Assembly: GCA_016929595.1 (NCBI GenBank) | Contig: JAFGIN010000105.1 | Location: 1 to 45,670 of the forward strand | Direction: 5' to 3' | Length of the DNA stretch: 45,670 bases | DNA from: Chitinispirillaceae bacterium | GTDB lineage: Bacteria; Fibrobacterota; Chitinivibrionia; Chitinivibrionales; Chitinispirillaceae | Shown here: positions 1-45,670 of the stretch, piece by piece | Numbering within the stretch: position 1 is the stretch's first letter | How the letters are laid out: each line of letters starts with the position of its first letter | The notes under the pieces: generated by a model | What the model saw: only the letters and a program-made list of their open reading frames with translations | What the model was told of the DNA's origin: nothing | The model's database searches: none | Program-made: the position numbers and the translations under genes

Positions 1-139
1 AGGTGCTTAACGCTGTGTTAATGGAGTGTTTATTCAGCAAATCCATAAATTTCTGCCCAGATGAAAGCCTCCGCATATACCCTCCGATAGTCGCCTGGGA
101 GTCGCGACCAAGATCCTCACGAAGGTCATTGGCAATCAA
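1..139 (-). CDS. Partial unknown ORF running off the left edge
   Basis: A minus-strand frame is open from about 139 to base 1 (46 codons, no stop). It could start with TTG at 139-137, overlapping the TGA stop of the gene upstream (138-136). The translated text contains NDLREDLGRDSQATIGGYM, which looks like real soluble protein. The same frame has a TAA about 24 bases further upstream. It may therefore be a separate coupled gene or the frameshifted tail of the 229-residue protein. No family was recognised. Confidence 0.35.
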   Translation of the reverse strand, partial: MIANDLREDLGRDSQATIGGYMRRLSSGQKFMDLLNKHSINTALST

Positions 140-825
140 TATAGTTCCACAGCACTCTTCTTATAATCCATATACTTCTCTTCAGAAAACAACATAATCA
201 TTGTACTGAGGTCCGGACGCGGATTGAGGGATGAATTTACTTCGGTAAAACCGGTTGGAATTCCTTTGTATACCGCATCTAAAGATGGAGCATAATTCAT
301 ATCACCTTCTACCCTGTATAAGGTCAAAACTGTTTCAAAAGCAATTCCAGTATCGGCAGATATGTCATAACATACCTTGATCCTGCTTAAAATTGTATTG
401 AGTCTCTGCAACTGAGCCAGAACATTTGCAGTCTTTTTTGCGTCTGTCGAGAAATCTCCCGGTAATTTTGTACCTCGCAATAATTGTGTAGCTTCAAGAC
501 AACCGTCTGTTGAACTGGCATATTCAATATTGATATGCCACCAATAATATTTGGGTTTATTATTGGGAACACCATCAATCGATTCCCCGGCACCATTCTC
601 CATTTCATCGTGACAATCTTTTACATTTTCCAGGTTCTTTATAATTCCTCTGGATTCCAGAAATGAGCAGATTTTCTTTACTTCTCCTGTAAAAGACTCG
701 ATTTTGCATTCCCTCTCCCTTTCTGTTAAAGAGTTCAGGTCATTCGCAATACTGTTTTCAGTTGGAATATAAGAGTCGGCTTTTTCATCGGGTGTTATAT
801 AAACCGGTTCGTTTTTCTTTTCCAC
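136..825 (-). CDS. Hypothetical protein, fourth gene of the M23 cassette
   Basis: This encodes 229 residues from a GTG start at 825, with an AAGGG purine stretch a few bases upstream. There is no signal peptide or membrane segment, so it is probably cytoplasmic. The N-terminal 50 residues are highly charged; the rest is mixed alpha/beta with a KYYWWHINIEY stretch near residue 92. It lies 23 bases downstream of the lipoprotein gene on the same strand, so it belongs to the operon that starts at 4055. No family was recognised. It ends in SAVELY at a TGA, and a frame just beside that stop stays open to the window edge, so a frameshift is possible. Given its place after an M23-like gene and a lipoprotein gene, a cassette accessory role is only inference. 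Confidence 0.6.
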   Translation of the reverse strand: MEKKNEPVYITPDEKADSYIPTENSIANDLNSLTERERECKIESFTGEVKKICSFLESRGIIKNLENVKDCHDEMENGAGESIDGVPNNKPKYYWWHINIEYASSTDGCLEATQLLRGTKLPGDFSTDAKKTANVLAQLQRLNTILSRIKVCYDISADTGIAFETVLTLYRVEGDMNYAPSLDAVYKGIPTGFTEVNSSLNPRPDLSTMIMLFSEEKYMDYKKSAVELY

Positions 826-848
826 AGGGATCCCTTTTCGATTATGTG

Positions 849-1541
849 CTAATTGTCCTTATTTGCAGCAAAGAAAATCAAGTCTGTTCGTTTAATAGTA
901 TCGCAGCAAATATAACTTGAGTCTGTTGTTATTTGACCAAACCAGCGTTTTTTTACACCTTCAAGTGCAATCGAATTTTCTAATTTGTCTTTGTTTTCTT
1001 CAAATAATTCCTTTGGAAACCAGTAACAGAGCCTGAAGGGTATCGGATTACCAGATGAGCATATACATTTACCAATTTTATGCTTGTATGTCATACTTGA
1101 ATCTGGTTCAAGTTGATCTACCCAGAATGAGCGAAAAGCTGAAACATACCCACCTCCCGTAAATCTCTTTTTTGCAGAATCTGAAACAACAAAAAGTACA
1201 AACGCCAGCGTTTTCGTCCCCTGATTACCATAATGATATGGCGGGATATAAATAATTTTTTCTTTTGATACATTCGTAAAAGTCATTTTCAGGTAAACAT
1301 TAGTGTCTACAATAAATTCTCCTGTAAACTTAAGTCCATTGCTGGTACCAGATACCGGCGTACATATACTAATGTCAAATTGAATATCTTCCAATGATTC
1401 GTTTAGGTTTTGACTGTTCTCATTCAGATTTCCGCTCTTATACAGTGAACTACCATTATCAGTTTTTTTCTGACATGACAAAAAAAACATCATCCAGATA
1501 ATCACAAAAAATGATACTTTTTGATTGATTAAAATTATCAT
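849..1541 (-). CDS. Putative lipoprotein, possible immunity protein of the M23 cassette
   Basis: This is a 230-residue exported protein. The N-terminus has a hydrophobic segment (residues 8-22) ending FFLSC then QKKTDN, a plausible lipoprotein cleavage site at Cys23. The mature part is beta-rich and includes DTNVYLKMTFTNVSKEKI, which resembles an Ig-like or DUF-type sandwich. Its ATG overlaps the stop of the M23-like gene upstream in an ATGA junction (1538-1541), so translation of the two is likely coupled. A periplasm-facing lipoprotein coupled to a peptidoglycan-targeting effector is the usual layout of an immunity gene, but that role is inferred from position only. No named family was recognised. 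Confidence 0.65.
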   Translation of the reverse strand: MIILINQKVSFFVIIWMMFFLSCQKKTDNGSSLYKSGNLNENSQNLNESLEDIQFDISICTPVSGTSNGLKFTGEFIVDTNVYLKMTFTNVSKEKIIYIPPYHYGNQGTKTLAFVLFVVSDSAKKRFTGGGYVSAFRSFWVDQLEPDSSMTYKHKIGKCICSSGNPIPFRLCYWFPKELFEENKDKLENSIALEGVKKRWFGQITTDSSYICCDTIKRTDLIFFAANKDN

Positions 1542-3280
1542 TTTAATTTCTTTTTCGTATTATTAAAAACTTTTCTGTAATACTCATTTAATACCAGATA
1601 TCTTGAAACATTTCCCCTGTGCTCAACCCAGGCGGGCCATGTTAAAATGTCACATGTTTCAATATAATTTGTAAACAATTCAATATTCGCACCATTGCAA
1701 AGCCATGAGCGTATTTGAGATTCATTGTCAAGTGCAATTTGAACCATACGTTCTTTATTCAAACCTTTAATTTTACTTTTTAAATCGTTAATAATTGATG
1801 ATAATGCCGAAGTCTCAAGAGACTGCTTGAGGCCTTTAAACGACTCACACTTGCATGAATATACCATACCAGAAAGAATTAAAGGATAAATATTTTCTGG
1901 TTGATGCCCGGCATGATATATCAGATATTGAAATGATTCTCTAAACTGTTTGTTATACAAAGGGTGACTTGTATCGATGTACGGAAAAAAGACTCTCATA
2001 TATTTGTATTTCTCAAGCAGAATCACCGCTTCCCTGAGTATTATAAAGTTAAATTTTTCCGGATCAAGAATATTTACCGCTATCGCTGAAGATGTAGCGG
2101 TTTTTGAATTAACCTCCTCTATCTTGATACAATCCATCAAATCCTGCCATCGAGCTTCAGCTGCATCTGGAGTATCAGCAGATTTTCCTATAGCTTGCCA
2201 GTTCTCATTTGACCATTGCCCAAAAGTATTTTTTAAGGGGCCTCCCAACCTCCCGACCTGATCCAGCCCCCCAATCTGGACAAACCACTGTTTGATTGCC
2301 CACTCTTTAAGCTCTTTTTCACGTAAGAAATACTGTTCGATAAGATGAACAGGATTATAATGCCAGACCTTTTTACTTGAAGGCAAGGTGACCCTGGCAT
2401 TTTTTGCTTCATCCCAGAAATTGTATGGTTTAATAGCCTCAGGTGAAGCTTTCTTATGTAATCTACTTTCAATGGTCTTACACACGATGTCCCAGTTTAC
2501 AGCATTTTCATTTATAAAAAAGCACGCATAATCTCTGAACGTTGTTGCCTGCGGATTATTTTTGTAAAAGTCGGTTATCTCATCCTCACTCCAGTTTTTA
2601 TCCTTGTTTTTATCAATAATATTACCAAGAATCACAGCAATGTAGCTGTTGTCACAATTGATATTGTCATCATGATCCTCCCTTGTTGTCCAATTGCCCG
2701 GCAGAATTTCCTGTGAAAAAACACCCCAGTGAAACATGGGTGCCCGGTAATTTTTTATAACTGTTTTGGAACCATATACACCGACTGTCCAGATGACATC
2801 TCCAGCCTTAACAGCCCTGTCTATTTTGCAGACTTCCCCCTTTTTTAAATTTTCACATAGTTTTATATCTATTTCGCCGTTAACCCACAACCACGAGAAA
2901 TCTCCCAAAACCGGGTTCGAACTTTCCAGAGATTCGCAATTCAAGTGCTGATAAAGACTGTAATAAACTGTAGATTTCAAAGTATGCTTTACAAGAATAA
3001 AATTATTGCTCCCGTAATGTTTTATTGCAACCCCTTCTTCACCAAGACGGGCTGCAACAATCACCCCATCAGCCATGCAATGAATTTTCTCTCCTTGTGG
3101 GGCATGGATATGAATCCCACCATGCCATATAGTATTTGATCCAAGAGGAAAATATCCACCTTTATAATCCTTCTCAACATGCACATGATATTTTTCAAGA
3201 AGTTTTTCTGATGGTAATAATCCGGCAGGTATTTTATTCTGGTTATCTCCAAAATTTTCTACAGGTAAAACAAAGTTCAT
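1538..3280 (-). CDS. M23-like (LytM/lysostaphin fold) protein, candidate secreted effector
   Basis: The protein has 580 residues, an ATG at 3280 and a GGGAG site 8 bases upstream. It has no signal peptide. Residues about 45-190 read as an M23 peptidase domain: WHGGIHIHAPQGEKIHCMADG, KHTLKSTVYYSLYQHL and APMFHWGVF line up with the family's HxxxD, YxH and HxH blocks. Two key positions differ: the Asp of HxxxD is His57, and the first His of HxH is Met182, while His53, His112 and His184 remain. It may bind metal differently or be inactive. A later segment contains KKVWHYNPVHLIEQ (about residues 310-325), a motif I associate with M23-containing type VI effectors. Lack of an export signal plus the Ig-like-domain gene 28 bases upstream fits secretion by a contractile system (inference). 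Confidence 0.7.
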   Translation of the reverse strand: MNFVLPVENFGDNQNKIPAGLLPSEKLLEKYHVHVEKDYKGGYFPLGSNTIWHGGIHIHAPQGEKIHCMADGVIVAARLGEEGVAIKHYGSNNFILVKHTLKSTVYYSLYQHLNCESLESSNPVLGDFSWLWVNGEIDIKLCENLKKGEVCKIDRAVKAGDVIWTVGVYGSKTVIKNYRAPMFHWGVFSQEILPGNWTTREDHDDNINCDNSYIAVILGNIIDKNKDKNWSEDEITDFYKNNPQATTFRDYACFFINENAVNWDIVCKTIESRLHKKASPEAIKPYNFWDEAKNARVTLPSSKKVWHYNPVHLIEQYFLREKELKEWAIKQWFVQIGGLDQVGRLGGPLKNTFGQWSNENWQAIGKSADTPDAAEARWQDLMDCIKIEEVNSKTATSSAIAVNILDPEKFNFIILREAVILLEKYKYMRVFFPYIDTSHPLYNKQFRESFQYLIYHAGHQPENIYPLILSGMVYSCKCESFKGLKQSLETSALSSIINDLKSKIKGLNKERMVQIALDNESQIRSWLCNGANIELFTNYIETCDILTWPAWVEHRGNVSRYLVLNEYYRKVFNNTKKKLK

Positions 3281-3308
3281 TCAATCACTCCCGCTGAATA
3301 TCCTTAAA

Positions 3309-4055
3309 CTATATAGAAAATTGAAACGCATCTGAAAAAACAACCGGTATCTCGCACCGCTCACTCGCCTTACTCTTTACAATCCCCTCAAACGCCAGCT
3401 TCGACTCTTCACCTTTTCCACTCTTATCCGTAACCACCCACTCACCCCTGCCAACACCATTTTCGATTTTCCCCTTAGCAGTAGCAACACACATAGGCGG
3501 ATCTTCCGCGACATCGTAAATATCAAAAGTGACTCCGACACCTTCAGGTATACCAGTAACATCAACGATAAGAATGATCGTATCACCAAAAGATGCGCTA
3601 TCTGCAGATTTCTCAACCTCAGCCTTTTTTTCAGCCTCTTTCTTATGTTCCCACCGAGGATTGGCAACTGTTACCGGGCCGCTCACCACCTCAAGATCGT
3701 CAGTGAGACACACCTCTTCTGCAGCCTCCTCATCCTTACCGAAAGGAAAACTCATGGTATAATGAGCAGTTGACATCATTTTTCTTATATGGGGATCCCG
3801 AAGCGCATTATAGGGATATTGAAGAGGCATGATAATGCCATCATCAACAAGTTTTTTCAAAAAAGCGATTCGACCCCGGCGATCATCATACCGCTGACAG
3901 AACTTATTAATATTGTAGTTCATCGCCTCGACCGGAGTCAGTGAAGACATCACCTGCATCGTCAACATGATCAGTTTGTGCAGCGGAAGATCTATGAGAT
4001 AATTGTATACCTTACCGAAGTCACTTTCTGTAAATGGACAATTTAATGGATTCAT
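3309..4055 (-). CDS. Protein with C-terminal Ig-like domain shared with the Hcp-like protein at 34058
   Basis: The protein has 248 residues, with an ATG at 4055 and a GAGAGG site upstream. Residues 1-115 are an unrecognised helical domain. From about residue 131 it contains NPRWEHKKEAEKK followed by a beta-sandwich-like domain: FGDTIILIVDVTGIPEGVGV, then EWVV and CEIPV. The same pattern (NPCWAH, EGDTVKLTVDINGMQEGEAV, EWIV, CNIPI) forms the C-terminus of the 381-residue protein at 34058-35203, so the two share a homologous module. It is the first gene of a minus-strand operon and lies 28 bases before the M23-like gene. I infer an adaptor or carrier for that protein. It has no export signal. 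The exact function is unknown. Confidence 0.6.
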   Translation of the reverse strand: MNPLNCPFTESDFGKVYNYLIDLPLHKLIMLTMQVMSSLTPVEAMNYNINKFCQRYDDRRGRIAFLKKLVDDGIIMPLQYPYNALRDPHIRKMMSTAHYTMSFPFGKDEEAAEEVCLTDDLEVVSGPVTVANPRWEHKKEAEKKAEVEKSADSASFGDTIILIVDVTGIPEGVGVTFDIYDVAEDPPMCVATAKGKIENGVGRGEWVVTDKSGKGEESKLAFEGIVKSKASERCEIPVVFSDAFQFSI

Positions 4056-4389
4056 ATAAGTAATGCCTCTCTTTAACTACATATTTAGCACTGAATACAG
4101 AGCTCTATTTGCATTCCCTTTTTCACATTTTTCGCGATTCCCTCATCCGCCTTATTTCACTTCGCTCAGTACAGGTCGACACGTTGAATTCACCTCTATT
4201 CGTACCCCCCCATTAACGGCTTATCTTTACCCATACTTGACTCAGCATTGCGAGGAAACTGTATTTTGGCTTTGATGCTTGCTCATTATAAAATGCTTGT
4301 AGAGCATCTATTATTGTAGCAAAAGAGTTATTCTACGTTTCCTCTTTCCCTGTAGGGGAAACATTATTAGTAAAAAACCATGCGTCTAT
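4056..4389. other. Intergenic, 334 bases
   Basis: This is the gap between the start of the Ig-like-domain gene (4055, minus) and the end of the transposase. It must hold the promoter of the minus-strand cassette. A plus-strand reading frame here has a low-complexity Phe/Pro/Ser translation and no ribosome site, so I do not call it. One REP-like hairpin lies at its right end (4346-4360). Confidence 0.6.
4346..4360 (+). repeat. REP-like hairpin next to the RAYT gene
   Basis: TTCCC-TGTAG-GGGAA forms a 5-bp stem, with a GTAG tetranucleotide in the loop. It differs by one base from the reverse complement of the hairpin at 4862-4876. It is followed by ACATTAT, where the other copy has TCATTAT. The two copies point in opposite directions around the transposase. 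Confidence 0.55.
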
Positions 4390-4854
4390 TTAGAAAAACG
4401 TAAACAAATATTTCTCATCATATTCAATCCCAAATTTTTCCAGTAACATGATATACTCCTGCTTAAATGTTGATTTTTTGTGGTGCTCTTCTTGATTCTT
4501 AATGTATCGAAACACATCTTCAACTTGAGAACGACTGTAAGTAAATGCACCATACCCTTCTTGCCAGGAGAATTTCCCATAAAACCACTTTTTATCATTA
4601 ATAAATGATGATGAACTTTTTTTAATAGTACCTACTAAGTCTGAAATGCTTTGAGTATGGTGTAATCCTAAGAAAATATGAATATGGTCCTCTACACCAT
4701 TAACGATAATTGACTTGTTTTTAAGATTGGTAATTGTTCCACTTATGTATTTGAAAATTTGTTCATTAAATTCGCTATTCCGCAATAAACACTGTTTATT
4801 TGCCACTGCGAAAACAATTTGCACATACAACTTTGTATAAACACCTGGCTTCAT
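4390..4854 (-). CDS. IS200-like Y1 transposase of the REP-associated (RAYT) type
   Basis: The protein has 154 residues from the ATG at 4854. The frame extends 26 codons further upstream, but the conserved protein starts at MKPGVYTKLYVQIVFAVAN, with a GGAGGGG site about 10 bases before it. HUH-type features are visible: VNGVEDHIHIFLGL carries the His-x-His metal pair, and QEGYGAFTYSRSQVEDVFRYI contains the tyrosine region and helix of Y1 (TnpA) transposases. The C-terminal YIKNQEEHHKKSTFKQEY is typical of the family. Length matches single-domain IS200/RAYT proteins. Similar hairpins lie on each side in opposite orientation, and there is no partner TnpB, so a domesticated REP-mobilising RAYT is more likely than a full IS605 element. 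It appears intact. Confidence 0.88.
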   Translation of the reverse strand: MKPGVYTKLYVQIVFAVANKQCLLRNSEFNEQIFKYISGTITNLKNKSIIVNGVEDHIHIFLGLHHTQSISDLVGTIKKSSSSFINDKKWFYGKFSWQEGYGAFTYSRSQVEDVFRYIKNQEEHHKKSTFKQEYIMLLEKFGIEYDEKYLFTFF

Positions 4855-4861
4855 ATAATGA

Positions 4862-4876
4862 TTCCCCTCCAGGGAA
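4862..4876 (-). repeat. REP-like hairpin upstream of the RAYT gene
   Basis: Read on the minus strand it is TTCCC-TGGAG-GGGAA, a 5-bp stem with GGAG in the loop. It is followed by TCATTATATG, so the repeat also supplies the purine-rich ribosome site of the transposase. It is an inverted copy of the hairpin at 4346-4360 (one mismatch in 15). Confidence 0.55.
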
Positions 4877-4917
4877 TAAGAGGATTTTGGGATGCGCTCT
4901 TTACTACAATAGTTAAA

Positions 4918-4930
4918 GGGCCTACAGCCC
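4918..4930 (-). repeat. Second upstream hairpin with TGTAG loop
   Basis: On the minus strand this reads GGGC-TGTAG-GCCC, a 4-bp stem and the same TGTAG loop as the 4346 hairpin. It lies about 55 bases upstream of the transposase start, in the same orientation as the 4862 hairpin. It may be part of one REP unit with it. Confidence 0.4.
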
Positions 4931-4958
4931 ATTTTTGTAATAAAATCTCGGCTTAGAT

Positions 4959-7900
4959 CTACTCTATCAAACCATTCTCGTCAGTTTTGACTATATATAA
5001 AACAGGTTCGAAAGTACCACAATCACCCACGATAATAAAACCACCATCGTTTGTAATTTCCATCGATGTAGCGGTTTCATCGGCTCCAGATGCTCCGTAG
5101 GTATGTGTCCAGGCAACCGTTCCTGCTGAATTGGTCTTTATTAAACAAAAGTCATATCCACCCGCACCAATAAGTCGAGTGCTACCGGCATACACAAATC
5201 CACCATCACTTGTTTGTCGAACAGCTACAATTCTTTCAACGCTACTATTTTCAGTTTTCCAAACAACATTACCGGAAGCGTTAAGTTTGATTAAAACACA
5301 TTTAGTACTATTGATGCTCGCTGTAATAAATCCACCATCACTCGTTTCTCGAATGGTTCGGCCTTCGAATTCACCAGCAATTTGCTTACACCAAGACACT
5401 GCGCCAGCGCTGTTTTTCTTTACAACAAAAAGATTAAGTGGCATATCGGCCCCGATATAGACAAATCCTCCATCACTTGTTTGTTGACCATCAAAGATAT
5501 GGTATCCTGATTCACAAAAGTTACTCGAATCTGCCCAAATAATATTTCCACTCAAATCAGATTTTATAATATACGGAACAAACATTTCTGAATTTTCGCC
5601 ACCTATGATAAAGCCACCATCAGATGTTTGCTGTGCAAACGCAGGTACTCCATTAATATTATATCTCCGCCAAAAGATCTCCGTTCCATTCGGAACTACC
5701 TTCCAAAGCTTAAATGTATATTCACCTCCACATGCCAGTATAAAGCCATCGGTGGTTTTCCGAATCGAGGTAAATTCATTTCCAAGGCTGTTTGAACCAT
5801 ATGCCTTTGCCCATACAACATTTCCATTTAAATCCAACTTATCAATTTCGGCTAAAGTTGACAAGTCGCCGTTATTCCACTGCTTTCCTGCGATAAAATA
5901 TGAGTCATCATCCCATTGAGCAACCTTTACATTGCCAGAAACAATTGGCTGTTCTATTTTTTTTTCGAATGTAATACACCCGAAATCACCCTGCACCGTC
6001 GCATTCCCCTGCGACAGTTGTACTGTGGTCGATGCCAATGCAGTATTTGCAATTGTAACTTGCCCTGAAGCGACAGACCACTGTTTGAACTTGAACCTGC
6101 TTGCCGGTGTCGCGTTGATCGTTATTGCAGATCCCGAATCGACCGCAATCGGACTGCTTCCCGACGGCGAAGAAACGCTCCCCTTCGCGGCATCTGAAGA
6201 TGTTAACGTAAGTATATATTGTCTCTGAAAAACTGGCGTTATCGTACGATTTTTATTCATTACTAAAGTTAAAACTGTGCCGGTAGCTGAAGTATCCCCT
6301 TTCCACTCTTTAAATCGATAACCAGAGTTAGCAGCTGCATTTGCAGTAAGAGTCACGGTGGCCCCCGCAACATACACCGCCGTATCTTTCTGTTTTGTCA
6401 CACTGCATCCTGCTGGAAGCGGTCCGGTGATAGTGAGGGTATACGTGGGAAGTACTGTTACCGTCGCACTCTTCTCTGTTGATCCGGCACTGTTTGTCAC
6501 TACAACTGTATATATCCCTCCGTGAGCAGTTGTTGCCTGGGGTATTGTCAAAACAGATTCCGTTTTTCCTTCTAACGAGGTGTCTCCCTTCTTCCAGAGA
6601 TAAGTGCAGGCGGGATCTCCTGTTGCCACGACAGAAAGGGTGATCGTCTGACCAGCAGGGACCGTCACTGACTGCGGTGATGTAGTGATAACTGGTGGGT
6701 TCCATGTAGTTGAAGATACTGCTGAACTGGTGTCTGACATACCATCATTATTGCCTGCAATAACACGATAAGAATAATTACCCCCTGACACCAAAGGCGT
6801 GTCTATCACACTTATCTGAGCTGTTGAACAGATACCCGCAAAGATGCCGGAGTTGACAGATCGAACCACCTTATACCATAAAGCTCCATCAACTGCGCTC
6901 CACGACACGGTACAGCTTGTCGCCGAACGCACCGTCACTACAGGTGCCGCAGGCGTTTTCGGAAGGACCCGCAATCTGATAGGAGTAGTGACCACACTAT
7001 CACTTTCATTTCGGACTTTTACAGAATAAACCCCTGCATTTCCTGTTGTAACAGCTGGTAACGATAAACTGCCCGAACCGGGCTGCGAAGTCATAACAGC
7101 ATTATCTTTACTCCACTCAAATTGTGGATTACTTCCTGTTACTTCGACAGTTATGGTAACTGCACTTCCAACCTGTACAGCAGTGTCTTGTGCCTGGCTT
7201 CTTATGGTTAGTTTTGTCAGGGTTGTAGCATTGACAACTGTAGAATATCCGGTACTGCTGGCTGAATTGGAAGCATTTACATGATAAAAATAGGGTGTGG
7301 CGGCAGTCAGCCCTGTATCGATATATGAGTTGCTTCCGGTTGTACCGATTGTTTCAAAAGTTCCAGCCTCAGACCTACTTCGTTGAACCGTATAGGAATT
7401 AGCACCAGAGAGAGAATTCCACAAGATTCTGATCGATGACACCGAGAGTGCCGCAGCAGCAACACCTTCAGGTGGTGATGTAAGCGTAATCGTGCTGTTT
7501 GGTTTTCTGATAACAATGAGAGTATAGACCTTGCTGGCTGAGTCCTGTGATGTCACCGTAATCCTGATACTATTCCCGCCTTCAGTGAGCAGAATCGCCT
7601 CTGATGATGTACCCGAGATGACCTTTTTCTCATTAATCAGTATCGTTGCCAGTGTATCCCCTGATACAGGTGTGATGGTTATCATGCTGTCTATCCAGGA
7701 CACCGTATCCCGGATAGTATCCGGCACGGGCGCATCCTGCTGGAGTAATGTGCCAGCAGATAATTTAACCGATGAAAGCACCGCATCTGACAACGCTGGA
7801 AGCTCTACACTCAATTTTATAATAAGGGTATCTGAAAGATTTCCAGTGTCTCTTGCTATTATTTTTACGACACTGGTTCCGGTATCCGCAGCAATTGCTG

Positions 7901-8537
7901 TATATGAGTAAACGAAATCTATAATTGTATCCTGCAATAGATTACCGTTGAGAAGTGTATATGCCAGAAGATCCCCGTTTTGATCAAAGCAGGTGTCATT
8001 GAGTTTGAGCGAGAATTGAGTTCCTGGTGTAAGATTCAGGGTAAGCGTATCGGAAATATCCCAGGATGGGGCTATATTCCCGGTAGTAACGGATGCTCTG
8101 TTCACGACATTCAGCAGTACAGTATCAGTTCTTAGTGCATTATCTTCGATAAAAATTGTTGCAATAACTTTCTTATCTCCGGCAGTCATGATTTTCCTGC
8201 TCACATTGATTGTATCAGAGTATTCTCTGGAATTTGAAATGAGGGTTGTATCCCATTCCATTGTCCCCTCATTAGTAATAATCTGAAGTGCAGTGCTTTT
8301 TATATATGAAGGAAAGTAATGAATTACAGAAATTTTTACATCATTTTCAACCGTATCGATAATGAGTTGATCACTGATGAATCCTCCTGATGATTCGAGT
8401 ATAATCTTAACACCAGAGTTCGAGGCATTATCCGGATCCGGAAGATCTATACAAAACAGAGATGTCAAAATGTATAGTAATCCAATAAACCCAATCCATT
8501 TTACATTCAGTGAGGATGCAAAAAAATCTTTATGCAT
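4959..8537 (-). CDS. Large modular surface protein: cadherin-like, FN3, Ig-like, InlB-type and TSDGGF repeats
   Basis: The protein has 1192 residues, with an AAAGGA site before the ATG at 8537. A hydrophobic N-terminal segment (about residues 13-29) directs export. Modules in order: two beta-sandwich segments (to about 245), a cadherin-like domain (about 250-345), FN3 (about 350-440), Ig-like (about 440-525), FN3 (about 527-615), Ig-like (about 615-697), and two InlB-type bacterial repeats with SGYRFKEWKG (about 700-850). The C-terminal 330 residues have about seven repeats containing TSDGGF or DGGFI, spaced 45-55 residues apart, probably a beta-propeller. No catalytic motif was seen; attachment or binding is inferred. 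It has no C-terminal sorting-like domain of the kind found elsewhere in this window. It ends 105 bases from the RAYT start. Confidence 0.85.
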   Translation of the reverse strand: MHKDFFASSLNVKWIGFIGLLYILTSLFCIDLPDPDNASNSGVKIILESSGGFISDQLIIDTVENDVKISVIHYFPSYIKSTALQIITNEGTMEWDTTLISNSREYSDTINVSRKIMTAGDKKVIATIFIEDNALRTDTVLLNVVNRASVTTGNIAPSWDISDTLTLNLTPGTQFSLKLNDTCFDQNGDLLAYTLLNGNLLQDTIIDFVYSYTAIAADTGTSVVKIIARDTGNLSDTLIIKLSVELPALSDAVLSSVKLSAGTLLQQDAPVPDTIRDTVSWIDSMITITPVSGDTLATILINEKKVISGTSSEAILLTEGGNSIRITVTSQDSASKVYTLIVIRKPNSTITLTSPPEGVAAAALSVSSIRILWNSLSGANSYTVQRSRSEAGTFETIGTTGSNSYIDTGLTAATPYFYHVNASNSASSTGYSTVVNATTLTKLTIRSQAQDTAVQVGSAVTITVEVTGSNPQFEWSKDNAVMTSQPGSGSLSLPAVTTGNAGVYSVKVRNESDSVVTTPIRLRVLPKTPAAPVVTVRSATSCTVSWSAVDGALWYKVVRSVNSGIFAGICSTAQISVIDTPLVSGGNYSYRVIAGNNDGMSDTSSAVSSTTWNPPVITTSPQSVTVPAGQTITLSVVATGDPACTYLWKKGDTSLEGKTESVLTIPQATTAHGGIYTVVVTNSAGSTEKSATVTVLPTYTLTITGPLPAGCSVTKQKDTAVYVAGATVTLTANAAANSGYRFKEWKGDTSATGTVLTLVMNKNRTITPVFQRQYILTLTSSDAAKGSVSSPSGSSPIAVDSGSAITINATPASRFKFKQWSVASGQVTIANTALASTTVQLSQGNATVQGDFGCITFEKKIEQPIVSGNVKVAQWDDDSYFIAGKQWNNGDLSTLAEIDKLDLNGNVVWAKAYGSNSLGNEFTSIRKTTDGFILACGGEYTFKLWKVVPNGTEIFWRRYNINGVPAFAQQTSDGGFIIGGENSEMFVPYIIKSDLSGNIIWADSSNFCESGYHIFDGQQTSDGGFVYIGADMPLNLFVVKKNSAGAVSWCKQIAGEFEGRTIRETSDGGFITASINSTKCVLIKLNASGNVVWKTENSSVERIVAVRQTSDGGFVYAGSTRLIGAGGYDFCLIKTNSAGTVAWTHTYGASGADETATSMEITNDGGFIIVGDCGTFEPVLYIVKTDENGLIE

Positions 8538-8685
8538 ATCATTCCTTTGGTTAAAGCGTTATAACAGTTCTACAACAAACAACAGATATTCTGTGTCGGT
8601 GATACATACAATTTTGAGTTCTACTTACGAGAATATAATTCCTGTTTGTGCTCTATACAACTGGTTGTTTTTATATATTTATTCT

Positions 8686-8707
8686 GTTACTGCTCAGGAG
8701 TCAGAAT
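8686..8707 (+). repeat. Dispersed CTCAGGAG repeat, copy 1
   Basis: GTTACTGCTCAGGAG followed by TCAGAAT. Two further copies lie at 12319-12340 (opposite strand, 20 of 22 identical) and 33187-33208 (20 of 22). All three copies lie between genes. Confidence 0.6.
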
Positions 8708-8816
8708 AAATCCCGAGCCAGGGAAAAGTATGATCCTTTTTTGCAATTACCTGCATAATTCAGTAAATTGGTATATTTTTTGATTTCACATTATACTCTA
8801 TACTAAAGGCATATCA

Positions 8817-10271
8817 ATGAATTCAGCGCATTCGGAACAAATTTTTGCTGAACAAGTTGCCCAGTTGTACAAACTGATGCCAGTCGGAATAATTGCAACG
8901 TTAACTAACAGTACCATTCTGACACTACTGCTTTTTAATCTGGTACCCCACCCTTTATTACTGAGCTGGACGGGATCGCTACTCGTTGTGTCCATCATTC
9001 GTTCTGTATTGTACAGAATTGCCCTCGATGCAATTTCCAGGAAAGCACATCTTTTTCTCTGGTCAAATTTGTTTTCTTTCAGCATTCTGACATCCGGAAT
9101 TATCTGGGGCAGTGCTGCATTTTTTGCCATTTCGCACACATCTGATGCACTTCGGATCCTGGTTGCCTACGTGCTAGGTGGTATGGCGGCGGGAGCATCG
9201 GGAACCTGTTCAGCCATGCGTCAAGCCTATTTCGCGTTTTCAATTCCAGCTCTACTTCCGCAAATAATTGTATTTTTCATGGAGGGAGAAATAACATTTA
9301 TAGCTATGGGAGGTATGCTTGTATTATTCTGGATACTTATAACAGCAACAGCCTTGACTAACCATACAACCATTAAAACTTCATTTCATCTCAGATTTGA
9401 ACGCGAAGACCTGATTGCTTCACTAAAAGCAGCTCATAAACAGACAGAAAAGAACAATGAAGATTTGCAATACGAAATTAATCAGAAAAAAAAGGCAGAA
9501 TCCGCTCTGCGTGAAGCACATGACTTGCTTGAAAAGAAGGTGGATCAGCGAACAGCAGAATTAAAATGTGCAAATAGTAAGCTGGAATATGCCAACCGGG
9601 AACTTTCTGATTTCACCCATTCGGTTTCTCACGATCTTCGTACTCCATTGTTCAGTATAAAAAATTTTTCAATGATACTGGAAGAGGAGAGTGGAGATAC
9701 ACTGAATGAATCTGCAAAAGAAGCACTGTTTTTCATTCAAAAATCCGTAGGCCGTATGCAGGATATTATCAGAGATCTTATGCTGCTTGCACGTGCCGGA
9801 CAGATGGAACTTGACATTACTAATGTAAACATGAGCTCGATCGTTTCCGAAATCATCGAGACGCTACAATTACAACAGCCTGAACGTGTAGTTGAAACAA
9901 TCATACAACCGGACATATCAGCATTATGTGATCCCCCATTGATCCGTATAGTACTGGAAAACCTTATCGGTAATGCATGGAAATATACAGGAAAGACTGA
10001 ACATTCACGAATAGAATTCAGTACCATTAAAAAAGACCATGACCTGATATATTGTGTTTCAGACAATGGAGTTGGATTTGATATGAAATATTCGGAAAAT
10101 TTGTTTGCACCATTCAAGCGTTTACACAGAGATTCTGCATTCACAGGTACAGGCATAGGACTGGCAACAGTACACAAAATTATAACCAGACACGGGGGTT
10201 CTATCTGGGCGGAATCCAGCCCTGATCAAGGGGCACGTTTTTTTTTCACGTTGAAAGGAAATACTAATTAA
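8817..10271 (+). CDS. Membrane sensor histidine kinase
   Basis: The protein has 484 residues. AAAGG lies 8 bases before the ATG. About six hydrophobic segments span residues 20-185. A charged coiled coil follows (about 195-262, with a DQRTAELKCANSKLEYANRE linker). The HisKA dimerisation helix has SHDLRTPL with the phosphoacceptor His at about 272. The ATPase domain has N box NLIGNAWKYTG, G1 DNGVGFD, F box FAPFKRLHRD and G2 GTGIGLATVHKII. All motifs are present, so it should be active. No response regulator lies next to it; the AhpD-like gene and a GGEEF protein follow on the same strand after 172 bases. The signal is unknown. Confidence 0.93.
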   Translation: MNSAHSEQIFAEQVAQLYKLMPVGIIATLTNSTILTLLLFNLVPHPLLLSWTGSLLVVSIIRSVLYRIALDAISRKAHLFLWSNLFSFSILTSGIIWGSAAFFAISHTSDALRILVAYVLGGMAAGASGTCSAMRQAYFAFSIPALLPQIIVFFMEGEITFIAMGGMLVLFWILITATALTNHTTIKTSFHLRFEREDLIASLKAAHKQTEKNNEDLQYEINQKKKAESALREAHDLLEKKVDQRTAELKCANSKLEYANRELSDFTHSVSHDLRTPLFSIKNFSMILEEESGDTLNESAKEALFFIQKSVGRMQDIIRDLMLLARAGQMELDITNVNMSSIVSEIIETLQLQQPERVVETIIQPDISALCDPPLIRIVLENLIGNAWKYTGKTEHSRIEFSTIKKDHDLIYCVSDNGVGFDMKYSENLFAPFKRLHRDSAFTGTGIGLATVHKIITRHGGSIWAESSPDQGARFFFTLKGNTN

Positions 10272-10443
10272 GGTTCAATACGGATTTCATAGTAATATTT
10301 TTCTAAAAAAATTACCAACCATGGTTTGGTCCGACAACCCCACCATAGCGGTTTCAAAAGCCTTAAATTAACCCTTCACTTTCATTAAGAATCGTTATAT
10401 AATTCATTCATAAGTTCCCTATTTTTATACCGAAGGATTATAT

Positions 10444-11004
10444 ATGCAACGTTATACACTTACCCCTTATGAGAATGCATCAGATGAAACAAAAGCGGTT
10501 TACGACGATTACATGCGGACAACCGGAGCAACCAAAATCCCGATCTGGTTAACAAGTATGGGGCACAGCAGTTCGCTGACACGGGCTTACTGGGAAAGAG
10601 CCAAAGGAACACTGTTCGGAGGAAGCCTGCCCCTTCCCCTCAAGGAGATGATTGTATTTGTAGTTTCAGCAAGAAACGGTGCACGATATTGCTCAGCCTG
10701 CCATGCTCAAAGTGTATTAAAACTGGACAAAGCATTCACAATCAACGACCTGGTCTCTGCGGTAAAATCGACTACAGATTTTCAAATGCCCGTATACTAC
10801 AGAACAGTTGTCGACTTTGCAACAAAAGTCGCAGATAATGCCAATTGTATCGAAGATGAAGATTTTCAGGTTCTTATGGATGAAGGCTTCAGTTTAGAGG
10901 AGATCTGCGAAATTATCGCAGTGATTGATCTTGCAACAATGTTCAATGTCTATACAAGCACTCTCAGGCTGGACCTTGATCCCGAATACGAAGCGATCTT
11001 ATAG
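10444..11004 (+). CDS. AhpD-like / carboxymuconolactone decarboxylase family protein
   Basis: The protein has 186 residues and an ATG at 10444 preceded by GAAGGAT. The family motif is clear: SARNGARYCSACHAQSVLKL holds Cys83, Cys86 and His87, the CxxC-H site of peroxidase-related AhpD-like proteins. LPLPLKEMIVFVVSA before it is the usual helix. It is cytoplasmic and predicted to reduce peroxides using the cysteine pair; the physiological reductant cannot be told. It directly precedes the diguanylate cyclase gene (2-14 bases, depending on its start), so the two are probably cotranscribed. Confidence 0.88.
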   Translation: MQRYTLTPYENASDETKAVYDDYMRTTGATKIPIWLTSMGHSSSLTRAYWERAKGTLFGGSLPLPLKEMIVFVVSARNGARYCSACHAQSVLKLDKAFTINDLVSAVKSTTDFQMPVYYRTVVDFATKVADNANCIEDEDFQVLMDEGFSLEEICEIIAVIDLATMFNVYTSTLRLDLDPEYEAIL

Positions 11005-11018
11005 AATTGTTAATTACA

Positions 11019-12062
11019 ATGATCAATGGCACTCAATGGAATGAACTGACCGCTCAACAGCTGGTACGATATGAGGCACTGTTCAAGTTGCTGGATGAAA
11101 TTCAGTCACTTGAGGATATCGGTCAGATCTGCCGGCTGGTTGTGTTGCGATGGAAATATTTCGCAAATGTTACCCGCTGGCGTCTTGTCCTTGTAAAAGA
11201 ACAGGGGTTTATGACTATTGATGGGATACGCGGAGAAGCTGTGGTATCAGAATCTGCGGAACTCTCCCAATGGGATTTACACTTTTACAAGCTTCAGGTC
11301 CCGCATTCAATTCGCACAAGTGAGCACATAAATGGTCCGGTGCTTCCCGATATATTTAAGGGCAATGACATCATCGAAGTTCAGATCCTGCCCTTTATAC
11401 GGATGAATAGCTGTATAGGATTGTTGAGTGTCGCTTCACGTCATGAGCCGTTCAGTGATATTGACAAAAAGTTTATCAGGATATTTGGTAATTATTTTGC
11501 CAACCGTATCTCAGAAATACTTTTTCGTAAACAGGCCACTGAAGCGCTGATGATAAAAGCATCTACGGATTCCCTTACCGGACTGCTCAACCGGGGACAG
11601 ATCATAGAAAAACTCGGGAACCAGATCGCTTCAGCACGCTATTCTAATGAACCTTTAGGCATTGCTCTTGCAGACATTGATCATTTTAAAAATATCAATG
11701 ATACCTATGGCCACCTGGCTGGAGATGATGTGCTGCGCGAAATTTCCCGACGGCTGCAAAAACAGACACGTTCCTCTGATTTTCTCGGACGCTACGGCGG
11801 TGAAGAATTTCTCTTTGTTTTTTTCCAATGCGGTGAAGATCTTGTTAACAGAATAGCAGAACGGATTCGCACCTATGTAGCTAATACTCCCATTCGGGTC
11901 GAAAAACCGGAGCCCCAGGATTTAAATGTCACAATCAGCCTCGGTACAACATGCCTCAAACAGAGTTTTGAAACAACTGTTGAAGCCCTGCTTGCACGTG
12001 CTGACCGGGCGCTTTACCGCGCTAAAGCTGATGGCCGCAACTGCATCAGTTATGAAAATTGA
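11019..12062 (+). CDS. Diguanylate cyclase with N-terminal GAF-like domain
   Basis: The protein has 347 residues from the ATG at 11019; a TTG at 11007 in frame would add four. The N-terminal 170 residues resemble a GAF sensor domain (LPFIRMNSCIGLLSVASR). The GGDEF domain follows: DSLTGLLNRG, ADIDHFKNINDTYGHLAGD, and the active-site GGEEF at residues 260-264. RSSD lies five residues before GGEEF, the spacing of the inhibitory c-di-GMP site, so product inhibition is likely. It makes c-di-GMP from GTP and is cytoplasmic. It overlaps or nearly touches the AhpD-like gene. c-di-GMP often controls surface structures such as the curli locus further right, but no link is visible here. Confidence 0.93.
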   Translation: MINGTQWNELTAQQLVRYEALFKLLDEIQSLEDIGQICRLVVLRWKYFANVTRWRLVLVKEQGFMTIDGIRGEAVVSESAELSQWDLHFYKLQVPHSIRTSEHINGPVLPDIFKGNDIIEVQILPFIRMNSCIGLLSVASRHEPFSDIDKKFIRIFGNYFANRISEILFRKQATEALMIKASTDSLTGLLNRGQIIEKLGNQIASARYSNEPLGIALADIDHFKNINDTYGHLAGDDVLREISRRLQKQTRSSDFLGRYGGEEFLFVFFQCGEDLVNRIAERIRTYVANTPIRVEKPEPQDLNVTISLGTTCLKQSFETTVEALLARADRALYRAKADGRNCISYEN

Positions 12063-12186
12063 TCTTTCACTTCTGAATCACCTCGATGTATCGCTGGAAA
12101 TTTGTCTTTTCCTAATTGACAATACATGAACGACTCAATCCAACGACATCATTGGATCAAAGTGCAGGGACACACAATGAAGTCAA

Positions 12187-12207
12187 AAGTGTGAAGTGTG
12201 AAGTGTG
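12187..12207 (+). repeat. Three tandem AAGTGTG heptamers
   Basis: AAGTGTG occurs three times in a row without mismatch and ends at GAAATTG. It has the same 7-base period as the larger tract at 12224-12286. Confidence 0.8.
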
Positions 12208-12223
12208 AAATTGAAAAAAATGC

Positions 12224-12286
12224 CTTCCTCCTTCCTCCTTCCTCCTTTCTCCTTCCTCCTTCCTCCTTTCTCCTTTCTCCTTTCTC
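12224..12286 (+). repeat. Nine tandem pyrimidine heptamers (CTTCCTC / CTTTCTC)
   Basis: Nine consecutive 7-base units alternate between CTTCCTC and CTTTCTC; 12223-12289 is 67 bases of pure pyrimidine. Two more CTTTCTC units lie at 12301-12314 after a CTTAATTCTTAATT interruption. It is a homopurine-homopyrimidine microsatellite, prone to slippage. Confidence 0.85.
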
Positions 12287-12318
12287 CTTAATTCTTAATT
12301 CTTTCTCCTTTCTCCTTA

Positions 12319-12340
12319 ATTCTGGCTCCTGAGTAGTAAC
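12319..12340 (-). repeat. Dispersed CTCAGGAG repeat, copy 2
   Basis: On the minus strand it reads GTTACTACTCAGGAG then CCAGAAT, two mismatches from the copy at 8686-8707. It closes the heptamer tract. Confidence 0.6.
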
Positions 12341-12588
12341 AATAATTTTTAAGCTCTGGCAATAATGAGAAGCATACTGTCACAATTCTTCTTATAATTA
12401 AAAACATCCGGCGAAATTTTAAACTTTTAGCCTTATATTACACTGTAATGTATATATATTGAACGAATCTTATACATGCAAAAACTAAAATACTCTCTAT
12501 TATCAGCCTATTATCAACGTCTCTAATTTCCAGGATGTTTTGTAACCACAAAGTTTGTCTAAACTCCACATCATCAGGGAGAAAAATT

Positions 12589-14034
12589 ATGACCCTATCC
12601 AGACGATCGTTTTTAAAAACTTCGGCTGCTGCGACAGCTTTTTCGATTGCCGGTAGTGCTGCAAGTTCAGTTCTTGCAGAGACACAGTCTGCACCATTTA
12701 CTCCCGGACCAGGTAATAAATGGCCAGGCAAAGTAGTTGTAAATTTTAACAAAAATGCAGTAACCGGTACAACGACCATTGGCGATGAGCAGATAAAAGT
12801 AATTAAAAAAATGGTTGATGATTCAATCAAAGCACTCGCAAACAAATCCACTGTTGGTGAAGCCTGGAAAGCAATCTTTCCTGACACCCTGAAAAGTACC
12901 TCAAAAATTGCTATAAAAACAAACTTTTATGCAACATCAGCCTGCAGAGTCCATTGGTCGGTGGTTCAGGCCATGACAGAAGGGCTGCAGCAGATGGATT
13001 TTGACGGGACAAAATTTGCGGCATCAAATATCACCATATTTGAAGGTAATGTGCCGGCTGCCAACACCCTTGATGGAGCAGGTTACACAACCGAGCGGTT
13101 TCCTGGTGTCAACAGAAAAATCGATTCATTCGACAAAAGTGCCCCCGATCCTGCAACCGGCGAAAGTGATGGTTATGCAACATCACTTAAGAATGCCGAC
13201 TTTTTCATGAATGTATACGGGTTGCGTGGACACAGTAACAGTTATGCTGAAGGGGTTACACTTGGAGGAAAAAGTAACTATGGCACCTACTCCAATGCCA
13301 GGATGATCCATACGCATCCTCAACTTGCGATCAGATGTGCCAACATGCTCTGTTCCGGAGCTATTTACAAAAAGCAGGTCCTGAGTGTATGTGCTGGTAT
13401 ATTATCAAATAAAAAGGGTAGCGGGATCAATGGTGGACCTACCGATTATTCCACGTATGTTAAAAAGATGGATCCGACAGCCACGACAAAAGCAACCAGT
13501 ACCATCATTATGAGTACCGATCCCGTGAGTGCTGATATGCAGGCGGTAAAGATAATGCAAATGAATGTAAATGGCACATTTGGAACAAATGATATGCCGA
13601 AATACGTACAGGCCTCCGGTGGTGTGGCCGGCGCGCTTTCAGGTGTTTCATACAACATCGGAATAATTGACGAAAGCAAAATGTCTATTCTTCAAATCAT
13701 CAATGAAGAACTCATTAATCCGGTCAGAACTCTGGACAGAAAAGAAACAGCATCGAATGAGTACCTTTTAAGCGTATCTCCACTTCCGCGGCAGGGAATG
13801 GTTGCGATTGACTTTTCCGTTCCTGCATCAAGACAGGGTGAACACTCGAAAATCTGTATTTACGACATGGCCGGTAAACTGGTTTTTTCAAAAGATTTGT
13901 CAGTCAATGGCGTATTGAACCATTTTGTATGGAATAAAGAAACGATTTCCGGTGTTTCGGCCAGACGCGGAAAATATGTATGTGTATTTTCTACTGATTC
14001 TATAACCCGTTCAGCCTCGTTTACCGTAGCATAA
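12589..14034 (+). CDS. Tat-exported DUF362 protein with C-terminal sorting-like domain
   Basis: The protein has 481 residues from the ATG at 12589, chosen because AGGGAG lies upstream and the protein then begins MTLSRRSFLKTSAAATAF, a twin-arginine signal ending SVLAETQ. The frame opens 18 codons earlier. The central domain has SKIAIKTNFYATSACRVH and FAASNITIFEGN, matching the DUF362 pattern; the function of this family is not well known. The last 85 residues (ICIYDMAGKLVFSKDLS ... RRGKYVCVFST) form a domain like the T9SS/Por-type sorting tail also seen on the GH2, PL9, GH53 and C1 proteins here. A Tat signal with such a tail suggests folding of a cofactor-bearing protein before delivery to the surface. 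The next gene starts 23 bases on. Confidence 0.82.
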   Translation: MTLSRRSFLKTSAAATAFSIAGSAASSVLAETQSAPFTPGPGNKWPGKVVVNFNKNAVTGTTTIGDEQIKVIKKMVDDSIKALANKSTVGEAWKAIFPDTLKSTSKIAIKTNFYATSACRVHWSVVQAMTEGLQQMDFDGTKFAASNITIFEGNVPAANTLDGAGYTTERFPGVNRKIDSFDKSAPDPATGESDGYATSLKNADFFMNVYGLRGHSNSYAEGVTLGGKSNYGTYSNARMIHTHPQLAIRCANMLCSGAIYKKQVLSVCAGILSNKKGSGINGGPTDYSTYVKKMDPTATTKATSTIIMSTDPVSADMQAVKIMQMNVNGTFGTNDMPKYVQASGGVAGALSGVSYNIGIIDESKMSILQIINEELINPVRTLDRKETASNEYLLSVSPLPRQGMVAIDFSVPASRQGEHSKICIYDMAGKLVFSKDLSVNGVLNHFVWNKETISGVSARRGKYVCVFSTDSITRSASFTVA

Positions 14035-14057
14035 TTTGTTATATGGAAGGAACATTC

Positions 14058-15224
14058 ATGACCCGGGAATCTTTAAGAGTATGTTTACTAATGCTGACCA
14101 GTGTTACCTTCATCCATGGATTTGACATATCCTTAAGTGGTACAGTCAAAGATGAACAGGGAAAGCCTGTTGCAGATGCAAAAGTAACAACCACCTATTA
14201 TCAGTATTCGGATCTTACGGATAAGGTAGTAACGAAAACAGACAGCCTGGGCAATTTCAAACTTGAAGTCAGCAATCTTTCGATCAGACATCAGGAACGT
14301 TTCTATCTCAATGCCGTTACACAATTCAGTATTAAAAACAACATACTCAACTTCACTACTTCATCGCAGGTTGTTTCGGGGCGGCTTGAGCTGTTGACCT
14401 TAGATGGCAAAAAGGCAATTTCTGTTCCACTTCAACGTTCTGTACGCGGAAGGCAGAGTGTACATCTGCCGTCAAACCATTCATACGGGCTGTATATCCT
14501 TCGCTTGAATGTCAATGGAGTCATCTACATCGGTAATCTTCTCTGTTTAGGCCCATGGAAACATTCTCTTACCGGTTTTGAATACAAACAGCCAGGTGGA
14601 AAATCAGCTTTGATAAATGAGAATATTATTATCGACACGCTGCTTGTTACAAAGAAAAACTGTATCGACACCAGAATTCCTATCGAATCATACACAGAAT
14701 CAGATCTGTCACCATTACTGTCCGCAGGTGTGCTTAGAAAATATTTTCAGCTCAGCGACACAATAATTGAAGGCTGGAGACCCGGCAGATCAACGCCGGA
14801 CAGCAGCTTCACACTTTGGAACACATCTGATATCTATTCGAATATCAATGGCGGAGGCGTAAAATACGTTGTAAATGGTATGCTTCAGGCAGCCGACCTC
14901 TGCATGGAGGGCCCGAAAAATTCAGACGGCAGTTTTCAAATGCTGGTAGCACAATCATCTTTCATAATGGATTTCGGGACTGACAATGCGGCCCAAAAAA
15001 TGTATCACTACATAAAAGAGGACTGTTTTGACAGTGACGCATCAACACTACCGGGACTAAGTGATTCAATCGCCTTTGTTACAACCGCTCTCAGTGGTAT
15101 AACACTTTACTCATATTCCAAACAGTTTTATTTCGAATTGTGTCTTGGGAATTTTCCAACTACTGAAGGTGCCATCACCATTGGTAAAACATTCCTGGAT
15201 TGTTTTATTTCCAGGATTGAATAA
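14058..15224 (+). CDS. Secreted protein with carboxypeptidase-regulatory-like and internal sorting-like domain
   Basis: The protein has 388 residues from the ATG at 14058, which has GGAAGGA 6 bases upstream; the first ATG (14043) overlaps that site. A signal peptide covers residues 1-21 (LLMLTSVTFIHG). Next comes a carboxypeptidase-regulatory-like domain: ISLSGTVKDEQGKPVADAKV and KTDSLGNFKLEVS. Residues about 100-170 (RLELLTLDGKKAISV ... SYGLYILRLNVNG) look like the short sorting-like domain of neighbouring enzymes, but here it is internal and about 215 residues follow. The rest is unrecognised. It lies 23 bases behind the DUF362 gene, so the two are probably an operon and may work together. 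Confidence 0.72.
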   Translation: MTRESLRVCLLMLTSVTFIHGFDISLSGTVKDEQGKPVADAKVTTTYYQYSDLTDKVVTKTDSLGNFKLEVSNLSIRHQERFYLNAVTQFSIKNNILNFTTSSQVVSGRLELLTLDGKKAISVPLQRSVRGRQSVHLPSNHSYGLYILRLNVNGVIYIGNLLCLGPWKHSLTGFEYKQPGGKSALINENIIIDTLLVTKKNCIDTRIPIESYTESDLSPLLSAGVLRKYFQLSDTIIEGWRPGRSTPDSSFTLWNTSDIYSNINGGGVKYVVNGMLQAADLCMEGPKNSDGSFQMLVAQSSFIMDFGTDNAAQKMYHYIKEDCFDSDASTLPGLSDSIAFVTTALSGITLYSYSKQFYFELCLGNFPTTEGAITIGKTFLDCFISRIE

Positions 15225-15375
15225 TACATGCATTGAGAAATGACATACACAACTGGAAATCATTGTTTTCAGTCGAACACGGCATTGACTTTTATAATTA
15301 CAAAAACAATATGAAGGTTAAAGGTCTCAGTTTGGACGGTGCACTGAGCAGCTTGCCGTATGTGTCATCCCAAGG

Positions 15376-15951
15376 GTGGTAGCAGCATCAGGTACAGGCC
15401 GGAATAAATTCTGGGGGGCCTGCATGACGGTTTGTTTTAAATACTCACATACCACATGTTTTCCATTAATAGTGTTTCTCCAGCAGGGAGATGAACATTA
15501 TTGCGGCCAATTCGGCTCTTATTCAGTATTTTTGCAAAACAGCGATACAGTGCATGCACGTTCTGCTTTTCAGGAGCATTCTGAGCTCAAACCACTTTTT
15601 GCACGACTCGCATTACAGGATTATGCATCCCGCAACGATATGACAGAACTTGAAAATCTGGACTACGTTCATAAACTTGCAAAAGATAATTCCCTGGTAA
15701 CCCGGTTTTCATCAATGATTGTCCTTGTAAACGATTTGCAGAAAAAAGAGCTTGAAAATGCAGAAAACCGGAATGACCGTTTTGATCGTGAAATCGAGTC
15801 CGGTAAAGAGAATCTCTCCACACCTGCCAACCCGATGCAGATATCCACAGTTCCGGAGCCTGAGGAGTGGGCGCTTATCATTTGTATTGTTATAGCTTTG
15901 ATTGTGGTTCTGAGGTTTCGGAAGCGATTTTTTAATCTATATAGGGTGTAA
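15376..15951 (+). pseudogene. C-terminal remnant of a VIT-domain, PEP-CTERM-type membrane protein
   Basis: The open frame is 191 codons with no good ribosome site. From about residue 60 it reads as the end of a larger protein: LVTRFSSMIVLVNDLQKKEL, then NRNDRFDREIESGKE, then VPEPEEWALIICIVIALIVV and RFRKR. This matches the tail of VIT-domain proteins that end in a PEP-CTERM-like signal (PEP motif, membrane helix, basic end), as I recall them; those proteins are several hundred residues longer. The N-terminal part of this frame has no signal peptide and looks non-native. I therefore read it as a 5'-truncated gene. No exosortase gene is in the window. A short intact protein cannot be excluded. 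Confidence 0.55.
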
Positions 15952-16084
15952 AAAAAATGTCTCGTCAGAAAAATATGGGTACATTCCGGTAAAGAAAAAT
16001 CCCCAAGCTTATGATATAAAGCATATTTTAGTGTTTCATTCCTCCGTTTTTCATTTCGTAGTCGGGATCGGAATCGGTATCGAA

Positions 16085-16114
16085 CGTAGAGACGTCCGGC
16101 CGGACGTCTCTACG
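16085..16114. repeat. 30-bp perfect palindrome overlapping the LamG stop codon
   Basis: Two 15-base arms, CGTAGAGACGTCCGG and its exact reverse complement, meet with no loop. The TAG stop of the minus-strand LamG gene (16110-16112) lies inside the right arm. It could act as a terminator stem, though the T-run that should follow is poor, or be a dispersed palindromic repeat that landed at the gene's end. Confidence 0.8.
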
Positions 16115-17843
16115 GATTTCCCGACTTAGGGACTATAAGTTTACTATCCCTACACTGCGTCATGTAACAAAGTTTAATCCAGGCTTCACGACGCACAGTT
16201 CGGGCAACTGATACTTCATCGATACATCCGGTAAAATCCATACTGTTTTTTCCATTGCCATGAGCACCGATTATCGTTGCGGTACCAATACTGTCATAAT
16301 GAATGGTCGTTGTGACCTCTTCTTCCTTTGAAAGTATGCCATCGATATAGAAGCGCTGACGCATTGCGGCAGCATCGTATACATAGGTAAAGTAGTGCCA
16401 ACCTGTTCCGGCAAGGAAGATTCCAGATGAAATATGGTTGTGAGTCATTGTATCCGGGGCTCCGGGTGAGCTGTAAAATGCCCCCTGACATCCTTTGTTA
16501 TTGTACTTGTCATCCATTCGTATAAGTGCTGCATCACCGATCGAAACGACTTCCCCACCCAGCCGATCTGCCGTATCAAGTTTTGCCCATGCTGAAAGTG
16601 TCAGGGATGAAGGTGCGCTAATCAATCCATCGATCTTTATGCGATTGTTACCAGAAAATCGCTGAGCACCTCCAAGGATCCCGGCCGTATCAGTGACCGT
16701 TGCATCCCGTGCACCATCATGATTATTTTCTGTTGCATCAGTGCATCCACCGTTAAGGTGCCACACCGCTGAAAATCCCGCAGCGGTATCGAATACAGCA
16801 TCGGTACGTTCTGAAGTAAAGACCCGTTTACCCCAGAAAAGATAGATCGACTGCTTATCATTGTTACCATATAATGTGTCAACCTTTACCCATACTAAAG
16901 CATCCCTTTTTCCACTGTCCCACATTTCGATTTCATACGGAAGCTGCTCATTATCAGAACGGGTAATTACAAGATCACTTCCGTCAGGTAAAAACTTTTC
17001 CATAGATACAGGCAGTGAAGAAAACCGTATCGCAAGGGGAAAATGGTAAACATCTTCATCTATGCCTGCGCCTGTCCCTGTCGTATTTAGAATAAGTTTC
17101 AGTGAGTTGGGACCATTTTCGGGTGCAATGATTGTCGTGTCAAGGGGTATAACATCGGTTGAATCCTGCAACAGCAGATCTTCTGTGCTGGCTGTTTGAG
17201 CGAAATAGAGTGCTGGAACTATTCCAGATGGCACAGAATCGATTACAACGGCTTCACCAGTAGAGCTTACCGGGGTGCTGAAACAGGTGCCTCGAAGATA
17301 AACAACACCATCTGCTGTTTTCAAGCTGTCCGGCAGTACAATTTTTATTACGCCCGGAGGAGCAAGCGCAGTTTCTTTTACCTGTAAAACGGTATCTTCA
17401 GAGGTGACTTCTATATTACGTATAAGGAGATGTGTATGTTGTTTATGATTGACAGCATACAGATTGAAATTCCCGGTATCATTGATTTCAAACTCATAAT
17501 TTCCGCAGCTGTCAGTAGTAAAAAAATTACTGCAACGGTCAGATTGACTGCCTATAGGAATATAGTCTTCTGCCAGCAGAAAAACATCAGTAAAGGATGC
17601 AGGTGTACCGTTTTCATGAACGATACGCCCTGCGACAGTTCTGGTATTAGGAAAGTCTGTACCGCCTCCGCTTATTGTTGTATTGCACAGGCACAAAAAC
17701 GTAACGTACGTTAGGACTAAAAACAGCAAGACACTACTGCGCAGATCCGGGTGTATAAAACGCTGCATCTTTTTCAGGAGCAGTTCAATTTTACTGGCTG
17801 CCATACTTCGAATACGTTCGAGATTTTCGATACCCGTTTTCAT
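16110..17843 (-). CDS. DUF2341 / LamG-domain lipoprotein
   Basis: The protein has 577 residues from the ATG at 17843 (AGGGGTGG just upstream), 10 bases after the TIGR02147 gene; an earlier in-frame start would overlap that gene. A hydrophobic segment ends TFLCLCNTTISGGGTDF, a likely lipoprotein Cys. Next is a carboxypeptidase-regulatory-like domain (RTVAGRIVHENGTPAS). DUF2341 follows (FPLAIRFSS, LPYEIEMWDSG, VWVKVDTL, IYLFWGK). Then LamG/concanavalin-like from about residue 370: AVWHLNG, NNHDG, SLTLSAWAKLD, WHYFTYVYD, FYIDG, FTGCIDEVSVARTVR. It is probably an outer-surface carbohydrate- or protein-binding lipoprotein. The pairing with a TIGR02147 regulator is typical of Fibrobacterota. Its stop codon lies inside the 30-bp palindrome. 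Confidence 0.87.
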   Translation of the reverse strand: MKTGIENLERIRSMAASKIELLLKKMQRFIHPDLRSSVLLFLVLTYVTFLCLCNTTISGGGTDFPNTRTVAGRIVHENGTPASFTDVFLLAEDYIPIGSQSDRCSNFFTTDSCGNYEFEINDTGNFNLYAVNHKQHTHLLIRNIEVTSEDTVLQVKETALAPPGVIKIVLPDSLKTADGVVYLRGTCFSTPVSSTGEAVVIDSVPSGIVPALYFAQTASTEDLLLQDSTDVIPLDTTIIAPENGPNSLKLILNTTGTGAGIDEDVYHFPLAIRFSSLPVSMEKFLPDGSDLVITRSDNEQLPYEIEMWDSGKRDALVWVKVDTLYGNNDKQSIYLFWGKRVFTSERTDAVFDTAAGFSAVWHLNGGCTDATENNHDGARDATVTDTAGILGGAQRFSGNNRIKIDGLISAPSSLTLSAWAKLDTADRLGGEVVSIGDAALIRMDDKYNNKGCQGAFYSSPGAPDTMTHNHISSGIFLAGTGWHYFTYVYDAAAMRQRFYIDGILSKEEEVTTTIHYDSIGTATIIGAHGNGKNSMDFTGCIDEVSVARTVRREAWIKLCYMTQCRDSKLIVPKSGNP

Positions 17844-17853
17844 GCCACCCCTG

Positions 17854-18786
17854 CTATTCTTTCGTGTCTGTTGTATCCGGAGCAGAATCATAATCACTGT
17901 CACCTACCTCATGGTCATCGCCGCAGTTCATTGACATAAGAGGATACAGCTGTACATTGAGTCCATAAACATATTCCACATCCCCGCATTGTTCTTCACC
18001 GATAAGAAATTCCCTGCGCAGTTCATCAATTTTTCCACAGAACTGCTCATATCGTAATCTGCTCATTCCCCTCATTGCCATTGTGATATGGCGTTTATCT
18101 TTTGGTAATGTTTCCATGGCATGCACCGATGATTCAATGAAAAGCCGTTTGACATCATTGACAACAGCGTGAGGCATTCCATCATAGGAAATCGTTCCGT
18201 TACCCGGCCCCGGAATAAAGCCTTCCCGCTCCCTATCAACGACAACCATCTTCCACTGGATCAGTTTATTAACCGTCTTTCGTATATCATCAAGTGACAT
18301 CGAGAAATGGAGAAAAGAGTGCTTGATTTCTCTGAGTGATTTTACAAAACCCTTGCTCGCCACATATTCCCTCACCACCGGGTATTTCCATGAACTGAAA
18401 TACTCCACATTGGCATCAGTGATGAGAACAGAAAGATGTTTTTCCCGCAGCAGTGAGAGCTGCTTGAGTACCTGCTCTTTCTCAGCACCTAATCCTGCGT
18501 GTTCCTTCTGTACAAGAAGCGAAAAAAACTCCGCCGTATCACCGCTCAAGGCGAGGGCTGCAGTAAAACCGGATACATGACGAAGGGACAGTTTCTTTCT
18601 ACGGGCAAGTATATCTGAGAAATAAGCCTGAGGACCAGCCCCGGTCATCTCCATGAATGATTTCTGTGTTAACCTGAACCGTTTCGCATACCCGTACCAG
18701 GCTGCCAGATAATCGATATAGTCATCAAATACGAAAATCGGAGTTGCAAGCCTCTTACGAATGGATGATTCCTGCTTTTTTGCCAT
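17854..18786 (-). CDS. TIGR02147 / DUF4423 family regulator
   Basis: The protein has 310 residues, ATG at 18786. The N-terminus reads PIFVFDDYIDYLAAWYGYAK, then MTGAGPQAYFSDILARRKKLS, the hallmark start of TIGR02147 proteins (helix-turn-helix-like). The middle has HVSGFTAALALSGDTAEFF and YFSSWKYPVVREYV, and the end has RHITMAMRGMSRLRYEQF. This paralogous family is expanded in Fibrobacter and relatives, so it is strong evidence for the phylum. It is thought to be a cytoplasmic DNA-binding regulator, partner unknown. The LamG lipoprotein gene follows 10 bases downstream and is a likely target or partner. Confidence 0.93.
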   Translation of the reverse strand: MAKKQESSIRKRLATPIFVFDDYIDYLAAWYGYAKRFRLTQKSFMEMTGAGPQAYFSDILARRKKLSLRHVSGFTAALALSGDTAEFFSLLVQKEHAGLGAEKEQVLKQLSLLREKHLSVLITDANVEYFSSWKYPVVREYVASKGFVKSLREIKHSFLHFSMSLDDIRKTVNKLIQWKMVVVDREREGFIPGPGNGTISYDGMPHAVVNDVKRLFIESSVHAMETLPKDKRHITMAMRGMSRLRYEQFCGKIDELRREFLIGEEQCGDVEYVYGLNVQLYPLMSMNCGDDHEVGDSDYDSAPDTTDTKE

Positions 18787-19466
18787 ATAACCTGACTATA
18801 CAAGTGAACATTGAATACAATTACATTTCATCACAACCATCCTGCACAGTAAGATAATGTATTCAGGTAAAAAATACATGATTTTTTTAATACTACTATG
18901 GCAATCACTATATTTCAATGACTTAGGCTACTATTAATCCCAATTCATTTCAAGATTGGGTATACTCAAATCTTTTGAGGTGACGCTCAACTTAAAAAGA
19001 AAATCCACCATTACATGGAGGATTTTCATGGAACCTGATTACGTTATCACTGTTTCACATTTATAACACACTGCATTTCCTTGCAGGCACCAACCTCTAC
19101 ACTGTAAAGGTACATCCCGACCGAACCGGTTCTTCGGAATTCCGTTATATACAAACCAGCATTATCCCGTCTTGCAATAATCTGATCCGCAAGCTTGCCA
19201 TTCAGGGAGAAAAGTTTGATGATTGCAGGATCATTGGATTCCCCGGGAACATTGACTGTTATGCCATACCGCAGTTTTAATTAAGGAATAGCCTATAACC
19301 GTGATTTCCAGCTTTCAATTTTCACTCACAGCTGCTTACACCCAGTCCGAATCATCTTTGTTACTGAACCAGAGATTTTTCCAAAATATGTCGTTTTTTT
19401 ACAATTTTTTCTTTCAGCTGGTTTGTATCTTCCTTTAATTCAAATTTCAATATAAGGAGCCAAAAT
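18787..19466. other. Intergenic region with an orphan sorting domain
   Basis: 680 bases without an intact gene. Two small hairpins (CCCAAT/ATTGGG at 18939-18960 and CTCAAA/TTTGAG at 18965-18979) sit before the remnant at 19047-19280; neither has a T-tract. The right part carries the promoter region and AAGGAG site of the M28 gene. Confidence 0.65.
19047..19280 (-). pseudogene. Orphan C-terminal sorting-like domain of a lost secreted protein
   Basis: A minus-strand frame of 77 codons ends in TGA at 19049-19047 and is closed upstream by TAA (19283-19281), with no start codon. The translation, KLRYGITVNVPGESNDP then AIIKLFSLNGKLADQII and RTGSVGMYLYSVEVG, is the same domain type that ends the DUF362, GH2, PL9 and GH53 proteins here (hydrophobic strand, xxLNGK, GxYxxxV). 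It is the remains of a larger gene whose 5' part is gone. Confidence 0.7.
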
Positions 19467-20681
19467 ATGAATAACCTTTTATTACAGAAAACTGAGCAGT
19501 ATCTTCATACCTTGTGCAATAAGATTCCCAATCGTGCTGTAGGCAGTCCAGGGAATATTGCTGCGACTGACTACTTCAGGGAATCGATATCGCCATTTGG
19601 ATGGGATATTACCAGTGATCCTCTTGAAGTGATGGATTGGAATCCCGGGATTGCAACCATTTCCATAGGCAGTGAAACTCTTCAGGTAAAAGCAAGCCCT
19701 TATGCATCAGGATGTGAATCTGTTGCTGAACTGATCTGCGTTTCTACTATCCAGGACCTTGAAAATTCGGATGTGAATGGAAAAAACCTCCTCCTTTTTG
19801 GAGATATTACCATAGAGCAATTGATGCCCAGGAATTTTGTTTTTTACAATCCTGAAGAGCATCGCAGGATAATTTCGACTCTTGAAACAAAGAAGCCATC
19901 ATGCATTATCTGCGCAACCGGGCGTAATTCATCACTGGCGGGCGGTGCATATCCATTTCCGCTTATCGAGGATGGCGATTTTAATATTCCTTCTGTATAC
20001 TTTACTGATGTTGAGGGCGAATACCTCAGGAAATTTTCCGGAGAAATTGTAAAAGTCAAATCATCAGCAGCAAGGATTTCATCAAGAGCATACAATATTA
20101 CTGCACTGAAAAAATCCGGAAAAAAACGGATAGTAATTACAGCTCATATAGATGCAAAAAAAGGTACACCGGGAGCGATAGACAATGGAACTGGGGTTAC
20201 GGTACTTCTTCTTCTTGCCGAATTATTATCTGACTATACAGGGAAATACTCACTTGAACTGGTAGCATTGAACGGTGAAGATTACTATGCTGTACCAGGG
20301 CAAATGGACTTTATCCGTAAAAACGATGGACAATTTGGTGATATTGCTTTAAATATTAATATCGATGGACAAGGTTATTTCAATGGTAAAACTGCATTTT
20401 CATTCAATGGATTGTCAGGTGATTTCAAAACAGTATTTGATGAAATACTGGAGAGTAGTGAGGATGCTGAATCTGGTCCCTGGTGGCCACAAGGAGATCA
20501 CAGTATATTTGTGCAATACGGAGTACCGGCTGTCGCCGTAAGTTCATCATGGTTTCTTTCCAACATGGAAAATCAGACAATTACACATACTGAAGCTGAT
20601 AATTTAAGTATTGTTGATTTCAGGAAGGTTTTAAAGACGGCCGAGTTATTGTCGCTGATCATAAGAAAGATGACACTATGA
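19467..20681 (+). CDS. M28-family zinc aminopeptidase-like protein
   Basis: The protein has 404 residues, with AAGGAG 8 bases before the ATG. There is no signal peptide, so it is probably cytoplasmic. The peptidase domain has all expected metal and catalytic positions: TAHIDAK (His227, Asp229), GAIDNGTG (Asp239), LNGEDYY (Glu271, Asp272), NINIDGQG (Asp300) and ITHTEADN (His374). A PA-like insert (about 85-200) lies before it. It should remove N-terminal residues from peptides using two zinc ions. The gene stands alone, 220 bases from OsmC. Confidence 0.9.
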   Translation: MNNLLLQKTEQYLHTLCNKIPNRAVGSPGNIAATDYFRESISPFGWDITSDPLEVMDWNPGIATISIGSETLQVKASPYASGCESVAELICVSTIQDLENSDVNGKNLLLFGDITIEQLMPRNFVFYNPEEHRRIISTLETKKPSCIICATGRNSSLAGGAYPFPLIEDGDFNIPSVYFTDVEGEYLRKFSGEIVKVKSSAARISSRAYNITALKKSGKKRIVITAHIDAKKGTPGAIDNGTGVTVLLLLAELLSDYTGKYSLELVALNGEDYYAVPGQMDFIRKNDGQFGDIALNINIDGQGYFNGKTAFSFNGLSGDFKTVFDEILESSEDAESGPWWPQGDHSIFVQYGVPAVAVSSSWFLSNMENQTITHTEADNLSIVDFRKVLKTAELLSLIIRKMTL

Positions 20682-20902
20682 TTCTAAATAAAGCTTGATG
20701 ATCATGTTTACATGTACCACATCTGGAATAATTTACATATTAGTTTCCCGTCATCTGAATCAGGCTTTTTACTCTTCCCAATCAGTGTTTCAGAGCACAA
20801 TGAAGAGTATGGTCTAAAGAACATTTGGTGGTATGAAATTTGATTATTCTCTTTTTTTCAGCATTCTATCATTTTTAAAATTTGATGGCAAAGGAGGCAC
20901 AA

Positions 20903-21334
20903 ATGCCGATACGCAAAGCTAATGCGGAATGGGATGGAACTCTGTCCAAAGGAAATGGAAAAATTTTTACCGATAGCGGCTCCGTCAATGCGCCATATTC
21001 TTTTGTATCTCGTTTTGAGAATGGCCGCGGCACCAATCCTGAAGAACTGTTAGGGGCCGCGCATGCTGGATGCTTCTCAATGGCGCTGGCAATGCTTTTA
21101 GAACAATCGGGGTTTATTCCGAATAAAGTTATGACAACCGCACAAGTGCATATCGGTAAGGAAAAGAATGGTTTTGTGATATCAATGATCGAATTAGAAA
21201 CTCAATGCCAGATCAATGGAATCGATGAGAAAACATTTGCTGAAAAAGCTGAAGCCGCAAAAAAGGGTTGCCCGGTTTCCATGGCACTGGCGTCGACCAA
21301 TATTACTTTGAAGGCTCGATTATTGCGTGAATAA
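20903..21334 (+). CDS. OsmC-family peroxiredoxin-like protein
   Basis: The protein has 143 residues from the ATG at 20903, chosen because a strong AAAGGAGG lies 6-7 bases upstream; earlier in-frame TTG and ATG codons have no such site. The two redox cysteines are in GAAHAGCFSMAL (Cys57) and KKGCPVSMAL (Cys123), as in OsmC. The N-terminal RKANAEWDGTLSKGNGKI is also family-like. It is cytoplasmic and predicted to reduce organic hydroperoxides using its cysteine pair. It stands alone. No regulator was seen. Confidence 0.93.
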   Translation: MPIRKANAEWDGTLSKGNGKIFTDSGSVNAPYSFVSRFENGRGTNPEELLGAAHAGCFSMALAMLLEQSGFIPNKVMTTAQVHIGKEKNGFVISMIELETQCQINGIDEKTFAEKAEAAKKGCPVSMALASTNITLKARLLRE

Positions 21335-21555
21335 AGCAACCGCGCAAGCGATCTGAAATAGGACAAAGATACGTGGATCGGGCCATATTCAATAATGAAG
21401 CTTTACCTTTAGAGAATGCACTCCTGATTCGAGGGAAGCATCACTGTGAGAAGGCCTCTAAAACGGTGGCACGTACAACGACTTCAATTTGTTTCACAGA
21501 AGAAAAAATCACCTAAGCTGATTCCCTGGGGATCTTTATTACAATATATCTTTTG

Positions 21556-21948
21556 TCACAAGAGAGGTTCTGCAGTATCAACCAATGATAAAAGTTCCTT
21601 CATTTTATAGGGCTTGATAAGGTAGGCTAAAGGTTTAAGACTCATGGCTTTTTTCCTGATAGTATCTTCGGAATAACCTGTTGCAAAAATGATATTGCAG
21701 TGATAACTTTTACAGATTTCTTTCGACGCTTCGATACCGTCAATATTGCCGGCCAGCCTTATGTCCATTATAATTACATCGGGTTTACTCACCTGCGCCA
21801 TTGCTATAGCATCTTCGCCCGTTGCAACCGGTTCGAGGACAGAAAACCCCTTTTTCTTAAGTCGATATTCCACATACATCGCCAAAATTGATTCATCTTC
21901 TACAATCATTACGGTTTTACTGGATGACATTGAAGTTCTAATGACCAT
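21556..21948 (-). CDS. Single-domain response regulator
   Basis: The protein has 130 residues, consisting only of a receiver domain. The acidic pair is VEDE (about 17-18), the phosphoacceptor Asp62 is in VIIMDIRLAG, the switch Thr/Ser region is IIFATGYSED, and the conserved Lys is in YLIKPYK. There is no output domain, so it may act on partner proteins. The start could be 21948 or the ATG at 21930 (MSSSKTVM); neither has a strong ribosome site. It diverges from the histidine kinase remnant at 22073, which may once have been its partner. Confidence 0.92.
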   Translation of the reverse strand: MVIRTSMSSSKTVMIVEDESILAMYVEYRLKKKGFSVLEPVATGEDAIAMAQVSKPDVIIMDIRLAGNIDGIEASKEICKSYHCNIIFATGYSEDTIRKKAMSLKPLAYLIKPYKMKELLSLVDTAEPLL

Positions 21949-22019
21949 TCTTTGCGTTATGATTCTGTTTATACCGGATTTTTAAATCAGTATATCCTTG
22001 TTACAGTAAAGTCTTAGCA

Positions 22020-22339
22020 ATTGCAGTGCCGCCTGATATCCTTTTGGGAATATTAATTGCCACATTATAGACTTGAAATATGCATTCCCTGGCGGCCGTT
22101 CAGGAAAGATTTTCATGAAAGTGAGAAGACTTGATCAAGGTGAGCTGAAGCTTCACATCAGCGATAATGGTATCGGTGCACCATCGAATTTCAATCTTAA
22201 GCAAAAAGATACTATAGGTATTCCGACGATTCTTTCCATCGCACAAAAGCAGCTTCGCGGATCGGTAAACCTCGTTACAGAAGGTGGCTTTCAATGGGAG
22301 ATTATTTTTCGAAGCGATCTGTATAGCAAAAGGGTTTAG
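22020..22339 (+). pseudogene. Broken histidine kinase, ATPase end only
   Basis: The frame from 22073 (88 codons) is the C-terminal half of a HisKA_2/HWE-type kinase ATPase domain: LKYAFPGGRSGKI, LHISDNGIGAP, then GIPTILSIAQKQLRG and GFQWEIIF. Just upstream, in another frame (about 22030-22065), AVPPDILLGILIATL matches the stretch that should precede the N box, and is then cut by TAG. So the gene was frameshifted and lost its sensor and His region. It lies next to a divergent response regulator. Confidence 0.7.
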
Positions 22340-22704
22340 CTGGTAGCATTGCCGAAACCCAATCATGAGTCACCAATAATCCCTACAGTTCTATTAATTT
22401 TTCAGTTTTTCAGGTTTTTCACCCGACACTAAAATTCTCAATCTCAGTGATTTCCTTTAAATTATCTGGCGATAAAATTGCAATTATTTTAAACCTGAAT
22501 CAGACAATTTTTTACAACAGTTACACAAGATGTTGAGTAGGGATGACATGTAAATAACGCAGATAATCTCTGAATATGATGAACATTTTTGTCACCTGAA
22601 TCATTGTGTGAAAGAGCAATTCTCCAGTTCAGGATTAAGTACCTGAAAAGGCAATTCACCCTGGAAAATTCCTGAAATTATTGGTATCTCAAAAAGGCAA
22701 AACG
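22340..22704. other. Upstream region of the curli export genes
   Basis: 365 bases without a gene. It contains the AAACCTGAATC motif at 22491-22509 and a shorter ACCTGAATC at about 22595. It should hold the promoter of csgE-csgF-csgG. No CsgD-type regulator gene lies here. Confidence 0.55.
22491..22509 (+). promoter_or_regulatory. AAACCTGAATC motif upstream of csgE
   Basis: AAACCTGAATCAGACAATT, 17 of 19 identical to the copy at 23175-23193 before csgF. A shorter ACCTGAATC occurs near 22595. It is a candidate operator for the curli genes; no known regulator site was recognised. Confidence 0.35.
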
Positions 22705-23157
22705 GTGAAAACCCCTGTAATAATAGTAAGTGCTATGTGTGTTCTTTTTAAGCCATCGATTACTAATGCAGAAACTCTCAATCGGCTTAACGAAATTTTA
22801 AACGAGATCACAATAAATAATTGTGAACGATCTCAAAAATCGGCTATGCATACTGAAAGTAATGTACTTATTATTAACAACACCAAAACTACTAAGGGTC
22901 AACTCTTTTACAACTGGTTTTATGCTAACTGGAATACTACTGAACATCATACCGATTATTTTCTCACAATACAAGAAAAAGTAGTATCCCGCCAGCGCAG
23001 TATGCTCTCTATTGCTATTGATGAGTATAGCATCAGCACTTTTTTTTTAAATGAAAAAGATATCGATTTTGATAACATTGGACGTGAGCAGATAGAAACA
23101 GTACGATATTTTTTGAAGCACCCGGAATCGATGTACAATCATATTTACAAAGATTAA
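22705..23157 (+). CDS. csgE: CsgE-like curli export accessory protein
   Basis: The protein has 150 residues from a GTG at 22705 (AAAAAGGC upstream); the TTG at 22681 lacks a site. A signal peptide (VIIVSAMCVLFKPSITNA) is followed by a linker. The core LIINNTKTTKGQLFYNWFYANW, then DYFLTIQEKVVSRQRSMLSIA and STFFLNEKD, matches CsgE in order and spacing (E. coli TVSSIGHDFYRAFSDKW, NLTINERPSARWGS). CsgE is a periplasmic cap of the CsgG channel that steers curlin subunits. Its place just before csgF and csgG supports the call. The overall identity is low. Confidence 0.8.
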   Translation: MKTPVIIVSAMCVLFKPSITNAETLNRLNEILNEITINNCERSQKSAMHTESNVLIINNTKTTKGQLFYNWFYANWNTTEHHTDYFLTIQEKVVSRQRSMLSIAIDEYSISTFFLNEKDIDFDNIGREQIETVRYFLKHPESMYNHIYKD

Positions 23158-23174
23158 AGATACTAAATAATAAC

Positions 23175-23193
23175 AAACCTGAATCGGATAATT
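23175..23193 (+). promoter_or_regulatory. AAACCTGAATC motif upstream of csgF
   Basis: AAACCTGAATCGGATAATT, 18 bases after the csgE stop and about 117 before csgF. It is the second copy of the motif at 22491-22509 (two differences). Confidence 0.35.
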
Positions 23194-23309
23194 GTTTTAC
23201 GAGATCTGTTTCAAGGAAGGAATTAACATAAGGTGCTATAGCTGGCAACTGGTCTCTACGCCCGAAAGTCAGGTTAAGCAATAATTTTACCAAAAGAAAG
23301 GGTAGTATT

Positions 23310-23744
23310 ATGAGAAGAGAACTGGTATTCGTTTTTTTGTTTTTGATAATGTTATTTAATGTTAAAGCTTCTGAACTTTTTTACGTTCCCACAAATCCTT
23401 CATTTGGAGGTAACCCTAATAATGCAGCATGGCTGATGAATTCCGCTGTTAGTCAGAATGAAATAACCGATATGGACAATAAGGACGTCTTCAATCGCGA
23501 TCCCCTCCAGGAATTCAAGGAGAATCTCAACAGGCAAATTCTAAGCAGATTTTCAAGTGAGATTGTGCAGGCTGCATTTGGGGATAGTCAGGATGATCTG
23601 AAAGAGGGTACCTATCAGATTGGTGACTTTGTTGTCGATGTCAGGCCGTTGAATAGTAATATACGAGTAGTGATAACCGATAATGGAACCGGGAACCAGA
23701 CTGTAATAGAGGTGCCGTACTATGAATCAACTAAAGTTGAATAA
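23310..23744 (+). CDS. csgF: CsgF-like curli assembly protein
   Basis: The protein has 144 residues, ATG at 23310 with AAAGGG upstream. A signal peptide (FVFLFLIMLFNVKA) precedes ELFYVPTNPSFGGNPNNAAWLMNSA, the best-conserved CsgF block (PxFGGNPxN), then FKENLNRQILSRFSSEI and FVVDVRPLNSNIRVVITD. CsgF caps the outside of the CsgG pore and positions the nucleator. Its last 23 bases overlap csgG. The internal block DDLKEGTYQIGDFVVDV is also family-like. Confidence 0.93.
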   Translation: MRRELVFVFLFLIMLFNVKASELFYVPTNPSFGGNPNNAAWLMNSAVSQNEITDMDNKDVFNRDPLQEFKENLNRQILSRFSSEIVQAAFGDSQDDLKEGTYQIGDFVVDVRPLNSNIRVVITDNGTGNQTVIEVPYYESTKVE

Positions 23745-25122
23745 AAGGATAGTTTGGTTAACAGGCTACTACATTTTGATAATGAATTCATTACTAATCG
23801 CAAAAAATTCAATATTTAAGGCGACCATTGGATATACAACAGCGATACATGAGGAATTGAGATCGTTACCACCACCGCAATCACCTATCGTAGTAGCGGT
23901 TTATGAGTTTAGAGATCAGACTGGACAGTATAAAACAGGTGCATTCGGACAATCCTGGTCCACGACTGTAACTCAAGGCGCTACTTCAATGCTGATTAAA
24001 GCGCTTGAGGATTCTAAATGGTTCATAAATGTAGAACGCGAGGGTCTTTCCGATTTGTTAAATGAGCGAAAAATTATTTCTGCATCTCGTGAAATTCAGG
24101 CCAAAAGAGATGGAGAACAACCGGTTCCGTTGCTCCCATTGCTTTATGCCGGGATAATTCTGGAGGGAGGGATTATTTCTTATGAGACCAATTTAATCTC
24201 CTCCGGATTAGGAGTCAGATATTTCGGGCTTGGAGGTAGTGCAAAATTACAGCATGATCGTGTGACTGTCTATTTGCGGGCTGTTTCAAGTCAGACAGGA
24301 CAGATAATCAAAACTGTACATGCATCGAAAAATATTTTTTCAAAGCAAATAGAGGGCGGCCTTTATCGTTTTGTAAGGTTTAAGAAATTATTGGAAGTTG
24401 AAGCTGGTATTTCCACAAATGAGCCAGTGCAAATGTGTGTATTGGAAGCAATTGAAAAAGCTGTTCTCTCTTTAATTATTGAAGGTTTGATAGATAAAAC
24501 ATGGTTCCTTTTACATAAAGAGGATATGAATTCAACGGTTATAAAGGAATATTTTAAAGAAACGGAAAAAGAAAGTGCTTTTGAAAGTGCCCCTATCGCT
24601 CTGTTTAATAATAAACAGTTACACTATAGTCAACTTACAGGTACCCAGTTAACTGGAGAGGAAGGTCATCGGAACATTCACCTAATGGTAAAGAGCCAAC
24701 TCCAGTATGACTTTAATCCATTTATTTCATGTATTTTTGGGATTGGCGTTGGAAAAATATCTGGAAATTTAGCAAGGGATGGATTAGGGATTATTGTCGA
24801 TTTGAAAACATCAGTGGATTTTTTACCCCAACGCCAGATTTCTCCCTGTGTAAATAGTGGTGTTGGTATGATTAAATCATGGGTTACAAATCCAAATTCA
24901 TTAAAAGATCAAAAATACCCCTTGGGGATTGTACCTGCGTTTGTTTGGGGATGTGGAGTACGTTATTCTATCAATAAAATGAACAAAGTACTTTTTACCA
25001 TAGAAAACTATATCAGTACAGATGATATTGATGGGTTGAGCAGCAAAATTGATTCAGATAAAATAGTTGCTTTTTCGTTAGGTTTATCCGCAGCATTAAC
25101 AGGTAGAAATAAAATAAAATGA
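23722..25122 (+). CDS. csgG: CsgG curli channel, with extra C-terminal domain
   Basis: The protein has 466 residues; E. coli CsgG has about 277. The ATG lies inside csgF. The CsgG domain (about 30-280) is clear: VAVYEFRDQTGQYK, TSMLIKALEDSKWF, REGLSDLLNERKII, ILEGGIISYETNLISSG, GVRYFGLG, SSQTGQIIKTVHASK, STNEPVQMCVLEAIEKAV. It forms the outer-membrane pore for curlin export. Two odd points: the N-terminus has no lipobox Cys, unlike E. coli, and about 185 extra residues (from 285) are beta-rich with GIGVGKISGN and CGVRYSINK, like a small outer-membrane barrel. The constriction-region residues also differ (SW where E. coli has NF). Confidence 0.95.
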   Translation: MNQLKLNKRIVWLTGYYILIMNSLLIAKNSIFKATIGYTTAIHEELRSLPPPQSPIVVAVYEFRDQTGQYKTGAFGQSWSTTVTQGATSMLIKALEDSKWFINVEREGLSDLLNERKIISASREIQAKRDGEQPVPLLPLLYAGIILEGGIISYETNLISSGLGVRYFGLGGSAKLQHDRVTVYLRAVSSQTGQIIKTVHASKNIFSKQIEGGLYRFVRFKKLLEVEAGISTNEPVQMCVLEAIEKAVLSLIIEGLIDKTWFLLHKEDMNSTVIKEYFKETEKESAFESAPIALFNNKQLHYSQLTGTQLTGEEGHRNIHLMVKSQLQYDFNPFISCIFGIGVGKISGNLARDGLGIIVDLKTSVDFLPQRQISPCVNSGVGMIKSWVTNPNSLKDQKYPLGIVPAFVWGCGVRYSINKMNKVLFTIENYISTDDIDGLSSKIDSDKIVAFSLGLSAALTGRNKIK

Positions 25123-25257
25123 GGACATATCTATACAATTTCTGAAACAAGGTCATATTATTGTGAGAAAGCCGTTGTGTTCATACCGACAATACATGTA
25201 CCACACCAGAACGATCACTTCCTCACACTACCCTGCACATTATACCCATGAGCTGTT

Positions 25258-25845
25258 CTATCTGCCATTGATCACATTCATTCTCATCCCGTTACCATCC
25301 TGGGTAATCCGGTATCCAAGGCCACCCTGGCTATTTTCCACACGATAAATCTGATTATCAGAACCATATTGCATAATACAACTGGAGATGTCGTCTCCTG
25401 TAACGATCTGGACTGATTTGTTGTTTTGTCCAAATTGTCCAAGCAAGGTAAGATTCCGGTCACCATCTGTTTTTTGCTTTCCACTGTTATTATTTCCACA
25501 TTGCAGGAGTATGTTTACATTGTCATTTCCTGATTGTTCAATAACAGCACTATTTGCAGATCCGTCCTGAACAATGCAGGCATTGTTGGCCCCCTGTTTC
25601 TCAATTAAGTCAGTCTGTACAATTTTAGCGTAATGGCTATCGCCGTTCTGTAGTATTGACGCAAGTGTTTTTTCCGGAGTCTTTTTTCTTTTGTATAGTT
25701 CGGCAGCAAGCCTGTCCATCACTATCACATTTTCATACTCAATACTATGCAGGTAATCAGAGACTACCTCGCATTTATCGGATGCATGAGTATCTGCCAT
25801 TCGACAGAACATAAGAAGTACCAGACAATACACTTCTGATTTCAT
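25258..25845 (-). CDS. csgB: Curlin-repeat protein, CsgB-like
   Basis: The protein has 195 residues from the ATG at 25845, 10 bases behind AAGGAG. A signal peptide (SEVYCLVLLMFCRMADTHA) is followed by a 50-residue non-repeat part and then about six curlin-type repeats rich in Gln, Asn and Gly: CIVQDGSANSAVIEQSGND, LLGQFGQNNKSVQ, CIMQYGSDNQIYRV, YRITQDGNGMRMN. It lies second after the larger curlin gene with a 93-base gap, and convergent to csgG. The lower repeat regularity and the extra N-terminal part suggest the minor or nucleating subunit, but which is nucleator is inferred. Confidence 0.82.
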   Translation of the reverse strand: MKSEVYCLVLLMFCRMADTHASDKCEVVSDYLHSIEYENVIVMDRLAAELYKRKKTPEKTLASILQNGDSHYAKIVQTDLIEKQGANNACIVQDGSANSAVIEQSGNDNVNILLQCGNNNSGKQKTDGDRNLTLLGQFGQNNKSVQIVTGDDISSCIMQYGSDNQIYRVENSQGGLGYRITQDGNGMRMNVINGR

Positions 25846-25938
25846 AGGTTCCATTCTCCTTATTATGTCCTTGAAAGTCAAACCTTAAATAGCGCTCTGT
25901 TTTCAAAAAACAGAGCACAGAATTTGAGTTCTATCTCA

Positions 25939-26889
25939 TCAATAAACCACACCCTGTGTTACGCTTGCAAAGTTATATAATCCGTTTTGTACTACATAGC
26001 TTTCATCATGATTAGCACCACTCGTTTGCAATTGTTCAGCGCGATTATAAGAACCGTTCTGACAGATCTCCGCTCTACTGCTTGGCAATATATTATAGCC
26101 CTGGCGTTGAGTTGCCTGATTATATTCACCATTCTGACATATTTTTGCACTATTATTATCTGAGCCATAATTCTGGTCTTGTTGTGCTGAGTTATATTGG
26201 CCATTCTGAAATATCCTGGCCGAGTTATTATAGGAATCTTCCCATTGGTCTTGACTTGCCTCATTATGTCCACCATTCTGACATATTGTTGCACAATTAT
26301 AATCTGATTGTAATTCCTGAGATTGATCTGCAACGTTTTGTTTACCATTCTGGGAGATGTCCTCTCTACTTTCACGGACACCTTCAATCTGGTCCTGACT
26401 CGCACTATTTTGATAACCATTCTGACATATCTTTACAATACTGTTAAGGGTTCCTTTATGTTGTTCCTGCATAGCTTCGTTTTTAATTCCTGTTTGGAAG
26501 ATATCTGACCTGTTATCATAGGAAAAAAAAGTCTGAGATTGTTGTGCCTGATTATACCTGTTTTCCTGTACTATTTTCCCATTATTATTACCACCCCCCT
26601 CCTGGATTTGTATAGCGGTATTGAAACACCCATTTTGCTTTATGTAAGCGTCATTGTGTATCCCTACTTGATCGTCACTATACATCTCATCAACCGTCTG
26701 GTTTTGCTTTGCGCTGTTATAATTTCCTTTTTGAACTATTTCTGCACTATTATACGCTACATTGTTCTGCACTTGTACAGCGGAATCACCGATTCCGCAC
26801 TGTTGTATTTTTGAATAATTATTTCCTGCTTCAAAGGCTGTTGAAGAAGCAACCAGTAATGAGATGCTAATTCCATGTAAAAATTTCAT
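25939..26889 (-). CDS. csgA: Major curlin-like amyloid subunit with about 12 repeats
   Basis: The protein has 316 residues from the ATG at 26889 with GGAAAGGA 6 bases upstream. A signal peptide ends SSTAFEAG. Nearly the whole mature chain is 12 repeats of 23-25 residues with the pattern xIxQNGxxNxAxQxQ, e.g. RIFQNGQYNSAQQDQ and KICQNGEYNQATQRQ. That is the curlin (CsgA) strand-loop-strand pattern of amyloid beta-solenoids. E. coli CsgA has 5 repeats and no Cys; here Cys recurs at the same repeat position in four repeats (ICQNG), and nearby in three more. It is secreted through CsgG and forms extracellular fibres. It is transcribed away from the C1 protease gene and precedes the CsgB-like gene. 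Confidence 0.93.
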   Translation of the reverse strand: MKFLHGISISLLVASSTAFEAGNNYSKIQQCGIGDSAVQVQNNVAYNSAEIVQKGNYNSAKQNQTVDEMYSDDQVGIHNDAYIKQNGCFNTAIQIQEGGGNNNGKIVQENRYNQAQQSQTFFSYDNRSDIFQTGIKNEAMQEQHKGTLNSIVKICQNGYQNSASQDQIEGVRESREDISQNGKQNVADQSQELQSDYNCATICQNGGHNEASQDQWEDSYNNSARIFQNGQYNSAQQDQNYGSDNNSAKICQNGEYNQATQRQGYNILPSSRAEICQNGSYNRAEQLQTSGANHDESYVVQNGLYNFASVTQGVVY

Positions 26890-27286
26890 CCTAAGTCCTT
26901 TCCACACATCAGTTAGCTTATGAATCTATAAATTAAGAATTGCTGAGCGGTAATTCAGCTGAAATGTCTTTTTCCAGTTTTCCAGTTTTCCTGCTTTCAG
27001 TGAGCAAAGCAACGATATACCAGGGTTCCATGTTTCTTTGATAACATCCAGATTCAAATGCAATATCACAGCCAAATAGCCGAAAGGCCTTAGATTTAAA
27101 CGTTTTATATATATTTTGTTTATTTTTTAAACGCTAAACTTTTTTCGCTCAAAAATATCTTTTCTGCAGTATTTTTTCTTAAGGGATTCAAGCGGACATT
27201 TCCGGAGAGTTATTCGGTTACTTTGCGGATTATGAAGTCAAATCGCAAAATTTTTATAAAAACGAAAGTATTCAAAAGGAGTATCC
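26890..27286. other. Divergent promoter region between csgA and the C1 protease gene
   Basis: 397 bases without a gene. It is AT-rich around 27100-27135 (ATATATATTTTG). It should hold two outward promoters. The ribosome site AAAAGGAG lies just before the ATG at 27287. Confidence 0.55.
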
Positions 27287-28912
27287 ATGAATACATTTCC
27301 AACTCTTACACTATGCATTATTGGCTTGCTAACCACTGCACTGACAGCAGATCAGGTCAGAAAACCGGTTCTGGACTCAAATGGTAAGGAAACCGGCAGT
27401 TACAATATCAATCCCAATCCTGATGGAGAACCATGGCTGGTCACTCCGATGGAAATAACTCCTGAGGTTCAGCAACACCTGGATGCCATTCCCGAATGGG
27501 AACCCCGGAAAGCTCTTTCAAAATCCAGAGCCTCCTCACTTCCCCGTTCAGTCAACCATCTCAAGGAACCTGAATTCAGGCCGGTTTTTTCTCAGAGAGG
27601 GGGCAGTTGCTCCGCAGCAAGCGGAACCGGGTATGTATACACATGGGAAGCCAACATTTTGACAGGTGCATCAGGTCAGTCAAATCGATGCATGTATTCA
27701 TTCGGATACAACTTTCTCAATGGCGGCAACTCAGAAAATGGCATCTGGTGGTATGATGCATGGAATATCATGAAATACACCGGATGTGTCCGCGAGGCCG
27801 ACTGGCCCTCACCATTGGGACGTGAAAACAGTACAGAATGGGCGAATACCTATGAAGCTTATCACAATGCCAATTTTGACCGTTGTTCGACCTATTATAA
27901 AATCAGTAAACCAGGGACTGCCGAGAACCTTATTAAAGTGAAACAATGGATATACGACCACGGAAGAGGTGATCCCAAGGGCGGCTGCGTTCAGCTCAAT
28001 GCCGGAGTGGAATTCAAAGAAAAAACGATTCCGCAGGGAAGCGCTGAAGCCGGCAGCAAAATAGCAACTGTCTATGATGGACCAAACACCATTCATGCAA
28101 TGATGCTTGCAGGGTACAACGATGACGTTTATCTCGATGAGAACAAAAAAGGCGCATTTCTACTTGTTAACAGCTACGGGAAATCATTTGGTACCAATGG
28201 TACTATGTGGATCCCCTATAACAAATTTACCTCTGAAACAGAGGTCTACCTACTTGAAGTGGTAAAGCATACTCCCCGTCTTGAATTCAAGATCGAACTG
28301 CAGAGCTACGGTAAAACCAGTGGCAGGTTCACTTCGGGATTTTCATCGGATTTAGCTGCACCTGCACCCAGAGACACACAAAACTACGGGAATGCTTTTC
28401 GGGGTAACACCGGAAAGTTTACAGGAGAAGTTGGAATAGATTGCACGAAATTCTGGAATGCTTTTTCGAAAAACAATCTCAACGGCAAATTTTTTCTAAA
28501 ATCGAAGGGAACGGGCACCATAAAATCTCTTTCGCTGATGATGTATGACTCAACCGGCAAAAAGCTCATTAAAGAGATCAAGTGTCCGCAGACAGGTACC
28601 GCGCTCGGAACAACAATGAGTATAACTATCGAGAATGCAGTGGCTGTTCACGGATGGTCAGTAAAGCAACAGGCACCTCAATCAATCGCACTGCGCAGGA
28701 TACCTGCTGGTGGTTACCTGTTATTCGTTCCGTTTGATATTGACTCAAAAGTGTCGATTAAAGACATTCAGGGGCGTGAAGAGAAGACTTGCAGTCACAG
28801 AGGTGGCTCCTTGTATTCACTACCTCAGCTTATCAGTCCAGGAATCAAAATTGTTACCGTTAGAACAAAAGGTACTTTTCATTCAGCAATGGTAATTGTT
28901 TACAGACAGTAA
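27287..28912 (+). CDS. Papain-like (C1) cysteine protease, secreted
   Basis: The protein has 541 residues, with AAAAGGAG before the ATG. A signal peptide (TLCIIGLLTTALTA) precedes a propeptide-like stretch. The catalytic Cys108 is in SQRGGSCSAASGTGYVYTWE (compare QGxCGSCWA), His270 is in IHAMMLAGYND, and Asn295 is in LLVNSYGKSFGTNGTMWIP. These are the C1A catalytic residues in order. About 220 residues with no clear family follow, and the C-terminus (YLLFVPFDIDSKVSIKDIQGREEK) is the sorting-like tail. It is likely an exported protease. It converges on the GH2 gene, whose stop lies 17 bases away. Confidence 0.88.
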   Translation: MNTFPTLTLCIIGLLTTALTADQVRKPVLDSNGKETGSYNINPNPDGEPWLVTPMEITPEVQQHLDAIPEWEPRKALSKSRASSLPRSVNHLKEPEFRPVFSQRGGSCSAASGTGYVYTWEANILTGASGQSNRCMYSFGYNFLNGGNSENGIWWYDAWNIMKYTGCVREADWPSPLGRENSTEWANTYEAYHNANFDRCSTYYKISKPGTAENLIKVKQWIYDHGRGDPKGGCVQLNAGVEFKEKTIPQGSAEAGSKIATVYDGPNTIHAMMLAGYNDDVYLDENKKGAFLLVNSYGKSFGTNGTMWIPYNKFTSETEVYLLEVVKHTPRLEFKIELQSYGKTSGRFTSGFSSDLAAPAPRDTQNYGNAFRGNTGKFTGEVGIDCTKFWNAFSKNNLNGKFFLKSKGTGTIKSLSLMMYDSTGKKLIKEIKCPQTGTALGTTMSITIENAVAVHGWSVKQQAPQSIALRRIPAGGYLLFVPFDIDSKVSIKDIQGREEKTCSHRGGSLYSLPQLISPGIKIVTVRTKGTFHSAMVIVYRQ

Positions 28913-28928
28913 CTAACCTGAACAACTG

Positions 28929-31550
28929 TTACTCAACTGAAACTGCATCTGAGGACTCAAGTTTTAAAATTCTTACACTGCAGGACACAGTTCTTTTACT
29001 CTGAAGAAACACCCTGCAGTTCTTTACCGTTCCATTAAAAAGCATCCGACCTTTTAAATCATAAACCTTGACTAAATCATCACCGTTACTTTTTTGAAGC
29101 ACTGAAGGGTTATTAAATATCAAACGTCTGAAAGTTTTTACAGGATGAGCGACTGCCGCCGGGCAAACGCCAACCGGCCGCACACCAACCGCACCTTCTT
29201 CTGCAACACTGATAGTTGCATTACCTGATACCCCGGCAGCACTTGCATGACAGGTTATAACCCCGGTGCCGCTTGATCTTGTCCTTACATAAAAAGCAAA
29301 CTGGCCACCCTCCAGAGCACTCTTTTCTTCACCAATAAAATCCCCTGCTCCTGAAGCGCTCATGGTTACCGAATCGGCCCGATGGTGCAACACCTGACCG
29401 AACGAATCAACAAGCGATACTACGACACGCGTCATGTCTCCACCCGTAAAGATTGTGGTGGTATCTGGAACCACTGCTACACTTTCAGGCGGTCCGGGAG
29501 TTCTTACAGTGTGAGTCACAGCCTCTGTCCCATCGATATACCCGACCGCTCGCAATTCACCTGGAGAAAAGGTCGTCGACCACGAAAATGGAGGATGCGG
29601 CAGGCTCGTGTAAAGATTTCCTGCAACCTTCTTTCCCAGCGTTTTTTCATCCTTGAAAAGCTCCACTTCCTGGCAATTACTCACCACAAGTATAGTTGTC
29701 GGAGATTCTTCAGTCCAGAAATTGCAAATTCGCACCATCGGTCCGTAAAGTATCGGATCCCTCTGTGACTGATAAAACCAACCGGCAAGTTTTGGAAGAC
29801 GAAAGACACTCGCGACTCCATGAGGTGAAATATACGAATTTTTCCCTCGACCGGTTTCATTTGTTGTTGCCATTGCATGACTGGACGCATAATCAAACGC
29901 GCACCACCCGAGCAATCCGCCCCAGATTGACGTCTTATAGCTGTCATTGTGTCCTTTTGCATGACCATATCGTGAATCAGTAATCTGACCAATTTGAATT
30001 TTATCAATATCCCAGGAATGTGATTGCGGGTTTAGATTATGTCCACACCATTCGGTAGTAATTGTCGGCATATTATCCGGATTTGTGTTGGGGTCAACAA
30101 AATTCTGTGTCCATATATCTTCAAGAAAACTCGTTCGCGGATTGCTGTTACTTTTCCGCACCCCACAGGTCAAACGTGTAGGATCGTAGGCACGGGCAGT
30201 ATCATTTGTCATTTTATAAAATACATTGTCATCTGCCGACTCATTAATCCTTACTCCCCAAGTAAGGATACAGGGGTGGTTACGATCGCGAATAACCATA
30301 TCTTTTACGTTCTGTACCGAAAGCTTTTTCCAGGCATCATTACCGATATAGTTCCACCCCGGAATTTCTTCAAGTACCAGAAGTCCAATTTCATCACATC
30401 TGTCGAGAAAATCCGGTGCCTGGGGATAGTGTGACGTTCTGACAATATTGCAGCCAAGATCATATTTCAGAATATCAGCATCCTTTCGCTGAAGTCGCTT
30501 TGATGCTGCACGACCTATAAATGGGAAAGTTTCATGCCTATCAAGACCTCGCAATTTAACAGGCATCCCGTTCAGATAACACTTACCATCTGTTTTATCC
30601 AGTGTAAGAGATCTTACCCCTATTCTTGTCACATGATCATCAGTTACAGCATCCTGCTCAATAATCTGTGTTTGAACAATATATAATGCAGGACGATCGA
30701 TACTCCATAGTTTCGGACTGGGAATTGCGCCCGTTTTAAGAGTACAGAGCTGATTTCCATTTGCCGGAATCTCCTTCGTTGATGAAGCGGTCGCAACTCT
30801 CGATGTCCCGTCAAAAATGCCAGTAATGATTTTACAGTTCCTTGCTGCAGCACCAGTATTATTTACCCGTAGGATCACCATCACCGTTGGTGAGACAGGA
30901 ACATTCTTTTCAGGATTTTTAATGTGAGCAAAAACCCATTCGATATAGAGCGGGTCGACAACTTTCAGATTAACATGACGAACGATTCCTCCAAATATCA
31001 TATAATCCATCGATCCACCTTCAGGTGGAACCGATGATTGCTTTTTTGAATCTACCTGTACTGCGATGACATTATCCTGCCCGATCTTTGCGTTTGAGGT
31101 AATATCTAACGTAAATGGCAGATACCCCCCGCGATGTTCACCTGCTTTCGTGCCATTTACATATACTACAGCATTGATTGAAACTGCTTCGAACTCAATG
31201 AGAATTCTCTTTCCAGACCACTCTTGTGGTGCCACGAAATGTCTTCGATACCATGATACAAAACGAAATGCGGATTCTGATTGATATGCATGTTTAGTAA
31301 TTGTATTTGCATGAGGAACACATACGGATCTGAACTTACTCTCATCAGCGGTCTCTGTTGAAAATGACTGGTTATCTGACGCGATGTAAAGCCATCCGGT
31401 ATCGAGACTGATTGTGCTGCGTATATCGCACTCGGCACTCTTTACGCACATAGCCATCAGTACTGCAAAAAATGACAAACTCGCGATTTTTCCCAAACCG
31501 CTAACCTTATTCTTTTGTCGCTGTATTCTCACTGCATTAACTTTCACCAT
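28929..31550 (-). CDS. GH2 glycoside hydrolase (beta-galactosidase-like), secreted
   Basis: The protein has 873 residues, GGGAG before the ATG at 31550. A long signal peptide ends CVKSAEC. The GH2 modules follow: sugar-binding domain (VVYVNGTKAGEHRGGYLPF), Ig-like domain, then the TIM barrel with RGLDRHETFPFIG, IVRTSHYPQAPDFLDRCDEIG, acid/base Glu437 in WGVRINES and nucleophile Glu500 in TITTEWCGH. Bacterial Ig-like domain and the sorting-like tail (VKVYDLKGRMLFNGTV) end the protein. It lies 15 bases behind the PL9 gene, so it likely finishes galactosides released from pectin side chains. Beta-galactosidase versus beta-glucuronidase cannot be settled here. Confidence 0.9.
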   Translation of the reverse strand: MVKVNAVRIQRQKNKVSGLGKIASLSFFAVLMAMCVKSAECDIRSTISLDTGWLYIASDNQSFSTETADESKFRSVCVPHANTITKHAYQSESAFRFVSWYRRHFVAPQEWSGKRILIEFEAVSINAVVYVNGTKAGEHRGGYLPFTLDITSNAKIGQDNVIAVQVDSKKQSSVPPEGGSMDYMIFGGIVRHVNLKVVDPLYIEWVFAHIKNPEKNVPVSPTVMVILRVNNTGAAARNCKIITGIFDGTSRVATASSTKEIPANGNQLCTLKTGAIPSPKLWSIDRPALYIVQTQIIEQDAVTDDHVTRIGVRSLTLDKTDGKCYLNGMPVKLRGLDRHETFPFIGRAASKRLQRKDADILKYDLGCNIVRTSHYPQAPDFLDRCDEIGLLVLEEIPGWNYIGNDAWKKLSVQNVKDMVIRDRNHPCILTWGVRINESADDNVFYKMTNDTARAYDPTRLTCGVRKSNSNPRTSFLEDIWTQNFVDPNTNPDNMPTITTEWCGHNLNPQSHSWDIDKIQIGQITDSRYGHAKGHNDSYKTSIWGGLLGWCAFDYASSHAMATTNETGRGKNSYISPHGVASVFRLPKLAGWFYQSQRDPILYGPMVRICNFWTEESPTTILVVSNCQEVELFKDEKTLGKKVAGNLYTSLPHPPFSWSTTFSPGELRAVGYIDGTEAVTHTVRTPGPPESVAVVPDTTTIFTGGDMTRVVVSLVDSFGQVLHHRADSVTMSASGAGDFIGEEKSALEGGQFAFYVRTRSSGTGVITCHASAAGVSGNATISVAEEGAVGVRPVGVCPAAVAHPVKTFRRLIFNNPSVLQKSNGDDLVKVYDLKGRMLFNGTVKNCRVFLQSKRTVSCSVRILKLESSDAVSVE

Positions 31551-31565
31551 TTTTCTCCCAAAATA

Positions 31566-33089
31566 TTAGTTTCGCACCTGATCTAATTGCTTGAAAGTTA
31601 GCTTTAAGAGCAGTTTCTGGCTACCAGACACACTGCTTCTTCGAATGATTACGCCTCTACCCTGCTGAACGTGCTGTGATGTCATCTCTCTACCGGTAAG
31701 ATCAAAATAGCGGAATGTAAAATCATTAAATTTGTTAACTTGTGCAGATGCCCCGATAAAACTCGGTGATACCGGAGACCTTTTATCAACAGCCGTTACC
31801 AATCCCGATTCATACGCCCCCAGATCAGGTGCTGCTCCGGCATGCGGTATACCGACTTCAGTTCCTTTGTCAATCATTTTGCTGCTGGTACTTAGTTTCA
31901 TGAATGGAATGCCGGGTAAACTGCCATCCGCACTTCTCGACCCCTTCCATCCTTCATCCTTGACACTTTCAAAATCTCCATCAGCCGGAACGATTTTAAG
32001 ATCCCAGGTATTAAATTTCATGTCTGAAGCGCCCGGGTTTCTGATTTTTTCGGGAAATGCAATGTTGTTCCTCAAAACATGAACTAAACTGCCTGACAGG
32101 ACCTCATCTGACAACATATCATATTGATGTCCGTTTTTGAAAGAGGTATTGTTATACCAGTTGCTTCCACCCGGTGAGTGATTTGCATAAAACCCCTGAT
32201 TTTTATTTCCCCAGGAGACGCAATTTCTTATAGTATGGCGCACTTTAGCTGAAAATGTATTACCCATTTTAAAACCGCTTCCGTTCTGACCGTTTCCGGT
32301 ACCGCTATTTATATAACCGTTACCGAAAGCCCAGCAGTTTTCAACGATACAGGGGTACTGCTGCTTAAAAAAATCATAGCCATCATCAGAATTCCACCAT
32401 GCGCGACACCCTCTTAAAACAATTGTGTCACCTTTGGTCTGATAGTGTATACCAAACCCATCACCGTCCTCCCCCCTTTTCGCTACATCATAGTTATCAT
32501 GGGCATCACAATTAAGAATCAGCAGATCTCCTTCACCATTGGCAATTGAGAGTCCCGGTCCCTGATTGTGGTGAAGATCCAGCTTTTCAAAAATATTATG
32601 TGTACAGGGATTGCACCAGATTCCATTATTTGCACCCGTCGGGGCCATGACATTACATATTTCAATCCCTCTGAAATGAAGCCACTGTCCCTGCACCCGT
32701 ATACCAGCACCAATTCCTGATCCAAGTTTCAAATCTGAAAAATCAAGTATAGGGAGTTCATCTTTGTATGCAAAGTAACAGATTCTCTGTTTATCTGATT
32801 TGCCGCTTTTTGTAATCGAAATACCAATGAGCGATGAAGCACCGGTTTTGATCTTGTAAGTCCCGCCGCGAAGAAAAACTGTATCTCCTGCACCAGCTTT
32901 ATCATGCCCCTTCTGCATTGATGCCAGCGGTTTATCGATTGTTCCCGGATTGGCATCATTGCCATCAGGAGCAACAAAATAGGTCGCAGCGCCTGCACTG
33001 GAAGGCAGTAGTGTACACGTTAACAGCAATAAAAAGTGTACGAACGAATTTTTTCTTGTTTTATTAGCTAATACTTTTCTCAGAATCAT
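31566..33089 (-). CDS. PL9-like pectate lyase, secreted, with sorting-like tail
   Basis: The protein has 507 residues, AGAGGAT before the ATG at 33089. A signal peptide ends SSAGAATYFVAPDG. The right-handed parallel beta-helix domain follows. PL9 features: GEDGDGFG (Asp208, Asp210), CRAWWNSDDGYDFF (Asp235, Asp236, Asp239, calcium ligands) and NGSGFKMG with Lys274, at the position of the catalytic Lys of Pel9A. The C-terminus (FTFRYFDLTGREMTSQHV) is a sorting-like domain. It is probably exported and cleaves pectin or rhamnogalacturonan by beta-elimination. It is first in an operon with the GH2 gene. Confidence 0.85.
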   Translation of the reverse strand: MILRKVLANKTRKNSFVHFLLLLTCTLLPSSAGAATYFVAPDGNDANPGTIDKPLASMQKGHDKAGAGDTVFLRGGTYKIKTGASSLIGISITKSGKSDKQRICYFAYKDELPILDFSDLKLGSGIGAGIRVQGQWLHFRGIEICNVMAPTGANNGIWCNPCTHNIFEKLDLHHNQGPGLSIANGEGDLLILNCDAHDNYDVAKRGEDGDGFGIHYQTKGDTIVLRGCRAWWNSDDGYDFFKQQYPCIVENCWAFGNGYINSGTGNGQNGSGFKMGNTFSAKVRHTIRNCVSWGNKNQGFYANHSPGGSNWYNNTSFKNGHQYDMLSDEVLSGSLVHVLRNNIAFPEKIRNPGASDMKFNTWDLKIVPADGDFESVKDEGWKGSRSADGSLPGIPFMKLSTSSKMIDKGTEVGIPHAGAAPDLGAYESGLVTAVDKRSPVSPSFIGASAQVNKFNDFTFRYFDLTGREMTSQHVQQGRGVIIRRSSVSGSQKLLLKLTFKQLDQVRN

Positions 33090-33186
33090 ACGATCCTCTT
33101 TTTTTGATGCTTCAGGAATTTTTAAGTTAACACTTTCTATAATATAGCTACTTTTTGCGCATTTCGGAGAGTTAAGAATTTTCTAT

Positions 33187-33208
33187 GCTACTTCTCAGGA
33201 GTCAGAAT
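33187..33208 (+). repeat. Dispersed CTCAGGAG repeat, copy 3
   Basis: GCTACTTCTCAGGAG followed by TCAGAAT, 20 of 22 identical to the copy at 8686-8707. CCAGAATTC follows, which extends the repeat as a possible tail. Confidence 0.6.
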
Positions 33209-33324
33209 CCAGAATTCATCCCCGAACTCGGGACACCTCCTGAATTCCGGATACCGGCAGTAGCGACTTTTCTATTCAAATTTCTCCAATTCGAACCCGG
33301 GTCCCCATGCCTTCACAGATCGGT

Positions 33325-33579
33325 TTATCGTATGCCGTTGATTATCCAGTGTTTCATCTGCTTCCGGTTACCATCAGACATATTGACAATATATATGTTT
33401 CCAGCCCGCGCATTGAAGCGGCCGTCAGTACCATTTTTCAGACCCGATGCGATTATTCTTCCCTTAATATCAACTATTGAGAATCTGCCGGAAACCACGC
33501 TGGTACCACTGTGCAGAATTCCATTTTTATCCATCCACACAGGGTTACCGGAGTGTAAATTTGCGATAGTTGTTTGCAA
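33325..33579 (-). pseudogene. Orphan C-terminal sorting-like domain, second copy
   Basis: A minus-strand frame of 84 codons that can only start with TTG. It reads GRFSIVDIKGRIIASGLKNG, then FNARAGNIYIVNMSDGNRKQ and HWIING, the same domain as the tails of the GH2, PL9 and GH53 proteins. Upstream in frame is an uninterrupted Phe/Leu-rich stretch (FLLFFIFLPGG) that looks like a signal peptide but has no start codon. It could be an internally deleted secreted gene with only its ends left. Confidence 0.6.
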
Positions 33580-33805
33580 TACCAGCCCTCCAGGAAGAAA
33601 AATAAAGAATAATAAAAACGAAAAAATCGCCGCCCGAAGAAAAAAGACAATAGGAAAGGAGAAGAAAGAAGAAAAAAAAATTTTAAAAAAAGAGAAAAAA
33701 TTATTTGTTTAAAGACGGAAATAGTATATTACAGCTTAAACCTTTAAGCTTTCCAAAAAATCGATTCACAAATTGTACAATAAAATACATGAAAGAGGTA
33801 TTTGT

Positions 33806-34009
33806 ATGAACTGTACTAATCACAAAGATCGGCCAGCTGTATTCAGCATTACAGCAAAAGATGGGAGCACTACATATATGTGCTCAGAATGTCGCGCCAA
33901 ATACAAAAGAAAAATCTTTTGGAAAAACACCTTTTATATGGTAACGGCTTTAATCCTTTTCTGGATTCTATTCTCAATAATTAAAATACCAGATATTTTA
34001 AAATTCTAA
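33806..34009 (+). CDS. Small zinc-ribbon membrane protein
   Basis: The protein has 67 residues from the ATG at 33806, with AAAGAGG 7 bases upstream (a TTG at 33773 lacks a site). Residues 1-35 have MNCTNHKDRPAVFSI and MCSECRAKY, a likely zinc-binding Cys/His set. A single hydrophobic segment follows (FYMVTALILFWILFSIIKI). It probably sits in the inner membrane with the zinc part in the cytoplasm. It lies 48 bases before the Hcp-like gene. Function unknown. Confidence 0.6.
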   Translation: MNCTNHKDRPAVFSITAKDGSTTYMCSECRAKYKRKIFWKNTFYMVTALILFWILFSIIKIPDILKF

Positions 34010-34057
34010 AGAGGTTAAAAAGCAATTGTAAATTAGTAAATTACAGGGTTTATTCAA

Positions 34058-35203
34058 ATGCCTTATCCAGCTTACGCCCGTTTCAAATACAAGGGAAATG
34101 TTTTCAGTTCACCACTTTCTTTATGCGGTGAGGATAACCTTTTCGAGATTCTCGAATATGAACATGCTATCGGCGGCAAACATGATACTGGCTACCTGTT
34201 TTCATATAAATGGGATGTATTTCATACGCCTGTCCGCTTTGTAATGAATGTACATGACATTCTACCAGATATGTACAAATTGCACGCAGAATGTTCCAGG
34301 AATTTTTTTGAAGAGGTAGAGATTTTCTGGTTACATTATGATCCGGCAAAATCGAAAGACGAAATATATTTCAAGCATACACTTTATCCTGTTAAGGTCT
34401 GTAAAGTAAGACAATGCTATCCAAATGTGAAATCTCCGGAGTTTGAACATCTTGGTCATCTTGTCGAAATTGAACTGCGTTACCGCTTTATAACAGCACT
34501 TTTTATTAAAGGATATCTGGAAAGCGGTAAACATGAATGGCAACTGTTTCTTACCGAACTTTCCACTGTAACCTACCGCCTTGATGATGCAGCACGAGAA
34601 AAACTACTCACCTGCCCAACTGATGCCGATGGTATCGATGAATTTGTTGAAAAGTATAAAGATGACACAAAAAATATACGTTTAACCAATCCATGCTGGG
34701 CACATACCGATACAAAAAAACAAGAGGACACGCCTGAATACGCTGCAGAAGGTGATACTGTTAAATTAACGGTTGATATAAATGGTATGCAGGAAGGTGA
34801 AGCGGTCAATTTTAAAATTTTAGACAAGAATTCCAAAGATCAGCAATGTATCGGTTTTGTAAAAAGCACCCATTCCGGTGGAAAAAGTACTGCTGAATGG
34901 ATTGTTGATTTAGGTACAGTTGAAAATAAGGATGATTTCGCTATTGCATTTAACGCTGAGGGGCACACTGTTTTATCATCAGATTGTAATATTCCTATTA
35001 ACAATAATGAACTCTGGGCACTTATTGTTAGTGACGATGATACTCCTGCTCATGGCGCAAATTTTCTGGTTTTTAAAAACAGTTCTGCAGAACTCGAAAT
35101 AGTGATGAATAATAAAGCTGATAAAGATGGACAAGTTTGTCTTCCTTTTACAAATATAGCTGCTCATAATATTGTTTTTATTGGTGGAGATGTAGATGGC
35201 TGA
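34058..35203 (+). CDS. Hcp-like (TssD) protein with C-terminal Ig-like domain
   Basis: The protein has 381 residues, with no signal peptide. The first about 165 residues fit the Hcp tube-protein plan: YARFKYKGNVFSS, then FVMNVHDILPDMYKLHAECS, EEVEIFWLHYDP, EIYFKHTLYPVKVCKVRQC and VEIELRYRFI (compare D..TP.L..ACSSG, AKLTIRK, YLIITLKEVLVSS, VTLNFAQV). From about 215 the shared NPCWAH plus Ig-like module (EGDTVKLTVDINGMQEGEAV, EWIV, CNIPI) follows; it is homologous to the tail of the 3309-4055 protein. A further about 65 residues end it. Its last 8 bases overlap the next gene, so they are coupled. A tube-linked carrier of the next protein is inferred; homology to Hcp is not proven. Confidence 0.6.
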   Translation: MPYPAYARFKYKGNVFSSPLSLCGEDNLFEILEYEHAIGGKHDTGYLFSYKWDVFHTPVRFVMNVHDILPDMYKLHAECSRNFFEEVEIFWLHYDPAKSKDEIYFKHTLYPVKVCKVRQCYPNVKSPEFEHLGHLVEIELRYRFITALFIKGYLESGKHEWQLFLTELSTVTYRLDDAAREKLLTCPTDADGIDEFVEKYKDDTKNIRLTNPCWAHTDTKKQEDTPEYAAEGDTVKLTVDINGMQEGEAVNFKILDKNSKDQQCIGFVKSTHSGGKSTAEWIVDLGTVENKDDFAIAFNAEGHTVLSSDCNIPINNNELWALIVSDDDTPAHGANFLVFKNSSAELEIVMNNKADKDGQVCLPFTNIAAHNIVFIGGDVDG

Positions 35204-38200
35204 AAGAATTATTAAAAAATTTGTTCTGCAAAATGGTATTCCGGAGTTAACTGAGGCGTATTGGTCGTATAGCGAAATGCCACTACTGACGAATGAAACA
35301 CAGGGCAGTGTTCTTCCTTTTTACGGGCCTGCAAACGAGAAAAATAAACGCGACCTTTACTGTCATTTCCGTGTAAAAGATCTTTTTTTTCTAAGTGCGA
35401 CATATGCCACAGGAATAGTTCCAAAAGTACACTTAAATGATGAAGGAGAACTACAGAGGTGGATTTATAAGGCTAAAAAAGACTCCACCACAGGTACAGC
35501 TTTACCAGCTACACAGTTTGTATTGGATCTTTTTACCTTCAAACCGGGCGACAAACAAAAAATGTTCACCAAAGATCTTGAAGAATCACAAAAAACCGTC
35601 GAATCCCGGGTTACAGATTTTGCAGATTTAACCATTGATATTGAACCACTGGGTAAAGTTGTCTTTGATGAAAATTACAACGGCCAATACCCCGAAGGAG
35701 AAGTCAATCCGGATAAGGTTGTGGATGGAAATCCGAAATTTGTACTTCAGTTTGCCGGTAAATCACTTACAAGATATATCCAGCTAAAAATAAAAAGAAT
35801 TATCAGTTCCTTTAATAAGCCACTCTGGGATATCTGTTTCAAACTTGAGCTAACCGATGAATTTGAGAATCTGTTCATTGAAAAAGGTGATGAACACGAA
35901 GCAATATTTGCATGGTCATGGGTAGTTAACTGGTCAACATGGAACCAGTATAAAAACATTTTCGGTATTGACATTACAAAAAAGGAAGACAGGCTTTCCC
36001 ATCTCAAAAAGCCTCATGAAAATGTTATTACAAAGAAAAAATATGCTCCAATAGTTAGAATCCCCGGTTTTGCAGCAAATGCGTTTCGCAATGTACGGAA
36101 AGTTGAAGAAATGGTGATCAACCTGTATAATGAATCACCATTTGTTAAAGAAGGTAAAGCTTTTGAAGGTACATTACTTGGAGATGTTGCTGCCAGCCGT
36201 GAAGAATATGAAAAAGCTTACGGCAGCAATGATATTACACTCCCGGACCCGTTCCCCTTTGATGAACCGTTCCAGAATTTTATTGTTTTTCGCCGGGAAC
36301 TACCGATCTCCAACATATATCTTGGAGTAGATATCGCTTATCCTATTGGTATTTGTGAACCTGTAGGGAAAGATTTACAGTGGTTTAATTCCTTCTCATT
36401 TTTAAATAAGGAAAATTACGGTGAACATTTTGCATGGCTGGATAAATTTCTTCTGCAGGGAGGAACTGCGGATTGCTGGTTAAAATCTATCGAGCAGAAT
36501 AATGTCCAGAATGCAAATTTCAGTGAATATTGTAATAAACCGATTGTACGCAAAGATTTTCCTTTTGATCCAATAGTTCAGGTTCCCTTCCGCTGCATAG
36601 ATCTTATGATTGCCGGTATTAAAGGTGAATACAAGGATATCATAAAAACCGGGTTGTTTTGCCCTGTCCCTGTTGAAAAAATAAGCTATCTCTGGATACT
36701 CGAAGACGAAGCACTCGAATGTTTTCAACTTAAAGATGATGGTGCAGAAGAAAAAACAGATTCTGTAAAAGGGATGCTTTATAAGGGTTTTCATGTTGAT
36801 GACAAAAAATACCGTTTTACCGGTGTGTGCCATAATAAGGTGCAGGTTCGTGGACGCAAAGGGTACTGGCAGGCACACTCTGTGTGTCAGCGACCGCTGT
36901 ATCTTATGGTAAATGTAGTACGGGATCTGTCTGAGGATGAAATGAAACGATACAATGCAAATCCAATGGTGCTGCATTTTCAGGCAAGGGATACAGAAAT
37001 TGGAAAGACCTTTCTGTTCAATAAACCACTTAAACTTGAACACACACTTAAAACGGGTGTGCATCTTTTTGTATTGTATCCACAATTTGCAGGTGATTTA
37101 TCAGATGAAACGGTGTATTCGTGTACAATAAGTGCTCCGGCCACACTGATACCCATTCACAATAATTTTACCGATAATCCCGACTGCAGAACAATCAGTA
37201 AAGGAATGCCAACAATATACCGTGCAAGGAACTGGGATCGATTTCTGGCCTTTAAAATGGCACAGATTAAGGAACACTCAAGTTTTACCCCTGTTGAGCA
37301 TGGTTTGTTTAAAGATAATCCTTTACTGCTTGTTGATGATGTCCGCCCTGCTGAAGCAATCGCAGACGCACGAAAGAAAGCTGTACAGGAATTCTATAAG
37401 GATATTGAACTGGGAATGGGAAGTTTTGTAGCTTCATATGCTTTTGCGGACAGTGATGTTGGTGATCTTTATGATCTTTTCAGGAAAGGTGAAGCAGGAG
37501 AAAAACAGGCAACAGCACTTAAAGCAATCAAAGCATTGCTGACATCAAGTAAAATGATCGGGTCAGAAATAATAGAAAAATGGATAGTCCGCATTGGTAT
37601 TAAGGAAACCGTAATCAACCGTGTCCTTGTTGTAGGTGTTTTTTTAGAAAAGATTCGTGAAGCAGCAAAAACTTTTGACGCAAAAATTAAAAATATCGAG
37701 CATCCATTTATGGATACCGTTGATTTCGGATTATCCCCTGATCATTTTGACAGTATGTATATGCTCGCAGCAACAGAAATAAAACGAATTCTGGACACAA
37801 AAACAGGGAAATATGCGGTTTCCCACGATAAGAGTAAACATCTTGGTGTTACCCTTCTCAACAGGTTTATCGATATTGGGCAAGGTGCACCCTTTAACTT
37901 TCAAATGGATAAGAATAGCGGGTTTGTGGAACGACCAGTAAATCTTGCGAATGAACCGGACAGTGTTTCAATTTATCGTATCGGTTTTCAGAAAAATATT
38001 GTGAAAATGGTGCAGGCAATTCGAAACGTTCAGTCTGCTGCAGGTAATAAAATGGGCAACTATTATGATGCTCTCATGAATGGGAATGCCTTTGATCAGA
38101 TATTTTCGAAAACAGGAAACAATCTCAATCCACAATTCCAGTTTTCTGCAGATAAAGAAAAAGCACTGCTCAAAAAAGCATTTTCAAGTCCGCAATCGCT

Positions 38201-38471
38201 CTCTGTTGATGAGATTGCCGGAGCAATTAGTATTTTAAAGTTTTTGAATTATGTTGATGCATCATTTGCGACTTGTCCGAAATGCGGGGCGATTATGAAA
38301 CCGTCTTGGGGGTGGTGTCCGTATCATGGGACGAGAGAGAAGATAGACCTGGAGGATACAAATTTTGATAGTAATTTTGCAAAAGAGTTTTTTGATAAAT
38401 ATGGTGACTACACTTTAAAAATGCTGCGGACAGAAAATTTAGCTGTACATTGGACTGAATTCATAATTTAG
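35196..38471 (+). CDS. Unknown 1091-residue protein with C-terminal zinc ribbon, candidate effector
   Basis: The ATG (35196) overlaps the Hcp-like gene's stop. There is no signal peptide or membrane helix. Most of the protein matches no family I know. The first about 750 residues are beta-rich and end near SKGMPTIYRARNWDRFLAFKM; a helical region (about 760-860) follows. Near the end (about 1027-1044) lies CPKCGAIMKPSWGWCPYHG, a Cx2C-x10-Cx2H zinc-ribbon-like set. Size, lack of export signal and tight coupling to an Hcp-like carrier gene suggest cargo of a contractile system. The exported protein gene 14 bases downstream would then be its immunity gene. Both roles are inference. Confidence 0.65.
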   Translation: MAERIIKKFVLQNGIPELTEAYWSYSEMPLLTNETQGSVLPFYGPANEKNKRDLYCHFRVKDLFFLSATYATGIVPKVHLNDEGELQRWIYKAKKDSTTGTALPATQFVLDLFTFKPGDKQKMFTKDLEESQKTVESRVTDFADLTIDIEPLGKVVFDENYNGQYPEGEVNPDKVVDGNPKFVLQFAGKSLTRYIQLKIKRIISSFNKPLWDICFKLELTDEFENLFIEKGDEHEAIFAWSWVVNWSTWNQYKNIFGIDITKKEDRLSHLKKPHENVITKKKYAPIVRIPGFAANAFRNVRKVEEMVINLYNESPFVKEGKAFEGTLLGDVAASREEYEKAYGSNDITLPDPFPFDEPFQNFIVFRRELPISNIYLGVDIAYPIGICEPVGKDLQWFNSFSFLNKENYGEHFAWLDKFLLQGGTADCWLKSIEQNNVQNANFSEYCNKPIVRKDFPFDPIVQVPFRCIDLMIAGIKGEYKDIIKTGLFCPVPVEKISYLWILEDEALECFQLKDDGAEEKTDSVKGMLYKGFHVDDKKYRFTGVCHNKVQVRGRKGYWQAHSVCQRPLYLMVNVVRDLSEDEMKRYNANPMVLHFQARDTEIGKTFLFNKPLKLEHTLKTGVHLFVLYPQFAGDLSDETVYSCTISAPATLIPIHNNFTDNPDCRTISKGMPTIYRARNWDRFLAFKMAQIKEHSSFTPVEHGLFKDNPLLLVDDVRPAEAIADARKKAVQEFYKDIELGMGSFVASYAFADSDVGDLYDLFRKGEAGEKQATALKAIKALLTSSKMIGSEIIEKWIVRIGIKETVINRVLVVGVFLEKIREAAKTFDAKIKNIEHPFMDTVDFGLSPDHFDSMYMLAATEIKRILDTKTGKYAVSHDKSKHLGVTLLNRFIDIGQGAPFNFQMDKNSGFVERPVNLANEPDSVSIYRIGFQKNIVKMVQAIRNVQSAAGNKMGNYYDALMNGNAFDQIFSKTGNNLNPQFQFSADKEKALLKKAFSSPQSLSVDEIAGAISILKFLNYVDASFATCPKCGAIMKPSWGWCPYHGTREKIDLEDTNFDSNFAKEFFDKYGDYTLKMLRTENLAVHWTEFII

Positions 38472-38484
38472 GTTGGGATATAGT

Positions 38485-39327
38485 ATGTTCAAAAATGTGC
38501 TAACAATCATATTACTTGCAAACTGCTTTGTCCATTGCAGTTCCTGCCCAAACAATGCATTGTTAGATAGCCTTTTTTCTGATAGGTTTGCTGAAAAATT
38601 TCGAGAGGATGAAGTTATATCAATTTTGACAACATTAACAGAGAAGGGCTGTAAAAAAAATGATTCAGCGATAGCAGAATTTGTTATAAACAATTCATTA
38701 TATGGTCATTGGGGGATGCGGGTATTATCAAAGCATCATTCTACTTTTCTGCTCAAGTTGTTAAAAAAACACTCAAATGAACTTAAAAAACTACAATGGT
38801 CTTACTTCGCTAGTAGTCTTTCTGCTAGTCCTTGTTGGAACGATACTGAAATTGACAGTATTGTTGAAAAACAAGTGTATCAAAATCCAGACGTTGTTAC
38901 GCGGGATATGCTTTTACAATATCTATCCAAGTGCGCAAATATTACGATTTGTATAAATTTAGCCAAGATGTTTAGTATTGAACCTGAAAACATAGTTCGC
39001 AAACGTCATCTGATCCTTTACTGTAGATTCAATACTCCAGTTTTGAATAAAATCATTGTCAATGAGCTTAAAGCTAATCCATACAATTTCGAAAAGGTAT
39101 TAAGAATGGGGTTCAAAACCTACAACCGCTACGATTTCCTTCCTGAACTTTATGATATTAAAAACCGTTTTAAAAACGAAACAAGCCCTTTACGTAAATC
39201 AGAAGTAGAGGAAATATTAACAACTCTTGGAGATGTTATTCCGTATCTGGAAAAAAAGAAGTATGAAAAGGCGACAATCGGTTTGCCACTGGATTGGGGA
39301 ACAACTAATTCATTAGGAAAAGAATAG
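38485..39327 (+). CDS. Exported helical-repeat protein, candidate immunity protein
   Basis: The protein has 280 residues from the ATG at 38485 (a TTG at 38473 is possible). The N-terminus MFKNVLTIILLANCFVHCSSC is a signal peptide or lipoprotein signal. The mature chain is almost all helical, with repeated short hydrophobic helices (HEAT-like look): HSTFLLKLLKKHSNEL, RDMLLQYLSKCANITICINL, FEKVLRMGFKTYN. It would face the periplasm. It directly follows the 1091-residue gene, as immunity genes follow effectors. No family was recognised. Confidence 0.6.
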   Translation: MFKNVLTIILLANCFVHCSSCPNNALLDSLFSDRFAEKFREDEVISILTTLTEKGCKKNDSAIAEFVINNSLYGHWGMRVLSKHHSTFLLKLLKKHSNELKKLQWSYFASSLSASPCWNDTEIDSIVEKQVYQNPDVVTRDMLLQYLSKCANITICINLAKMFSIEPENIVRKRHLILYCRFNTPVLNKIIVNELKANPYNFEKVLRMGFKTYNRYDFLPELYDIKNRFKNETSPLRKSEVEEILTTLGDVIPYLEKKKYEKATIGLPLDWGTTNSLGKE

Positions 39328-39411
39328 CATATGTACGCTCAGTATATTTCTATATGAAGGAATATAAAGCAATTATTTATAATAACCATGCATTACAATA
39401 GATCATATTTT

Positions 39412-40281
39412 ATGAAAAAAAGCATATTTATACTGTTTTTGAACTTCTACACTTTAACCGCACAAACTCCTTTATCCGGTGCCGTAGAAAATTTAAAGCT
39501 CACCGTCGATAAAAGCCCATATATTATAGAAGATAATCTTACAATCAAAGAAACTGGCCAACTTACTATCGAGAAGGGTTGTGTTTTGCTTTTTAAACCT
39601 TTCACCGGGATTATTGTTGAGGGGAGTTTTGTTGCAGAGGGAACAATAGAAAAACCTGTAATTTTTACAACAATTAATGATAATAAGTTCAACAAAGAAT
39701 CTGGAGTTCTTCCTAACCCCTTTGATTGGAACGGTATCCTTATCACTGCAAAAGCTAAAAATGTGCGCTTGAGTAATTTTATCCTCGCCTATTCAGTATA
39801 TGGCATACGTTCAATGAAAGTTGAATTAGCAATCAAGAATGGGTCATTCAAGAATAATGGCCAATTCCACATGACAGTAGATGAGAAAATTCAGCCGATT
39901 TCAGACAGTATTCCTTTTTCATACGGTGTGCGTGATAAGGCACGTGATAGAGAAAATCAGAGTCGGCAGAAAAATAAGTTATCACGTGCACTCGCTATTT
40001 CCGGCGGAAGCTGTTTAAGCGGTGCAATTGCATCAACAGTTGTTTTGGTGTATTCACGCAATAAATATTCAAATACAACAGGGCAGGAAAACTTTGTTAA
40101 ATTTGAAAAAATCGGTACAACATCTTTAATCTGCATGGTTGTAACAGGTACTGCCGCTGCCATTCTTATTCCATCTGCGGTTATTACTTATAAGAAAGCT
40201 AATAGTAAAGAACAACAGAGTATACATTTTTTCCCATATTATAATGAAGGGCCAGGAATTCTTGCACAACTGCTTTTTTAG
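39412..40281 (+). CDS. Exported protein with beta-helix-like domain and two C-terminal membrane segments
   Basis: The protein has 289 residues from the ATG at 39412, where MKKSIFILFLNFYTLTAQ is a good signal peptide; an ATG eight codons earlier is also possible. Residues about 30-150 have NLTIKETGQLTIEKGCVLLF, IIVEGSFVAEGTIEKPVIFT and WNGILITAKAKNVRLSNF, a pattern of right-handed beta-helix coils. Hydrophobic segments near 185-210 and 235-260 are probable membrane spans. Function unknown. It ends 13 bases before the Ig/FISUMP gene. Confidence 0.65.
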   Translation: MKKSIFILFLNFYTLTAQTPLSGAVENLKLTVDKSPYIIEDNLTIKETGQLTIEKGCVLLFKPFTGIIVEGSFVAEGTIEKPVIFTTINDNKFNKESGVLPNPFDWNGILITAKAKNVRLSNFILAYSVYGIRSMKVELAIKNGSFKNNGQFHMTVDEKIQPISDSIPFSYGVRDKARDRENQSRQKNKLSRALAISGGSCLSGAIASTVVLVYSRNKYSNTTGQENFVKFEKIGTTSLICMVVTGTAAAILIPSAVITYKKANSKEQQSIHFFPYYNEGPGILAQLLF

Positions 40282-40294
40282 AGGAACATTTATC

Positions 40295-41041
40295 ATGAAA
40301 AATTTTATCTACATCACACTCATCGCTTTTGTAACGACTTGCCGTATTATGCCCAATAATCCTGCAGATCAGAATAGTAAAGATTATAGATTACCTTTCC
40401 TGGTTTTTAATGAAAATAGTCTGGAAGATGGGGATACCATAGCGACAGAGGATGCTGTCTGGTATTTTTCAGGTAATCTTGGTGATAAGAATTTTTACCG
40501 GTACAAACTCGATTCCAAAAACTGGGTTGAATGGCAAAAAGTAAAATCCAACGGAACTGAAGTTCGGCTGACATTAACAAGAGCAGACACTGGTGCTCAT
40601 GTGGTGATATTTGAGACCTGCTATCACCCTGATGATGACATCACCGATACCTCTTTTACTTTTGTAAAAATTAATGCGCCATTCATTATTTTCCAGCCCG
40701 AAAATAAAACAGAGACTGAAGGTAATCCAGCTTCTTTTTCTGTTGTAGCAAATGGCACCAATCTTTTTTACCAGTGGCAGAAAGATACAGTAAATATTGA
40801 GGGCGCAACTTCTTCCATGCTTTCTATACCTGCTGTTGCAGTGGGTGATAATAATACAAGATACCGTTGTATTGTTTATAATATTGTGGGACTCACTGTA
40901 ACCAATTTTGCAAAACTTACGGTAAACAAGAAAATTATACCCCCACTTATAGCGATTCAGCCTGAAAGTCAACATGTTACAGAAGGGCAAGTTGTTACAT
41001 TCAAAGTTTCAGCAACAGGAACGGATATTACTTACCAATAG
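40295..41041 (+). CDS. N-terminal part of an Ig/InlB/FISUMP surface protein, cut by an in-frame TAG
   Basis: The frame has 248 codons from the ATG at 40295 (GAGGAA upstream). The N-terminus (YITLIAFVTTCRIMPNN) is a lipoprotein-like signal. One complete Ig-like domain (FQPENKTETEGNPASFSV, YQWQKDTVNIEGATSS) and the start of a second end at GTDITYQ, then TAG. In every other repeat this position is YQW, so TGG has become TAG. The same frame (both pieces start in phase 2) continues with KKGSANINGA without any other lesion to 43531. The two pieces were or are one about 1078-residue protein. Confidence 0.75.
   Translation: MKNFIYITLIAFVTTCRIMPNNPADQNSKDYRLPFLVFNENSLEDGDTIATEDAVWYFSGNLGDKNFYRYKLDSKNWVEWQKVKSNGTEVRLTLTRADTGAHVVIFETCYHPDDDITDTSFTFVKINAPFIIFQPENKTETEGNPASFSVVANGTNLFYQWQKDTVNIEGATSSMLSIPAVAVGDNNTRYRCIVYNIVGLTVTNFAKLTVNKKIIPPLIAIQPESQHVTEGQVVTFKVSATGTDITYQ
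41039..41041 (+). other. In-frame TAG replacing a conserved Trp codon
   Basis: The codon between CAA (Gln) and AAA (Lys) is TAG at residue 249, where sister repeats have Trp. One G-to-A change restores the frame. The gene on both sides shows no other decay. Confidence 0.85.
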
Positions 41042-41134
41042 AAAAAGGGCAGTGCAAATATAAATGGCGCAATTGCACCATCGTACATTATCCCTTCAGT
41101 AGCACTTGCCGATAGCGGAGCAACATTCCATTGT

Positions 41135-43531
41135 GTGATTAGTAATATCTCTGGTACAATAAATAGTGATACAGTAATTTTAAGTGTTCAGAAAAACATC
41201 TACCCGCCTGTAATTACTTTGCAGCCGGTAAGCCAGACGATAGTAGAAGGGAAACCGGTAACATTTACTATTGATGCGATCGGTACAAATCTTCATTACC
41301 AATGGCGCAATGGTAATGAGCCAATTCCCAATGCAACAAGCGCTACATTCACAATCGCTGTAGCGTTGGTTACTGATAGCAATGCTGTTTTTAGTTGTAT
41401 TGTAAGCAATTCTGTTGATACTGTAATTAGTAATGGTGCTGTTCTTACTGTAGTGCAAAGTTTTGTTGCACCTGAAATTAGAGTACAACCAACAAGTAAA
41501 ACCGTTACAGCTGGTAAAAGTGCTCTATTTTCAGTAATAGCATCTGGAACCGCCCTCCATTACCAATGGTATAAGGATACTGCATTTATTCAAAATGCTC
41601 TTTCCTCAGAGTATACGATCCCGGTAACAACACTTGCTGACAGTGGCAAATCATTTAAATGTATGGTATACAATTCTGTTGATACGGTAATGAGCAGTGA
41701 TGCGAAGTTAACCATTACAAAAAATGTTATTGTACCAACAATTACCGTTCAGCCGCAGAATGAAACAGTTGCAGAAGGTCAATCTGTAACATTTATAGTT
41801 AATGCTACTGGTTCAGATCTTAATTACCAGTGGCAGAAAGGAAATGTCGATATCACAGGTGCGAACGGTTCGACTTATTCTGTACTACCAGTTGCATCTG
41901 CTGATAACACAGCAAGCTATCGGTGTGTTGTAAGCAATACAACTGGTACGGTAATAAGCAACGCAGCAACATTGACGGTTGTATACGCCGTAACATATTT
42001 AGGGAATGGCAATTCAACAGGTTCAGTGCCGGTAGATACCGGTATTTATCTGCAAAACGGCATCATAATAGTTAAAGATAACACAGGTTCACTTACCAGA
42101 ACAGGCCACACATTCGGAGGATGGAATCGCACGCAGAATGGAACAGGTAAAGTGTACCAGCATAACGATACATTGCTTGCAGGTACTGAACATCTACAAC
42201 TTTATGTAAAATGGAGTATTGATAGTTTTACGGTAAGCTTTAATAGTAACGAAGGTAGTTCGGTTACAGCACAAATGATTGCTTATGGAGGGTATGCAAC
42301 AGAGCCTGCAGTACCAACTAAAACTGGCTTTGCATTTGAGGGCTGGTACTCAAATCAGGCACTAACAGCACTGTTTGATTTTACAACACCGATTACAGCA
42401 ACAAGAACATTGTTTGCAAAATGGAACCCAGTCTATAGAGTAATCTACAACGTAAATGGTGGAAGTGGTTCTGCTCCAGTCGATAATAATTTATACCAGA
42501 GTGGGCAGCTTGTTTCTGTTCTTGATAAACCAACAGTGCTGACACGGCAATATTATGATTTTGCAGGTTGGAATACAGCAAGTAATGGCACTGGTGCCAC
42601 TCGTTTAGTTGGTACCTCATTTCAAATAGGTACAAAAAATGATACACTTTATGCAAATTGGCAGATTGCAAAGCCAGCAATTACTTTGCAACCTTTAGCT
42701 GTTTCTGTATTTCCCCTGGATAACATTTCAATGTCTGCTACTGCAGAAGGCATTGGGTTAACATACCAGTGGCAAAAGGATGGTGTAAACCTTACGGGGG
42801 CAACAAATTCTGTTTATGCAAAACAAAAGGTTAATTTTTCAGACAGTGGTTATTACTGTTGTGTAGTGGGTAATGTAAGTGGCAATACACCAAGTTCTAC
42901 TGTAAAACTTACGTTAAGAACAACCGTTAAAGATGCTGATAGTAATGTGTATTCAATTGTTGCAATTGGCGACCAAGTGTGGATGGCTGAAAATTTAAAG
43001 ACAACAAGATACAGAGATGGTTCCCCAATACTTGAAATTAAAGGTGGGCAGGAATGGGCCGACCTTACAACACCTGCCTATTGTTGGTATACTAATGATA
43101 GCTCTCTATTTAAGAAAGATTATGGGGCTTTATACAATTGGCATGTTATAGATCCCGTGAACACCAAACAAATCGCTCCGGAAGGTTGGCATGTGCCGTC
43201 CGATTCCGAATGGGTATTGCTGGCGAGTTATCTCGGTGGGTCGAATGTTGCCGGTGGAAGTCTTAAAGAAGAAGGATTTTTACATTGGACATATCCTAAT
43301 GAAGGGGCAACGAATTCAAGTGGTTTTAAAGCACTGCCAGGAGGCTATTGCAGTTATAATGGAACATTTGGAAAATATGGTGCATATGGTGTATGGTGGA
43401 CTACAACTGAAAATGATCAAAGTACTGCAATTTACCACAACTTGTACTCCGATCGTGTGGATATGTACAGAAAATACAATTATTATAATAAGAATTACGG
43501 TTTCAGTATTCGTTGCATCCGTGATAAGTGA
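41135..43531 (+). CDS. C-terminal part: Ig-like repeats, InlB-type repeats and FISUMP domain
   Basis: The reading frame continues from the TAG at 41039 with 798 codons from the first ATG (41135); no good ribosome site lies there, so this piece may not be translated alone. Modules: the end of the second Ig-like domain, three further Ig-like domains (VEGKPVTFTIDAIGTNLHYQW and similar), three InlB/Listeria-Bacteroides repeats (TFGGWNRTQNGTG, FAFEGWYSNQAL, DFAGWNTASNGTG), another Ig-like domain, then a C-terminal FISUMP domain: VWMAENLKTTRYRDG, GALYNWHVID, EGWHVPSDSEW, GFKALPGGYC, GVWWTTTEND, GFSIRCIRD. FISUMP was named from Fibrobacter and occurs widely. It is probably a surface adhesin-like protein. 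Confidence 0.85.
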   Translation: MISNISGTINSDTVILSVQKNIYPPVITLQPVSQTIVEGKPVTFTIDAIGTNLHYQWRNGNEPIPNATSATFTIAVALVTDSNAVFSCIVSNSVDTVISNGAVLTVVQSFVAPEIRVQPTSKTVTAGKSALFSVIASGTALHYQWYKDTAFIQNALSSEYTIPVTTLADSGKSFKCMVYNSVDTVMSSDAKLTITKNVIVPTITVQPQNETVAEGQSVTFIVNATGSDLNYQWQKGNVDITGANGSTYSVLPVASADNTASYRCVVSNTTGTVISNAATLTVVYAVTYLGNGNSTGSVPVDTGIYLQNGIIIVKDNTGSLTRTGHTFGGWNRTQNGTGKVYQHNDTLLAGTEHLQLYVKWSIDSFTVSFNSNEGSSVTAQMIAYGGYATEPAVPTKTGFAFEGWYSNQALTALFDFTTPITATRTLFAKWNPVYRVIYNVNGGSGSAPVDNNLYQSGQLVSVLDKPTVLTRQYYDFAGWNTASNGTGATRLVGTSFQIGTKNDTLYANWQIAKPAITLQPLAVSVFPLDNISMSATAEGIGLTYQWQKDGVNLTGATNSVYAKQKVNFSDSGYYCCVVGNVSGNTPSSTVKLTLRTTVKDADSNVYSIVAIGDQVWMAENLKTTRYRDGSPILEIKGGQEWADLTTPAYCWYTNDSSLFKKDYGALYNWHVIDPVNTKQIAPEGWHVPSDSEWVLLASYLGGSNVAGGSLKEEGFLHWTYPNEGATNSSGFKALPGGYCSYNGTFGKYGAYGVWWTTTENDQSTAIYHNLYSDRVDMYRKYNYYNKNYGFSIRCIRDK

Positions 43532-43570
43532 ATTATTTAATTCTTGTTATTGTCTAATAGGAGAATTGCC

Positions 43571-44815
43571 ATGCATTATTTAACATTATTAATATTTGTT
43601 CTATTTCCTTTTAGCCTATTTGCAATAGATTTCATTAAAGGTGCCGATATCAGTTGGGTTACAGGGCAAGAGAAGAATGGAATTGTCTTCAAAGATACGT
43701 TGGGAAGATCAAGAGATATTCTTGATATACTAAAGAATGATTACCAGATGAATACTATCAGGCTACGTGTTTTTGTAAATCCAACGAATGATTGGGGCAA
43801 CGGTCTGTGCGACATAAACGCTACCGTAAAGATGGCCAAACGTGTACAACAGGCCAACATGATGTTGATGCTGACGCTTCACTACTCCGATTCTTGGGCG
43901 GATCCCAGTAAACAAACTCCTCCGGCGGCATGGAAAAATTTTAACGTAACCCAGCTTGAGGAAGCAGTGTATAACCACACAAAAGAGGTCATGAGCGCAC
44001 TTGCAGCGGTGGATGTTTATCCTGTGCAGGTGCAAATTGGCAACGAGACAAATGACGGGATGCTTTGGGAAAACGGCAAGGCATCAAAGAAACATATGGT
44101 TAACTATGCCCGCTTTGTCAGTTCCGGTAATAAAGCCGTGAAAGAGATATCGCCTGCGACACAAACAGTTGTTCACCTCTCAAACGGGTTTGACGAAGCG
44201 CTTTATAGATGGAATATTGACAGCTTAATTATTTATAATGCTCAATTTGATATTGTTGGCATGTCGGCATATCCTGAATACCGTAATAATACAACCGTTA
44301 ATGACTGGGAGGATTTTAATAACGATGTTTTTGCTAACATAACCTCTGTAATAACACGGTCTAAAAAACCGGTCATAATTGCAGAAACTGGGATGCACTA
44401 CACTGCAGAAGAACAATGCCGAAAAATGATTGCTGATATGCTTAAAAAAATGCGAGCGATTAAAAATAATATGGGATTAGGAATACTGTATTGGGAGCCA
44501 CAAGCTGGTCCGGGTTATAACCGGGGATATAATCTTGGTGCATGGGGTGCAGATGGTCGACCAACACAAGCACTTAAAGGGTTCATTGATAGTAGCAAGA
44601 CTTCAACAGTAATAGCTGTTAAAAAACAGGAATTTATTTCGAGCGATGCTATATATTCTTTTGCGCATTACAACAGTGCTAATTCCCTCAAAAAATATTT
44701 ACATACTCCTGTTCAACTGTATCAAGCAAACGGGAGAGCCATATATCTAGGTGCAAATTCAAAACTGTTAAGTACTAAAATTTCTAAAGGAACCTACCTA
44801 CTAAGAAAAAAGTAA
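43571..44815 (+). CDS. GH53 endo-beta-1,4-galactanase, secreted
   Basis: The protein has 414 residues from the ATG at 43571, AGGAGA 7 bases upstream. A signal peptide (YLTLLIFVLFPFSLFA) precedes FIKGADISWVTGQEKNG, the GH53 start. TIRLRVFVNP, LTLHYSDSWADPSKQTPPAAW, acid/base Glu159 in QIGNETNDGMLW and nucleophile Glu272 in IIAETGMHY follow. ILYWEPQ and NLGAWG complete the barrel. The C-terminus (QLYQANGRAIYLGANS ... KGTYLLRKK) is a sorting-like tail. It cleaves beta-1,4-galactan side chains of pectin and would complement the PL9 and GH2 enzymes, though it is not in their operon. It lies 40 bases after the FISUMP gene. Confidence 0.94.
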   Translation: MHYLTLLIFVLFPFSLFAIDFIKGADISWVTGQEKNGIVFKDTLGRSRDILDILKNDYQMNTIRLRVFVNPTNDWGNGLCDINATVKMAKRVQQANMMLMLTLHYSDSWADPSKQTPPAAWKNFNVTQLEEAVYNHTKEVMSALAAVDVYPVQVQIGNETNDGMLWENGKASKKHMVNYARFVSSGNKAVKEISPATQTVVHLSNGFDEALYRWNIDSLIIYNAQFDIVGMSAYPEYRNNTTVNDWEDFNNDVFANITSVITRSKKPVIIAETGMHYTAEEQCRKMIADMLKKMRAIKNNMGLGILYWEPQAGPGYNRGYNLGAWGADGRPTQALKGFIDSSKTSTVIAVKKQEFISSDAIYSFAHYNSANSLKKYLHTPVQLYQANGRAIYLGANSKLLSTKISKGTYLLRKK

Positions 44816-44878
44816 ATATATTGCAGATAATAAAATTGACTTGAAAACGGGATGTACGGAAGAAATAATTTTAATTAA

Positions 44879-45286
44879 CTAAGTAATATCAATAACGTAT
44901 CTTCCAGTACCAAGAAATGACAATTTATACCGGTATTTTCTTGCATCTTTAAGCTCCAGCAGCATTATGCAAAACAATACCGGCTGTTTCTCTTCAATAT
45001 TCCATTCAAGAAATTCAACACTTTTCACTGCCGGTTCAAATTTTATTATTAACTCTTCAATAGTTTTTGCATATTCATTGATATTCCCAGGTATTGCAGT
45101 ATGTATTGCCGGGAAATCTGGTAATCCATAATTTGTGCGTGTTACCATACTTCCTGCAAGTATATTAAATGTTCTCTGCAGGTAAAGTTGAATAGTTACC
45201 GCATCACGGAGGTTTTCTGAAAGATTTCCAACCGGTACGCCTTTGTACTCCGCTGGTGCTAACATTTCAAAAATGCGCAAGTGCAT
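44879..45286 (-). CDS. tssE: TssE / gp25-like baseplate protein
   Basis: The protein has 135 residues. The pattern ENLRDAVTIQLYLQRTFNIL, MVTRTNYGLPDF, INEYAKTIEELIIKFEPAVK and FCIMLLEL fits the GPW/gp25 family of phage and type VI baseplates (NYGLPDF and FEPxxxxV are the best marks). Length is normal for TssE. It would sit at the wedge of the contractile baseplate in the cytoplasm. No other core gene is in the window, and the start has a weak ribosome site. A phage or extracellular-injection-system homologue is possible. Confidence 0.75.
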   Translation of the reverse strand: MHLRIFEMLAPAEYKGVPVGNLSENLRDAVTIQLYLQRTFNILAGSMVTRTNYGLPDFPAIHTAIPGNINEYAKTIEELIIKFEPAVKSVEFLEWNIEEKQPVLFCIMLLELKDARKYRYKLSFLGTGRYVIDIT

Positions 45287-45670
45287 TGTATTAATATCTC
45301 GTTATTTAGTTTTTGAGTAATGGAATTAAATAAAAATAAAAGATGGCTGGTACAGAATACAATGGAATTTTACTTGCTTAATAAAAGAATTTTAGTTTTT
45401 TAAAAATCGTTAAAACTATTTACATAATCTAATCTCATAAATGTTTTAATTTAACATATAAAAAATAATTTTTTTCAATTATATACAAAACACAAATAGT
45501 TCAATTGCAATATTAGCGAAATAAAATTTTTTTTCTTCTTAAAAGAAAACGGGCGGGCGGCGAGAAAAATGAAGAAAAAGTCGGGCTGGTACAGACAAAC
45601 AACACACCAATACTGCTGCGCTCGCAAAGCCTCGCTTGGCCTTCGGCAAATATTTTGTCCTCGCTACGCC
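45287..45670. other. AT-rich region to the window end
   Basis: 384 bases without a gene. 45300-45540 is very A/T-rich and contains the promoter of the TssE-like gene. GGCTGGTACAGA occurs twice (45345-45356 and 45584-45595). The last 65 bases are GC-richer with small inverted parts (GCTTGGCCTTCGGC). Confidence 0.5.

Follow-up and report, generated by a model that had tools for sequence, protein, structure and literature searches.

The major curlin-like subunit encoded in the genome of a Chitinispirillaceae bacterium (phylum Fibrobacterota) carries several cysteines in one and the same register of its repeats, which raises the question of what such residues could contribute to a curli fibre. 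An earlier note, made from the letters of this DNA, had proposed that they stack along one face of a beta-solenoid and there form disulfides or bind metal along the fibre. We followed this proposal through the window, i.e., the whole stretch of 45,670 nucleotides that was analysed (contig JAFGIN010000105.1, assembly GCA_016929595.1), and through the source genome, its phylum and a survey of related curlins.

The curli locus and its major subunit

The gene of the major subunit lies next to that of a minor one and to three csg genes, with the following coordinates in the window:

22681–23157, plus strand: csgE (Pfam CsgE, 1.9e-9)
23310–23744, plus strand: csgF (Pfam CsgF, 4.1e-40)
23722–25122, plus strand: csgG, 466 aa (Pfam CsgG, 1.9e-58 over residues 49–257)
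25258–25851, minus strand: minor curlin (CsgB-like), about 196 aa (Pfam Curlin_rpt, 2.9e-10)
25939–26889, minus strand: major curlin (CsgA-like), 316 aa, 12 curlin repeats (Pfam Curlin_rpt, 5.4e-10)

csgE, csgF and csgG (22681–25122) all pass the Pfam cut-off and are found alongside the curlin genes. Judged from these family matches, the locus is a standard curli (type VIII secretion) set, in which the expected genes for export and nucleation are predicted to be present. The reading frame of the major subunit runs on the minus strand from an ATG at 26889 to a stop codon at 25939–25941, and its product scores 39.5 bits against the curlin repeat family (Curlin_rpt, PF07012; cut-off 20.7). Twelve repeats fit the curlin pattern N/S-X5-Q-X4-N-X5-Q of about 23 residues, most of them spaced 24 residues apart, with Q7 and Q18 kept in all 12. 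The sole match in a phmmer search of PDB sequences is 8c50, the curli subunit of Pontibacter korlensis (4.4e-17), and the NCBIfam equivalog for enterobacterial CsgA (NF007470) gives 76.6 bits, below its curated cut-off of 160. On these matches the protein is a curlin, but not an orthologue of enterobacterial CsgA. A further trait of its repeats is a glutamine at the core-facing position 16 of motif b (N-x-A-x-Q-x-Q) in 11 of the 12; glutamine is found at this position in 14% of 1671 related curlin repeats.

With 466 aa, the CsgG encoded here is similar in length to those of Hymenobacter, Spirosoma and Salinibacter (plasmid homologues, 450–469 aa) and unlike the copy on an E. coli plasmid (about 277 aa), and its C-terminal extension resembles that of Bacteroidota and Salinibacter CsgG. 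Within this extension (window 24500–25122, after residue 257), NCBIfam gives PorG-like outer-membrane matches that are very weak (E 0.04). CsgG relatives are also encoded by at least 555 stretches of IMG/VR viral contigs, with 37–47% identity in the best 80, and none of these best 80 of the at least 555 viral loci contains a curlin ORF of at least three regular repeats. On the other side of the curlin genes, a 541-aa predicted exported protein (27287–28912) has no Pfam or NCBIfam match; by eye, its GSCSAAS, HAMMLAGY and NSYG stretches resemble C1 cysteine peptidases.

Neither a search of the proteins in 168 genomes of the phylum nor a contig scan with the protein returned a direct orthologue of the major curlin. 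Positions 22681–26889 of the window are the sole curli locus found among these genomes, and since curlin repeats or a CsgF above the cut-off occur in just one of the 168, horizontal acquisition of the locus is probable. Another genome of the same order has a weak and partial match to CsgF that stays under the cut-off (E 0.004). Contamination was considered as a source of the window and is unlikely, given that its composition agrees with that of its own genome (r 0.974).

Register and stacking of the cysteines

The repeats were numbered by alignment to the published curlin motif, N-$-P1-$-P2-$-Q, arc, N-$-P-$-P-$-Q, in which the $ positions (2, 4 and 6) are surface-exposed (PMC10192328). The seven cysteines of the major curlin (residues 31, 88, 155, 199, 203, 251 and 276) then fall as follows, all on the minus strand:

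26797–26799, minus strand: C31, position 8 (arc 1) of repeat 1
26626–26628, minus strand: C88, position 10 (arc 1) of repeat 3
26425–26427, minus strand: C155 (TGT), position 6 of repeat 6
26293–26295, minus strand: C199, position 2 (outward) of repeat 8
26281–26283, minus strand: C203 (TGT), position 6 of repeat 8
26137–26139, minus strand: C251 (TGT), position 6 of repeat 10
26062–26064, minus strand: C276 (TGT), position 6 of repeat 11

The four cysteines within ICQNG of strand-motif a thus occupy position 6 in repeats 6, 8, 10 and 11 (R6, R8, R10 and R11), exactly the shared register that the earlier note had read. It had also reported nearby cysteines in repeats 1, 3 and 7; those of R1 and R3 are confirmed, whereas the one assigned to repeat 7 is C199 and belongs to R8. 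None of the seven is found at a core-facing position, and the repeat cysteines of the minor curlin are likewise outward (positions 4, 8 and 4).

An AF2 model covering R5–R12, with an alignment of 33 related segments, reached a mean pLDDT of 71.8 and a pTM of 0.70; a single-sequence AF2 model reached a pLDDT of 47.9, and R1–R4 gave no confident model. The R5–R12 model superimposes on P. korlensis CsgA 8c50 with Z 22.9 and an rmsd of 1.4 Å over 185 residues (VIA-align), and on the E. coli CsgA fibril 8enq with Z 15.7 and an rmsd of 1.1 Å over 111 residues; as modelled, the fold of R5–R12 is the canonical curlin beta-solenoid. From R5 to R11, every repeat has position 6 as residue five of the corresponding strand, which, together with the surface exposure of the $ positions, supports a predicted stacking of the position-6 cysteines along the outside of sheet 1. 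The alignment along one solenoid face expected in the earlier note is consequently borne out by the structure prediction that it had named as a check.

From R1 to R12 the residues at position 6 are Q V K V F C S C F C C V, so that C251 (R10) and C276 (R11) are the only pair on adjoining rungs and the ladder is broken. The usual rung spacing of cross-beta structures is 4.8 Å. With this spacing assumed, C155, C203 and C251, which follow each other two rungs apart, would be separated by about 9.6 Å, and the succession of cysteines on consecutive rungs within bonding distance that was looked for, as in ladder proteins, is absent except at R10/R11.

Four cysteines in one register are somewhat more than chance would give. 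The probability that at least four of seven share a register is 0.0013 if all sites are allowed, 0.005 if non-core sites are allowed and 0.024 if outward strand and arc-1 sites are allowed. However, the DNA of R8 shows 83% identity to that of R10, and R6 shares 70% with either of them; because these repeats are related, the four cysteines are not independent events and duplication explains part of the column. R11 keeps its cysteine despite differing from R6, R8 and R10 at 4–5 of 10–11 shared codons. About the same uniformity is seen in other outward columns (lysine four times at position 4, serine four times at position 13 and tyrosine six times at position 11), and within R6–R11 column 6 has 6 identical pairs out of 15, a value that any of eight columns would reach by chance with a probability of 0.08.

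Related curlins and the host envelope

The survey of related curlins comprised 81 loci found via CsgG, with 130 curlins and 1671 regular repeats; it leans toward the 80 top-ranking CsgG matches, most of which come from Bacteroidota, and its repeat pattern demands a glycine at position 9. The mature part is free of cysteine in 118 of the 130 curlins and none of the 130 has two cysteines in one register, so that the ladder would be a trait private to the source genome, as far as these data go. Across all 1671 repeats only eight cysteines lie within the 18 motif positions, one of them at position 6. Conservation in homologues, the other check named in the earlier note, therefore went against a conserved ladder. 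No report of natural cysteine ladders in curlins was found in the literature searched, an absence that is weak evidence.

Two of the surveyed curlins are rich in cysteine, a rare trait that they share with the source protein: those of a Bacteroidota MAG (L050:2-832, 9 Cys) and of Puteibacter (L056:4794-6053, 14 Cys). Unlike in the source curlin, their cysteines mostly lie in arcs, in loop insertions or in extensions of the N-terminus (e.g., GCMPCVETDCC in L056), and none occurs twice per register. The P. korlensis CsgA (R15.5, 8c50) has curlin repeats and the beta-solenoid fold in common with the source curlin, yet its surface ladders consist of Asp/Glu (PMC10192328), in contrast to one apolar outward column with four cysteines here. 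E. coli CsgA (8enq) shares the solenoid, and the csgE/F/G export genes are the same as at the source locus, but it has five repeats and no cysteine, as opposed to 12 repeats and seven cysteines. That E. coli CsgA is devoid of cysteine, as the earlier note had stated, agrees with the literature (PMC7264389) and with the csgA and csgB of an E. coli plasmid, in which we counted none; the residues at position 6 of this csgA are Y S T S T.

Engineered cysteines have been studied in E. coli. In CsgA-CC two introduced cysteines form a disulfide, and the protein stays soluble and non-amyloid until reduced (PMC7264389). In vivo, A63C and double variants of CsgA produced no curli and may be retained in the periplasm and degraded, whereas V140C alone still makes curli (PMC7264389). 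Both CsgA-CC and the source curlin are curlin solenoids with cysteine; those of CsgA-CC are engineered and located in turns, whereas those of the source curlin are natural, mostly on a strand face, and encoded in a genome without recognisable Dsb oxidases. As a disulfide blocks amyloid formation by E. coli CsgA, an oxidising envelope can be expected to disfavour cysteine in curlins, and no such pressure would act in a reducing one.

Which of these conditions holds in the host was approached through its gene content and its exported proteins. In the source genome, searched with known Pfam families on one assembly of 95% completeness, no recognisable DsbB or VKOR was found, DsbA gave sub-threshold matches and none above the cut-off, and neither a heme-copper oxidase (COX1) nor a cytochrome bd oxidase was detected. 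VKOR is also missing from many of the comparison genomes, and the absences are therefore informative only when taken together. About 1.05 Mb of the source genome, screened with a home-made signal-peptide rule, yielded 101 predicted exported proteins with a cysteine content of 1.09%, compared with 0.15% at CsgG loci of other bacteria. The 2.2% of the major curlin is equalled or exceeded by 13% of the sampled exported proteins, and their cysteine counts show no bias toward even numbers (35 even, 54 odd). The set of absences suggests that the host is probably an anaerobe with a reducing envelope in which disulfides are not made. A general link between cysteine-bearing curlins and missing VKOR or COX1 was looked for in other genomes and not borne out: the Puteibacter genome has both, unlike the source genome, which shows neither, and many genomes with cysteine-free curlins lack VKOR.

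Possible roles of the outward column

With V, I, L, F, M, C, W and Y taken as apolar, cysteine being included by choice, position 6 is apolar (V/F/C) in 9 of the 12 repeats compared with 13 of 60 residues at the remaining outward positions of the strands (Fisher p 0.0007), an observation made post hoc, after the data had been seen. The enrichment persists when the cysteine cells are removed (p 0.021). An apolar fraction of 0.75 at position 6 is reached by none of the 94 related curlins with at least six repeats, and at any outward position by 3% of them. Given this bias and the fact that the column-6 codons for cysteine (TGT) and phenylalanine (TTT) are one base apart, the position-6 cysteines are, from sequence, best viewed as one apolar component of a surface stripe.

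Other explanations have to be weighed against this. A neutral column, produced by drift in a cysteine-rich proteome and by repeat duplication and serving no function, would account for the kinship of R6, R8 and R10 in DNA, for other outward columns being equally uniform, for a cysteine content within the range of the host secretome and for related curlins doing without cysteine at this site. We nevertheless regard it as unlikely, since position 6 is apolar even without its cysteines and R11 has kept its own through much synonymous divergence. It is improbable that disulfides formed after secretion, be it within the R10/R11 pair or from one fibre or subunit to another, cross-link the fibre on meeting an oxidant. 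The sites are outward and in register, with R10 and R11 on adjoining rungs, and disulfides did arise from cysteines engineered into the interface of curlin subunits (PMC10192328), but there is just one adjacent pair, the known disulfide machinery was not found in the source genome, the exported proteins are without an even-number bias, and an intramolecular disulfide halts amyloid formation by CsgA (PMC7264389).

It is highly improbable that the cysteine column binds ions of soft metals (Fe, Zn or Cd, for example) over the length of the fibre. The column would offer four thiols per subunit on one outward face across six rungs, yet the spacing C-S-C-F-C-C allows at most one two-thiol site per subunit, the protein has no Cys-X2-Cys motif, and the cysteine sites are conserved in no relative found. 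The disulfide or metal function put forward in the earlier note is thus not supported, the ladder being broken, no known disulfide-forming oxidase being found in the genome and a designed disulfide blocking CsgA amyloid. We also consider it quite improbable that an anaerobe here builds a thiol-bearing curli fibre, whose reduced outward cysteines would be used extracellularly as an O2 cross-linking switch or as a contact to soft metals or minerals.

The explanation that we hold to be probable is that reduced cysteines form part of the outward apolar stripe, are tolerated because the host envelope appears reducing, and were partly spread by repeat duplication. Homology and the model suggest that the major subunit would be exported unfolded through CsgG and then fold into a 12-rung beta-solenoid fibre, with column 6 as an outward apolar stripe (V/F/C in 9 of 12 rungs) in which cysteine is a frequent filler. 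An envelope with no recognisable disulfide-forming oxidase would leave the subunit reduced and hence secretable, and the run of cysteines may have been extended in part as repeats were duplicated. As to the functional surface, the stripe is a likelier candidate than thiol chemistry, and it could serve, for instance, in lateral fibre packing or adhesion.

The major subunit is a true curlin whose surface is unusual but private to the source genome. The occurrence of a natural cysteine-bearing curlin in a genome lacking recognisable disulfide oxidases suggests that the scarcity of cysteine in curli reflects the oxidising envelope of their hosts and not the solenoid itself, and the source curlin is also a natural scaffold whose surface thiols are in register.

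What the first reader, a model, noticed from the sequence alone, without database searches (positions are those of the whole stretch)
34058..39327. Carrier-cargo-immunity-like cassette built on an Hcp-like protein
Three genes overlap or nearly touch: an Hcp-like protein with an Ig-like tail, a 1091-residue protein of no recognised family, and an exported helical protein. This is the order of a type VI tube carrier, effector and immunity gene. The large protein has no export signal and ends in a zinc ribbon. If right, it would be a new effector family. A gp25/TssE-like gene lies 6 kb away.
Basis: partly seen in the sequence, partly recalled or inferred. Interest (0 to 1): 0.75.

Follow-up and report, generated by a model that had tools for sequence, protein, structure and literature searches.

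The report
Carrier, toxin and immunity gene cassette
Three adjacent genes in an uncultured Fibrobacterota bacterium look like a poison-dart kit for its type VI secretion needle: a needle-tube protein with an added cargo-holding tail, a very large toxin of a previously unnamed family, and the protein that protects its owner, and the same kit recurs with exchangeable parts in related bacteria.

Summary
The 381-aa protein starts with a divergent Hcp domain (4hkh, E 2e-8). Its tail (Ig-like, then a small TTR-looking domain) recurs on other N-termini in front of other genes, once in this window before an M23-like peptidase gene. The genome has T6SS core genes, and its PAAR protein shares a C-terminal domain with sister tails. 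The 1091-aa protein founds a family without a Pfam, NCBIfam, PHROG or PDB match above threshold, found in 6 of 167 Fibrobacterota genomes. A tail gene precedes 6 of 7 copies with a readable upstream side; a homologue of the 284-aa protein follows 6 of 7 with a C-terminus. In one relative the last ~90 residues plus the downstream gene form four tandem units with near-identical ends and middles at 41-67% DNA identity: the signature of swapped toxin-tip/immunity modules. The zinc ribbon is the conserved junction. Delivery, toxicity, target and binding are inferred. The open puzzle is how an Hcp-type carrier takes a 125-kDa cargo when the largest known Hcp1 cargo is 44 kDa. Both structure models failed for the parts that matter most.

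The parts
34058..34552 (+). Hcp-like domain of the 381-aa carrier (residues 1-165)
   Evidence: 4hkh E 2.2e-8; TIGR03344 E 1.6e-7, below curated cut-off; homologues in C217, C214 and L071 pass Pfam PF05638, L072 does not; profile A11 vs 4hkh E 5.7e-40
34670..34987 (+). Ig-like tail domain of the carrier (residues ~205-310)
   Evidence: homologous to adaptor genes elsewhere in the genome; predicted beta-sandwich, best structural match PECAM-1 Ig domain Z 8.5, rmsd 2.9, 83 aligned
35003..35200 (+). small C-terminal beta domain of the carrier, TTR-like by reading (residues ~316-381)
   Evidence: seen by reading in all six adaptors beside 1091-family effectors, different or absent in the four other tails aligned; a profile from the window and L045 copies hits 2 of the other 4 family adaptors (L044, L025; E ~1e-3) and nothing else among 439 other ORFs
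35196..38471 (+). 1091-aa (124.7 kDa) putative T6SS cargo effector, founder of an unnamed family
   Evidence: no family above cut-off and no PDB match; homologues in 6 of 167 phylum genomes
38103..38471 (+). C-terminal tip of the effector (residues ~970-1091): zinc ribbon, variable stretch, VHWTEF end
   Evidence: alignment A6; duplicated as orphan tips in L046
38274..38327 (+). zinc ribbon C-x2-C-x10-C-x2-H (residues 1027-1044)
   Evidence: invariant in all 7 rows of A6; Zn_ribbon_3 matched, below its cut-off, in 6 of 7
38473..39327 (+). 284-aa putative immunity protein, exported, possibly a lipoprotein; likelier start ATG 38485
   Evidence: single-sequence profile finds homologues only in loci that hold an effector tip, among 441 collected ORFs
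3309..4055 (-). second copy of the Ig tail on a helical non-Hcp N-terminus (248-aa adaptor), second cassette in the same window
1538..3280 (-). M23-peptidase-like cargo effector of the second cassette
   Evidence: PF01551 E 5.4e-6, 26.9 bits, below the cut-off of 28.7
849..1541 (-). lipoprotein-like candidate immunity gene of the second cassette
   Evidence: hydrophobic N-terminus and Cys by inspection; position only

Best explanation
This is a type VI secretion cassette for attacking rival bacteria. The 381-aa protein is a specialised Hcp that joins the tube or its end and uses its Ig-like plus TTR-like tail to hold the 1091-aa effector, probably by edge-strand pairing as modelled for VgrG TTR domains. 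The effector is a polymorphic toxin: a long constant region, a helical stretch, a zinc-ribbon junction and a short variable tip. The 284-aa exported protein sits in the producer's periplasm and neutralises the tip, so the toxin most likely acts in the periplasm or on the membrane. Recombination between the conserved zinc ribbon and the conserved end of the immunity gene swaps tip and immunity together. Shown: gene order, Hcp and tail sequence homology, T6SS core genes, co-occurrence, a mosaic array in one genome. Inferred: binding, delivery, toxicity, compartment, target, recombination.
For: Hcp homology. T6SS core genes in the genome. Tail homologues near effector-like genes: an M23-like gene in this window (below cut-off); in relatives, over the Pfam cut-off, Amidase_2, VgrG3-like_C, M15 and PLDc, and below it M23 and Tlde1. 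Hcp and tail fused to a further long region in one ORF in L071 and L072. The last domain of sister tails is homologous to the C-terminus of this genome's PAAR protein (phmmer 2e-11 to L029). Tail gene before 6 of 7 effector copies with a readable upstream side; immunity homologue after 6 of 7 with a C-terminus. Five of the 6 genomes with the effector have TssC; the sixth holds only a 74-position broken piece. Four tandem tip+immunity units in L046: ends 93-100% identical in DNA, middle 41-67%.
Against: No experiment. The protein misses the curated Hcp cut-offs. AF2 gave no Hcp fold and no usable effector model. A 124.7-kDa cargo is far above the 44.4 kDa of the largest known Hcp1-delivered effector named in PMC8262886, where a 30-kDa addition stopped sheath assembly (passages). 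Inside the window's own family the tail-TssC association is not significant (p 0.36), so the phylum-wide p of 2e-8 is partly phylogeny; three tail-bearing genomes lack a TssC hit (G006, G027, G032). The genes after four other own-genome tails (L029, L030, L031, L032) have no Pfam family better than E 0.09, so 'effector-like' rests there on position. The tip has no recognised toxin fold. The C146 copy has no tail gene and lacks its N-terminus.
Confidence: 0.82

Rival explanations
1. The effector is carried by an ordinary spike (PAAR or VgrG) and the 381-aa Hcp-tail protein is an accessory or adaptor, not a tube subunit that carries cargo.
For: Other family copies have non-Hcp N-termini on the same tail (L025, L044). 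This genome's PAAR shares a C-terminal domain with sister tails. Size argument from PMC8262886.
Against: The Hcp-tail form sits directly before the effector in two genomes (window and L045), and Hcp-tail is fused into longer ORFs in L071 and L072.
Confidence: 0.3
2. The 284-aa protein is not an immunity protein but an accessory secreted or envelope factor, and the large protein acts on eukaryotic predators or hosts.
For: No measured neutralisation; no Pfam family and no credible PDB match for it.
Against: Tandem tip+immunity units with divergent middles and conserved ends, conserved pairing, and bacterial-wall hydrolase domains near sister tails.
Confidence: 0.1
3. The cassette belongs to another contractile or surface system and the Hcp resemblance is only the shared tube fold.
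For: Below-cut-off Hcp scores; the tail is absent from most TssC-positive genomes (18 of 50 have it).
Against: The matches better than E 1e-6 are T6SS Hcp chains by their deposited names or families; a sister tail gene lies 1.1 kb from a VgrG gene in L079; PAAR link.
Confidence: 0.05

Closest known systems
Hcp with C-terminal extended-toxin domains (Hcp-ET, E. coli; Ma et al. 2017, known here only from the reference list of PMC8262886; the paper is not held)
   Same: Hcp domain with a long C-terminal extension
   Different: Here the extension is an Ig plus TTR-like module and the toxin is a separate gene; fused forms were seen in relatives (L071, L072)
VgrG C-terminal region with TTR domain tethering Tle1 or Tae17 (PMC11796386, passages read)
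   Same: small beta domain at the end of a T6SS structural protein, proposed to hold one cognate cargo; an Ig-like domain takes part
   Different: here on an Hcp and on free adaptors, not on VgrG, and the Ig-like domain is on the carrier side; homology not shown
T6SS immunity-gene arrays of Vibrio cholerae (PMC5361080, abstract and outline seen)
   Same: successive effector-immunity modules displace older ones and leave immunity genes behind
   Different: here the repeat unit also carries a toxin tip, bounded by a conserved zinc-ribbon sequence
Polymorphic toxins (CDI, Rhs; PMC3482391 seen as a search listing)
   Same: constant delivery region, exchangeable C-terminal module, downstream immunity
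   Different: no known toxin domain detected by Pfam, NCBIfam or PDB sequence search; Hcp-tail or adaptor carrier
8gra_J, T6SS spike protein PAAR
   Same: the only PDB sequence hit of the tail profile at E<=10, over the Ig-like part
   Different: E 0.5, a lead only

Membership tests
Hcp / TssD | sequence homology to Hcp over the domain | tested here: met
   4hkh E 2.2e-8; A11 profile vs 4hkh 5.7e-40
Hcp / TssD (canonical, by curated cut-off) | score above the NCBIfam or Pfam cut-off | tested here: not met
   31.4 vs 58.9 bits; PF05638 not reported at E<=1. So called an Hcp-like carrier, not a canonical TssD
Hcp / TssD | Hcp beta-barrel fold | tested here: inconclusive
   model unresolved for residues 1-205 (all below pLDDT 50)
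Hcp / TssD | hexameric rings stacking into a tube | not testable with these tools
   none
T6SS cargo effector | host genome encodes a T6SS | tested here: met
   (TssJ not sought; ClpV on C123 by reading only)
T6SS cargo effector | gene next to a T6SS carrier or adaptor and an immunity-like gene | tested here: met
T6SS cargo effector | T6SS-dependent secretion and toxicity | not testable with these tools
   none
T6SS cargo effector (known family) | known toxin domain | tested here: not met
   (sequence searches only)
Polymorphic toxin with exchangeable tip | orphan tips with paired immunity-like genes, conserved junction, diverged payload | tested here: met
   L046 units, one genome
Hcp-ET specialised effector | toxin fused to Hcp in one protein | tested here: not met
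   separate genes in the window; a fused form with an Amidohydro_2 domain exists in L071
VgrG-type TTR cargo tether | TTR domain homology | tested here: inconclusive
   one of 10 tails hits CarboxypepD_reg at E 0.0016; TTR is my reading of the sequence

The most novel reading that the evidence does not exclude
The Hcp-tail protein is a dedicated carrier ring or tube cap that takes a 125-kDa folded effector outside the Hcp lumen. It is one of several interchangeable carriers (Hcp, cysteine-rich and helical N-termini) built on one Ig plus TTR tail, so these Fibrobacterota have a plug-in loading code in which the last tail domain names the cargo class. That would break the reported size limit of Hcp delivery.
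Probability: 0.35. Interest if true: 0.82.

Novelty: new variant of a known kind. Interest (0 to 1): 0.62.

Why it matters
It adds an effector family with no database name, its putative immunity family, and a tail module that marks effector-like cassettes in Fibrobacterota. In the held library one search pairing Chitinivibrionales with type VI secretion returned no paper, and Fibrobacter with type VI secretion and effector returned 11, seen as a listing. The modular carriers make the question of how large cargo is loaded on Hcp directly testable. The tandem tip units show what looks like effector-immunity exchange with defined junctions.

Tried and rejected
AF2 of the 1091-aa protein with three sequences: pLDDT 31.6, discarded, no fold search run. 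AF2 of the 381-aa protein: only residues ~211-290 usable; the helices drawn for the Hcp part are taken as an artefact of an alignment without Hcp homologues. Foldseek and VIA matches are Ig domains of many kinds, best Z 8.5; 9jdh, a Bacteroides fragilis T6SS effector N-domain, is among them at Z 7.4 but tied with complement proteins, so a lead only. No Hcp appears in the 50 rows shown by either search.

Viral contigs: none with A1; one 17-residue match with A6 in a phage contig, rejected as chance; tail, carrier and immunity were not searched there. Plasmids: none for tail or effector at E<=0.1. Genome contigs: 2 loci, the same contigs as G019 and G038 by length and match. PDB hits of the immunity and effector profiles are all E 0.3 or worse, rejected. 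PHROGs: none at E<=0.01.

The His-Me finger hit (E 0.075) and an EF-hand-like aspartate loop seen by eye in some tips were considered and not pursued. A hydrophobic helical stretch of several family members (not clearly the window's) reads like the 'pre-toxin' motif of polymorphic toxins; this is recalled, not tested. The gp25-like gene as part of the cassette was set aside: no contractile-system gene adjoins it in the window.

Circularity: the profiles contain many of the sequences they find. One search repeats the test with own-genome or single sequences. The 441 ORFs searched there come from loci picked because they hold a family member, a tail or T6SS genes, so they are not a random sample.
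Full report
Observation. The three ORFs are real and tightly coupled: 34058-35203, 35196-38471 (8-base overlap) and 38473-39327. The large protein is 124.7 kDa, the carrier 43.4 kDa. The 1091-aa and 284-aa proteins match nothing above cut-off in Pfam and nothing in NCBIfam or PHROGs at the limits used, and phmmer finds no PDB chain for the large one at E<=10.

Carrier, Hcp part. Residues 18-157 align with the solved Hcp 4hkh at E 2.2e-8, and TIGR03344 gives E 1.6e-7 at 31.4 bits, below its cut-off of 58.9. Paralogues in the same genome pass the Pfam Hcp cut-off: C214 (E 9.3e-17) and C217 (E 3.2e-6). A profile of seven such domains finds 4hkh at 5.7e-40 and 3he1 at 4.9e-25. In the phylum the profile matches 52 of 167 genomes. 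By my count of its 77 rows, 14 have an open frame of 300 aa or more (306-1048), all 14 in the window's own family. Six of these 14 also hold a tail match in the same place. Most of the others are about 160-190 aa.

Carrier, tail. Residues ~207-372 find six further tails in the genome: at C118, C117, C113, C194, C160 and in this window at 3309-4055 minus, where the tail sits on a helical N-terminus in front of an M23-like gene (26.9 bits, cut-off 28.7) and a lipoprotein-like gene. So the window holds a second cassette. The tail has at least three kinds of N-terminus: Hcp (window; L045; L071 and L072, where the ORF continues for hundreds of residues), cysteine-rich (for example L025, L030), and helical (window 3309-4055, L031, L044). 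The last domain varies. All six tails beside 1091-family effectors (window, L045, L044, L025, L036, L046) have a TTR-looking end by reading; the four other tails aligned lack it or have another. A profile of that end from only the window and L045 hits, among 439 other collected ORFs, just L044 (domain E 0.0011) and L025 (0.0012), both beside 1091-family effectors; it misses L036 and L046. The alternative end of the L029, L030 and L064 tails is homologous to the C-terminus of the 501-aa double-PAAR protein of this genome, encoded with one gene between it and a VgrG (phmmer domain E 2e-11, 9e-5 and 8e-21). This ties the tail system to the T6SS spike. The Ig-like domain is modelled with pLDDT 64-83 over residues 211-290 and matches Ig folds broadly (best Z 8.5, rmsd 2.9, 83 aligned). 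The only PDB sequence hit of the tail profile is a T6SS PAAR chain, 8gra_J, at E 0.5: a lead.

The machine. Contig C193 encodes TssA, B, C, Hcp, E, F, G, VgrG, K, L and M by Pfam. A second set is on C84 (TssC, Hcp and TssA by Pfam; TssB by reading), a second TssF on C123, and a second VgrG and the PAAR on C203. TssC occurs in 50 of 167 phylum genomes, tails in 21 of 167; 18 of the 21 have TssC (not G006, G027, G032), Fisher p 2e-8, but inside the window's own family it is 10 of 11 with a tail against 10 of 13 without, p 0.36. Phylogeny explains part of the association.

Co-occurrence. The 1091 family is in 6 of 167 genomes; 5 of the 6 have TssC, and the sixth (G006) holds only a 74-position piece with a stop. 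A tail gene precedes 6 of the 7 copies whose upstream side could be read (window, C117, G018, G019, G004:C42, G038:C738; in the last two the tail is cut by the contig end). The exception, C146, lacks the first ~119 profile positions. L047 has an effector C-half behind a foreign N-terminus with no tail and is not in this count. An immunity homologue follows 6 of the 7 copies with a C-terminus (window, C146, C88 fragment, G019, G004, G038:C889; split into two ORFs in C146 and G038); the exception is the broken G006 piece. To avoid circularity, a single-sequence profile of the 284-aa protein was run on 441 collected ORFs: nine other ORFs matched (E 1e-35 to 2e-9), all in loci with an effector tip or tip fragment. 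A tail profile from own-genome members only finds the foreign tails of L044 (7e-47), L045 (1e-29), L036 (5e-11) and L046 (2e-8). Of ten proteins chosen from loci with tails in relatives, domains over the Pfam cut-off include Amidase_2, VgrG3-like_C, M15, PLDc and (fused to Hcp-tail) Amidohydro_2; M23 and Tlde1 matches are below it; one protein matched nothing. Against this, the genes after four other own-genome tails matched no family better than E 0.09.

Mosaic tips. In L046 the full effector and its immunity gene are followed by further orphan tips, each with its own immunity gene, and a last degenerate tip. Four units of about 1.3 kb, taken from the zinc-ribbon codons to the next tip, align so that the first 120 columns are 97-99% identical on average, columns 121-960 are 41-67%, 961-1020 are 74% and the last 300 are 93-100%. 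The conserved ends are the zinc ribbon and the immunity C-terminus; the diverged payload is the rest of the tip plus most of the immunity protein. This is what exchange of toxin-tip/immunity modules by homologous recombination should leave. Only one genome shows such an array. Conserved tip residues include C-P-x-C, W-G-W-C-P-Y-H, T, and V-H-W-T-x-F. 'Lipoprotein' for the immunity homologues is my reading of their N-termini, and periplasmic action follows from it by inference.

Mechanism and its weak point. I propose that the tail holds the effector. Precedent: in PMC11796386 (passages) the Ig-like and LysM part of the cargo Tae17 interacts with the VgrG17 C-terminal region, and an AlphaFold2 model there pairs edge strands, one contact through the Ig-like domain of Tae17 and one through the TTR domain of VgrG17. 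The weak point is size. [quoted passage not shown] PMC13323088 (abstract and outline) shows a cargo enclosed by two rings. By inference a 125-kDa cargo cannot be carried that way, so either the Hcp-tail protein acts at the end of the tube or as a cap, or it hands the cargo to the spike. The long Hcp fusions of the phylum pose the same question.

Where it lives. Named relatives: JAAZBG010000252.1, labelled Fibrobacter sp. MAG (the G019 contig, same family as the window), and WJJU01000151.1, a Chitinivibrionales MAG (the G038 contig, same order). Chitinivibrionales is an order of Fibrobacterota. Effector and tail were not found in plasmids, and the effector not credibly in viral contigs. Searches for print; none of the titles listed there describes this family, but several lists were cut at 5-20 papers, and only the passages, abstracts and outlines named above were seen.

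Verdict. A T6SS carrier-effector-immunity cassette by comparative evidence; a new effector family, a new putative immunity family and a reusable tail module; new variant of a known kind rather than a new kind of system.

Noticed in passing
window 136-4055, minus strand: Second tail cassette: 248-aa adaptor, M23-like effector, lipoprotein-like gene, 229-aa gene; an IS200-type transposase (4390-4932) lies upstream.
   Followed up: partly
window 22681-26907: Curli-type export genes: CsgE, CsgF, CsgG and a curlin-repeat protein.
   Followed up: no
window 44879-45286, minus: Lone gp25-like ORF, below the Pfam cut-off, 31% identical over 39 residues to the genome's TssE; no contractile-system neighbour before the contig end.
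   Followed up: partly
L071:360-2780, L072:4250-7363, L028:6171-8891: Giant Hcp fusions (806, 1037, 906 aa): Hcp+tail+amidohydrolase; Hcp+tail+OmpA+PG_binding; Hcp+OmpA+PG_binding.
   Followed up: partly
L027:1033-3471: Another long Hcp (381 aa) followed by a 429-aa protein with long hydrophobic glycine-rich stretches and a membrane protein; looks like a pore-former with immunity, by reading only.
   Followed up: no
L030:7822-11634: Tail adaptor, 787-aa protein with long hydrophobic stretches, and a 198-aa membrane protein; candidate pore-forming cassette, by reading only (no Pfam family).
   Followed up: no
L025, L029, L030, L032, L064, L068-L070, L073, L075, L079, L081-L083: Cysteine-rich N-terminal stretch of adaptors (pattern like C-x2-C...GK..FVH), possibly a docking domain; no Pfam family over it in L070 and L079, no PHROG in L025; in L079 it lies near a VgrG gene.
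   Followed up: no
L046:8210-9133: The last orphan tip runs into a tandem peptide repeat in place of its variable end.
   Followed up: no
L044:13918-14430: Truncated second immunity copy downstream, by reading nearly identical to part of the first.
   Followed up: no
G006 (L048:8649-8954): The one effector-bearing genome without a TssC or Hcp hit holds only a broken tip, as if the cassette decayed with the loss of the T6SS.
   Followed up: no
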